From Romanomermis culicivorax (Eukaryota; Nematoda; Enoplea; Mermithida; Mermithidae): a stretch of 64,000 bases of DNA. Both the position numbers and the translations under genes were made by a program. The stretch is taken from positions 248,001 through 312,000 of the forward strand of contig CAWUHX010000120.1 in NCBI GenBank assembly GCA_963922205.1, given 5' to 3'. The notes beneath the pieces are model-generated. The model ran no database searches and was not told where the DNA came from. It saw only the letters and a list, made by a program, of their open reading frames with translations. Positions 1 to 64,000 of the stretch are shown here, one piece after another; position 1 is the first letter of the stretch; the number at the start of each line of letters is the position of its first letter.

Positions 1-161
1 TGAACAACCAGTTTTCCCAATACGTGAAAAGAAAATTTGGAAAAAAGGTGAAAACTGTACCCAATGTGAACAGAATAGTGGCAAGCAAAGCTTGATTGCT
101 GAAAATTTAGCGACTGCATTCAAAAAGATCGGTATGGCCTGAAAAAAACATACAGTCCAAT

Positions 162-1385
162 GCACAAACAACGCCTACAAACTTCAAACACTTCAAACAC
201 AAACAATTTGTGGATTGTTTGAGCTTTGTTTGAGAAAGGTTTGAAGATGAAGAAATACTCTCAAACACTCCACAAACAGAGCACAAACATTTCTCAAACA
301 CTCACCAGGCATGGCTCAAACAATTCACAAACATTTCTCAAACACTGTTTGTCCGTTATAGTCTAGCCGAAAAACATATAAATGTCATCTGTGTGTCATA
401 AATCATGGGAACAGCTTATATTTACCAGTTTTCCACTAAACAAAGTATAGTTCATTCTGTACTTCTTTTATCTTATCAACGAAGAGTAATTTGTCTGGTT
501 GATAAGATAAAAGAAGTACAGTACGAATGCATAACTTTTTGAAAGAATTTACTGGCACAAGTTGATTTCAGGCATAACGTTTGTTGATACTGCAGAAAAG
601 TTTATTTGCACTATGCTCCATTCATTTCTAAATGATCTATGCAGTGCTCAGAATTTTGACAAATGCAACTTTACTAGAAATTAGTGAATCAACTTTAATG
701 ATCTTGGAATGATTGGAAAGAGTTATTATCAAGGGGTCAGTACCATGAAGGAAAAATTTATCAAATAGAGCCAACGAGCATTCCATAATTCTGGATGGTA
801 GTTGAACTGCGACCCTGCTGCATCGATGATTTCAAAATAAATAGTGTATAATTCAAGCATTCAGTTAAGTAAATTTTTCTATAAATTGTTGATCTGCAAA
901 ATTGTTAATTACACAATGAAACTTTCTTGCAAATTTTTCATTTCAAATCCTCGGATATCCAGGGCGTTTCACACGTAGGATAGATATACAACCTTCACAT
1001 AAAGCTACAGTAACCCACAATTGGGTTGCTCGACTTGCGTATATAACAATAATTTTCCAGTATGTAGATATTCTTCAATAAAGGAACACAGGCACAAAGT
1101 CGCATAACATTTGGCATAACAGGCTCACAGATTCACTAACTTTGTCAACTGCTGACACGGGCCACCAGCTGTTCTCCTTTTATTACTGCAACCACAAACA
1201 ATCCACAAACGATCCACAAACACTTCGAGGAAGGGTCACAAACCTTTTTCAAACACTTTTCAAAAGCGGGACAAACAAAATTGCTTCAAACACTGTTTGT
1301 GCTGTTTGAGAATTGTTTGAGCAAAGTTTGTCCAATTGTTTGAAAAGTGTTTGAATCTCAAACACAAACGGGGCATTGTTTGTGC
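162..1385. mobile_element. Foldback/MITE-like element with CAAACA-rich ends
   Basis: The ends are short inverted repeats: GCACAAACAACGCC at 162-175 and GGCATTGTTTGTGC at 1372-1385, which match when reverse-complemented apart from one base. Inside each end (about 162-355 and 1190-1385) the hexamer CAAACA or its complement recurs many times in both orientations. The centre has no such motif and no convincing gene. I could not identify a target-site duplication. The layout fits a non-autonomous DNA transposon with subterminal repeats; the superfamily is unknown and the outer boundaries are approximate. Confidence 0.4.
457..521. repeat. Perfect 24-bp inverted repeat (hairpin)
   Basis: Positions 457-480 and 498-521 are perfect reverse complements (24 of 24) separated by a 17-base loop (481-497). 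The arms are AT-rich. It lies inside the foldback element, so it may be a small nested element or a source of a small hairpin RNA. The sequence alone does not show expression. Confidence 0.75.
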
Positions 1386-1739
1386 CAGTACACATTTGCC
1401 GGCCCCAGTCCACCAATGGGGATATGTTCTGATAGCCTTAACTGAAATATATTATCATCAGGTTGAAAAAAACCTGGGTTTTTTCGCAAACACAACAATT
1501 GACCTAAAAAATAGTGAACCAAAATAATTCCATGATGATTCTATTATCAAATCGCCCTATTCCCATATGCCGTATTGTTGAGCTGTCAATGTCAAAATGG
1601 ACAAGTTTTTCATATCTTTCAAGTTGATGCATTCGTCTTGACTAGCTGCTGATTGGCATGTATATTGTTGAACATTACTAAACATATTCATAAATAATTT
1701 TACTTGGGTCTACAGCAATTGGGTGAAGACAATTGGCAT
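1386..1739. other. Unannotated AT-rich stretch
   Basis: No gene, tandem array or element boundary is visible here. Confidence 0.4.
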
Positions 1740-2310
1740 GCATGTTGTAGTGTGTTTCTGCCGATTTTTATCATTTTTGTCTAACCGCATATGAGGCCTG
1801 CAGGTAGCAAGTGGAGTGAGCAACGCAGACCATCAAAAGTCGTCTTACTGTAGCGCACGTCGGTACGCATGTGCTGGCTCTCTCTCAGCATATTCTTTTT
1901 ATTATTATTCATATATTTTTTGTTATTGAACGTGCCCTCCGCTGGCCACTTTATCTTCACTTGAAGTATCCCCGCACCCACGTCATCATTTTTGTTTTTC
2001 TCTCAGTGCGTGGAAGTGAAATTGTTTGTTTTTCTCGCCCATTGCGTTTGTAAGTAAGTAATCTTTTATTGCGTAAGTAAATTTGAAAGAAAGGATTTCC
2101 TTTCTTGCTTTTATTCAACTCGGGAGACAATTAAGGAAATATCTTTTCCTTAATTGGTGCGATAATTAGTGCTCGCATTTAAGTACGATTGATTTAGTTA
2201 ATCGGGTAAGTGTGGGCATGGGAAAAACGTACATTAAGGACGAACCCTGGGATCCCAATCCTCCCGTGACTTATCAGCACCCGACGCATCCACGAATACA
2301 ACACACAAGC
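1740..2310 (+). repeat. Dispersed repeat, copy A
   Basis: This ~570-bp sequence is homologous to 63110-63640 and 57290-57740 (both reverse orientation), and its first ~130 bp to 62554-62692. Conserved blocks are the start with GTGTTTC.GCCGATTT, the stretch around CTTACTGTAGCGCAC, the segment reading GGGAGACAATTAAGGAA, and a 3' part with an ATG at 2218 followed by a short reading frame starting MGKTYIKDEPWDPN. It is an interspersed repeat of unknown class. It may carry the 5' exon of a transposon gene; an LTR or captured-promoter origin is also possible. Confidence 0.6.
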
Positions 2311-3235
2311 GATCTGTTGCATTGAGTCAACCTTTGATTTGTCAAAATGGAACTTGGTTTAGATAAAGCAATATAATAAAGAGAATTGAAAAGGACCTAA
2401 TCAATCACTCACTAATTCACCTAATAAGGCCAGAACCTTAGGTAGAAATAGTTTGCAACAGTTAGGTCAATCCCAATTTCAACAAAATGATCAGCTGCTT
2501 TCGTTCCAAAGAACTGTAGATGATCTGATAACACTCTGAGCACAGGTAACTTCCAATCAATAGGCAAAACCGAGAAGTCAGGCCGAGAATTGAGTTGTAA
2601 ATGTAGACTTGCATGCACAGTGGCTCTCCAGAAATCCGTGGTCTAACCCATGTTCCCTCCCCTGTGAGATAAATCGATAATGTCCAGGCGGGGGATGTTG
2701 TATTTGAGTGCCAACTCCACAAATATAAAATCAATAATATAAAAATATATAATGGCCAGTCAGGCCACCGATTTCTTTCACAAAATAAAATAAACACAAT
2801 GACCAAAAACATAGACGCTTCGGCCTTTTAAGCACACAATGTCTATGCAAATTGGCGTCGACACAAAATGCGTCAACTTTGGCTATTTCTTCACAATCCT
2901 GAGATAGACTATCTCCATCCCCAACAGATTTGCAACTCGTCACATTTTGTAACAGCAAAGTGATGTAAAAAAAGAAGTGACGATTTTTCTAGGGGTTACA
3001 GTACACTGGTATTTTGTTTTTTCTTTATTTCACAACAAAATATTAAAAACAAAAATCCTTACTGTAGATTTCTTGTTCTTATTTACACGTTGATTTTGTA
3101 AAGTGATCCAGGTGCAGGATTTTAACTGATTTCTAGAGGACGTTTTTGGAATATTTTCGGGATAACAACAGTAAAAAAATCAGAGAAATTTTCAATATTG
3201 AGAAACACTGTGTGCTCCACCTTCCTAATACCTCG
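2311..3235. other. Unannotated stretch with a weak cysteine-rich frame
   Basis: No confident gene. On the minus strand about 2790-2958 a frame contains five regularly placed cysteines in a hydrophilic context, which could be a decayed or real exon of a secreted cysteine-rich protein, but it lacks a good splice acceptor. Confidence 0.3.
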
Positions 3236-3239
3236 ACTG

Positions 3240-6200
3240 ATATTCACTGTGATTCACTTGGATCAAGCAATGACGTCAGCAACCAGAGGCACAAAAATAC
3301 ATATTCTGTGCGTTGATCCTTAGCTTTCTGACGTCAATTTTTCGGTTTTGTATCCTGAACAACTACAGTGAGAATGTTTATGATTCACATATTTTTGAAG
3401 TGTACTTACTGATCAAATTCAAGAGTTTTTGATGTATCAAGATCAGTAATACAATACGAGATGAATTTTCAATATCAAGGGACCCTGCTTGGTCCTATCA
3501 ACCTTCATTATGATTTACATGAATCAAAAGATGACGTCAGCAATCGGAATTGCAGCGCTGGCCTGAGCTTGCTGACGTCAAACCTCCGATTTTTTGCAAG
3601 TAATTAGAGTAGAACTTTTGGAGGATTTAAAAGCATTTCAACTGTCGTTCTTGATCAAATTGATGTTTTTTAAATAAGGAAATTTCCGACCTTCTCAGAA
3701 GTTTATTTTATAAATTTTAAATATCGAGGAACGATGGGCTCCACCTTTAGCATTTATCGAGGAATATTCATGAATCGAGGGACCAGTTCAGAAGCAAAAG
3801 CTTCAAAAGTATGCATTCTGTGCACAAATTCTTCCGCTTGCAGACGTCAAAGTGTCGATTTTATTTTGTAAACAACTACAGTAAGAATTTTATAATTCTT
3901 TAAGTATTTTTTTCCTCAAAATTATGTTTTAAAAGAATTTTCAGTGTCATTTCTGAAGAAGATCAATAATAAAACTAAGGTTGATTTCTAATATCGAGAT
4001 ACCGTGTTTGCTGCATCTTCGCTAATCATGATTAGCATGTGTTAGCAGATGACGTCAGCAACAAGAGCTACACAAATTCATGTTCTGTGCATTGACCTCT
4101 GATCTCGCTGACATCAAAGATTTGATTTTGTTGTGTTAACAGCTACAGTAAGAATGCTCATGATTTCCGAATTGTTGAATCTTACTTTCTCATCAAATTC
4201 ATGTTTTGAGATGATCACTATTAAAATCTGAATGAATTTTCAATATCAAGATATCCTGTTTGCTTCATCATCATAATAATTCGATCAATATTCACATGAA
4301 TCAACATATGATGTCCGGAAATAGCATTACAAACGTAAGCATTTGGGCATGGATCATTGAGCTTTGTCACGTGCCGATCGATTTTGCCCAATGTCACGTG
4401 ATTCACATTATGCTCATACTTTATGTTTTTCACCACTTTTTGTTTTACAGTTACTTACTCTTATTTTTGCGTTTTGTTCCTTATATTTTACATGCATTCT
4501 TGTGTGCATTTTTGTGTGTTTCATTTCTGTTTCGTTTTGTGTTTTCATTTCTATTGTGTTTATTATTTTTTCCGTCGCACACGTAGACTACAGTATGTGA
4601 CCCGTTAGTTAGAATTTCCGCCAAGATAAGTTCTACAAGCTTATGGCCATAATTGGAGCATTACGTGCATGTTTTATCAGTAAAAACTAGCGACGTTTCG
4701 CAATGCGAAATGACTAGTTTGGAAATTCTCTCTAGATGACGCTCATATGTTTAGCATGGAGAGTGAAACTCGCCCCAATGCTTAACATATTGGAACTGGA
4801 AAATGTCTATGTGACCATAGGCATCTTCTGCAGCCATTTCTGCTGCAGAAGTTAGCTTGGGCGTTGATAGCACCGCCCAAGGCATACTGTAGGTCTGTGA
4901 GGCCCTTTAAAAGGGCCTGTTTCGTTAGTTTTGTACTCATTTTTGGGCCTAAATCGTCTTCTTTGCGTGTTAGCTTGCGTCTTGCGTCTGCTGACTATAT
5001 TTTGTATTAATATACATATATTGTGTCGGCCATCTATATTTTAAATAAATTTGCATACAACTTCGCATTCATCACTGCATTGGGTTGCTGTACCCCTGCA
5101 TAGAAGTTACCGATCGCCCTTTGGCTTAGCAATTGCCTGTTGCTCCATTCCTTGACCCCTTGTGTCGCCTGCCCACCCATCTACAGTACACCCCGCGCCG
5201 GACCCAAACCGGACTGCTGGCACCCCTGCTCCATCGTCCCAGGTTCGGTGAACTCTTGAACCCGTCGCCCAGTGCGGAGTCGTAATTGAGGGAAGGACTA
5301 GGTAAGTCTTCTCAGGGGATTGTTGTTGTTCAGGGTGTATTTGTGGGAACCCTCCCCTAAGTCGGTTTTCGCTCGAGAATCCCCTCAGTTAGAGTAGCCC
5401 TTGAACCCCTTGGGTTCGGGCCAAAAAGGGGATTTAGGTTTACAATCAGGTCCCCTAGAGTAGGCCATTCCACAAATGGCCTTGTCCTTCATTCTCATTG
5501 AATGGGACTAGGGATTGCCACCCCTGACCCGCCGGCATTGTCCATTACTCTACAGCAGAACCCAAGGACAGTACCGAGGTATCCTATAGGCCCTCCTATA
5601 GCCAGTACCAGCTGGGTTAGGTTCCCGAAATGAATATATAAAGTGAGTCCCCAACGGGGTCACAGCATGTCACTCACAGTGACATGGCCGTATTTTATCA
5701 ATACGGCATGGGTTTTTCCCATCAATGTGATTGGTCACCAAATTTACTTAATGTGACATGGCTCCTAATTCGTTTAATGTGACAGCTTGATGACGTCAAA
5801 GTGCAGATTTTTTTTGTAAACAGGTACAGTAAGACAATGCAAAGATTCGAAAATTTGACCTATACTTTCTGAAAAAATTCGTGTGTTTCCTGGGACAGTT
5901 ATCTTAGAAGATCAATACGATGGCTTTCCAGTATTAAGGGACCCTGTTTGCTTTGTCTGCATAATGCTTCGATTCACATGTCATTATGATTCACATGAAT
6001 CTACAGATGACGTCATTAAAAAAAGTTACAAAAGAACGCATTATGTGCATGGATCCTGACACTTGCTGACGCCAAAAGTTCGATTCGTTGTAAATAGCTA
6101 AGTATGATTGATGATAAATTTCAAATTTTTGAAGTGTACCTGCTGGTCGATTTGTTTTTTGGAAGGGAAATTTCGAAGTTTTTCAGATTCACTATGACTC

Positions 6201-7335
6201 CTGTGCATGAATAGATGACGTCAGCAGCCACAAGTCCGAAAATGTGCATTTTTTTGGATAGGACCTTCAGCTTGCTGACGTCAAAGTGAATATTCGTTTC
6301 GTGAAAAACTACAGTACGACCCCACTGTCAAATTCTGAACTGTATAAAATTCTGAAACAAATTCAGCTTTTCATAAGGACTTAAATAGATCAGCATATGA
6401 CGTCAGCAATCGAAATTAGAGAACGACAATTCTGCACCAAGTTTGAGCTTGTTCACTACAAATTGTCGATTTTATTCCGTGAACAACTACAGTAAGACTG
6501 CTGATAATTTTCAAATTTTTCAAGTCTGCTTTATCATCAAATTAAATTATGTTTTTAATGTCATTTTACAAGAAGATCAATAATAAAAATAAGGTGGATT
6601 TTCAATATTGAGAGACCCTGTTTGCTTCATGTTCATAATACTTTGATCAACTTGATATGGATCAACGTCAGCAATATGAGTTGCAAGACTATACAATCTA
6701 TGAATGGTTTTAGCTTGCTGACGTCAAAACTCCAATTTTTTGTAAACAATTACAGTAAGGCGTTTGAACGATTTTAAAAAATTTTAAACTGTTTTTTTTT
6801 CAAATCCACAGTTCCTGCCAGAGACCAGTGAAGGTTTTTAGTATCAAGGAACCCTGGTTGCTTCATCTCATGTTGTGTTGACCAATGGTCATCATCATTA
6901 TCACGGGTCGACAGATGACGTCAGCAATCAAATTTACAAAACTGCACATTTTGTGCGTGGATCGTCGAACTTGCTGACGTCAATTTGTAATTTTGTCCGG
7001 TAAAAAAGTACAGTAAGACTACTGTATGAATCAAAAATTTTTGAACTATACTTTCTGATCAAAATCTTGTTTTTAATAGAGGAAATTTTGGATTCCCAGA
7101 CGTGAAAAAAGATTTCCAAAATCAGGAAACCCTGTTTGCTTCACACCTCGTGTTGCCTTGATCAATATAATTCATGACGATTATCATGAATCAAAAGATG
7201 ACGTCAGCAACCCTAGGTTAGAAAACCGCACATTCTATGTATGGATTCTCTATCTTGCTGACGTCAAAGTGTCGAATTTTTTGCGAAAAACCACAGTAAG
7301 ACTACTTAAGTTTTGAACATTGGCCTCTTCGACCA
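3240..7335. repeat. ~260-bp tandem repeat with paired inverted TGACGTCAGCAA motifs
   Basis: Diverged units recur roughly every 260 bp. TGACGTCAGCAA or a close variant occurs near 3270, 3532, 4047, 6213, 6395, 6663, 6914 and 7195. Each is followed about 40-60 bp later by the inverse, CTTGCTGACGTCAAA (near 3573, 3836, 4101, 6063, 6271, 6714, 6969, 7254), then by a T-rich run and AACTACAGTAAGA. Most units also contain a segment like ATCAAGGGACCCTGTTTGCTTCAT. The array is interrupted by the solo LTR at 4365-5784, and the two flanks join in register when the LTR and one target duplication are removed. Confidence 0.8.
4365..5784 (+). mobile_element. Solo LTR of the large gag/env element family
   Basis: The LTR is 1420 bp, begins TGTCACGTGCCG and ends TTAATGTGACA. 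It is flanked by the 4-bp direct repeat GCTT at 4361-4364 and 5785-5788. It shares a series of blocks with the LTRs at 9267 and 18865: the TGTCACGTG end, ATAGGCATCTTCTGCA, a palindromic CCTTTAAAAGG core (about 4902-4920), AATAAATTTGCATA, and the splice-donor-like GACTAGGTAAGTCTTCTCAG. The overall sequence is diverged, so it is an older copy reduced to one LTR by recombination. It interrupts a 260-bp repeat unit at its TTGCTGACGTCA motif. Confidence 0.9.
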
Positions 7336-7630
7336 ATATTTGTAGAAAAAAATCAAAAAAATTTTACTACAGTAAACCTTGCTGACGTTACACAGTTATT
7401 GAATCGCCCATAAAAAATCGATAATCGACACTATCACTTTTTCGATTAATACTTCTAGAAAAATGTACGAAACTTCAATTACAGTACACGTTGCTGACGT
7501 CACACACTCATTAACTGGCTCATCAAAAATCGATAATGGACACATTCAATTCTTGGATCAACATTTATGGAAAGAAATTGTCACGTGTCGCACGGCCGTA
7601 CATCACCCCTTCGTAACTATCCCAACACTG

Positions 7631-7700
7631 GCTCGGTAGTTCAATCGGAAGAACGCGGCACTATAGTCACAGAGACCCGGGTTCGAATCCCGGTCGAGCA
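7631..7700 (+). pseudogene. tRNA-like sequence in the TRIM left LTR
   Basis: The 70-base unit has an acceptor-like stem (GCTCGGT with GTCGAGC), a D-arm with A-box TAGTTCAATCGG, and a T-arm with perfect B-box GGTTCGAATCC closed by a CCGGG/CCCGG stem. The anticodon arm does not form a normal 5-bp stem, so it is unlikely to be a functional tRNA. It could still serve as an internal RNA polymerase III promoter. No amino-acid identity can be assigned safely. Confidence 0.75.
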
Positions 7701-7762
7701 TTATTTTTCGAATAGTGTTTGGCGATGGTTAGGATGGCAATGTGTTTACCTATTACGTGTCA

Positions 7763-7780
7763 TGGCAAGGCTTGGATTGG
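7763..7780 (+). other. Primer-binding site of the TRIM
   Basis: TGGCAAGGCTTGG follows the left LTR without a gap, as expected for a site complementary to a tRNA 3' end in -CCA. It resembles the PBS of the large element (TGGCGAGGCTGG at 10747). Confidence 0.7.
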
Positions 7781-7838
7781 TCCCACATTGATGGGCCGCA
7801 GAACCTGCATCTTCAACGGACGAGGTCGTCCTTCTTTC

Positions 7839-7848
7839 AAGGGGGGAA
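7839..7848 (+). other. Polypurine tract of the TRIM
   Basis: AAGGGGGGAA abuts the right LTR. The preceding GGACGAGGTCGTCCTT matches the segment just before the 3' LTR of the large element (GGACGAGGACGCCCTT near 18834-18850). Confidence 0.75.
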
Positions 7849-7900
7849 TGTCACCTGTCGCACAGCCGTACATCACCCCTTCATACCAATCCCAACACTG

Positions 7901-7970
7901 GCTCGGTAGTTCAATCCGAAGAATGCTGCACTATAGTCACAGAGACTCGGGTTCGAATCCCGGTCGAGCA
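7901..7970 (+). pseudogene. tRNA-like sequence in the TRIM right LTR
   Basis: This is the second copy of the unit, 270 bp downstream of the first. The acceptor stem, T-arm and B-box GGTTCGAATCC are unchanged; the A-box has one change (TAGTTCAATCCG). The anticodon region shows a partial CTG/CAG stem. The B box has survived although the two LTRs differ by about 8%. Confidence 0.75.
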
Positions 7971-9770
7971 TTATTTTTCGAACAGTGTTTGGCGATGGTT
8001 ACAATGGCAACGCGTTTACCCATTACGTGTCAAAATCACAAAATATAAACTGGAGTACACCTTGCTGACGTCGCACAATTATCAACTCGCTCGTCAGAAA
8101 TTGATAATATACACATTCGCATCTTCGATCAACATCTATACAGAAAAAATTATTGAGAAATTTGAACTACAGTACACCTGGCGCAAGTCACACAATAATC
8201 AGCTCGCTCATCAAAAATCGATAATCAACACATTCGCATCTTCGATCAACATTTATACAGGAAAAATTACAAAATTTTATTTACAATAGACGTTGCTGAC
8301 GTCAGACAATTATTAACTCGCTCATTAAAAATCGATAATCGACACATTCACCTCTTCGATATCTTTCTAGAAAATAAAGCAAAACTTCAACTACGGTATA
8401 TCTTGCTGACATCACGCAATTATCAATGCACTGATCAAAAATCGATAATCGACACATTCGTCTTTTTCGATAGAAAAAACTACGCCATTTCAACTACAGT
8501 ACACCTTGCTGACATCATTCCATTATTAACTCGCTCATCAAAAATCGATAATCGACGCTTCTCTTCGATACAAAAACTACGGTATTTTGAGTACAGTACA
8601 CCTTGCTGACGTCACACAATCATAAACTCGCTCATCAAACATCGACAATCGACATATTTGCCTCTTCGGTCAACATTTGTAGAAAGAGCCATAGAATTTT
8701 AACTACATTACGCCCTGCTGACGTCACACAATAATTAACTTGCTCATCAAAAGTCGATAATCGACACATTCGCTTTTTCGATAGAAAAAACTACGAAATA
8801 ACAATTACAGTACACATTGCTGACGTCACACAATTATCAACTCGCTCATCAAAAGTATTTAATGGGCGTCTTCGGCTCTTCATCCAATATTTACGGAGAA
8901 AAACAGAATTTTGACAACAGTACATTCTTGCTGACGTCGCAAAATTGATAACTCGCTCATCAAAACTCGATAATCGACATATCTGGCTCTTCGATCAATA
9001 TTTCTGGAAAAACAAATTATAAACCCTGACTACAGTACACCTTGCTGACGTCACAAAATTTTCAACTTGCTCATCAAAAGTCGATAATCACCAAACTTGC
9101 CTTTTCGAACAAGATTTATTGATAAAACCACAAAATTCAAACTACAGTAGACCTTGATGACGTCACACAATTCTAAACTCGCTGATTAAAAGTCGATAAT
9201 CGACGGATAGGCTTCTTCGATCAGTATTTATGGAAAAATGACAAAACCCGAATAACAGCAAACCTTTGTCACGTGCCGCTCAATTCTCCAACATCACGTG
9301 ATTCCGATCATGCCGACATTTTGTTATTTTTCATGTTTTGTTTATTACCCGATCATGCTTTTGTTTATTTCATTTTTACACATGCATTTTACGTTCGTTT
9401 TTATATTTTTCATGCATTTCTATGTTTCGTTTTGTTGTATTTTTATTTCTTTACAAACGCGGGCTACAGTAGGCCCTTTAGCTAAAAACTTCCGCCAGTC
9501 GTGTTCCACGAGCACATGGCTATTTTTGGTGCGCTCACGCACCTCTTATCATCAAAAATTAGTGTCGTTTTTGTTACGCAAAAGGACTAGCTAAGAAGTT
9601 TTAGCTAAAGACGTTCATATGCTTAGCATAGGCACTGCAGCCGGCCTCAGTGCTAAACGCATGTGAATGAAAAAATGTCTATGTGCTCATAGGCATCTTC
9701 TGCATCGCGTCTAGCTGCAGAAGTTAGCTTGAGCGCCGAGAAACTCCGCCCAAGCTGCAGCTGTAGCCAA

Positions 9771-9792
9771 ACATGTCCTTAAAAGGACATGT
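9771..9792 (+). promoter_or_regulatory. Palindromic TATA-like core promoter of the LTR
   Basis: Arms 9771-9780 (ACATGTCCTT) and 9783-9792 (AAGGACATGT) are perfect complements around AA, so the TTAAAAG box sits at the centre of a hairpin. The solo LTRs at 4902-4920 and, inverted, near 53694-53718 keep the palindrome with different arm bases that still pair. Transcription would start about 30 bp downstream near the conserved CTCATT. Confidence 0.55.
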
Positions 9793-9918
9793 TTCTTTAG
9801 TTTTTCGCTCATTCTTGGGTTCACCAAGCTTTCGTCCAGTTGTCACTCCGCGTCCGCCGCCTCCTCGTCAAATTTGCATAATTTTATTATATACCTGTGC
9901 GTCCGCCGCCTTACTATC

Positions 9919-9924
9919 AATAAA
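9919..9924 (+). terminator. Polyadenylation signal in the LTR
   Basis: AATAAA within AATAAATTTGCATA, a block conserved in all LTR copies of this family. The equivalent in the 3' LTR is 19517-19522. Confidence 0.6.
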
Positions 9925-10200
9925 TTTGCATAAATTTACGCGTGTTCACTGCGTCCGCCGCCTAACGTCTACAGTACCCCGCTGCCCATCAGTGCCAGGT
10001 GTCCGACCGCCCCGGTTCGTGAATTAAATGTTGGAGTTTCGCCTCCCGCTCGCTCCCGCTCCCTCCCGCTCGCCGCCGCTCGCCGCCGCTCGCCGCCTAG
10101 GACGTTTGAGGATCGCATCCCCCGCTCCCAGTGCCAGAAGACCGAAAGCATCCAGGGACTTGCCGCCCGTTGCGTCGTAATCGCTTGAGAAACAGGACTA

Positions 10201-10207
10201 GGTGAGT
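10201..10207 (+). promoter_or_regulatory. Splice-donor-like site in the LTR
   Basis: GACTAG-GTGAGT in this LTR and GACTAG-GTAAGT in the solo LTR at 5300 keep a 5' splice-site consensus. Such a site could create a spliced RNA for the 3' envelope-like frame. Inferred from sequence only. Confidence 0.4.
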
Positions 10208-10746
10208 CTTCTCAGGGGATTATTGTTATTTGTGGGTTATTTGTTGGGAAATCCTTCCTAAGTCGGTTTCCCAAGGTTTCCACAGATAAGTAGGGCCTCC
10301 ACCTCTCAGGTTCGGGCTAAAAGGGGCTGTCTGGTTCATAATCGGGTCCCATAATTTAGGTCATTTTACGGGTGACCCTGTCCCCACTCTCACTGAGTAG
10401 GACTCGGGGATTGTCGCACCTAGCCTGGCAGCGTTGTCCATTACCCTACAGCAAGACCCCAAGGACAACCCAAGAGAACCAACTATAGACCTCTCTATAG
10501 CCACCAATTGCCAGGTTAGGCCCCAACGCCAACCAAGAGAAGCCTGGGGAAAATGCCAGTATCCATCAGGGGTCACAGCCTATTACTCACTGTAATAGGA
10601 TCAATCTGATATGGTTCACCATCAATGTGACGTCTAAAACACGGCATTACCTGATGAGATACCCAAACCTCCCCAGCTCTCCCAAGTCCACATGTCATAC
10701 ACATGACATGCCGTAAAATGTGACATGGGTGGTGCAATATGTGACA

Positions 10747-10764
10747 TGGCGAGGCTGGAAAATC
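10747..10764 (+). other. Primer-binding site of the gag/env element
   Basis: TGGCGAGGCTGG starts immediately after the LTR terminal CA. The cognate tRNA was not identified. Confidence 0.65.
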
Positions 10765-13700
10765 GATCTTAAGTCTGGCACTCGCCCTTAAGTGTAAAAC
10801 TTTACCCTTGGGTCGGATCTACCCCCAGGTCGGGTCAACTCCCATTTTAAGTCGGACAAGCCCCCTTAAAATTGGGCACTAGCCATCCAATAAGTCGGAG
10901 ACCCCCCCAAATTCGGGTTTACTGCCTAATGGGTCGGGAATGCCCCTTATTTCGGATTACCGCTACTGTAGGTCGGATACCCCCACCTCACGTCGCGTGT
11001 TATTACTGTAGTCGGAAATTTTTTCCCGTGCCACCGAGAGTTATTACTGTAGGTCGGGAATTTATCCCTGAACATCAAATTTAATTACTGTAAGACGGGA
11101 TTTGCCCTTACGAGTGATCTAAATGTGATCTATATGTATAAATAACTATCTCATGCGTGTGTATTATCCCCTATGAGTAATAAATTCCCCTCTGAGTCGA
11201 GTTATCTATCCCCAGAGTCGCGTTATTTGTCCCAGAGTTGAGTTATATATCGAGTATCTGTATTTCTCCTCTGATTATTTCTGTACATTCTGCCTACTTA
11301 AATCGGTGTTGTAAATTCCCTTATCTGTTCTCTTTTCCATCATTCCCCCCCTTCCTCTAATCCTGGGTGGTATACTGTAGCCCTCCGGGTGGGTGCCATT
11401 ACAGTACGCCTGTGCCCATTCCCGTACTGTAACTACAGTATACCCATACGCGGGTACTGGTATCACAGCTGTAGGGGTTTACGGCCTCTCCTGACTGTTG
11501 GTGGTCCGTGACCCCATGATACCGTACGCCCTCCACGTATGATCCTGGACGTCATACGTGGCTGCGATTTGTTAATTGTGTACAGCATTTTTGTCTGTCG
11601 GCGGAAACTGTCGGAACTGCTCACTTTTCCGGCCCCAAAATTTACACAGACTGTTTACACATTTAACACGCGTATGCCCAAATCCCGTATTCCCCGTCTT
11701 CGGTTATTTTCCTTTCCCTTTTCCTTTCTCGGTCAGCTGAGCGGTGTCAAAAAAAAAAAAAAAAATTCTGTTTTTCGGATGCCACCGCTACAGTATGACA
11801 CCCTTACATAAGTTTCTCTCTTCTGCATTTCTACTTACTGTAAGGTCTGTTTCTTCTACTTTCCGGTTGTTGCATCTAGACCATAGACTTTACGGGTCAT
11901 GTTCTTTGACGTCAGCAACAACAACGTTACGGGTTGTTGTTGTTGTGTGGTTCAGCCTCACGGATGCAACCACTAACGTCTGCAACAGCCGCTTCACTTG
12001 CTGTTGCTTTAAGGGGTGGGTAGCCCTCCGGGTTCTACTCCTGACGTCAGCAACCGACACTACGTGTTGTTGTTCAAGTTAACACTCCAGCAGTAATGAC
12101 TTCTGACGTCTGCAACAGGTGAAGCCAACGTTGTTGCGACAGGTTCGGCTGGTTCTCTGCACCCCATCTGTGACGTCAGCAATGGTGACGCACCCTGTCA
12201 CTATTCGAAGATGTGCAGGTCTTACGGGTGCCACATCTGACGTCTGCAACAACTGCATCTCATGTCATTGACCAAAGGTATCAGACCCTCGGTTCCACCT
12301 TTTGACGTCAGCAACGGCACCATCACGTGTTGCTGTACACCGATAGCTGGCTTCAGGGCCCTATTGCTGACGTCAGCAATGACAATGTATCATGCTCTCG
12401 CAGCAGGAATTGAGGTTACATGATCCTATTTCTGACGTCTGCAACGGTAACATTACGTGCTACTGCAGGGGTTTGCTGGCCTTAGGCACTCACCCCTGGC
12501 GTCTGCAACTGCGACGTGATACTTGAATACTCTTATCCCAGGCACCTGCAGTCAGCACCAAGGTTATGTGTTGGTCCATACCCCCTACCTTCTGACGTCC
12601 GCACCAGGTTACTGTCGGCCCTATGAGTATTCCACTTGAGTTGTAGGTGGTCGCTGGCGCATGGTCCTATCACCTACCTCTCTTGTTCAAGGGTTTGTGT
12701 GTGTCTGGGGACTGATGCCTGGGAAACATCAGTCCACATACATACACCACCTGAGATGCTCACTAGCCTACGTACTGATCAGGTTGTCCGCCCGGGTAGC
12801 GGCACTGTTGATCAGTATGTGGCTGTTTTCAAGCTTTAACTGCAGGTTTGAACGAGTTACACTCGGCCTCAGCTGGGTTGGTTGCTTGACTCGTGCAGAC
12901 GATAGGCATTTGCAGTCGGTACTGCCTGTGTCTGACGTCTGCAAGGGTTCGGCAATCTTCTTGTAAATTTCTTATCTAAATTCACTCATTCTCTTTCATC
13001 TCATCGAGCTGTCATACATAGATCTTCTTTAGTGTCCCCACCGTAGTGGTTCCCAAGGGACCGCGGCACAGCCTCCGGTTGGGCCTAGAGTGTATAGGAC
13101 CCCCTGTCATATTTTCTTTCACTCGAACGCCTTCGTTAACTGGCTTAACGATGCCCGCGCTAGAGTCGCCACTGACCCAGAGTCCGCCTCCGCGGTCTAC
13201 CCTTTATTAGTCATGTAAATAATAGGCACCGTTGAGTCCGCCTCAGCGAAGGTATTGAGTACGCCTCGATACATACTTTACACTCATATTCAATCAGGGA
13301 CACCTTGTACCCGTGATCCCTTAGATGTTTTCGGGTGCGCCCTCAAAACATCCAGAGATTTCATTTTAACTGACTGAGTGTGTCAGAATAGCACCCTTGG
13401 TACCCGTGCTCCTTCCCTCTTCTACTGTGTGACCTGCGAACCTCACTTCATCTCAGTGATCGGCAAACCCGGCCACCAGCTGTGTATAATACTCCTGGAG
13501 AGTGTCCGTTCTGTTCGGAATGCGGGCTCCCGTTCCGGACACGGCTGTAAGTTATTTGCGAATGTCGTCCAGCACGGAACCTCCTGTATAGTCCGTCTCA
13601 CTATGCAGAGATCGCAATCGCTCCTGGCGAGTGAGGCCCGTTGGGTAACTGCGCGACCCCTTTGCGTAACTGGGTTTGTAAATTAGTTTTGTCCCTATTT

Positions 13701-14384
13701 ATTGCTCCCTCTTAAGTTCATTTTCAGTTGACCCCTATCCTTTTCCACCTCATGCCACTTTATGCGCTACTCCTGGTGAGTAGGATCTTGCCCGCTACGA
13801 GTCCGCCTCGCCCCAAGGTTTGTAAACTAGTACAGCGGTCGAACCTCCAGGAAAAATCCCTCCTGAGCGGGTTTATCCGTCACCTTATTTCTCGGCAGGA
13901 AAAACCGCCTCTTCTCTCCTTTCTACATGATCTTCTGTCCTCTTCACCTATTCTAATTGCCGGGTCCAGGCCCCAAATTCTACATTTTGGTCGGGATCGA
14001 TTCCCCATGTCTCAGGCCAAGCCTCTGTCCATCACGGGCGACCAGATAAATTCCCTTCTGCGTCACCCTGATGTACTCTGATCTTACATCTTATAATCCT
14101 ATTCCATTCTAGCTCCCTTTCCGTGGTCGCTAGTCTTAAGCTAAGTCAATTTACGTCTTAAACGCCGTCGCACACGCGTTTTCCCGAATTCACGCGCTCT
14201 TTCGCCGCGAATTCAAAAGTAGTACTCACTTTCATTTTACACAATAGAGACACCCCGTCGTTCCTGCCGTCTCAGTACCCAGCCTGTACAGACCAGTGAG
14301 CCGCTCTCTATTCAATTTGACTTAATTGCTTCACGGGCAAGGACGTCTGTTCTAACCACCTTACGGGAAAACGAACCCTCGGAC
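10765..14384 (+). other. Long noncoding leader of the gag/env element
   Basis: This 3.6-kb stretch has no convincing gene. At 10800-11090 a GTCGG-then-CCC motif recurs about every 25-30 bp. At 11907-12945 lies a periodic TGACGTC(A/T)GCAAC array. The rest is pyrimidine-rich with scattered short frames that look like chance. Most autonomous elements have a far shorter leader, so it may hold regulatory or packaging sequence or the scar of replaced coding sequence. Confidence 0.6.
11907..12945 (+). repeat. Periodic TGACGTC(A/T)GCAAC array
   Basis: Thirteen copies or near-copies start at 11907, 11974, 12042, 12104, 12171, 12238, 12303, 12368, 12433, 12497, 12547, 12593 and 12933. The first ten are spaced 62-68 bp apart. 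Position 8 is A or T, alternating in the first seven. The copy at 12363-12380 is the 18-bp palindrome ATTGCTGACGTCAGCAAT. The core TGACGTCA is the CRE/ATF bZIP site. The sequences between copies are not obviously homologous. Confidence 0.85.
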
Positions 14385-17300
14385 ATGAAGTCGGAAACTG
14401 ATCTCCCTTCACAGATCGAGAACAAGGTCCAGGCAGCATTTGAGAATGCTCTTGGACCCCTCAACCAAAAGTTAGAGGCCATGAATGGTCGGAGGCACCC
14501 TCCCGTGTCCAGCTTTATGGCCCCTCCCACCTTCTCCGGTGCTTTTGGTGAGTCTATTACCGATTTTATGTCGCATCTTACTCGTTTCTTTACACTTCAG
14601 GGTGTAAGCGAAACGGATCATGCGTATAAAATCGCCTTTCTGGAGTCATGCCTCACGGGTCCTGCTCTCGCCTCCTACCGGGACTTTAGCAGCAGCACTC
14701 CAATACCTACCCGCTACGAAGAGTTTACGGCTTTTCTACGGAGAGATTTTCCGGTAGGGCGCGACTCTGATCTGCATCAGCAGCTGATCCAAGATCGACT
14801 GCAGAAGCCGACAGAGTCCGCGATAGTCTACTTTGAGCACCTCAAGAGACTATCCAGGGTAGCGTATCCAGATCTCGCGACGGATGTCCGAGATTCTATC
14901 ATCAAACCTATCTTTCTGCGGGGACTGAAGCCGGTCCTCCGAGATAGTATCAAGTTTAGGGAGTTCACGACTCTTGAAGAGACACTCAAGGCAGCCTGTT
15001 ACGCAGAATCCCAAATCTTTCGGGACGAGATCCGGTACACTGCTCCATCTAACGCCGTTTTCTCTTCAGAACCTAAACACGCCGGATATAATCCCGATAT
15101 GCCTAACAGAAGCGCAAACGGTCGTCAGAGCAACGCTCCAACGTCGTCATCCTCCGCCGATGAGGTTCGCCGCTTGAAACAGGAAATGGCCAGGCTCACG
15201 GCCCACGTAGTGAAGCTCACGGCCCAGCAACGTGCACCCGCGCCAATCCAACAGACGCCGCCTCCACAGCCGTCGACACCAAATCAGTCCGCCGGGCGAC
15301 GCTCGTCGGGAGCACACCTTCAAATGTGCTCCTTCCACGGACTGTGTACACATAGCAATGCCGACTGCCGGGCCCAGCGTCCCACCAGTGCCGCTCCCGG
15401 TAACAACACTGCTAATGGTGGTTGCTGTTATTTTTGCCGTACACGTGCCCACCCCACGGACCGATGTGATAGGCCATGCCCTCATTGTCGTCAAGTGCGA
15501 GTGCACCGATCAACTGCCTGTCCGCAGCGCAATCGGGCAAACACGGGTGAGAATGACTACCAAAATACTGGTTATTCTTCCCAGGGGACAAATGTGTATC
15601 ATCAGAGAAACGGTTATCACCCTCCTAACGGGATGGGGAACCAATATCGGCAGCCCATACGTGGCAACAACACCGTTGGGGCTACCGATGGCCCTCCTCA
15701 TCCAGATCCTCTTGACCTGGATGATGAGGCACTTGCTGAACACCTGACAGATTCTTCACAACAGTGTTATCCTGTCTGCGTAATCAGTATTGGATTTTCA
15801 GTGGTCCAAGCAGCCCAGGTACCCGTACCGATGAACGTATCGGACATACCGCTGCCACCACCACCACCAAAGTATGCGATGCCGGTCACTCTGGACCCCT
15901 CGACGACACCGCAGTTTGTTGGCCACGCTAACATCCTCGCATCGTATCGCATACCTAAACTCAAGACTGCCGAGCCAACTCCAGCCGCAAATACGACGTC
16001 TTCGGCGCCACCGGCCCGCACCGTCCCTCCAGGACCACCGCCTTCGATCCCCACGGATTCGGCTACGGAAGTCCTCGACCAGGTCGAGCCCATGAATTTG
16101 TCAGGTATACTACCTTCTTCTTCAGGTGATCCTAGAGTAGGAACCAGGAATCTCTCCCAGTCCACGACTCTATTGATTTCTTGTTCACAGCGCCATCGCC
16201 CGTCCAAGACGCGATGTTGGCCATCTGGTCAGTCGACCTGGCCAAGAAATACCCGCATTTGCCGTGGACTCTCCTCAACGAGCCATCAAATGTCGAAGCG
16301 CTCACGGCCGCCGACGTCGTGCTTGCAGCACCCGTCTCGATGCGCCTATTACGACCCGACGTCGCCCGCCGGGCACTCGAGTTCATTGCCAATGGGACTA
16401 TCACCATCTCGCCCGTCGAGAAGTTCTTATTGGACGGGGAGCCATCCTCGCCTTCAGTCGATGCCGTCCGCCGAGCAGTCGAACAGGCTAGTCGGATCCT
16501 CCTGCCTGCTGCCGCCGCTACATCACCGGCAGCAGCACCACCTGTTGCCGCGACATCGCCAACTAAAATGGACATTACTGCTTCCTCGCCCCCGGCCAAG
16601 GAACCCGCAAATGATCCTACACCGTCGGCAACAGCCCAGATCAAATCGCCGGCACCAGCCCAAACGACATCTCCGACCGCCGCGACCAAGTCGCCCGTCG
16701 TCGAACCCATGGCCGTCGACGAGACCTTACGTCCAGTTAATGAGGATGTCAGCATTGTTGAAACATCACCGTTCCCAACGGCAGTCAACCCACGGTCGCC
16801 GAAAGTCGGTACCCTTCGGGAAATCCTCCCCAGCGGTGAATTGGTCCTCGATTTCCCCGACCAGGAACCAATCTCGTCCGACAGCGACGAAGAAGAAATC
16901 TGACACTGCCCCTCAGGCCAGATTTGTGAAATTGAGTGAACACTTACAAATTACGTTTGTACAGTTGTTTTTGACAATAAAATTGACCTTGGTAGCATCA
17001 CTGTTTCTAGGGGTGAGTTTGTCAGCACTGGCGGCTCAGTATCAATTTTGCGGTCTCTCAAGAAGCGGACATCCACTTGAGTTACCCCAGCGTGTAGAGT
17101 GTAAACCACCGCAATCTTCATGGAGCCCGCGGCGCATGAATGTTACGGTGTATGTCCCTAGCTCAGACCCGATTACAACCACAGCGTGGAAATGCACATT
17201 GCGCTCCCGCAAAGTCTGCACCAACACTGGTTTCTTCGGCTCTAGGGGCATCACTGCAGACGTCATCACCACTCAGCACTTAGCCCCTGCGGCATGCACG

Positions 17301-18515
17301 CTAGCACATCGCACTAAAATGTTTGGTTCACAAAAACTTGTCGGCATTCGCCCTGGCTTTTATAGCACCAACCAAACATTGGAAGTGATGTACGAATGGT
17401 GCTGCAGCGACGTCTGCAAGACAGTGACTAACCTCTTCATCGAGGAGGGACAAGTCGCTTCGTGGGACGGCACTACGGCCCTAAGCACCTTAGGCGATGT
17501 AGGTGGATGCAGTCCCACTGCAGGCCAGTGCACTACTCTAGACGGGGTCATTGTCTGGCCTGCACAAAACTTCACGGCGCGGTGTCATTATCACCCCAAG
17601 GGAAATTACACTGCGTCCATGTCAGGGAACCACGTCATCATCGATGATCTACAGGTTGCCCTCAAGATCCCGGGAAACTCCCGTGTCTTCCAACTGTGCC
17701 CAGAACTACGTTCCACCACAGTCCGGACGGATCAGGGTCTTCTCCTTCGCATCCACGGGAGATACAATTTGACCCAAAACATGTTCAGAGTGGCAACGGA
17801 CAGCCGTCCCGATCCTGTCAATGCCAAGCTGAACTATCTGGCTCAGCAGATCAAGGAGTCGGAAATTAACGGTTTCCGGTTCACGTGGCTTGAGCTTTGC
17901 TCTCACGCTCAACGCTATCTTGATCTGACTTGGCAGTTGCTTCGCTTCGACCCTACCCTGGGTGCCCGGGCATTCCTCCAGAGGAATGACCTGACGGCGG
18001 AATTCACAGGCGATGCGCTGACAATATGGCCGTGTCAGAAGGTCAACGCCACCTACGTTTACCATTCGTACCGGGTGGGGAACGTTTGCTACAAGTACTT
18101 ACCTGTACAGGTTGGCGGCACCATCTACTTCGCCACCCCCGGTGGTCCGGATCTCATTAAATCTAGCCCAATTGTGCCGTGTCATCACCACTTTACAGGG
18201 ATTCTCCGAAATCGCTCGGGCTGGTTTACTGAGTCTGGCGCGGTCCATGTGAGCCACATCCCACTGGAACTCTTCTGGAAGCAGCGCTTCAACATCACTC
18301 ACTTTGAGGCACCGGCGCTCTTCCATGACCAGTTGGCGATGACCCCTTCAAACTTTGCCTTCTTTAAACAGTACGTTTACAAGACTGAGCAAATTGAAGC
18401 GGTACTCAACCGGCTGGTGAACTTTACCGCTGGTCTATCCCTGCAACCAGACGCCATCTACCAGGCCTTTGCAGGGGTAGAAGCGTCACGCCTTAGGCGC
18501 ATCCTCACGCGATAG
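14385..18515 (+). CDS. Gag-type ORF running on into an env-like region
   Basis: The 1376-codon open frame starts with ATG at 14385. Residues about 45-210 match the retrotransposon Gag (capsid) family in layout: a PPTFSG start, several amphipathic helices, and W/F-L-R-F spacing typical of Ty3/gypsy Gag. Residues 315-379 hold three zinc knuckles: CX2HX4HX4C, CX2CX4HX4C and CX2CX5HX4C. These package element RNA. From about residue 583 (nt 16133) to 838 the frame becomes arginine/serine/proline-rich and looks like the shadow of the overlapping -1 frame. From about 857 it is again protein-like and envelope-like. A single 1376-residue product is therefore doubtful; Gag probably ends near or shifts frame around 16136. 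Confidence 0.85.
16136..16903 (+). CDS. Overlapping -1-frame ORF, likely Gag extension
   Basis: This frame opens after a TAG at 16133-16135, runs 255 codons and ends at TGA 16901-16903. It lies in the -1 frame relative to gag and has no ATG near its start, so translation needs a -1 shift, splicing or a non-AUG start. The first ~110 residues have ordinary globular composition. The remainder is proline/alanine/serine-rich, and the end is acidic. I recognise no protease, polymerase or integrase motif. The composition contrast with the main frame argues that this is the real coding frame here. No standard slippery heptamer stood out at the junction. Confidence 0.55.
16904..18515 (+). CDS. Envelope-like glycoprotein region
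   Basis: In the gag frame, residues about 857-884 form a hydrophobic signal-peptide or membrane segment, followed by a cysteine-rich region (about 889-1080) and, from residue 918 to the end, nine N-X-S/T glycosylation sequons. This is the profile of a secreted or viral surface-glycoprotein ectodomain, in the position where LTR elements carry env, directly upstream of the 3' LTR. There is no clear C-terminal transmembrane anchor; the frame ends in a basic tail, so it may be truncated. There is no ATG upstream of the hydrophobic segment in this frame, so expression would need splicing or read-through. I cannot assign it to a viral glycoprotein family by eye. Confidence 0.55.
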
Positions 18516-18600
18516 CCTACACCTCTCAGGGTGCATCCTCTGCGATAGCCCGACAATCTGTACCTCACTGGGCGCATCCTCTGCGATAGCCTACATCTTG
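18495..18600 (+). repeat. Short triplication at the end of the env-like frame
   Basis: GCGCATCCTC followed by GCGATAGCC occurs three times (near 18498, 18531, 18572). The stop codon falls in the first copy, so the triplication may have created or moved the C-terminus. Confidence 0.5.
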
Positions 18601-18864
18601 CCCTGAAAATTTTTTTCTTTTCTGTGTTCTAGACCTTCGCACAGGATATTCAATGTCGGCTACTCCACGCATAAACAACCTCCGGTCACCATACCACCGA
18701 ACGAATTACGATCAAAGAAGGCCTCATCCACCGACAACCCAACGGACCTATTCGACCACTCTCGCCGTCACACCTTGGAATGACCTACGACCACGGACAC
18801 GCCGCATAAAACCTCACTACTGACCACTGCAAGGACGAGGACGCCCTTTTTCGAAGGACCGCCG

Positions 18865-20344
18865 TGTCATGTGCCGCTCAATTCTCCAACGTCACGTGAT
18901 TCCGATCATGCCGACATTTTGTTATTTTTCATGTTTTGTTTATTACCCGATCATGCTTTTGTTTATTTCATTTTTACACATGCATTTTACGTTCGTTTTT
19001 ATATTTTTCATGCATTTCTATGTTTCGTTTTGTTGTATTTTTATTTCTTTACAAACGCGGGCTACAGTAGGCCCTTTAGCTAAAAACTTCCGCCAGTCGT
19101 GTTCCACGAGCACATGGCTATTTTTGGTGCGCTCACGCACCTCTTATCATCAAAAATTAGCGTCGTTTTTGTTACGCAAAAGGACTAGCTAAGAAGTTTT
19201 AGCTAAAGACGTTCATATGCTTAGCATAGGCACTGCAGCCGGCCTCAGTGCTAAACGCATGTGAATGAAAAAATGTCTATGTGCTCATAGGCATCTTCTG
19301 CATCGCGTCTAGCTGCAGAAGTTAGCTTGAGCGCCGAGAAACTCCGCCCAAGCTGCAGCTGTAGCCAAACATGTCCTTAAAAGGACATGTTTCTTTAGTT
19401 TTTCGCTCATTCTTGGGTTCACCAAGCTTTCGTCCAGTTGTCACTCCGCGTCCGCCGCCTCCTCGTCAAATTTGCATAATTTTATTATATACCTGTGCGT
19501 CCGCCGCCTTACTATCAATAAATTTGCATAAATTTACGCGTGTTCACTGCGTCCGCCGCCTAACGTCTACAGTACCCCGCTGCCCATCAGTGCCAGGTGT
19601 CCGACCGCCCCGGTTCGTGAATTAAATGTTGGAGTTTCGCCTCCCGCTCGCTCCCGCTCCCTCCCGCTCGCCGCCGCTCGCCGCCGCTCGCCGCCTAGGA
19701 CGTTTGAGGATCGCATCCCCCGCTCCCAGTGCCAGAAGACCGAAAGCATCCAGGGACTTGCCGCCCGTTGCGTCGTAATCGCTTGAGAAACAGGACTAGG
19801 TGAGTCTTCTCAGGGGATTATTGTTATTTGTGGGTTATTTGTTGGGAAATCCTTCCTAAGTCGGTTTCCCAAGGTTTCCACAGATAAGTAGGGCCTCCAC
19901 CTCTCAGGTTCGGGCTAAAAGGGGCTGTCTGGTTCATAATCGGGTCCCATAATTTAGGTCATTTTACGGGTGACCCTGTCCCCACTCTCACTGAGTAGGA
20001 CTCGGGGATTGTCGCACCTAGCCTGGCAGCGTTGTCCATTACCCTACAGCAAGACCCCAAGGACAACCCAAGAGAACCAACTATAGACCTCTCTATAGCC
20101 ACCAATTGCCAGGTTAGGCCCCAACGCCAACCAAGAGAAGCCTGGGGAAAATGCCAGTATCCATCAGGGGTCACAGCCTATTACTCACTGTAATAGGATC
20201 AATCTGATATGGTTCACCATCAATGTGACGTCTAAAACACGGCATTACCTGATGAGATACCCAAACCTCCCCAGCTCTCCCAAGTCCACATGTCATACAC
20301 ATGACATGCCGTAAAATGTGACATGGGTGGCGCAATATGTGACA
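18865..20344 (+). repeat. 3' LTR of the gag/env element
   Basis: 1480 bp, identical to 9267-10746 except for four transitions. The 3' flank CCTT (20345-20348) is the target duplication, followed by satellite sequence. A purine-containing GAAGGACCGCCG precedes it, a poor polypurine tract. Confidence 0.95.
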
Positions 20345-20348
20345 CCTT

Positions 20349-23300
20349 GCTCGCGTCACATAATTATCAACTCGCGCGTCAAAAATCGATAATCGGCAAA
20401 ATCTTTTCGATACAAAAAAACTACAGAATTTTAACTACAGTACACTTTGCTGACGTCACGCAATTGTCAACTCGCTCTTCAAAAATCGATAATCGACACA
20501 TCTCTTCGATAAAAAAACTACATAATTTTGACTAAAGTTCACCTTGCTGACGTCACACAATTATTGACTCGCTCATCAAAAAAGTCAATAATCGACACGT
20601 TTACCTCTCCAATTAATATTTATATGATATTTTCAAAATTGATCTACAGTACACCGTGCTGACGTTACACAATTCTCAACTCGCTCATTAAAAATCGATA
20701 ATCGACAAATCTCTTCGATAAAAAAACTACAGAATTTTGAATACTTCACACCTTGCTGACGTCACACAATTTTTAACTCGCTCATCAAAAATCTATAATT
20801 GACACATTCGATTTTTTGATAGAAAAAATACAAAATTGAAATTACAGTACACTTGTTTACATCACAGAATTATCAACGCGCTTATTAAAAGCTGATCATC
20901 GACAAATCTTTTCGATAATCAACTGGCACATCAAAAAGGTCAGTGATCGACACGTTCACCACTTCGGTTAATATTTATAGATGAAAATTAAATTCTAACT
21001 ACAGTACACTTTGTTGACGTCACGCAAATATTAACTCGCTTATCAGAAATCGGTAATGGACAAACTCGTCTATAGAAATAAATCACAAAATTTCAACAGC
21101 AGTACACCTTGCTGACGTCACGAAATTATCAACTCGCTCATCAAAAATCGACAATCGACATATTTGATTCTTCGATCAATATTTCTGCAAAAACAAATTA
21201 TGAACTTTGACTACAGTACACATAACTGATGAACAGCAGTACACCTTGCTGACGTCAAGAAATTATCAACTCGCTCATCAAAAATCGATAATCGCCATAT
21301 TCTGCTTTTCGATCAGCATTTATAGAAAAAATCACAAAATTCGAACTGCAATACACTTTGCTCACCTCGCATAATTATCAACTCGCTCATTAAAAATCGA
21401 TAATCGACGGATTGGCCTCTTCGATCAATATTTTCAGGGAAAAATAAAATTTCAACTACAGTACACCTTGCTGACGTCACACAATCATTAACTCGCTCAT
21501 CAAAAATCGATAATCGACGGATTGGCCTCTTCGGTCAATATTTTGAGGAAAAAATAAAATTTCAAATACAGTACACCTTGCTGACGTCACTCAATCATTA
21601 ACTCACTCATCAAATATCGATAATCGACTTATTGGCCTCTTCGATCAAAATTTTCAGAGAAAAATAAAATTTCAACTACAGTACACCTTGCTGACGTCAC
21701 ACAATCATTAACTCGCTCATCAAAATTTGATAATCGACACATTCGCCTCTTCGATCAACATTTACAGAAAAAATAAACAAAATTTTAACATCACACGAAA
21801 TCACGCAACTATCAACACGCTCATTAAAAATTGATCATCGACAAATTTCTTCGATAAAAAAAACTAAAGAATTTCAACTACAGTACACCTTGCTGACGTC
21901 ACACAATTATTAACTGGCTCATCAAAAATCAACAATCGACATATTTGCCTCTTCGATCAATATTTCTGCAAAAACAAATTATAAACTTTGACTACAGTAC
22001 ACATTACTGATGTCACGCAATCACTAACTCGCTCATCAAAAATTGATAATCGACACTTTCGCCTCTTCGATCAACATTAATAGAAAAAATAACAAAATTT
22101 TAACATTACACGAAATCACACAACTATCAACTCGCTTATTAAAAATTGATAATCGACAAATCTCTTCGACACAAAAAAACTACAAAATTTCAACTACAGT
22201 ACACCTTGCTGACGTCACACAATCATAAACTCGCTTATCAAAAATCGACAATCGCCATATTTAGCTCTTCGATCAGCATTTATAGAAAAAATCGCAAAAT
22301 TCGAACTACAATACACTCTGCTCACCTCGCATTATTATCAACTCGCTCATTAAAAATCGATAATCGACATATTGGCCTCTTCGATCAATATTTTCAGGAA
22401 AAAATGAAATTTTAACTACAGTACACCTTGCTGACGTCACGCAATCATTAACTCGCTCATTAAAAATCGATAATCGACGGATTGGCCTCTTCGATCAATA
22501 TTTTCGGGAAAAAATAAAATTTTAACTACAGTACGCGTTGCTGACGTCACTCAACTACTAACTCGCTCATCAAAAATCGATAATCGACGATGGATTGGCC
22601 TCTTCAATCAATATTTTCAGGAAAAAAACGAAATTTCAACTACAGTACACCTTGCTGACGTCACACAATCATTAACTCGCTCATCAAAAATCGACAATCG
22701 CCATATTCTGCTTTTCGATCAGCATTTATAGAAAAAATCACAAAATTCTAATTACAATACACCTTGCTCACCTCGCATAATTATCAATTTCGACGGATTG
22801 GCCTCTTCGATCAATATTTTCAGGGAAAAAATAAAATTTCAACTACAGTACACATTGCTGACGTCACACAATCATTAACTCGCTCATCAAAAATCGATAA
22901 TAGACACATTGGCCTCTTCGATCAATATTTTGAGAAAAAAATAAAATTTACACTACAGTAGACCTTGCTGACGTCATACAATCATTAACTTGCTCATCAA
23001 AAATCGATAATCGACGGATTGGCCTCTTCGATCAATATTTTCGAAAAAAAATAAAATTTCAACTACAGTACACCTTGCTGACGTCACACAATTATTAACT
23101 CGCTCATCAAATATCGATAATCGACTTATTGGCCTCTTCGATCAACATTTACAGAAAAAAATAACAAAATTTTAACATCACACGAAATCACGCAACTGTC
23201 AACACGCTGATTAAAAATTGATCATCGAAAAATCTCTTCGATACAAAAAATTTACAGAATTTTAACTACAGTACACCTTGCTGACGTCACGCAATTATCA

Positions 23301-25290
23301 ACTCGCTCATCAAAAATCGACAATCGACATATTTGCCTCTTGGATCAATATTTCTGCAAAAACAAATTATGAACTTTGACTACAGTACACATTACTGATG
23401 TCACATAATCATAAACTCGCTCATTAAAAATCGATAATCGACGATGGATTGGACTCTTCGATCAATATTTTCAGGAAAAAATGAAATTTCAACTACAGTA
23501 CACCTTGCTGACGTCATATAATTATTAACTCGAGTACACCTTGCTGACGTCACACAGTCATTAACTCGCTCATCAAAAATCGATAATCGCCATATTCTGC
23601 TTTTTGATCACCATTTATAGAAAAAATCACAAAATTCGAACTACAATGCTCCCCCCGCATAATTATCAATTTCGACGGATTGGCCCCTTCGATCAATATT
23701 TTCAGGAAAAAATAAAATTTCAACTACAGTACACATTGCTGACGTCACACAATCATTAACTCGCTCATCAAAAATCGATAATCGACGATGGATTGGCCTC
23801 TTCGATCAATATTTTCAGGAAAAAATGGAATTTCAACTACAGTTCACCTTGCTGACGTCACGCAATCATTAACTCGCTCATCAAAAATCGATAATCGCCA
23901 TATTCGGCTCTCGATCAGCATTTATAGGAAAAATCACAAAATTCGAACTACAATACACCTTGCTGACCTCGCATAATTATCAACTCGCTCATTAAAAATC
24001 GATAATCGACGGATTGGCCTCTTCGATCAATATTTTCACGGCAAAAATAAAATGTCAACTACAGTACACCTTGCTGACGTCACACAATCATTAACTCGCT
24101 CATCAAAAATCGATAATCGACGATGGATTGGCCTCTTCGATCAATATTTTCAGGAAAAAATAAAATTTTAACTACAGTACACCTTGCTGACGTCACACAA
24201 TCATTAACTCGCTCATCAAAAATCGATAATCGACGATGGATTGGCGTCTTCGATCAATATTTTCAGGAAAAAATGAAATTTCAACTACAGTACACCTTGC
24301 TGACGTCACACAATCATTAACTCGCTCATCAAAAATCGATAATCGACGATGGATTGGCCTCTTCGATCAATATTTTCAGGGAAAAATAAAATTTCAACTA
24401 CGGTACACCTTGCTGACGTCACACAACTATCAACTCGCTCATCAAAAATCGATAATCGACGGATTGGCCTCTTCGATCAATATTTTCAGGAAAAAAAAAA
24501 TTTCAACTACAGTACACATTGCTGACGTCACAAAATCATTAACTCGCTCATCAAAAATCGATAATCGACGGATTGGCCTCTTCGATCAATATTTTCGGGA
24601 AAAAATAAAATTTTAACTACAGTACGCGTTGCTGACGTCACACAATCATTAACTCGCTCATCAAAAATCGATAATCGACGGATTGGCCTCTTCGATCAAT
24701 ATTTTCAGGGAAAAATTAAATTTCAATTACAGTACACCTTGCTGACGTCACACAATCATCAACTCGCTCATCAAAAATCGATAATCGACGATGGATTGGC
24801 CTCTTCAATCAATATTTTCAGGAAAAAAATGAAATTTCAACTACAGTACACCTTGCTGACGTCACACAATCATCAACTCGCTTGATAATCGACATATTCG
24901 CTTTTTCGATCAAAATTAACAGGAAAAAGTAGCGAAATTTCGATTACAGTTCATCGATAATCGACAAATCTTTTCGATACAAAAAAAAAACTGAAGAATT
25001 TTAACTACAGTACACCTTGCTGACGTCACGCAATCATTAACTCGCTCATCAAAAATCGATAATCGACACTTTCGGCTCTTCGATCAACATTAATAGAAAA
25101 AATAACAAAATTTTAACATTACACGAAATCACACAACTATCAACTCGCTCATTAAAAATCGATAATCGACGATGGATTGGCCTCTTCGATCAATATTTTC
25201 GGGTAAAAATAAAATTTCAACTACAGTACACCTTGCTGACGTCACACAATCATTAACTCGCTCATCAAAAATCGATAATCGACACTTTCG
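20349..25290 (+). repeat. ~110-bp satellite, right arm
   Basis: About 45 monomers with the same order of blocks as the left arm; spacing between CTGACGTCAC motifs is 110 bp (for example 21471, 21581, 21691). From about 22400 many monomers share the variant GACGATGGATTGGCCTCTTC or its shorter form, evidence of recent local amplification. Short open frames here are repeat artefacts. Confidence 0.92.
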
Positions 25291-25944
25291 CCTCGGTTAC
25301 TGTATCTAAAGTAGCAAAGTGATTTTTGATGGGTCATCCATTGTTATCTTACGCAACCGGGCTCTCGGGAGTTGTGCAGCGGGCGGGCGGGCGAACGGGC
25401 TGTGGTTGGTTTCCATTGTGAAAATGGAGTACTTTGTACGCAATGGTCTATTTTGTATGTTGTATATACAACAAAAGCAAACGTTATACTATTTTGTACA
25501 GTACGCCTCATTAGCATATAACACGCAGGAGAAATTATATTTCATTTCGACTATACACCTCTATACAAAAGTGCCATAATGAGGACGTACTGCTGTTACT
25601 GTAATTTACTGTATGTTATTGTATTTTCTAGAATCCGGTCTCTCCATTTCTCACTGTGGGTTCCATTTGAAGGCACTTCCATATGTGGCAATTATACCTG
25701 TGTGTGTGTGAAAAATCGTGCACTTGCACCATGTTTGTGTTTACCTGTACACAATTTTCGGTATGAATACAGTCACGCCAAATTGAACATTAAAATTGGT
25801 ATAGGGGAAAAAATTTGCATAAAATTAAGCCGCTATTGTATTTTTGGAAACTTTTGTACATATTTTATACAATAGTCGCTTGATTATTTTATTTGAAACA
25901 ATTTTTTTTTCTTCTTAAAAATATGTATAGTTTCGCTTCACCGA
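25291..25944. other. Unique sequence upstream of the forkhead gene
   Basis: Satellite ends at about 25290. A short GC-rich GGGCGGGCGGGCG segment (25378-25395) and AT-rich sequence follow. No conserved protein is visible in its open frames. Confidence 0.4.
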
Positions 25945-26068
25945 CTTTCGGAGGCGGAGCTACAAGAAAAAAGTGGGCGGAGTTTACAATATTTCCCATA
26001 TATATATAGTCTTACTTAACATTCTAGCTTTTCGTCTTTCCTACAGTAAACGTCACCATTGAACAAAA
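25945..26068 (+). promoter_or_regulatory. Putative promoter/5' leader of the FoxQ2-like gene
   Basis: Two GGCGGAG/GTGGGCGG GC-boxes (about 25951 and 25973), a TATATATATA tract at 25998-26008, and a pyrimidine-rich TTTCCTACAG at 26037-26046 just before the ATG. The last could be a trans-splice acceptor if the animal uses spliced leaders. Confidence 0.45.
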
Positions 26069-29000
26069 ATGTTACCTTTTGGACACCAATTTTTCGGCCC
26101 AATGAGGCCTCAACCGCCACCGCCGGACTTTTTCGGACACCAGGGATTTTTCGACCCCCGGGCGGCCGCCGCCCGTTTAGCATGTCAGGCGGCCAACAGG
26201 GAGGAACCGAAACCTCAACATAGCTATATCGGCCTGATAGCCATGGCCATTTTGAGCAACGACGAGAAAAAAATGGTGCTTAGCGATATATACCAATGGA
26301 TAATGGATCATTACCCTTATTTTAGGTAAATTATTATTTTTTTTTTACTTTTTTTTACTTTTTTTGGTTTTTTTACTTTTTTTTAGTTTTTTTACTTTTT
26401 TTATTTTTTTTTACTTTTTTCACTTTTATTTTAGGACTAGGGGACCCGGTTGGCGTAATAGTATAAGGCACAATTTGTCGTTGAACGATTGTTTCGTCAA
26501 AGCGGGCCGTAGCGCCAACGGCAAGGGCCACTATTGGGCCGTGCACCCGGCCAACGTGGAGGATTTTTTGAAAGGCGATTTTAGGAGGAGGAGGTGAGCA
26601 TCATTTTTCTTGGAATGAAATTTAATTCATTTTTGGATGAAAAATGACACATTTTATTGCCCAAAATTTTTTTTTTTTTTGATCAAAAATTAAATTTTTA
26701 ACTTTGATTAGAAAAAAAAATCAGTTTTGATAAATGATATTGGATTTATTTCTGTCAAAAGTGACGAAATTATTGATCAAAAAAAAAATTTTTTTCGATT
26801 AAAAATGAAGTTTTTTTATATTTGATTAAAAATGTGGTATTTATTTTTGAAAAAAAAAATATTTCTTTTGGTAAATGAAATTTAATTCATTTTTGATCAA
26901 AATCAATTTTTTGATGAATCAAATATGTAATATTGTGATCAAATAAGATTCATTCCCATTATCGATTAAGCAAATTTGATTCGTTTATTATGCTTGATCA
27001 AATAAATTTATTTCATTTTTGATCAAAAACTTTTTTTCATCGATGAAATATATCATTATCCGAAAAAATTCCGAATTTCATTTTTGATCTGTGAAATTTA
27101 ATTCATTTTTCATCAAAATAAAGTTTTTGATCAATGAAATTTGTCATTTTTGATCCAAAAAAATTTCCAATTTCATTTTCGATCTGTAAAATTTAATTAT
27201 ATTTTCATCAAAATAAAGTTTTTGATCAATGAAATTTGTAATTTTTGATCAGAGAAAAATTTAGTTTACTTTTTTGATCAATGAAAACTGATTTTTTTAT
27301 CAATGAAAATTGATCTACTTTTGATCAAAACAAACCCTTTAATGAATGAACTTTGCGATTTTTGATTAGAAAAAAAATTATTCTTTTTTGATCAATGAAA
27401 TTTGATTCATTTTTGATCAGAATCGTCATTTTTTGATCAGAAAACAATTCATTTTTGATTTTTGATCAATGAAATTTGATTCATTTTTGATCGAAATAAA
27501 TTTTTTGATCAATCGTATTTGTCTTTTTGGATAACAAAAAAGTAATTTTCATTTCCGATCAATGGAATTGAATTCATTTTTGATTAAAATAAATTTTTTA
27601 CCATTTTTGATCAGAAAAAATTCAGTTTTTAGTTTTGATCAATGAAATTTTATTCATTTCTAATCAAAATAAATTTTTATGATCAACAAAATTTCTCTTT
27701 TTAGATCAGAAATAAATCAGTTTTCTTTTTTGATCAATAAAATTTGATTCATTTTTGATCTGAAAAAAATTGTTTTCGTTTTTCATCAGGGAAATTACAT
27801 TCATTTGTTATCAAAACAAATTTTTTGATCAATGAAAATTTGTCATTTTTGATCAAAAAAAAAATCATTTTTCATTTTCGATCAAGGAAATTTGATAATT
27901 TTTGATCAAAATAATTTTCTTCTTTCAATGAAATTTTTCGTTTTTCATCAAAAATAATTTCAGTTTTCTTATTTTTGATGAATTAAATTTGTCATTTCGG
28001 ATTGAAAATAAAATCAGTTTTCATTTCTGATGAATGAATTTTGATGCGTTTTTGATGAAAATTCATGTTTTTGATCGATGAATTTGCCATTTTTGATGGA
28101 AAACTATGTTTTCATTTTTGATCAATGAATTGATTGATTAAAAGATTGATTAAAAATTTTGTATCTTGAAAATTTTGAGCCTGTCCATGTGTGAATTTTG
28201 TGGATTGAATTTTCATTCTTGATCTGTAAAAATGTGATCAATCTTTAGTTCATAATAAATTCTATTTTATGCTACCATCTCCATTTTCGAGCAGGTTGGG
28301 TTATTACAAAAATTTTGTAGCAATTTTTGTATTTTTTTCTACATAAATGTGTATTGTAGATTCAATTTTTATTTTTGATCTGTGAAAATTAAACCGTACT
28401 TTAGTTCACAATGAGCTCTATTCAAATCTGTTCTTTTTTCGACTGTAGCTTGATTTTCAAGCAAGTTATGTTTCTTGAAAAATTTGTGGAAGCATTTCAG
28501 TTTCCAATATGTTAGGGTCAAAGCCTATCCTTATGTGCATGTATGCTTAAGTGTAGGGCAGGTGCAGGTAAAAGATACATGTATATGCATAACCATGGAT
28601 GAGTGTGATCAGATACCTCTTAAGCCTAAGCTCCAGTCTCTTGTCCAAAACCTGTGGCATCTCCAGGTTCCGGCTCCTGATCCACAAATACATCCGGATC
28701 CGTGACCGGCCACCACTAGAACTTGGTCCCGCCTTGGCACCTGTCTGTTAGCTCTAGCCAACACCTTCCCCATCATTCAGAGCCCAACGCAAAGTCAGGA
28801 AACACATGGGCCTGTCCGTGAACGACGAAGACGACAGCGACGACAGCCGCCCGGGATCGCCGGCCCTGCGGTGCGCGTTCATCAATCGACCGCCGCTGGG
28901 CCCTTTTTTCAGCCCCCTATCATTGCTGGATCCTATGAACCCGTACCTCTTACCATCGCCGCTAGCAAATTTAGTGGCGCCTGGGCCACCACCGCACCCT

Positions 29001-31311
29001 AAAACGTGCTCGTCGTCCAAAAAACGCCGGTTCAACGTGGACAGTCTATTGGCCGCCGAAGACGAAAAAACGCCGTCGCCGCCGCCACGGCAATCATCGT
29101 CGCCTGCCATCGTCGTCCCGACGTCAAATTTGCCATGCTCGGCCCATTCGCTACCTACCTCGATGCCCTTCCTACCGGCGGGCTTGTTCGGCGCCGGCAG
29201 CCGGATTGGTTGTTGGCCGTTCGGGCTTTGGCCGCCGAATCAATTTGCCGTGTCGCCGACGAACGGTCCGCAATCGCCGCCGGCGTCTTGTTCGTCGTCG
29301 TCGCCACCGTCATCGAACGGCGAAAGTCCGAAGCAGCAGCAGCCGCCGCCGGCTAATGACGCGGTTGTGGACCAGGCATCGGATAATGCGAGCCAAATTT
29401 CAGAGGGCAGGAGTTCGCCAAATGCGGCACAATGGCAGGTAAAGGACGATGTGCAGGAATGGATTGTGGTAAAGGACATTGTCCAGGGAAGGTAGCCATG
29501 AAGGTCCTTGTCGAGGCATCTTTGTCCAGGGAATGGGGTTCCCTGAAGGTCCCTGCCTTGGGGATGGGTGTCATGAAGGCCGCTGTAAATGGGTTGTTGC
29601 AGAGGCTCCTGTCAGGGAATCAGTTGTGATGAATGCCCTTGTTCAGGGAATGAGCTGCCATGGAGGCCCTTGTCCAGGGAATGGGCTGCAATCAGGGTTC
29701 TCGTCCATGGAAACAGGTGCCCTGAGGTTCACTGCCTTGGGGAGTGGGTGTCATGAATGCCCAAGTCCAGAGAATGGGATGCTAAAAAGGATGATGACAC
29801 AGAATTGGTTGTGATGAAGGCCAATGTCCAGGGAATGTGTTGCCATGAAGGCTCTATCCAGATAATAGACTTTGATAAGGGTCCTTGCCCAGAGAATGGG
29901 GCGCCATGAAGATCGCTCTCTTTCGAATGGGATGCCACAAGGGTCACAAAGAGGTTGTACTGAGGCCCCTTGTCCACGGAATAAGTTCACATGGAGGCCC
30001 CTGTCCGGGAAATGAGCTGCGATCAGGGCCCTTGTCCAGGGGTCGTTGTCTTGAGAATGGGGTGCCTTGAAGGCTCTTTTCCGGGTTGTCACAAGGGCTG
30101 CTGTCTGGGAATCGGTTGCAATGAAGGCCCTCGTCCAGGTTATGTGTTGCAATGAAGACTGCTGTCCCGAAAATGAACTGTGATGAGGGTCCTTGCCAAG
30201 GGAATGGGGTGCCCGGAAGATCACTGCCTTGGGGATGGGATGCCATGATGGCCCATCTCCTGAGAATGGGATGCCGCAAAGGCTGCTGTCATGATATCAG
30301 TTGTGATGAAGGCCCTCGGCCAGGGAATGTCTTTGATGAAAGCTGCAGTCCAGTGAGTGGGGACTACGATATGGGTGCTCCTTCAGGGAATGTGGTGCCT
30401 GCCTTGGGAAGGGCATGCCAGGAAGAGCCCGGTCCAGAGAATGGGATGCTGCAAACACAGCTGTTAGTGAAAGGGTTGCCATGAAGGTCCCTTTCCAGGG
30501 AATGGGCTACGATCAGGGCCCTTGTCCAGGGGTCGCTGTCTTGAGAATGGGGTGCCTTGAAGGCCATTGTCCAGAGAATGGGTTGTACCAAAAGCTGCTG
30601 TCAGGGAATCGGTTGCGATGAAGGCCCCCTTCCAGGGAGTATGTCGCGATGAAGGCTGCTGTTCAGAGAATGGGCTGTGGGGAGAGTCCTTATCCAGGAA
30701 ATGGGGTGCCCTCAAGGTCACTGCCTTGGGGATGGAGTGCCATGAAGGGCCATGTCCAGAGAATGGATTGTACCGAAAGCTGCTGTCAGGGAATCGGTTG
30801 CGATGAACGCCCCCGTCCAGGGAGTGTGTTGCGATGAAGACTGCTGTCCAGAGAATGGGCTGTGGTAAGAGTCCTTGTCCCCAGGGAATGGGGTGCCCTC
30901 AAGGTCACTGCCTTGGGGATGGAGTGCCATGAAGGGCCATGTCCAGAGAATGGATTGTACCAAAAGCTGCTGTCAGGGAATCGGTTGCGATGAAGGCCCC
31001 CATCCAGGGAGTGTGTCGCGATGAAGGCTGCTGTCCAGAGAATGGGCTGTGGTAAGAGTCCTTGTCCAGGGAATGGGGTGCCCTCAAGGTCACTGCCTTG
31101 GGGATGGGGTGTCATGGTGGCCCTTGTCTAAGGAATGGATTGCCACAAAGGCTGCTGTCGGGGAATCAGTTGTGATGGAGGCCTTTGTCGAGGCAATAGG
31201 CTGCAATAAAGGCCCTTGTGCAAAAAATAGGGTGCCCTGAAAGTCCATTTCTTGGAAATGTCCTTGATCACTTCACAGTATGCGGGTCCGACCGGGTATG
31301 GTGCCCACTGA
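26069..31311 (+). CDS. foxQ2: Forkhead transcription factor, FoxQ2 class
   Basis: Inferred exons are 26069-26325, 26435-26593, 28781-29438 and 31279-31311, with GT-AG introns. The join keeps frame and gives 368 codons plus stop. The forkhead domain spans residues about 50-140: [27 protein letters not shown], then recognition helix [13 protein letters not shown] and [11 protein letters not shown] wing. The [10 protein letters not shown] and [12 protein letters not shown] stretches and the [13 protein letters not shown] tail after the domain are diagnostic of FoxQ2. Residues about 223-229 (FNVDSLL) form an eh1-like Groucho-binding motif, implying repressor activity. The protein should be a nuclear DNA-binding regulator; FoxQ2 genes pattern anterior/aboral ectoderm in many animals. 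Exons 1-3 are strong. Exon 4 (ten codons plus stop) is inferred from a TTCACAG acceptor in the right phase; otherwise translation would read through the exon-3 donor to a stop at 29495. Confidence 0.9.
26326..26434 (+). other. Intron 1 of the FoxQ2-like gene (T-rich)
   Basis: 109 bp, GTAAAT to TTTTAG, phase 2, almost entirely T with periodic ACTTTTTTT. It splits the forkhead domain between the YFR and TRG residues. Translating through it would insert a hydrophobic run, which confirms that it is removed. Confidence 0.9.
26600..28140 (-). repeat. TGATCAAAAA-type array inside FoxQ2 intron 2
   Basis: Tandem degenerate units contain TTTTTGATCA followed by ATGAAATTTGATTCA and similar, repeated roughly every 25-30 bp. 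They are the reverse complement of the family at 44590-50200. The array occupies most of the 2187-bp intron (26594-28780). The rest of the intron (28140-28780) shows no gene. Confidence 0.85.
29440..31265 (+). repeat. GC-rich minisatellite in FoxQ2 intron 3
   Basis: Units of about 30 bp combine CTTGTCCAGGGAATGGG, TGCCATGAAGG and CTGCCTTGGGGATGG. A higher-order unit of about 185 bp (marker CTGCTGTCAGGGAATCGG at 30594, 30780 and 30967) is nearly identical in its last copies. Both strands have many open frames because the units rarely contain stops; I regard these as non-genic. The array begins immediately after the inferred exon-3 donor. Confidence 0.9.
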
Positions 31312-32170
31312 ACTTGAACTGGATCCTAGCATCTGACAGCGTAGCAGAACCTGACGGCTTTGAAAATTTACCGTCTTAAATCTAGATCATTGGTAAGCCT
31401 CATAGAATATTTTAAAATCTCACTTTTCCGACCGAAAACACAAAATTCTAATTTTTGTAAATTTTTCTCCAGGAATCAATGGCTAAAATTATGGCCCGGT
31501 CTTATCAAAATAGATCGTCGAATCATCATGGTACAAAATCGATGATCAACGATTCTACAGTAATAGGCAAATAATTTTAGATTTAGGTAAAAATTTTCCT
31601 TTTTTTTCTCTCGTTCAAGTGTCATACCTCGATTTTTAGTTTTATGTTTTTCTTTTTTTTTTTATGTTCGCGTAAGTTTAGGTTGATTTTTCTTTTATTT
31701 CTTACGGATATACTGTGATTACGGTATTACGGTATCTTTACTTTTCTTGTAAAAATTAGTATACTGTAGCTTCGATTGATTGTGTGTCAGATTGTTTCTA
31801 CAGTAATCCAATTTTTTTTCTATGTGGTATCTCACTCCGTCAATTTTGCAATTTCTACTGTAATAATTGTATCTCTTTTGTATTTATGTAGTTTTACTTT
31901 TTTATATACATATGTGCAAAAGATGGTTTTAATTAGAATATATACCAGTCAGTAGTTTTCATTAGCACTAATGAAATAATTATAAGATTATTATAATTAA
32001 AAAAACCTTTCTGACGTCAGTAAGATTGCAAGTTGGAAATGTAATTTTAACTCCTACAGTATTTTGAACTTATCTTTACCAGAAAATTCTGTTTTAAATT
32101 CTTACCTGTGGATCATGCCCTAAAAACTTACCCGGAAGTACTGTAGCGCAGTGATTTGCATAAAACTCTA
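31312..32170. other. 3' flank of the FoxQ2-like gene
   Basis: AT-rich with several TACTGTAG motifs. No clear AATAAA lies close to the inferred stop and no further exon is evident. Confidence 0.4.
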
Positions 32171-32179
32171 CATTATAGT

Positions 32180-33960
32180 CCTTATCCTACAGTATGATTG
32201 TCTAAACTAATACAGATATTTCGTATATCTTGCTGACGTCAACTTCTTTTTAAGTTTTGATACAAGTTTAGAAGAGCATACTGTACATGGCTTGCAGACG
32301 CCGATCGATTCTTACTGTATTTAGGTCACTTACACGGTCGATGAACTGTAGTCAGCTAATTTGCATAAAGCTCCAGATTATGGACACTTTATGGAAGTGA
32401 TATGCAAATTTCTATCCTAAATCCTACAGTATGCTTGTGTTAACTAGGATAGTCGTATAGTGTACCTTGCAGACGTCAATTCTTACAGTATTCTTTGGCT
32501 GTGTGTTAGATGTCTTGTGGATGCTGTAAGTCGATAGACTGTAGTCAACTGATTTGCATAAAATTCGTGATTATGGATACTTTATGAAAGGCATATGCAA
32601 ATTTCTATAGTAAATCGTACAGTATGCTTCTGTAAGCTAAAATAGGCATGTCATATATCTTGCAGACGTCAACTTCTACAGTAACCTCTTTTCTCTAATT
32701 TTCGTTAAAGGTACTTTTGACGTCTTGCAGACGCCGCTGGATTTTTGCTGTATTTCGTTCACGAAATTCAGTTGTTACTGACCTGTCAATGAACTTTAAT
32801 CAACTAATTTGCATAAAATCTGGATTTTGACATTTTTATCATCCTATATCCTATAGTATGCTTCTGTAAATTCAAATAGGCATGTCATATATCTTGCAGA
32901 CGTCAACTACTACAGTAACCTCTTTTCTCTAATTTTCGTTAAAGGTACTGTAGACGTCTTGCAGACGCCGCTGAATTTTTGCTGTATTTCGTTCACGAAA
33001 TTCACTTGTTACTGACCTGTCGGTGAACTATAATCAACTAATTTGCATAAAATCTGGATTTTGACATTTTTATCATCTTATATCCTACAGTATGCTCCTG
33101 TAAATTCGAATAAGCAATATCGTATATCTTGCAGACGTCAACTTCTACAGTAACCTCTTTTTCCTAATTTTCTTTAAAGCTACTGTAGACGTCTTGCAGA
33201 CGTCGCTGAATTCTTACTGTATTTCGCTCACGAAATTCAGTTGTTACTGACCAGTCGGTGAGCTGTAATCAACTAATTTGCATAAAAGCTGGATTTTGAC
33301 ATTTATCCTACGGTATGCTTCTGTAAATTCGAATAAGCAATATCGTATATCTTGCAGACGTCAACTACTACAGTAACCTCTTTTCTCTAATTTTCGTTAA
33401 AGGTACTGTAGACGTCTTGCAGACGCCGCTGAATTTTTGCTGTATTTCGTTCACGAAATTCACTTGTTACTGACCTGTCGGTGAACTATAATCAACTAAT
33501 TTGCATAAAATCTGGATTTTGACATTTTTATCATCTTATATCCTACAGTATGCTCCTGTAATTTCGAATAAGCAATATCGTATATCTTGCAGACGTCAAC
33601 TTCTACAGTAACTTTTTTTCTCTGGTTTTCGGTGAAGGTACTGTAGACGTCTTGCAGACGTCGCTGGATTCTTACTGTATTTCGTTCACGAAATTCAGTT
33701 GTTACTGACCAGTCGGTGAGCTGTAATCAACTAATTTGCATAAAAGCTGGATTTTGACATTTATCCTACGGTATGCTTCTGTAAATTCGAATAAGCAATA
33801 TCGTATATCTTGCAGACGTCAAATTCTACAGTAACCTCTTTTGCTTTGATATTTTGATAAAAATTCGAAAATTTTTCATGTCTTGCAGACGCCACTCGGT
33901 TCTTACTGTAGCTTTCTTACGAAATTAACTACTAATCCGGAATTTGATAAGTTGTGGTCA
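32180..33960 (+). repeat. ~235-bp tandem repeat with CTTGCAGACGTCAA
   Basis: Seven to eight units with CTTGCAGACGTCAA near 32466, 32659, 32894, 33127, 33353, 33588 and 33816. Each also has ACGTCTTGCAGACGCCGCT about 75 bp later, a TAATTTGCATAAAA octamer segment and CCTACAGTATGCT. The units from 32640 to 33840 are very similar. Confidence 0.88.
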
Positions 33961-34765
33961 ACTAATTTGCATATTAAAATCCTATCGCTTATACGACTAC
34001 TTCTAAAGTTCTTGTGAATTTTAGGTATCTCATATCTTACAGTATGTCTATACAGTAAACCAGCTTACTGTATTTTTTCTACAACTTTCGTAGCTTAAAA
34101 ACTAGTTTATCCCCTATCTAACACAATTATTGATAAATATTTTTCCATTCTAAAAACTTCCATTACTGTAGCATAATATATTCAAGGCGCAATCAAGCGC
34201 GTTTCTAGATTATCTAATTACTGTAGCTTTTAGCGAATTTTCTCTTCACACACGTATGTATATTTGTATACGCCCCAAACATACGTTTCTTGTGTGTGTG
34301 TGTGTGTGTATTTTTTTCTTCTCCTCATCCGTTTTTCGACGGCTCATTAGGCCCGGAAAAGGAAGTTAAGATGTGGCTACAGTAGGACGAACAGAAAATT
34401 CGCAAATTACGTAAAATTTTTTGCTATATAAGTAATGTTTGGATGTTATTGTGTGTAGCTACACACACATAGACCCAGCTGGAGAAATTAAATTTGCATA
34501 AAATTTATGATAATGGCTGCAGTTGAGGACGCGCTAATTATGTATACTGTACTTTATATTGAAATATTTGGAAACACTCAAAATGGAAAATTTGATTTTT
34601 GGACCTAAAGTCGAACATCTGACTTTCATACTGTAGGAAAAAATCGATAGTTTGACGTCAGCAAGCTCATGCTATTTTTAATGGTGGGATGCCATATTGG
34701 AAAAATTCAGTTACAAGAGATTATGTAAGTATCAACTTCACTTTAATAATTTTGTTGTAAAAATT
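33961..34765. other. Unannotated AT-rich stretch with a TG dinucleotide run
   Basis: Contains a short TG/GT microsatellite (about 34292-34310), several TACTGTAG motifs, one TGACGTCAGCAAG at about 34653 and TAAATTTGCATAAAAT near 34490. No gene seen. Confidence 0.4.
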
Positions 34766-34769
34766 AACC

Positions 34770-37700
34770 GTCCTTGATTTTGATTTTTTTTTGATGAAAT
34801 TTCAATGTCATTGATTGATCCATGGATCAAAAGTGTCAATCGAGCGAAACTGTCAATCAATTAACATTTTCAATCAATCAAAAGTTTCAGGCGATGATCA
34901 GGCAAATCGAGCATTTCACAAATTTCCTTTGTAAATCTAAATGTCGAGAAGATTGATTTTTTAAATAAATTTTCACTGTCATTGATTGATCAATCGATCA
35001 AAACTGTCAATCAATCAAAATTTCGAATCAATGATAAGCTAAATCAAGCATTTCTTTAAAAACCTACATGTTAAAAGCGTTTAGTTTGATTTTTTATGAA
35101 ATTTCACTGTCAGTGATTGATCAATCTATCAAAAATGTCAATCAATCATAAATATCAACCAATCAAAACTGTCAATCAATCAAAATTTCGAATCAATGAT
35201 AAGCTAAATCAAGCATTTCAAAAAATTACGTCTAGCTTAATTTTTTATGGAATTTCATTGTCATTGATTGATCAATAGATCAAAAATGTCAATCAGTCAA
35301 AAAAGCCAACGAATCAACATTTTTAATCAATGATCGGGCAAATTGAGCATTTCAGAAATTTTGTCGGAAACTACAAGATCAAGAACTTTGATCTTTTAAT
35401 GAAATTTCACTGTCATCGATTGACCAATCAATCGGAAAAATCAATCAATCAAAAATGTCCATCGATAAAAAATTTCAATCGAAGGGCTAAATCGAGAATT
35501 TCAAAAATTCTTTCAGAAAATTCAAGATCAATGACCTTTACCTTGATTTTTTCTATGAAATTTCAATGTCATTGATTGATCCATGGATCAAAAATGTCAA
35601 TCAAGATAAACTGTCAATCAACTAAAATTTTCAATCAATCAAAAATGTCAGTCAATCAAAATTTTCGATTGATGATCAGCCAAATCGAGCATTTTAGAAA
35701 TTTTTTCGGAAACTTCAACGACGAAAACTTGGATTTTTTTTATGAACTTTCACTTTCATTGATTGATCAATCGATCAAAAATGTCAATCAATCAAAAGTG
35801 TTCAATGATCAGCCGAGTGAAGTATTTGAGAAATTCATTCGGAAACTTCAACGTCAAAAACCTTGTTTTTTTGTGAAATTTCACTGTCATTGATTGGTCA
35901 ATCGATCAAAAATGTCAATCAATCAAAACTGTCAATCAATCAAAACTGTTCATCAATCAAAAATGTCAGTCAATCGCAATTTTCAATCAATGATCACCTA
36001 AATCAAGCACATTTCAATAATTCGTTTGGAAACTTCAATGTCAAAAATCTTTACTTTGATTTTTTATCAAATTTCACCGTCATTGATTGATCAATCGATC
36101 AAAAATGTCAATCAGTCGAAACTGTCAATCAATCAAAAATGTCAACAAATCAACATTTTTAATCAATGGTCAACTGAATCAAGCATCTCCAAAATTCTTT
36201 GGGAAACTTCAAGGTCAAAAAACTTTACTTGGATTTTTCAATGGAATTTCGATATCGTCGACTGATGAATCGATCAAAATTCTTGATCAATAATCAGCTA
36301 AATTAAGAATTTCAGAATTTCATTTTGATATTTCAACGCCAAAAACCATTAATTTAACTTTTTTATCAAATTTCACTGTCATTGATTGGTCGATCGATCA
36401 AAAATATCAATCAATCGAAAGTGTCAATCAATCGAAACTGGCAATCAATCGAAAATGTCAATCAATCAAAACTTTTAATCAATGAGACACTGAATCAAGC
36501 ATCTCCAAAATTCTTTACGAAACTTCAACGTCGAAAACTTTTAGTTGAATTTTTTTATGAAATTTCGATATCGTCGATTGATAAATCGATCAAAAATGTA
36601 AATCAGTAGGAACTGTCAATCAATCAAAATTTTAGCTCAATTAGGTATTTTAAATATTCATTTGGAAATTTCAACGTTAAAAACCATTACTTTTTTTTAT
36701 CAAATTTCACTGTCGTTGATTGATCGATCGATCAAAAATGTCAATCAATCGAAAGTGTCAACTAATCAATACTGCCAATCAATCAAAAAGCCGATCCATC
36801 AAAATTTTCAATCGATGATTAGCCCAAACGGGCATTTAAGAAATCGCCCCCGAAACTTCAATTTCAGAAACTTTTATTTTTTAGGAAATTTCACTGTCAT
36901 TGATTGATCAATCGACCTAAAATGTCAATCAATCAAAATTTTCAATCGATAATCAACAAAACCGAGTGTTTCAAAAATTTGCTCGAAAACTTAAACGTCA
37001 AAAATGTTGGTGTTTTAGAAATTTCCTTATCATTGATTGATCAATCGATCAAAAATGTCAATCAGTCAAAGATTTCACTCTAGCAAAATGTCAATCAATC
37101 AAAATTTTCAATCATTGATCAGCTGAATGAAGCATTTAAAAAATTCTTTCGAATAATTCAAAAACTTTGGTTTTTCTAAATAAATTTAATTTTCATTGAT
37201 TGATCAATCGATCAAAAATGTCAATCAGTCAAAACTGTCAATCATTCAAAACTGCCAATCAATAAAAAATGTCAATCAACCAAAATTTTCAATCAATGAT
37301 CAGCTAAGTAAAGCATTTGAGAAATTTATTCGGAAAGTTCAACGTCAAAAACTTTGATTTTTTAATAAAATTTCACTGTCATTTATTGATCAATCGATCA
37401 AAAATCTTAATCAATCAAATTTTTCGATCGATGATCGGCCAAATCGAGCATTTCAGAAATTTTTTCGGAAACTTCAACTTCAGAAACTTTGATTTCTCAA
37501 CAAAATTTCACTATAATTGACAGATCAATCAATCAAAACTATCAATCAATGAAAGATGTCAATCAATCAAAAATGCCGATCCATCAAAATTTTCAATCGA
37601 TAATCAGTCAAATCGAGCATTTCAGTAATTTTTTCGGTAACTTCAACGTCAAAAACTTTGATTGTTTCATGAATTTTCACTTTCATTGATTGATCAATCG

Positions 37701-39345
37701 ATCAAAAATGTCAATCAATCAAAACTGTCAATCAATCAAAAATGTCAATGAACCAAATATTTCAATCAATGATCAGCCAAGTGAAGCATTTGAGAAATTC
37801 ATTCGGAAACTTCAACGTCAAAAACCTTGTTTTTTTGTGAAATTTCACTGTCATTGATTGGTCAATCAATCAAAAATGTCAATCAATCAAAACTGTCAAT
37901 CAATCAAAACCGTCAATCAATCAAAACTGTTCATCAATCAAAAATGTCAGTCAATCAAAATTTTTAATCAATGATCACCTAAATCAAGCATTTCAAAAAT
38001 TCTTTTGGAACCTTCAATGTCAAAAATCTTTACTTTGATTTTTTATGAAATTTCACTGTCATTGATTGATCAATCGATCAAAAATGTCAATCAATCAAAA
38101 TTTTCAATCATTGATCAGCTGAATGAAGCATTTAAAAAATTCTTTCGAATAGTTCAAAAACTTTGGTTTAATTTTCGTTGATTGAATCATTTGAATTTAA
38201 TTTAATTTTCGTTGATTGATCAATCGATCAAAAATGTCAATCAGTCAAAACTGTCAATCAGTCAAAACTGCCAATCAATAAAAAATGTCAATCAACCAAA
38301 ATTTTCAATCAATGATTTGCCAAGTAAAGCATTTGAGAAATTTATTCGGAAAGTTCAACGTCAAAAACTTTGATTTTTTAATAAAATTTCACTGTCATTT
38401 ATTGATCAATCGATCAAAAATCTTAATCAATCAAATTTTTCGATCGATGATCGGCCAAATCGAGCATTTCAGAAATTTTTCGGAAACTTCAACTTCAGAA
38501 ACTTTGATTTCTCAACAAAATTTCACTATAATTGACAGATCAATCAATCAAAACTATCAATCAATGAAAGATGTCAATCAATCAAAAATGCCGATCCATC
38601 AAAATTTTCAATCGATAATCAGTCAAATCGAGCATTTCAGTAATTTTTTCGGTAACTTCAACGTCAAAAACTTTGATTGTTTCATGAATTTTCACTTTCA
38701 TTGATTGATCAATCGATCAAAAATGTCAATCAATCAAAAATGTCAATGAACCAAATATTTCATGAATGATCAGCCAAGTGAAGCATTTGAGAAATTCATT
38801 CGGAAACTTCAACGTCAAAAACCTTGTTTTTTTGTGAAATTTCACTGTCATTGATTGGTCAATCGATCAAAAATGTCAATCAATCAAAACTGTCAATCAA
38901 TCAAAACTGTTCATCAATCAAAAATGTCAGTCAATCGAAATTCTTAATCAATGATCACCTAAATCAAGCATTTCAAAAATTCGTTTGGAAACTTCAATGT
39001 CAAAAATCTTTACTTTGATTTTTTATCAAATTTCACCGTCATTGATTGATCAATCGATCAAAAATGTCAATCAGTCAAAACTGTCAATCAGTCAAAACTG
39101 TCAATCAATAAAAAATGTCAATCAACCAAAATTTTCAATCAATGATCTGCCAAGTAAAGCATTTGAGAAATTTATTCGGAAAGTTCAACGTCAAAAATTT
39201 TGATTTTTTGTTAAATTTCAATGTGATTGATTGATCAACCGATCATTTAAATCAATCAAAACTGCTAAGGAATCAAAAATGTCAACCAATCGAAATTTTC
39301 AATCAATCAAAAAGGTCAATCAATAATCAGCCAAATCAAGTATTT
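34770..39345 (+). repeat. Compound array of TCAATCAATCAAAA units
   Basis: Super-units of roughly 185-240 bp begin TTTCACTGTCATTGATTGATC, then carry two to five short TGTCAATCAATCAAAA subunits and end GGAAACTTCAACGTCAAAAAC. A block near 37090-37800 recurs with high identity near 38100-38800, offset about 1016 bp. Open frames reading INQS and IDRS strings are repeat artefacts. Confidence 0.92.
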
Positions 39346-40315
39346 CGAAAGTTCTTTGCGAAACTTTAGTTACAAGAATGCCAGAAATCCCTACGAGCTA
39401 AGATTCTCATTCCTAAATTCAAAGTTTGATCATCATGTAGAATTTTATCGATTTCCTACTCTTTCGAGGAAAAAATCCTCGCTTACTGTAATTATGCGAA
39501 AAAATTCCATTTTGGATTGTATTTTGAGAAATTTAAATTTTAAAAATTACTGTAGCTGAATTAAAATTTATATCCTGCTTGACTTACGTGGTCATCATAC
39601 TAATTTGCATAATGTATATGCAAATATACGCTTGGATAATCCGCTTTATTTCCTACTTGTATGCTCAAGTTGTCGGTTTCAATTACAAAAATTAGAAGCT
39701 TATATTCATTAGAGTTTACTTGTGTGTGTTGTTAATTAGCGTTTTTCGAACTGTATATACAAATTTTCACCTATACAGTACCTACTCATAATTAAAAGTG
39801 GCTGTAGGAAGTATACTGTAGAGTAATCCGGCTTTTTGTGGATATATTAGCTTCGAGGCTAATTTGGGAATATTATGCGTCGGATTAGGAATTGTTGCTA
39901 AATGTCATTTGCATAATTTATATGCAAAAATATTTTTCCGAATACAGTACTTTTGTAAAAGCAAATACAAAACTGGATTAACAATTTGTATACAGGCACA
40001 CTTTGCCTGTATGTACAAAAAAAACCATTCATGTGGGAATAAGTTAATTATCCATTGTTGAAGTGCACGTACATTTTTGCAGCAGGCGAGCAAGATACAA
40101 TAGGCTGCTGGTATACTGTAATTTTTGAGGCCATTAATGTATCAAGTTTTGTGAATACACACACACACAACAAATAACAATGAGCATTGAAAATAGAAAC
40201 ATGACCAATTTTGGTCTATTGTATATATATTTTGTGGAATATAATACAAAAACCACTCTCCAAAACTATGCGTTGCAAATCCGGCCTTTTTTGTATAAGT
40301 AAGTACTTTGGCACT
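39346..40315. other. AT-rich unique stretch with paired octamers
   Basis: Near 39601-39627 and 39907-39926, ATTTGCAT is followed by its inverse ATGCAAA within about 20 bp. No gene is evident. A short CACACACA run lies at 40155-40170. Confidence 0.4.
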
Positions 40316-40319
40316 TGGC

Positions 40320-42225
40320 TATATTGAACAATAGGTAGGTTTTCGGCGTTGGGTTACTGTAGCCCCGAAAATTGCAAAATATGATAATATTTTATGTACA
40401 AAACAAACAATAACAATGAAAACAGGGTTTCCGGTTGATCGATTGTGAACTTGAAATGTCCCACTTTTCCGACCATGTACAAAGTTGAGAAGTTGACACA
40501 TTTTTTTCTTCAAAATTCATTTCTCACATACAAGGAATTAATTTTTCTAGTATAATCTTCTTACTGTAGTAATATGCTTATCTGCTCATCATTTTTTGTT
40601 GCGATTTTTGTTCCTTATTCAAAATAAATCTATAGTTCTTGAATTTTGTACTTGATGCTCCATTTTTTTTGGATGTTAGAAAATTTTAAAGCTCACATAT
40701 CGCAAAATTCTAAATCTAGAATCTACGACAAAATTTAGCAAATTTTATTGGTGACGTCAGCAAGATATGAAATTCGTTGCTCTTATTGTGAAAAAAAATC
40801 TGTAAAATTATACTTTGATGAACAAGTGATAGATTATTCGACCAAAAGTTGCCAGACATTGTACTTGCTCATCAAATTTTTTATATGCTCAAAATTCAAA
40901 TTTTTGGCTCCAGCTATGAATGATTTGGGAATTGACGTCAGCAAGTAACAATAGTCAGATTTTTGGGGTTGGGTTACTGTAGCCCCGAAAATTGCAAAAT
41001 ATGATAATTTTATCTACAAAACAAACAATAACAATGAAAACAGGGTTTCCGGTTGATCGATTGTGAACTTGAAATGTCCCACTTTTCCGACCATGTACAA
41101 AGTTGAAAAGTTGACACTTTTTTTTCCTTCAAAATTCATTTCTCAGATACAAGCTTATCTTGGAGAAATTTTAGCAGAAATAAATTTTTCTAGTATAATC
41201 TTCTTACTGTAGTAATATGCTAATCAGTACCTGCTCATCAATTTTTGTTTCAATTTTTCTTCTCGATTCGAAATGTATATATTGTTTTTAAATTTTGCAC
41301 TTGATCACCATCTTTCTGATGTTAGAAAACTGTATAGTTCACATATCACAAAATTCTAAATCTAGAATCTACAACAAAATTTAGCAAATTTTACTGCTGA
41401 CGTCAGCAAGACATGAAATTCACTGCTTTTATAGTGAAAATTATACTTTGATGAACAAGTGATTGATCATTCGACCAAAAGTTGCCAGAAATTGTACTTG
41501 CTCATCAAATTTTTGACATGCTCAAAATTCAAATTTTTGGCTTCAGCTATGAATGATTTGGGAATTGACGTCAGCAAGTAACACTGGGCAGATTTTCGGG
41601 GCTGGGTTACTGTAGCCCCGAAAATTGCAAAATATGATAATTTTATGTACAAAACAAACAATAACAATGAAAACAGGATTTCCGGTTGATCGATTGTGAA
41701 CTTGAAATGTCCCACTTTTCCGACCACGTACAAAGTTGAGAAGTTGACACATTTTTTTTCTTCAAAATTCATTTCTCTTATCCTGGAGAAATTTTAGCAG
41801 AAATAAATTTTTCTAGTATAATCTTCTTACTGTAGTAATATGCTTATCAGTACCTGCTCATCATTTTTTGTTTCAATTTTTCTTCCCTATTCGGAATGTA
41901 TATATTATTTTTAAATTTTGCACTATTTTTTCACTATTTTTTTATGCTAAGAAAATTTTATAGCTCACATATCGCAAAATTCTAAATCTAGAATCTACAA
42001 CAAAATTAACCAAATTTAATTGGTGACATCAGCAAGATATGAAATTCGTTGCTCTTATTGTGAAAAAAATCTGTAAAATTATACTTTGTTGATGAACAAG
42101 TGATTGATGATTCGACCAAAAGTTGGCAGAAATTGTACTCGCTCATCAAATTTTTGACATGCTCAAAATTTCAATTTTTGGCTTCAGCTATGCATGATTA
42201 ACGAATTGACGTCAGCAAGGTGTCA
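40320..42225 (+). repeat. ~625-bp tandem triplication
   Basis: GGGTTACTGTAGCCCCGAAA starts at 40351, 40971 and 41604, followed each time by homologous sequence including ACAATGAAAACAGG, TCCCACTTTTCCGACCA and a TGACGTCAGCAAG motif. The third unit continues to about 42225. Confidence 0.85.
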
Positions 42226-42629
42226 TAAAATTTTATATTTTATGTTTTAAGGCTCAAAGAGAAAATGCTTCATTTGCATGAATTTTTCCATGTGAATGAC
42301 TGTTTACTCAAAATTTTTTTGCCCCTCAAGTTCTGAAGTGTAGGTTTTGTAGTCTCCTACTGTATCTTGCTGACGTCTATGCATGATTACTGTATTTTTC
42401 CATCGAGCCAATTTTGATGGTTCTTGCTATAAGGAATCGTGGTTCAAGTTTTGGAAAGTTGTGGAAGTTTCGCCTAAAAACCAAGCCGAAAAACTTTATC
42501 ATGTGAAACATAGCACATGAATTATGATTAATTTGCATATTCTGCATCTTTAACTTTTTCATCTAAACAATGGAGCATACATCAAAAGGAAATTCCACTA
42601 AGAGAATTTTGAATTCGCAAAAGCTTGAA
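42226..42629. other. Unannotated stretch between two arrays
   Basis: Contains CTTGCTGACGTC (about 42368) and TAATTTGCATATTC (about 42530) but no gene or array. Confidence 0.35.
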
Positions 42630-43880
42630 ACCTGCATCATGTGCTTGACGTCAGCAATTATGATACATTTTCCGAGAATTTTGATGACGTCGCATAAAAA
42701 AGAAATTAATGGTGGAGGATCATGATATTCCATTAAGCTCGAAATCTGCGTCATGTGACCTAACTGTTGACGTCAGCAATTTTCATGTGAAAAGCTACAC
42801 ATCGAAGCATGTTTGGAAAATCATGAATTCAGAACAAGCCTGAAATCTGCATGTGCTTGACGTCAGCAATTCTCACACATTGTCATGACACAAAATTCTG
42901 ATGACGTCACGATGATGCATTTTTCACATGTGACTGAACTGTTGACGTCAGCAATTTTCATGTGAAAAGCTACACATCGAAGCATGTTTGGAGAATCATA
43001 AATTCAGAACAAGCCTGAAATCTGCATGTGCTTGACGTCAGCAATTCTCACACATTGTCATGACACAAAATTCTGATGACATCACGATGATGCATTTTTC
43101 ACATGTTACTGAACTGTTGACGTCAGCAATTTTCATGTGAAAAGCTACACATCGAAGCATGTTTGGAGAATCATGAATTCAGAACAAGCCTGAAATCTGC
43201 ATGTGCTTGACGTCAGCAATTCTCACACATTGTCATGACACAAAATTCTGATGACATCACGATGATGCATTTTTCACATGTGACTGAACTGTTGACGTCA
43301 GCAATTTTCATGTGAAAAGCTACACATCGAAGCATGTTTGGAGAATCATAAATTCAGAACAAGCCTGAAATCTGCATGTGCTTGACGTCAGCAATTCTCA
43401 CACATTGCCATGACACAAAATTCTGATGATATCACGATGATGCATTTTTCACATGTGACTGAACTGTTGACGTCAGTAATTTTCATGTGAAAAGCTACAC
43501 ATCCACGCATGTTTAGAGAATCATGAATTCAGAACAAGCCTAAAATCTGCATGTGCTTGACGTCAGCAATTCTCACACATTGTCATGACACAAAATTATG
43601 ATGACATCACGATGATGCATTTTTCACATGTGACTGAACTGTTGACGTCAGCAATTTTCATGTGAAAAGCTACACATCGAAGCATGTTTAGAGAATCATA
43701 AATTCAGAACAACCCTGAAATCTGCATGTGCTTGACGTCAGCAATTTTCATGTGAAAAGCTACACATCGAAGTATGTTTGGAGAATCAGGAATTCAGAAC
43801 AAGCCTGAAATCTGCATGGGCTTGACGTCAGCAATTCTCGTACATTTCCCACGACATCAAAAATTCATGACGTCACGATG
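42630..43880 (+). repeat. 175-bp tandem repeat with two TGACGTCAGCAAT sites per unit
   Basis: GACGTCAGCAAT after CTGTT recurs at 42944, 43119, 43294, 43469 and 43644, exactly 175 bp apart. A second motif, GCTTGACGTCAGCAATTCTC, lies about 100 bp further in each unit, and a TGATGACATCACGATGATG block carries a third CRE-like site. First and last units are partial or diverged. Confidence 0.93.
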
Positions 43881-44589
43881 TCCATGCGTTGCACTGTATG
43901 GAAAATTACGCAATAACTGCAATGAGAAAATGATGTCAAAAAAAGTTTGAATGAAAGTTCGAAAAAGCTATAAAATCGGGTACTGTATTCTTCATGGTTT
44001 ACTGTACTTTTTCCATGCTAATTAGCCGCCAAAAAAAATCTAATATTTCGACCGTCTGCCCATTTTCCTTTTTTGTGGACCCCCTTCGGCCATTCGACCG
44101 ATCGCCAATGTCAACAAAATTAGTCAATCGGGCAAACATTTGTCCACTCAATTAACGCCCTCGGGCGGTCCAATATATGTATGTATATGTATATAAAATG
44201 ACCGGCTGCATTTTGGTCACTCGATGGTCACTCCAAAGTCCATTAACTCGATGACCACGACCACGTAAATTCGGGGCGAAAAATGCAGAGAGGATAAAAG
44301 GATTAGGTCATTGGGCCTATCTGGAGTGGTGTACTGTAGAGTGGACACCTCATAATGAGCCTATTGGCGCTTTGTTCGCCTAATTTGCATATTGTATTTC
44401 GACGGGCCGGACGTTCGGACATACAATAGGCGAGTAGAAAAAAGTGGACAATGCCTAGGGTCGAAATTGGCAGGTTTTTTTTCCGTTATGTGGTCTACTT
44501 GACACTTCCTATGCATTGTTGGAAGTGGTTTGGGAATCAGTGGAATGAAAAATAAGCAGGTTTTTATCCAAAGTTTTATTTTTTTGGAT
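43881..44589. other. Moderately GC-rich unique stretch
   Basis: Has a TATA-like GTATATAAAATG at about 44189-44200, an octamer TAATTTGCATATTG at about 44382 and a TTGCTGACGTCAAGG near 44595. It could hold a promoter or enhancer, but no downstream gene is visible. Confidence 0.35.
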
Positions 44590-47500
44590 CAGATTGCTGA
44601 CGTCAAGGAGAGAATCTTTCTTTTAAGAATGATCTTTCGATTAACAAGACTAGAAAACTTAATCAAGATTGAAAACCGATTTTTTTCTCATGAAAAATGG
44701 CAAATTTCATTCATCAAAAAATTCAATTTAATCAAAAAAGAACTAAATTTCCTGGATCAAAAATCAAAATTGAATTTTTTCTCATCAGATTATTTTGATC
44801 AAAAAAAGACATAATCTTCATTTGATCAAAAAATATATAAATTTCATTGATCAAAAATTTAAACTAAATTTTTTTCTGATCAAAAATGACAATTTTCTGC
44901 GATTACAAAATTTATTTCGATCAAAAATTAATTCAATTGCATTGATCAAAAATGAAAAATTGTTTCTTTCTGATAAAAATGACAAATTTCTTTACTCAAA
45001 AAATTTATTCTGATCAAAAATGGATTAGATTTCATTAATCAAAAATCAAAATTGAATTTCTTTCTCATCCAAAATGACAGAGTTCATTGACCAAAAATTT
45101 CATCAATTAAAAAAAATTTATTTTGATCACAAGAAGAATTAAATTTAATTAATCAAAAATGAAAACTGAATTTCTTTCGGATAAAAATGAGAAATTTCAT
45201 TGATCAAAAAGTTTGTTTTGATCAGAAAAAAATTTCATTCATCAAAAAAATGAATTCAGTTTTTCTGATCAAAAAATGGCAAATTTCATTGATCAAAAAA
45301 TAAAACTAAATTTTTTTCTCATCAAAAATGACAAATTTCAGTGATAAAAAAATTTATTTTGATCAAAAATGAATCGAATTGCATTGATCAAAAATCAAAA
45401 ATGATTTTTTTGTTAAAAAATGATAAATTTCATTAATTAAAAAATTTATTTTGACCAAAAATGAATCAAATTTCATTAATCAAAAATGAAAAATAAATTT
45501 CTTTCTGGTCAAAAATGACAGATTATATTCAATTTATCAAAAATCAAAACTAGATTTTTTTGTTCTGACGAAAATTGAAAAGTTTCAGTGATCAAAAAAT
45601 TTATTCTGATCAAAAATGAATTAAATTTCATTAATCAAAAATCAAAATCGAATTTCTTTCTCATCCAAAATGACAAAGTTCATTGATCAAAAATGAACAC
45701 TGAATTTTTTTCTGATCAAATATGAGAAACTTTATTAATTAAAAAATTTTATTCTGATCTGAAAAAATTAAATTTAGTTAATCAAAAATGAAAACTGAAT
45801 TTCTTTCGGATAAAAAATGAGAAATTTTATTGATCAAAAAGTCTGTTTCGATTGAAAAAAATTTTCATTCATCAAAAATGAATTCAGTTTTTCTGATCAA
45901 AAAATGGCAAATTTCATTGATCAAAAATTAAAACTAAATATTTTTCTCATCAAAAATGACAAATTTCAGTGATAAAAAATATATTTTGATCAAAAATGAA
46001 TCAAATTGCATTGATCAAAAATCAAAAATGGTTTTTTTCTGAAAAAATGATAATCTTTATTAATCAAAAAATTTAATTTGACGAAAAATGAGTCAAATTT
46101 CATTAATCAAAAATGAAAAATAAATTTCTTTCTGGTCAAAAATGACAGATTATATTGATCAAAAAATTTATTTTGATCAAAAAAGATATAAATTCAATTG
46201 ATCAAAAACCAAAACTAGATTTTTTTCTTCTGACGAAAATTGAAAAGTTTCAGTGATCGAAAAATTCATTTTGATCAAAAAATATAAATTTTATTAATCA
46301 AAAATTAAAACTAATTTTTTTCTGATCAAAAATGACAAATTCCGTTGATCAAAAAATTTATTTTGATCAAAAATGAATCAAATTGCATTGATCAAAAATC
46401 AAAAATGGTTTTTTTCTGAAAAAATGATAATCTTTATTAATCAAAAAATTTTTTTGACCAAAAATAAATTGGATTTCATTAATCAAAAATGAAAAATAAA
46501 TTTTTTTCTGGTCAAAAATGTCAGATTATATTGATCAAAAAAGATATAAATTCCATTGATCAATAACCAAAACTAAATTTTTTTGTTCTGATGAAAATTG
46601 GAAAGTTTTAGTGATCAAAAAGTTCATTTTGATTAAAAAAGATAAATTTTATTGATCAAAAATTAAAACCAAATTTTTTCTGATCAAAAATGGCAAATTT
46701 AATTGATCAAAAAATTTAATTTAATCGAAAAAGAACTAAATTTCATTGATCAAAAATCAAAATTGAATTTTTTCTGATCAAAAATGGCAAACTTTCATTG
46801 ATCAGGAAATTTCCTTTGATCAAAAAGGAATTGAATTTCCTTGATCAAAAATCAACACTTCATTTTTTTCTTATCAAAAATAAGGAATTTTATTGATTAA
46901 AGAAATTTATTTCAGTTGAAAAAAATTAAATTTCGCTGTTCGAAAATAAAAACTGAATTTTTTTCTGATCAGAAATGATAAATTTTATTGATCAAAGAAA
47001 TTTATTTCAGTCGAAAAAAATTAAATTCCGTTGATCAAAAATGAAAAGTGAATTTTTCTCTGATCAAAAATAATAAATTTATTGATTAAAAAAAATTACT
47101 TTGATTAAAAAACATATAAATTTAAATTTCGTTGATCAAAAATGAAATGTGAACTTTTTTTCTGATCAAAAATGACAAATTCCATCGATCAAAAAATTTA
47201 TTTTGATCAAAAAAATCCAATTCCATTGATCAAAAAAGAAAAAAGAATTTTTTCTGATTAAAAATATGAAATTTTATAGATTAAAAATATTTGCTCTCAT
47301 CAAAAAAGAATTAAATTTCATTGCTAAAAATTAAAACTGAAATTCTTTCTGATCAAAAATTACTAGTTCTATTGATCAAAGAATTTATTTTCATCAAAAA
47401 AGAACTAAATTTATTGACGAAGAATGAAAATTGAAGTTTTTCTCATGAAAAATAAAAAATTTCATTGATCAAAAAATTCATTTCGATCAAAAAATATGAA

Positions 47501-50200
47501 TTTTATTGACCAAAAATTGAAACTAAATTTTTTCTGATCCAAAATGACAAATTTCGTGGTTAAAAAAATTTATTCTTATCAAAAAAGATATAAATTTCAT
47601 TCATCAGGCATAAAAACTGAATTTTTTATGATCAAAAATAAGAAATTTTATCAATCAAAAATTGAATTTAATTAATCAAAAATGAAAACTGAATTTGTTT
47701 CGGATAAAAAATGAGAAATTTCATTGATGAAAAAGTTAGTTTTGATCGAAAAAAATTTTATTCATCAAAAATGTAAGATTCAGTTTCTCTTATCAAAAAT
47801 GACAAATTTCATTGATCAAAAAATTTATTCTGATCAAAAAAGATATAAATTTCATTGATCAAAAATTTAAACTAAATTTTTTTCTGATCAAAATTAACAA
47901 TTTTCTGCGATTACAGAATTTATTTAGATCAAAAATGAATCAAATTGCATTGATCAAAAATGAAAAATAATTTCTTTCTGATAAAAATGACAAATTTCTT
48001 TAATCAAAAAATTTATTCTGATCAAAAATGAATTAAATTTCATTAACCAAAAATCAAAATTGAATTTCTTTCTCATCCAAAATGACAAAGTTCATGGATC
48101 AAAAATGAAAACTGAATTTTTTTCTGATCAAATATAAGAAATTTCATCAATTAAAAAAAATTTATTCTGATCAAAAAAAATTAAATTTAGTTAATCAAAA
48201 ATGAGAACTGAATTTCTTTCGGATAAAAAATGAGAAATTTTATTGATCAAAAAGTTTGTTTTGATCAAAAAAAAAATTCATTCATCAAAAATGAAAGATT
48301 CAGTTTCTCTGATCAAAAAATGGCAAATTTCATTGATCAAAAATTAAAACTAAATTTTTTTCGCATCAAAAATGACAAATTTCAGCGATAAAAAATTTAT
48401 TTTGATCAAAAATGAATCAAATTGAATTGATCAAAAATCAAAAATGATTTTTTTGTTAAAAAAATGATAAATTTCATTAATCAAAAAAATTTATTTTGAC
48501 CAAAAATGAATCAAATTTCATTAACCAAAAATGAAAAATAAATTTCTTTCTGGTCAAAAATGACAAATTATATTGATCAAAAAAATTATTTTGATCAAAA
48601 AAGATAAATTTTATTGATCAAAAATTAAAATTGAATTTTTTTCTTATCAAAAATGACAAATTTTATTGATCAAAAAAATTCATTTTGATAAAAAATGAAT
48701 CAAATTTCACTGATCAAAAATGAAGGGTAATTTTTTTCTGATCAAAAATGACAAGTCTCATTGATCAAAAAATTCATTTTAATCAAAAATAAATCAAATT
48801 TTATAATTAAAAAATGAGAAATGAATTATTTTCTGATCAAGAATGACAAATTTTCATCGATCAAAAAATTTATTTTTATCAAGAAAGAATTGAATTTCAG
48901 CGATCAAAAATGAAAACTGAATTTTTTCTGATCACAAATGACAAATTTTATTTATCAAAAAAATTTATTTCCATGAAAAACGAATTGAATTTCATCGATC
49001 AAAAAACTTATTTTGATCACAAAAAAAATTAAATTCCGTTCAGCAAAATTGAAAATATATTTTTTTACGATCAAAAATGACAAATTTTATTGATAAAAAA
49101 ATTTATTTTGACTTGAAAAGAATGAAATTTCATTGATCAAAACTGAAAACTAAATTTCCTTCTGATCGAAAATAACAAATTTCATTGATTAAAAAATTCG
49201 TTTAAATCAAAAATGAATAAAATTTCATTGATCAAAAAAAAAGAAAAATGAAATTTTTTCCGATCAAAAATAACAAATTTTATTGGTCAAAAAATTTATT
49301 TAGATCAGAAATGAATCAAATTTCATTGATCAAAAATTAAAACTGAATTTTTCTCTGATCACAAATGACAAATTTTATTAATCAAAAAAATTTATTTGAC
49401 CAAAAAAGAATTAAATTTCATTAATCAAAAATCAAAACTGAATTTTTCCCTTATGAAAAATGACATAAGTTATTTGATCAAAAAAAAATTAAATTTCGTT
49501 GATCAAAAATAAAGAATAAATTTTGATCAAAAATGACAAGTTCCATTGATCAAAAAATTTATGTTTATGAAAAATGAATCCGATTTCATTAATTAAAACT
49601 GATTTTTCTTTTGGTCAAAAATAAAAAGTTCTTTTAATCCAAAAAAATTTTTGATCAATAACATATGTAATTTTTGATTAAAAAATGAAAGACTTTTCTA
49701 ATCGAAAAATTTTATTTTAATTAAAAATTAAATTTCATTAATCAAAAATGAAAACTGGATTTTTCTTTGATCAAAAATGACAAAGTTCAATGATACATAA
49801 AAATTATTTTGATCAAAAACGAATGAAATTTGATTAGTGAAAAATAGTAACTGAATTTTCTTCTGTTCAAACATGAAAAATTTCATTGATTAAAAAAATT
49901 TTTATTGCTAATTTTATTAATCAGAAAAATTATTTTGATCGAAAAAGAATCCTATTTCATTGATCAAAAATGAAAACTGAATTTTATTCTGATAAAAAAT
50001 GACGAATTGCTTTGATCAAAAAATTTATTTAGATCAAAAATGAAAAAAAATTCATTTATAGGAAATGAAAATCTATTTATTTTCGTATCAAAAATCAGAA
50101 ATTTTTTTAACAAAAAAAAACATTCTGAACCAAAATATATCCAATTTTATTTTATCGAACCGATTTTTTTATCAAAAATAAAAAACTTCGTTTTGATCTA
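44590..50200 (+). repeat. 5.6-kb TGATCAAAAA array
   Basis: Degenerate tandem units alternate TTGATCAAAAAATTTATTTTGATC-type, AATTAAATTTCATTGATCAAAAATGAAAAC-type and TTTTTTTCTGATCAAAAATGAC-type sub-blocks, giving a higher-order period of about 100-110 bp with about four GATC sites each. It is the reverse complement of the family in FoxQ2 intron 2. No gene inside. Confidence 0.9.
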
Positions 50201-50319
50201 AAAATTAATTTTTAGTAATTTCACTCCAAAAAATCCTCCATGTTGGCCGGGTGGACTACCTAATAATGGCTCTCGCACTACAATTTGCCCTGAAGGAGTA
50301 GTCGTTCAACGACAAGTTG

Positions 50320-51050
50320 TGTAAATAAAAATAAAATAAAAATAAAATAAAATAAAAATAAAATAAAATAAAATAAAAATAAAAATAAAATAAAAACAGA
50401 ATAAAAATAAAATAAAAATAAAATAAAAAAAATAAAAATAAAATAAAAATAAAATTAAAAAAAATAAAAATAAAATATAAATAAAATAAAGATAAAATAA
50501 AAATAAAATAAAAATAAAATAAAATAAAAATAAAATAAAAATAAAATAAAAATAAAATAAAAATAAAATGAAAAAAAAATGAAAATGAAATAAAAATAAA
50601 ATAAAAATAAAATAAAAATAAAATAAAAATAAAAAAAAATAAAATAAAAATAAAATAAAAATAAAGATAAAAATAAAGATAAAATAAAATAAAATTAAAA
50701 TCAAAATAAAATTAAAATTAAAATTAAAATTAAAATTAAAATTAAAATAAAATAAAAATAAAATAAAAATAAAATAAAAATAAAATGAAAATAAAATAAA
50801 AATAAAATGAAAATAAAATAGAAAAAATAAAATAAAAATAAAATAAAAATAAAATAAAAATAAAATAAAAATAAAATAAAAATAAAATGAAAATAAAATA
50901 AAAATAAAATGAAAATAAAATAGAAAAAATAAAATAAAAATAAAATGAAACAAAAATAAAAATAAAATAAAATAAAAATAAAATAAAAATAAAAATGAAA
51001 TAAAAATAAGATAAAATTGAAATATATTAAAATAAAATTAAAATAAACGA
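50320..51050. repeat. AAAATAAAAT low-complexity tract
   Basis: About 730 bp of A-rich pentamer/hexamer repeats (AAAAT, AAAATA) with a short AAAATTAAAATT block near 50700-50745. Open frames rich in F, I, L and Y on the minus strand are artefacts. Confidence 0.95.
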
Positions 51051-51447
51051 GAGCGTCAAAAATTTTACTTAATAAAAACACCAATTCGATTAAGAAGTAC
51101 ATTTCAAATGCGTTTAATTTCCTTAAAAGTCTTACTGTAATTGTTCACAAAAATTCGCAGGTTTGACGTCAGCAAGGTCTTCCAACAAATCTTTCAACTC
51201 TGATTCGTGACGTCATCTCCTGATTCAAGTGAATCATGATGACTATGACGTCAGCAAGCCGAGGATCAATGCACAGAATGTGTAGTTTTGTAACTGTGTT
51301 GGCTGACGTTTGTGGATGATTTACACGATCCATAATGCATATGATCGACATTTTACGGATATGAAGCAAACAAAGTTCCTGAATATCGGAAATTCATCTG
51401 ATTTTATTAATGTTATTCTTCGGAAAATATTTCAGAAAGTTATTTTG
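51051..51447. other. Short unique stretch with two TGACGTCAGCAAG motifs
   Basis: The motif occurs near 51164 and 51246, the second in an arrangement like the 260-bp repeat of 3240-7335 (CATGATGACTATGACGTCAGCAAG), read in the inverse order. Probably a degenerate outlying copy. Confidence 0.45.
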
Positions 51448-51789
51448 ATAAAATTCTATTCTATAAAATTCTATTCTATAAAATTCTATTCTATAAAATT
51501 CTATTCTATAAAATTCTATTCTATAAAATTCTATTCTATAAAATTCTATTCTATAAAATTCTATTCTATAAAATTCTATTCTATAAAATTCTATTCTATA
51601 AAATTCTATTCTATAAAATTCTATTCTATAAAATTCTATTCTATAAAATTCTATTCTATAAAATTCTATTCTATAAAATTCTATTCTATAAAATTCTATT
51701 CTATAAAATTCTATTCTATAAAATTCTATTCTATAAAATTCTATTCTATAAAATTCTATTCTATAAAATTCTATAATTCTATAAAATAA
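51448..51789. repeat. Perfect 15-bp tandem repeat
   Basis: About 22 copies of ATAAAATTCTATTCT with essentially no divergence until the last copy. Because 15 is a multiple of three it makes open frames on both strands; neither has a credible start or conserved context. Confidence 0.95.
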
Positions 51790-52135
51790 AATTCTCAAAA
51801 ATCAGTTCAATTTCTTCACCTGGACCAGTTTACAAAATCAAAGTGTAAATAAGAATAATAATCCTACTGTAAGATTTTTTATTCAAAGATATTAATGTAA
51901 ATTTGAAAACTAAACCATTCATATTCGGCGTAGAAAACTCAACACCGTACTTTACACATTTTTATATTTCGTTGTAAATTAACGTACACTAAAGTACAAG
52001 TTTACTGTAAGCGCTAGAAAAATCGCCGCATTGTAGAATTTTTCCGCCGCTGCTGCTGACGTCACCTTGGCGTTACGAAAATCAGACGAATTGCAAATTA
52101 AACGTTGACCCGACGGATCGGGCGTTTACAGGTCG
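51790..52135. other. Unannotated stretch
   Basis: AT-rich, then a GC-richer GCCGCTGCTGCTGACGTCACC segment at about 52047. It would be the 3' flank of the putative minus-strand exon at 52136. Confidence 0.35.
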
Positions 52136-52207
52136 TTAAATTTGCCGTTCAAATCGCCGGAGAACAACTGCAACGCGCCGCTGGACGTCATACGACCCAT
52201 TTTGCTG
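52136..52207 (-). CDS. Possible last exon of an unidentified minus-strand gene
   Basis: On the minus strand, a TTTTGCTCAG acceptor is followed by 72 bases ending in TAA. They read about 23 codons with G/C-rich third positions (MTSSGALQLFSGDLNGKFNDL at the end), the same codon style as the FoxQ2 exons and unlike the AT-rich surroundings. I recognise no family in so short a peptide. Other exons would lie to the right but were not found; the insertion of a solo LTR at 52826 may have displaced them. It could be a fossil exon. Confidence 0.3.
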   Translation of the reverse strand, partial: QQNGSYDVQRRVAVVLRRFERQI

Positions 52208-52227
52208 CTGAGCAAAAGTTTACTGTA

Positions 52228-52715
52228 ATTGACGATCAACTTGCGAATCAAAATATTTCACGTGTACTGTAGATGTTTTTGCTATTGTATTCTCTAAGCA
52301 CTTGCGAATCAAAAGTTCATCAGCGTACTGTAATTCATCAACAGATAACTATTAGAGGAAATAATTCTGGTCGCAAGGATACTATACTAAATGGAATGTG
52401 CGCAAAACTGTACTTTCACTGCAACAACAAACTTGCGAATCAAAATTTTCGCGGGTGCACTGTAGATTTTTTTAGCTCTTGCAAATCAATATTTATCAGC
52501 TTACTGTATTAATTTTCCAAAAATCTATGAAAAAACGTAAAATGAATTAGATTTTAGCATTACTTTACAATAAGTATCTCGGCTGAAGTCAATACTCCGG
52601 CAATCAACTTGCGAATCAAAATATTTCAGGTGTACTGTAGATTTTCCTTCTGATTCAATTTTTCTTCGCACGTGCGAATCGTAAGTTTATCAATGTACTG
52701 TAATTGAGCATAAAG
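52228..52715 (+). repeat. ~190-bp repeat with CTTGCGAATCAAAA
   Basis: Three units start with ACTTGCGAATCAAAAT (about 52233, 52433, 52606), each followed by a TACTGTAGAT-like block and a second diverged CTTGCGAATC about 65 bp on. Confidence 0.7.
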
Positions 52716-52825
52716 AAACTACCGATGGTCTCGAACGATTGCTGATGTCAAGTTTTTTTTTAAAATGATCATCAGATGTGTAAGACTTCAAGATCACTTA
52801 ATGATATTTTTCATATGATTGCAGA

Positions 52826-54250
52826 TGTCACATTAACTGAAATTGGGAGCCATGTCACATTAAACAGATTGATGATCAGTCACATTGATGGGAAACCCCA
52901 TACCATATTGCATAGGAAATACGGTCATGACACTGCAAGTGACATGCTGTGACCCCGTGGGGTGGCTCCGTTAATGGTTTCAGTTCGGGAACCTAACCCA
53001 GCTGGTACTACCACAGGTAAACCTATGGTGTACCTCGGCCTTGTCCTAAGGTTATGCTGTAGAATAATGGACAACGCGGCCGGGTCGGGGGTGCCAATCC
53101 CTAGTCCTCATTCATTAGGAATGAGTGACGGTGCCATTCACAGAATGGCGTACTGTAGGGGACCCGATTGTTAACCTAAATCCCCATATTGGCCCTGACC
53201 TTAAGGGTATGAGGGCTTTCTTAACTGAGGGTACTTCCAAGGGAAACTAGCTTAGGGGAGACTCCCACAAATATACCTCAACAATAATAATCCCTGAGAA
53301 GACTTACTAAACCTCTTCTCAAACTACTCGGTGCTGGGCGATGGGTTCGGGGGTCAAACTGTGGGTTCTACGGATGGCAACGAGCGGGAACGGGAATCCG
53401 GGCGATTCGGCGTAGGGTAATGCAGCTGCGGATCGGCAGGTGGCGGTAACAGACGTTTCCTCGGCGAGGGCAGGGGGGTTCTTTGATCAACGGTGATGGG
53501 CGGTGAGCTCCTACGGTCGGGTCACTGTAGAGGTAACATATATGACCGCCTGAGGCGAGTGTATGCAAATTTATTCGATGAGCGGCAAACGCAGTTGACA
53601 ATAAAATATAATAATAACGACGGCAAAAGGCAAGACGCAAGGCTAAAACGCAACAACTGATTAGAGTCGAAGACAAGACACAAAAAATGACAAAACATGC
53701 CCTTTTAAAGGGCTCCATAAACTACAGTATGCCTTGGGCGGAGTTAACACTCCCCCAAGCTTACTTCTGCAGCAGAAATCGTTGCAGAAGATGCCTATGG
53801 TCACATAGACATTTTCCAGTTCACAAGGTTAAGCATTGGGGCGAGTTTTCACTCTCCATGCTTAACATAGGAACGTCATCTAGTGAGAATTTCGAACTAG
53901 TCGTTTCACGTTGTGAAACGTTGCTAGTTTTTACTGATAAGAGATGCACGTTGTGCTCCAATTACAGCCATGAGCTCGGAGAGCTTATCTCTAACAGAAA
54001 TTCTTGACTAGCAGGTACATACCGTAGTCTACGTGTGCGATCAAAATAATAAGTCGAAACGGAAATAAAATGTGCAAACAGAAACAGAAACGAAGCATAA
54101 AAAAGTACACACATAAATTGCATGTAAAAATTATAAAAATGAAATGCAAAATTGATGCAAATTACTGTAACACAAAACGTAACGAAAAACATAATGAAAA
54201 ATTGTGATGTGAATCACCTGACGTTCGACGGAATTCGTCGGCACGTGACA
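52826..54250 (-). mobile_element. Inverted solo LTR of the gag/env element family
   Basis: 1425 bp. On the minus strand it begins TGTCACGTGCCG and ends TTAATGTGACA. The target duplication CAGA lies at 52822-52825 and 54251-54254. It is closest to the solo LTR at 4365-5784: shared blocks include the palindromic CCTTTAAAAGG core, AATAAATTTGCATA, ATAGGCATCTTCTGCA and the AGTAAGTCTTCTCA donor region. No internal sequence remains. The target does not contain the TGACGTCA motif, unlike the two other insertions. Confidence 0.9.
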
Positions 54251-54299
54251 CAGACATGAGAAATGAACTTCAGTTATGATAAGCAAGCTTGTTGTTATT

Positions 54300-56219
54300 T
54301 CCCAATGGAAAAAATTGATCAAAAAATTGTTTTTAAATTTGATTAAAATATCAAGCTTTGCGAATTTTAGCCATAGCCAAAAACTCACATGGATTCTTGA
54401 TTCATAGAGCAGCAGAAAAGCTTGATAATGGAACATTTTTGATCTGATTAACCTGAAATGAAGTTTTCACCTTGCAATATGATCAACAATATTAATAATT
54501 TTTCCCATCCAAAAACTTTGATTAGACGATTTTTGACAGAAATATCGTGATATAGCAAGTTTCAAGCATGATAAAAAAATTACACGAATTTTCAATTATG
54601 CAAAAAATATAGATTGAAGAGCATTTTTTTTATCAGACTACACACTTCAAATAAACTTACAACAAAGATTTGCGATGTTTTTTTTTTGATCCAAAAGTTT
54701 TGATCACACAGATTTGGTAAAAAGATTTCAAAATTTGATGCATGGAAAATTTACATGAAGTATTGATTCATGGTGCAAAAAAACTTGATATTGGATCATT
54801 TTTCATCCGTTTGCAGACCTGAAACATACAGTTTCGACTTTTGTAAAAAAACCGCGATTTTTTCAATACAGAAAAATTGATCTAAAAATTTTTTTGTGAT
54901 AGATTCGATCATGATGTGCGAGTTCAAGTCTGATCAAAAAATCACATGAATTTTTGATTTCTACTATAGAGAAGCTTGATGCGGGAGGATATTTTGATCT
55001 GATTTCGGAACTCAAGTGAACTTTGCACCTTAAACTCTCAATATTGGTGATTTTTTATCACCAAAAAAGTTTGGTTTTTTTGAGAACGAGAGATTTGTCG
55101 GAGAGATCATGATGTAAATAATTCAAGCATGATTTAAAAAATGACATCAATTTTCGATTTATTATACAAAAAAGTCTGGCTGTGAAAGCTTTTTCTGATC
55201 TGATTACAAACGTCAAATTAACTCCAAGAATGATTAATGATATTGGTAATTTTTGATAACCAAAAAATTTGATCAGAAAATTTTTTAAAGAAAGATTTCA
55301 CAGAAAGATCATTTTGTATGATTTATTCAAACATGATCAAAAAATCATATAAATTTTTGATTTATTGATATACAAAAGCTAGATATTGTAGCACATTTGA
55401 TTTGGTGGCAGATCTGAATTGAAATTCTCACCCTGGTCTATGATCAGCAATATCGATGATATTTCTTACCCAAAAAGTTTGATCAGGCAATTTTCTAGGG
55501 ATTTGATAGATAGATCAAAGTATAATCAAAAATTAAACCTGCATTTTTGATTCCTAAATCAGAACAGCTTGATATGAGATCAGCTTTTGATCAGCTTAAG
55601 AGTCTGAAATATACTTCATCAACAACGATTACAGATATTGGTGTTTTTTCCTATCGGAAATTTTCGATTTTTTTCGACAATTTTTTGAAAAATTTGATAT
55701 AATGATCATGATCTGAAAAGTTCAAGCAGGATCAAAATGCACACGAATTTTCGAATCAAGGAACACAAAAGCTTGATATGAGAGAATATCTTGATACGAT
55801 TGTAAATCTCAAATAGATTTCAACTATAATTAGCAATTTTTCTGAATTTTTTCCCATCCAAAAAGTTTGATCAGGCAATATTTTGTAAAATTTGCCAGAA
55901 AAATTATGTTAAACATGATCAAAATATCGCATGAACTTTCGATTCTAGGTATAGAAGAGATTTGAATTGGATCTTTTTTTGATCCACCTAACTGCAAACG
56001 TGAAATAAAATCCAAGAATAATAATCAATATTTCTTATTCTTTTTCCATCCTAAAACTTTGATCAGGCGATTTTTTTTGAAAATCTTCGTAGAAAAAACA
56101 CAGTGTGCAATTTTGGATCATGTTGAAAAAATCACACCAATTTTTGATTTCTAGTATATAAAAGCTTGATTCCGGTCATGAAGTAAATTTAGCACCTTGC
56201 ACTGTGACCATGATTATTT
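54300..56219 (+). repeat. Diverged ~195-bp tandem repeat
   Basis: An AAAAGCTTGATAT-like marker recurs near 54417, 54783, 54973, 55376, 55565, 55768 and 56160, with AAAAAGTTTGATCAGGC and GATCATGAT-like blocks between. Units are old and diverged. The array resumes after the solo LTR at 57111-57300, and related fragments lie near 57830-57960 and 58780-58920. Confidence 0.7.
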
Positions 56220-56223
56220 CATC

Positions 56224-57106
56224 TGTTACGACCAGATTTTGTGAAGCACTTTACTTTATCCAATTATGGTCGTTACGGCGGACAAAAAGGGGCGCGGGGC
56301 GTGGTAGCTACGATAATACAACGGATGGTGGACGGTCGCTTGAATGTGGACTACACAAAATTGAACGGCCCATTTGCTTGCAAATAAAAATACGACTCAG
56401 TTTAACTGCTTTCGAAAACGGCTGCTTGCAAATATAAACGAACGAGCGGGGGAACCGAAGATTGAGAAATTACAACAATAATGATAAAATCACACTTTGC
56501 TTCTCTTTAAATATGACGTTTTTGGCCACTCCCTGGGCGTCGCGGGAGGTCGTGCTTCTGTCCATCTTCTTCCGCCAATCGTCGCTTCCTGCTTTACTAT
56601 TCATGCTTATTTAGTCACGCCCTTTAATGCTTTTCTAGTACGGCATGCTTTTCGTGTCTTGCTTGCTTCCTACGGTGGGCTTAGCCACACCTCTGTGCTT
56701 CTGTGCATGCTTCCTGTATCAGTTTCTCTGTATACACATGTCTTGTGGGGCCGTCGCTACCGTTGCACTTGAGACTACTGTCTGGCGGGGCTGTTACTTA
56801 TTTTACTGTGTGCAGGTGTTGTTTACGATTTTTACGGGGGATTACGGTAGCTGTGGAATGTGTGGTTTAGTGCAGGTTCTAGGGGACCAGCTGCTGTTTG
56901 CACAAATTAATTGGGGCATCTTAATTGGGCTACTGGGGTGTGAACGGATCAAAATAAAGTACTTCATGTAATTTTATAGGAATGTTTGGGTGTGAATCCC
57001 AGACACCCTTGAGACGATAAAATAGGAAAATGAAATAATATTTAATAACTACTATCACATACAGTGTGGTATATATTTACAGTACTGTGTTAGCAGGTAC
57101 GTTACA
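56224..57106. mobile_element. Solo LTR of a second family
   Basis: 883 bp, TGTTACGACC to GTACGTTACA, flanked by the 4-bp direct repeat CATC (56220-56223 and 57107-57110). It is GC-richer than its surroundings, contains AATAAAG at about 56951 and interrupts the ~195-bp repeat array. It is unrelated by eye to the TGTCAC family. Open frames inside (for example 56645-56971) have no recognisable domain. The AATAAA suggests + orientation. Confidence 0.75.
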
Positions 57107-57289
57107 CATCCAAAAAAAATTTTTTCATCCAAAAAAATTTTTTCATCCAAAAAAACAACTTTTTTGAGAAGCTCAAAAAATAGATCATAATTTCCAAAAA
57201 ACCACAATCAAGATCACATGAATTTTCGATTCAATTATACCAGAATATTTGCTATTTTGATCTCATTGCAAAAATCAAATATAGAATGA

Positions 57290-57740
57290 TTAGTGTTGTA
57301 TATTCAAGATGGTCGGGGTTTTAGGAGTGAAGGCAGGAGTGGGATTCCAGAATTTGTCCTTAATGCACATATTTCCAACGCCCAAACTTACCCGATTAAA
57401 ACTTAATTAAAGTGCTTAAACCCGACGATAATTAACCCACAGACTAAGAAAACCAAGTTCCTTAATCTGTCTCCCAATTTGGTATGAAAAATAAAGGAGA
57501 ATTTTCTCCGATTTTATCTAACACAAAAACACACTTACTCATACAAAATTTGAGTGGGCAAGGAATAATAAAACTCCCTCATGCTAGGGAAAACACACAA
57601 TGGACTTGGCGCACGGGGAGGCGGGTTAATACGCAAAAATATAACAACACTAATAATAAGAGAGAGAGCCTAATGCATGTGTGCCGATTTGGGCTACAGT
57701 AAGACGTCTCTTGATGGTCCACGTCGCTCACTACACTTTG
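57290..57740 (-). repeat. Dispersed repeat, copy B
   Basis: Reverse-orientation, more diverged copy of 1740-2310 and 63110-63640. Shared blocks include TTTGTCCTTAATGCAC, CCGATTAAAACTTAATTAA and GGCTACAGTAAGACGTC. The short conserved reading frame of copies A and C is degraded here. Confidence 0.6.
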
Positions 57741-59690
57741 AACCTGCACGCCTCTTTCGAAAAACGACAAATACGAGAATATTCTACAAATTGGCGGAAA
57801 TACACTACAGCATTAGTAAGTGATAATGTCAATTCTTTCCAACCCAAGAAGTTTAATCAAACTACTTTTGAGAGAAAGATCATTGTGTGCCAAACTCGAC
57901 CATGAAATTTCGAATCATAAAGCAGAAGAGCTTGATATTGCGTAATTTTTGATATGGCTGCAGATCAAACTCACACCTTAAGCAATTATTGATCGATTTG
58001 TGTGATTTTGTAAGGGTTAGATGGGGGTTGTTGTACACAGAGGTTAGGTTACTGTAGCAAGAATCACACAATCGGACAATTTCTACAGTAAGAGCAAACC
58101 GAGATGGTAGGAAAATCAGGAGTAATGGTTGGAAACTGACTCTATTGTTATTACTGTAGGTGCAGGAATTGAATTGAGGACGACTTAATTTGGAATAGAA
58201 TCTATGGACAACTTCTATTCTCTCTTTGAAGCTCAAAGTCGATAGACCAATTATTAATTACTAATTTATTGGCAGGCACGTTGACCCAAAAAGAATGGCA
58301 AAGTGGCAGCAAATATTCACAAAGGTGAGGCACGGCAATGACAAGTGAAAACGAAACGAAATCCCAAAAGGTATGGAAAAGCTTAGAAATATATACACAA
58401 CAAGTTACATAAAAACAAACATAAAAAGTTATGTTGGAATTTCATGATAGTCTTCTTTTTGATCATGTGATAGACGTTTCTTCTTCTCCTTTCAGGCTGG
58501 CCAGTCAACTTTTGGTCATGTGACCGACGATTTTGGATCGAAAATCATGCTGGCTGGGGATGATGTCAACTGGGGCGGGCAGAACTTGAAAGATAAGAGA
58601 AATAAGTTTTTATAATGTTTTTATGAAAGTATGATTAATTCGCACATTATAAAAAGGATGAAAGGTACAGTAGGATCAGATATTCCAAGGAAAAACTCAT
58701 GGATTACTGTAGGAAAGGTATGCAGGATGACAAAGTGTATTGTATGTTGTTTTGTTTTTTTCTGGTATTTTACAGTTTTTCATGTAAATTAAATTTGATC
58801 TGATGAAAATTTTTGGAGAAATTTATCAGAATCATCATGGGGTGCGAAGTTCGAGCATGATCAAAAAATCACATAAAATTTTGACTCATGCTACATAAAG
58901 AAGTTTGATAATCATTTCATGTCAATTCTTATAGTTTCTTAGGATTCACATGATTTGGTTTGATAGTGAGGTGAAAAAAACTAAAATTACAGTATTCTTG
59001 CTTCTATTCACTGAGGATTTTTGAACCTCAAGATTTCATATCAACCAAAAAGAATGCAGCAAAAAACCTAACTTTTGAGTATTGCATGATTTATATTGAT
59101 CTTTTGAACAAAAATCCCTCATCTTGACCATTGTATCTGTGTTTTTTATTCCTTATCCATAAATTCCTAATGAAATATATTTTTTTTCGTTTTCATTTCT
59201 GATTTATTAATGAAGAATTGTTGAAGGAAAAATCTGATTTTTAGTCCAAAATTCTTTATAAATTTATCAAAAAAAAGATTTTAGTATTGTAAAAAATTTA
59301 GTGCTTGTAAAAATTTTGATTTGATCAAAAAATGTTTTTTCAAAATACTGTCATTTTGTATCAAGTTTTTAGCAAAATCAGATTGATCTTGATCAAATAC
59401 ACTATAAAAAAGACACAATAGAATGTGCAAGATTCACAACTTTTTCCAGAAATTCCTGATCTCCAAGTAATCTTATACTGTAGATCATTCTTTAAGAACA
59501 GATTGCTATTAAGTAATATAACTTGTGCATCTTTTTTTTCTTACTGAGGTATAAATCATTCCGTGTAAACATGTTATTTCTTCAGAAAATAACATTTGGA
59601 TTATTTTATTCATGAATTTTTGATCAAAAAACTTATAAACAAATGAAAAATTAATGAATATCCTCCATATTGAAGCCGGAAACTGTTTTC
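57741..59690. other. Old repeat fragments and AT-rich sequence
   Basis: Scattered pieces of the ~195-bp repeat (57830-57960, 58780-58920) and several TACTGTAG motifs. No supported gene. Confidence 0.4.
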
Positions 59691-59757
59691 ATACATGACC
59701 TGAATATGTCGCAAAACAAAAAAACATGACAAATTAAGTTGATCCAGACAGCCATTA

Positions 59758-60043
59758 TCAAATGAACGCTAATATTTCCTTAAAGGTTTGTTGTGTGGCA
59801 GGCAAATCCTTAAAATAGTTGTAAATATCCAAATTGCAGCCATTGGGATTCCTTAGCTTTTGATAAAAGCCTTTTACACAGCCCTAAACCTTAAAGTGAT
59901 GCAAATTCACAAGTTTGGGCTATTCCACAACTTTTGAAATGAACTATTACTATCATCAATTTCTCATTGATGGAATGCTGAGAAATGGTACGAGAAGCCA
60001 TGGTTCTCGGATGCAGAATTCAAAAATGTGCTGACTTTCAAAT
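59758..60043 (-). pseudogene. Unidentified coding fragment, copy 1 (two exons)
   Basis: On the minus strand, 59960-60043 follows an ATAG acceptor and reads a peptide with ESQHI..F.I..PWLLVP. After about 75 bp, a TTTAG acceptor (59884-59885) opens 59758-59883, 41 codons plus TGA, containing GFYQ.L.N.N.CN.D.Y.YFK..P.TQ. The same two peptides occur in copy 2 (63835-63909 and 62395-62547) with mostly amino-acid-conserving differences, evidence of past coding selection. I do not recognise the family. The first exon has a frame stop soon after its conserved part, so this copy may be dead. Confidence 0.4.
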
Positions 60044-60499
60044 CTATGGTTTGTAATTATTACGCAAACTAATCTCGGATAAATATAATATGACTAAAAA
60101 ACACAAATTGATTTTATGTTTTATGGTCTCCTGCTTACAACTAGAGCTACGCAAAATGAACATACAGCACAAAAAACAGCACACACCAGACAAAAAAAAT
60201 AAAAGACTCACATTACATTACTGTCTCACCAGATTTTAATCTTCTACCAGCTTTACACGTTGTATATGAAGTTGCTGATCAAATACAAAAAACAACAAAA
60301 GTTTTTGTGACCCCCCATATTACAAATCGTCATTGATCTTCGAGTGATCTTTTTACTGTAGATGGTGGGTACAGATTAAAATAAGATTATTCAACTTGTG
60401 TATTTTTTCATACTGTTATACAGGGTGAGCCAAAAAGGTATTGAGAAAAATCGACAAAAATTGATAAAATCAACCTGTTTTACAACAGAAAAATGTAAC

Positions 60500-61095
60500 C
60501 GCTACTCTGGGCTTCAGTAAAAGTTAGGCTCAGTCCTGGACTTGAACCCGGGACCTTGCAGTTACAGTCTGCAAGCTTTAACCAACTGAGTCAACTGAGC
60601 AACGAGAAAGGCACTCTCTTTTTGCAACAATTCATAGTTGAGGTGGCTGCTTTTGCCACTCTCAATATCCCTCCACTGTCGAGTTTGACAGATCGTCAAG
60701 GGTCACCAGTGTTGAGGCAACCTGTTCCGGCTACTCAGGGCTTCAGTAAACGTTAGACTCAGTCCTGGACTTGAAGCTGGGACCTAGCAGCTACCATCCA
60801 CATTCTCTAACCAACTGAGCAACAGGAAAGGCGCTCTCTTTTTGCAACAATTCGTAGTTGAGGTGGCTGCTTTGGCCACTCTCAACATCCCTCCACTGTC
60901 GAGTTTGACAGACCGTCAAGGGTCACTAGTGTTGAGGCAACCTGTTCCCGCTACTCAGGGCTTCAGTAAATGTTAGACTCAGTCCTGGACTTGAAGCCGG
61001 GACCTAGCAGCTACCATCCACATGCTCTAACCAACTGAGCAACAGGAAAGGCGCTCTCTTTTTGCAACAATTCATAGTGTAGGTGGCTGCTTTGG
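60500..61095 (-). repeat. 220-bp tandem repeat with tRNA-like segment
   Basis: About 2.7 units; the marker AAAGGC.CTCTCTTTTTGC is at 60607, 60827 and 61047. On the minus strand each unit contains CTCAGTTGGTTA (A-box-like) and GGTCCCGGGTTCAAGTCC in the best copy (B-box GGTTCAAGTCC), with a perfect TTGCAG/CTGCAA anticodon-like stem. The ends do not form an acceptor stem, so this is a tRNA-derived (SINE-like) repeat, not a tRNA gene. Confidence 0.65.
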
Positions 61096-61554
61096 CCACA
61101 AATAAATTTTGAAAAATTGACAAATATTTATAAAATCAACCTGTTTTACAACAGAAAAGTGCAATAAATCCAATCATGAGGACAATAAAACAGCTGGAAA
61201 CTAGAAGAGAACCATTTTATTTTTATTGTGTCCTACATTCTATTACACCAATAATTTCAATCGTTTTTTCGATCTGGTCAATGACAGAATTGATTTTGTT
61301 TTGAATTTGGTTTTCTCCAATTTCAAAACAAAAGCCCTTGATTTTGGCGAAATTTTGCCCCATATTGACACAAGACATTAATAACTTTAAATTACACATA
61401 ACTTATAAATCTGAGTAAATTTTAAAGTGTTATTGTGCGTAAAACCCTTGACAAAACTTTTCTCACAATAGGACAACTTTTACATTGATTTCAAAATTTA
61501 TACCTTTTGAAAAATGACCACTTTTACTAAATTTCTGTTTGTACAGTAACCATA

Positions 61555-62070
61555 TACCGTAGTCATTTGAATATATGCCGCCCTTGAATAAATGCCACCC
61601 TCAAATAAATGCCGCACCTTATGTGTGAAAAAAACACCGCCCTCGAATAAACGAATTTAAAGTGCAAAAGGAACTTTTAATCGAAAAAAATCGTCAATTG
61701 CAACGTGAAATTCAATCTATTACATTGAATGTCAAGGATCCACTGTTAGAAAAAGAAGAAGACGATCATTTTTTAGAGGAAAAATCAGTGTACTTAAACG
61801 AGTTTGAAGTTGATTTGGATGATGAAATTATAACAGTTGAAATTCGCTGAATATATACCTAAGTACCTATTATCAGTGCTTTTATAAAAATTTGTTAATT
61901 ATGAATATTAATTGTTAAAAAAGTGAAAATTTTATTAAAATATATGTGGTGTTTAACTCAGAATTCAAATAAATGCCACCCTCGAATATAGGCAGCCCTC
62001 AAATAAACGCCGCATCAAAAGTACAATTGAAAAAATAAACGCCGCAGTGTTTATTCGAGTAAATAGTGTA
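61555..62070 (+). mobile_element. Nested DNA transposon remnant with AATAAACGCCGC ends
   Basis: Both ends carry inverted, repeated GAATAAATGCCGCC / CGAATAAACGCCGC modules. A 62-codon frame (61662-61850) without ATG has a charged, coiled-coil-like start and an acidic tail, as at the C-terminus of pogo/Tigger-type transposases; this assignment is tentative. It lies inside the mariner-type element. Confidence 0.5.
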
Positions 62071-62394
62071 GGCTAGGTGCATAAAACTTGGCTTTAATAG
62101 CAAAGATAACAGGGCATTCTAATGCAGCAATCCACTTAAAAAAGCTTCATCCGTTCAAAAGTTATGAAAGTCAGCACCGATCCCCTTTTTTTGGCTCACC
62201 CTGTATAAATCGTCTCATGCAAGCATGTTTTTTTTCTTCAAAGAGAGCCATATGGATCACTTTATTGGTGAATTTTTGGTCAATGGACTAATAAACAAAT
62301 TAAAATATAATGAATAAGCTCAACTTGAGGACCAAAAATTCTTTCTGACGTGACCTAAATTCATCAGAATATAATGAAAACATGAAAAATAAAA

Positions 62395-62547
62395 TTACTT
62401 CACATATAAAGTATTTCCGTTAAGTAATGCTAATTTTTCATTTAAGGTTTCTTGCGTACCAGGCGAACGCTTGAAATAGTAGTAATTATCAAAATTGCAG
62501 TCATTGGCATTTGTTAGCTCTTGATAAAAACCTTTTTTTTCATAGCC
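62395..62547 (-). pseudogene. Unidentified coding fragment, copy 2, downstream exon
   Basis: Minus-strand frame of 50 codons plus stop with GFYQ.LTN.NDCNFDNYYYFK and TQETLNEKLA, homologous to 59758-59883. Copy D of the dispersed repeat abuts it at 62554, and the frame reads on into that repeat. The matching upstream exon lies at 63835-63909. Confidence 0.45.
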
Positions 62548-62553
62548 GGAAAC

Positions 62554-62692
62554 GTGTTGTAGTGTGTTTCCGCCGATTTCATCATTTTTTGTCAAACCGT
62601 GCATGAGGCCCCCAAGTACCAAGTGGAGTGAGCGATGTGGACCATCAACAGCCATCTTACTGTAGCGCACGTCGGCCTAACTCATCAATTCC
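62554..62692 (+). repeat. Dispersed repeat, truncated copy D
   Basis: Matches only the first ~130 bp of the family (GTGTTTCCGCCGATTT to CTTACTGTAGCGCACGTCGG). Confidence 0.65.
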
Positions 62693-63109
62693 TGACCGCA
62701 TCATAAAATACAACAAACGTTAGAGTGATGCAAACGATTCTTTTCCATTTTCGAAAACTTGGTGATAGATTTTGAATATTTGGATTTTCGCAAGTTTCAG
62801 CAATTCCTTAACCTTTTAAACAAACTGGTACGTTCCAGGGTACATAAACAAACTGGTACGTTCCATACAGAGTTGGACAAAAAAACTTCCCTGTGTTTTC
62901 CATGTTTTCCAGGTGAAAACATTTTGTTGATTAGTCTCCAATTTTCTGGCATAAATGAGGAGTTTGAATGTTTTCTCGAATATTACCCTTACAATCCAAT
63001 TGAGACATTGACTTTGACATAATAATTTAAAGGCTAAATTAAAAGTTGAAGTTGAAAAACTAAAAAAAAAACGATTTCAAATACTCGATGTGTTGTATTT
63101 GATAATAAG
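62693..63109. other. Unannotated AT-rich stretch
   Basis: Contains a direct repeat AAACTGGTACGTTCCA (62821 and 62849) and TTTTCCAGGTGAAAAC; GTGTTTTCCAGG also appears at 63749 and 63795. No supported gene. Confidence 0.35.
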
Positions 63110-63640
63110 TCAGGGCTTTGAGTTCAGGCATGATTGGGATCCCAGGGTTCGTCCTTAATGTACGTATTTCCCACGCCCATGCTTACCCCATTAACTTAAT
63201 TAACAGTACTTAAACCCGACACTAATAACCCCTACCAATCAAGGAAAGATACTTCCTTAATTGTCTCCCGAATTAAATAAGTACGAGAAAGGAAAGACCT
63301 TTCTTCAATTTTATCTTACGCAATGAAAAACACTTACTTACAAACGCGACGGGTGAGAATAAAAACAAATTCACTCCCAGGCACTGGGAAAAAGGCAGAC
63401 AAAGGCGGGCGTGCATGGAGGCAGCGAGTACAACATTTAACCAGTAGAAAATGTACGTAATAAAAAACACAACGAATAATGCACATCGAGAGAGCCAGCG
63501 CACGCGTACCGATGTGCGCTACAGTAAGACGACTGTTGATGGTCTGCCTCGCTCACTCCACTTGGTACTTGCGGGCCTTATGCGCGGACTGACAAAAAAT
63601 GACAAAATCGGTGGAAACACACTAGAACAGATGATTTTAA
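63110..63640 (-). repeat. Dispersed repeat, copy C
   Basis: The best-preserved copy besides A, in reverse orientation. It retains the ATG (63180-63178) and a frame starting MGVGNTYIKDEPWDPN, plus GTAAGTAAGTG and GGGAGACAATTAAGGAAG blocks. It lies between the two exons of coding fragment copy 2 and probably inserted there. Confidence 0.65.
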
Positions 63641-63834
63641 GCAATTTGACTTTCAATGTGCATAGTCGAATAAGAAAACTCGCCGCAGCGGGCCCAAAAA
63701 ATTTGACCATTTTCCTCTACTTTTCAACACAAAATATTTATTTTTCCACAAAATTCCCCGTGTTTTCCAGGTTTTCCAGACCTGAAAAAAATGCCCTGTG
63801 TTTTCCAGGTTGTGTATGAACCCTGACCTTCACC

Positions 63835-63909
63835 AACATGCCATGGAATGCTGGTACAAGAAGCCAAGGATTTAGGATGCCGAATTTGGAAATGTGCTGA
63901 CTTTCCAAT
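63835..63909 (-). pseudogene. Unidentified coding fragment, copy 2, upstream exon
   Basis: After a CATAG acceptor (63910-63911) the minus strand reads LESQHISKFGILNPWLLVP, homologous to the exon at 59960-60043. Further upstream exons would lie beyond the right edge of the window. Confidence 0.35.
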
Positions 63910-64000
63910 CTATGATTTGTAATTTTACTCAAACTAATATTGGATAAGTTGGACAAAACCTAGAAAACAAAATTTAGTTTTATATTTTACATAAAATAAG

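Follow-up and report, generated by a model that had tools for sequence, protein, structure and literature searches.

A 454-bp element in the genome of the mermithid nematode Romanomermis culicivorax is read here, with a probability of roughly four in five, as a Helenus-type TRIM (a miniature LTR retrotransposon) that would be driven in some form by Pol III and served by a Ty3-type helper. Helenus is the name given to TRIMs with tRNA-derived LTRs, which have been reported from fungi, six animal phyla, and one plant (Kojima 2024, PMC10886601). The element occupies positions 7579-8032 of a 64-kb window, the window being the whole stretch of DNA that was analysed. It apparently extends Helenus to Nematoda, it has beside it a Ty3-type relative that shares its PBS core, a circumstance rarely available for TRIMs, and it makes testable how an LTR element with a Pol III promoter gets a template RNA with repeated ends. 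The features on which this reading is built are listed below by window position and strand, with the basis of each call in parentheses.

7575-7578, no strand: left target site duplication AAAT (chance 0.0086)
7579-7762, plus strand: 5′ LTR, 184 bp, TG..CA (inferred split: U3 7579-7629, R 7630-7708, U5 7709-7762)
7630-7701, plus strand: 5′ LTR tRNA-like unit with boxes at 7637 (A) and 7680 (B) (Rfam RF00005, 36.0 bits)
7704-7708, plus strand: TTTTT, Pol III terminator-like (T5 so placed in 0.98% of 5000 LTR shuffles)
7763-7780, plus strand: PBS-like internal start with TGGCAAGGCT core (core in the window only at 7763 and 10747)
7811-7842, plus strand: block also present at the end of the Ty3-type element's internal part (local score 18, reached by none of 19765 random 60-mers of the window)
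7839-7848, plus strand: polypurine tract AAGGGGGGAA (sequence)
7849-8032, plus strand: 3′ LTR, 184 bp (repeat alignment)
7900-7971, plus strand: 3′ LTR tRNA-like unit with boxes at 7907 (A, one mismatch) and 7950 (B) (Rfam RF00005, 33.6 bits; ARAGORN)
7974-7978, plus strand: terminator-like TTTTT for Pol III, where the template RNA is proposed to end (sequence)
8033-8036, no strand: right target site duplication AAAT (matches the left copy)
9267-20344, plus strand: Ty3-type LTR element, relative of the likely helper (shared PBS core, pre-3′LTR block, and LTR start)
60499-61100, minus strand: probable second tRNA-LTR TRIM, tandem (three LTRs, two internal parts)

The initial annotation described a miniature LTR retrotransposon with paired LTRs, a PBS, a polypurine tract, and a target duplication, and this anatomy was confirmed, the PBS as a PBS-like start, the 454 bp dividing into 184 + 86 + 184. 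The two LTRs align without gaps and differ at 15 sites (8.2%, K2P 0.087), nine of them transitions and six transversions, in agreement with the divergence of about 8% reported at the outset. Both begin with TG and end with CA, the first bases being TGTCAC and the last GTGTCA. The internal part is non-coding, opens with TGGCAAGGCTTGGATTGG, and closes with the polypurine tract, which lies immediately 5′ of the 3′ LTR start at 7849; the PBS-like TGG start sits at its expected place, directly behind the 5′ LTR. This copy of the TRIM is judged to be old on account of the 8% divergence of its LTRs. No second copy was found elsewhere in the 64-kb window, and exact-pattern scans of viral and prokaryote contig collections gave 0 matches, a result of little weight since records of the nematode's own genome are possibly absent there.

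The element is embedded in a satellite of about 112 bp, and one copy of AAAT flanks it on each side, with a chance of 0.0086 that two random 4-mers of the flanking satellite are equal. Removal of the element had been said to restore the satellite, and the joined flanks do align to satellite units through the point of joining (77.8% over 463 columns in one case); the precise length of the duplication emerged less sharply. When five joins, with 0, 2, 4, 6, or 8 bases dropped, were scored against three satellite libraries, dropping 4 bp (AAAT) gave the top join in one library (74.5) and the runner-up in the other two, at 54.5 versus 55.3 for two bases dropped and 68.9 versus 69.3 for none dropped. 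The empty site agrees with a 4-bp duplication and is by itself no proof of it.

The tRNA-like unit reported in each LTR was recovered by Rfam, where both copies exceed the gathering score of 29 bits, with E-values of 0.0007 and 0.003 in a whole-window search; the window holds three such matches above threshold in total, the third at 60527-60600. ARAGORN, in its bacterial setting, called the 3′ copy alone, as tRNA-Tyr(ata) at 7901-7970. A working tRNA from the LTR unit is unlikely, because in the Rfam alignment two of the five anticodon-stem pairs of the 3′ copy are non-standard and the anticodon arm of the 5′ copy is skipped. The folding of the unit RNA was likewise no better than that of shuffled sequences (z -1.28 and -1.04, equalled by 17 and 27 of 200 shuffles).

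The A-box consensus is TRGYNNARNNGG; the 5′ copy fits it, the 3′ copy falls one mismatch short, and both LTRs retain an intact B box, GGTTCGAATCC, 43 nt downstream of the A box, all much as originally described. Pairs of A and B boxes with at most one mismatch per box occur three times in the window, both strands counted, in the two TRIM LTRs and at 60.6 kb, compared with one pair in 10 mononucleotide shuffles of one strand. Tolerating one and two mismatches for an A/B pair adds two pairs, at 25372 and 26258, unrelated to any element here, and tolerating two and one adds a single pair at 13949. The identity of the two B boxes, to which the initial annotation had drawn attention, was observed again. 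It says little, since differences within the unit (4 of 72 sites) are not significantly rarer than in the remaining LTR sequence (11 of 112, Fisher p = 0.41); slower divergence of the promoter unit, the check proposed along with it, is not supported by these figures.

Runs of four or more T residues on the plus strand of the element are limited to the two TTTTT tracts, each 2 nt behind an Rfam unit. When the 5′ LTR was shuffled 5000 times with its dinucleotides preserved, 0.98% of the shuffles had a T5 run starting no more than 10 nt behind the unit, and 4.1% a T4 run. The TATA and AATAAA/ATTAAA motifs searched for are absent from both 184-bp LTRs, which at a length of 184 bp is weak evidence; both of the long LTRs examined in the window carry at least one AATAAA or ATTAAA, and a TATA motif occurs in one of the two, the long Ty3-type LTR also being without it. 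From the unit and the T run together we infer a putative Pol III cassette that would coincide with the R region (7630-7708), leaving a U3 of 51 bp and a U5 of 54 bp.

The same LTRs could belong to an ordinary Pol II-driven TRIM in which a tRNA-derived SINE once inserted and in which the unit is now a passenger. This explanation is improbable in our estimation, yet it accounts for a unit that diverges no more slowly than its surroundings and for a first TTTTT that would halt Pol III, and insertion of a SINE is the origin that Kojima proposes for Helenus (PMC10886601). It sits less well with the second tRNA-LTR array in the same window, and less well, if weakly, with LTRs in which TATA and AATAAA-type motifs were not found and with a 5′ LTR that keeps both promoter boxes and the terminator intact despite 8% LTR divergence, an outcome that is often expected by chance.

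The Helenus-type reading also draws on the large LTR element 1.2 kb downstream of the TRIM. Its 1480-bp LTRs are 99.73% identical, by which measure the element is young, and it is flanked by CCTT. An uninterrupted frame of 1430 aa matches Ty3_capsid (PF19259, E 1.3e-7) and, near its end, Monjiviricetes_fusion (PF24664, E 8.4e-14). Of 7997 candidates scored, six were relatives of the capsid piece, the best four of them from R. culicivorax. Pol gave no match in the pieces scanned, eight further pieces were without a Pfam match, and some short ORFs lay outside the scan; this Ty3-type neighbour is likely to be without pol. Chuvirus glycoproteins are known in BEL-Pao elements of mosquitoes (PMC7642597), whereas the capsid here is Ty3-type and the host is a nematode that parasitises mosquitoes.

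Several features link this neighbour to the TRIM. The PBS core TGGC[AG]AGGCT, a pattern composed after both sites had been seen, was found on either strand of the 64 kb only at the two positions listed, each directly behind a 5′ LTR. The block preceding the 3′ LTR in both elements scores 18, against 16 for the best of the 19765 random 60-mers. A GGACGAG-type motif before the polypurine tract is common in Ty3/gypsy elements, so the shared block may reflect kinship at the level of the superfamily and not of the family. The LTR start TGTCACGTG[TC]CGC is common to both 5′ LTRs, and each 3′ LTR has one change within its first seven bases, that of the TRIM at base 7. Duplications of 4 bp recur in the Ty3-type element, in a solo LTR at 4365-5784 (GCTT), and in an interrupted minus-strand LTR at 52826-54250 (TCTG, read by eye), the latter two being of the same TGTCAC...GTGACA type as the LTRs of the 9267-20344 element. 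As to the primer, the PBS showed no convincing match to the 3′ ends of the animal tRNAs considered, and self-priming found no basis in the 5′ LTR, where no 6- to 9-mer from the reverse complement of the first 18 internal bases is present.

The shared LTR start, PBS core, and pre-3′LTR block might also be inherited by a deletion derivative of a Ty3-type element whose tRNA likeness is incidental. That origin is very improbable, for the 184-bp LTR gave no match to the 1480-bp LTR in the element-against-window comparison and the Rfam E-values of both units speak against an incidental likeness. Least probable of all is that two tandem SINEs or a tandemly duplicated tRNA pseudogene, with no LTR element, explain the two tRNA-like units arranged as a direct repeat, since TG..CA ends, a polypurine tract, and 4-bp flanks fall exactly at the repeat ends and the PBS-like start is common to the Ty3-type element.

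For a Helenus-type TRIM with a Ty3-type partner, the following cycle can be proposed from sequence. Pol III would use the promoter that lies within the 5′ LTR and begin transcription of the TRIM near 7630. A full-length transcript must read through one terminator, because TTTTT stands just behind the 5′ unit; many transcripts may end there, at about 79 nt, and some may continue as far as the TTTTT in the 3′ LTR; the resulting template, about 349 nt long (7630-7978), would start and finish with the same tRNA-like unit. The promoter, being carried inside the RNA, would be copied anew each time round. A Ty3/gypsy-type element sharing this PBS core would supply reverse transcriptase and integrase in trans; it is most likely a member of the 9267-20344 group that has its own pol and was not seen in this window. 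A narrower proposal is advanced tentatively, as one that may well prove wrong: the Pol III cassette, promoter and terminator together, may double as R, such that a leaky 5′ stop and the 3′ stop alone would give identical RNA ends, with no Pol II start, poly(A) signal, or U3 promoter needed.

A second, probable tRNA-LTR TRIM lies at 60499-61100 on the minus strand, as a 220-bp tandem that reads LTR-internal-LTR-internal-LTR, with the following parts.

61100-60930, minus strand: LTR (cut)
60929-60888, minus strand: internal part
60887-60710, minus strand: LTR
60709-60668, minus strand: internal part
60667-60499, minus strand: LTR (cut)

The middle LTR is complete, with 178 bp and the form TGTTGAG...CTCAACA. 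Each internal part is 42 bp long, with TAGTGACCC or TGGTGACCC lying one base beyond the preceding LTR and GTGGAGGGA ahead of the following one; we take TGGTGACCC to resemble the 3′ end of tRNA-Trp. All three LTRs contain an A/B-box pair at up to one and two mismatches, and one exceeds the Rfam tRNA threshold. No target duplication is readable, because the two outer LTRs are truncated and each end of the array is bordered by a copy of a 70-bp repeat (84% identical). The copies of this repeat occupy 60401-60497 and 61095-61161, and their outer part runs into GGCTCACCCTGTATA, which presumably resembles mariner-type ends. Between the two tRNA-LTR families, the only likeness is a stretch of 34 bp (76%, E 0.033) around the B box, and no common origin is claimed for them on so limited a likeness. 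If the array is what it appears to be, two dissimilar tRNA-LTR families within 64 kb would imply more than one origin or spread of this solution in Nematoda.

The remainder of the window includes a forkhead-domain exon at 26304-26594 (PF00250) and, about 2 kb downstream of it, an ORF at 28758-29492 with one relative in a protein search, an uncharacterised R. culicivorax protein (91% identity over 91%). A perfect 15-bp tandem repeat spans 51448-51774 (21.8 copies, 100% matches), and an imperfect inverted repeat at 207-298 with sub-threshold matches to microRNA families (mir-957 at 30.9 bits, gathering 66) is probably a repeat hairpin.

The initial annotation regarded an animal TRIM with a tRNA-type promoter as little described, an assessment since overtaken by the description of Helenus (PMC10886601). 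As in Helenus, also known as TRIMp3, a tRNA-like sequence with A and B boxes lies in both LTRs, and a polypurine tract precedes the 3′ LTR; where Helenus has a PBS complementary to a tRNA, this element has a PBS-like start that begins with TGG. As in animal Helenus, which have 4-bp target duplications and Gypsy-type partners, the duplication is 4 bp and the partner is Gypsy/Ty3-type, and 454 bp falls within the reported length range of 311-1263 bp (PMC10886601). The nematode host, in contrast, stands outside the six animal phyla of that paper's main text, in which the words "Nematode" and "Caenorhabditis" have 0 occurrences, and Nematoda is apparently a new host phylum for Helenus (PMC10886601). 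Annotations of TRIMs as such exist for another nematode, Meloidogyne incognita (PMC8685519). No further papers on Helenus, TRIMp3, or tRNA-LTRs were found in the literature covered, which was short on subscription journals. Kojima calls Pol III transcription of Helenus unvalidated and notes, for rust fungi, that tRNA-like LTRs inflate tRNA gene counts (PMC10886601); the terminator-bounded R region differs from Helenus as described and is a reading proposed here.

Other TRIMs resemble this one in part. Plant Cassandra TRIMs, too, have LTRs that each contain a Pol III promoter and terminator from a small RNA gene, and they are known to form tandem arrays of LTR and internal domain, but they are derived from 5S rRNA and occur in plants (PMC7215508, PMC10853983). 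Ajax is likewise an animal TRIM with a Pol III-type promoter in its LTR, but it is derived from 5S rRNA, has 5-bp duplications, and is reported from two nemerteans (PMC10886601). The ta-TRIM of taeniid cestodes is an animal TRIM for which a helper, lennie, was proposed from a shared LTR start and PBS, but it is abundant in polyadenylated RNA, and a tRNA-like unit is unmentioned in the portion of its description consulted (PMC4558846). Set beside these systems, what appears to be new in R. culicivorax is a Ty3-type relative 1.2 kb away that shares the PBS core, the pre-3′LTR block, the LTR start, and a 4-bp duplication with the TRIM, along with a probable second array.
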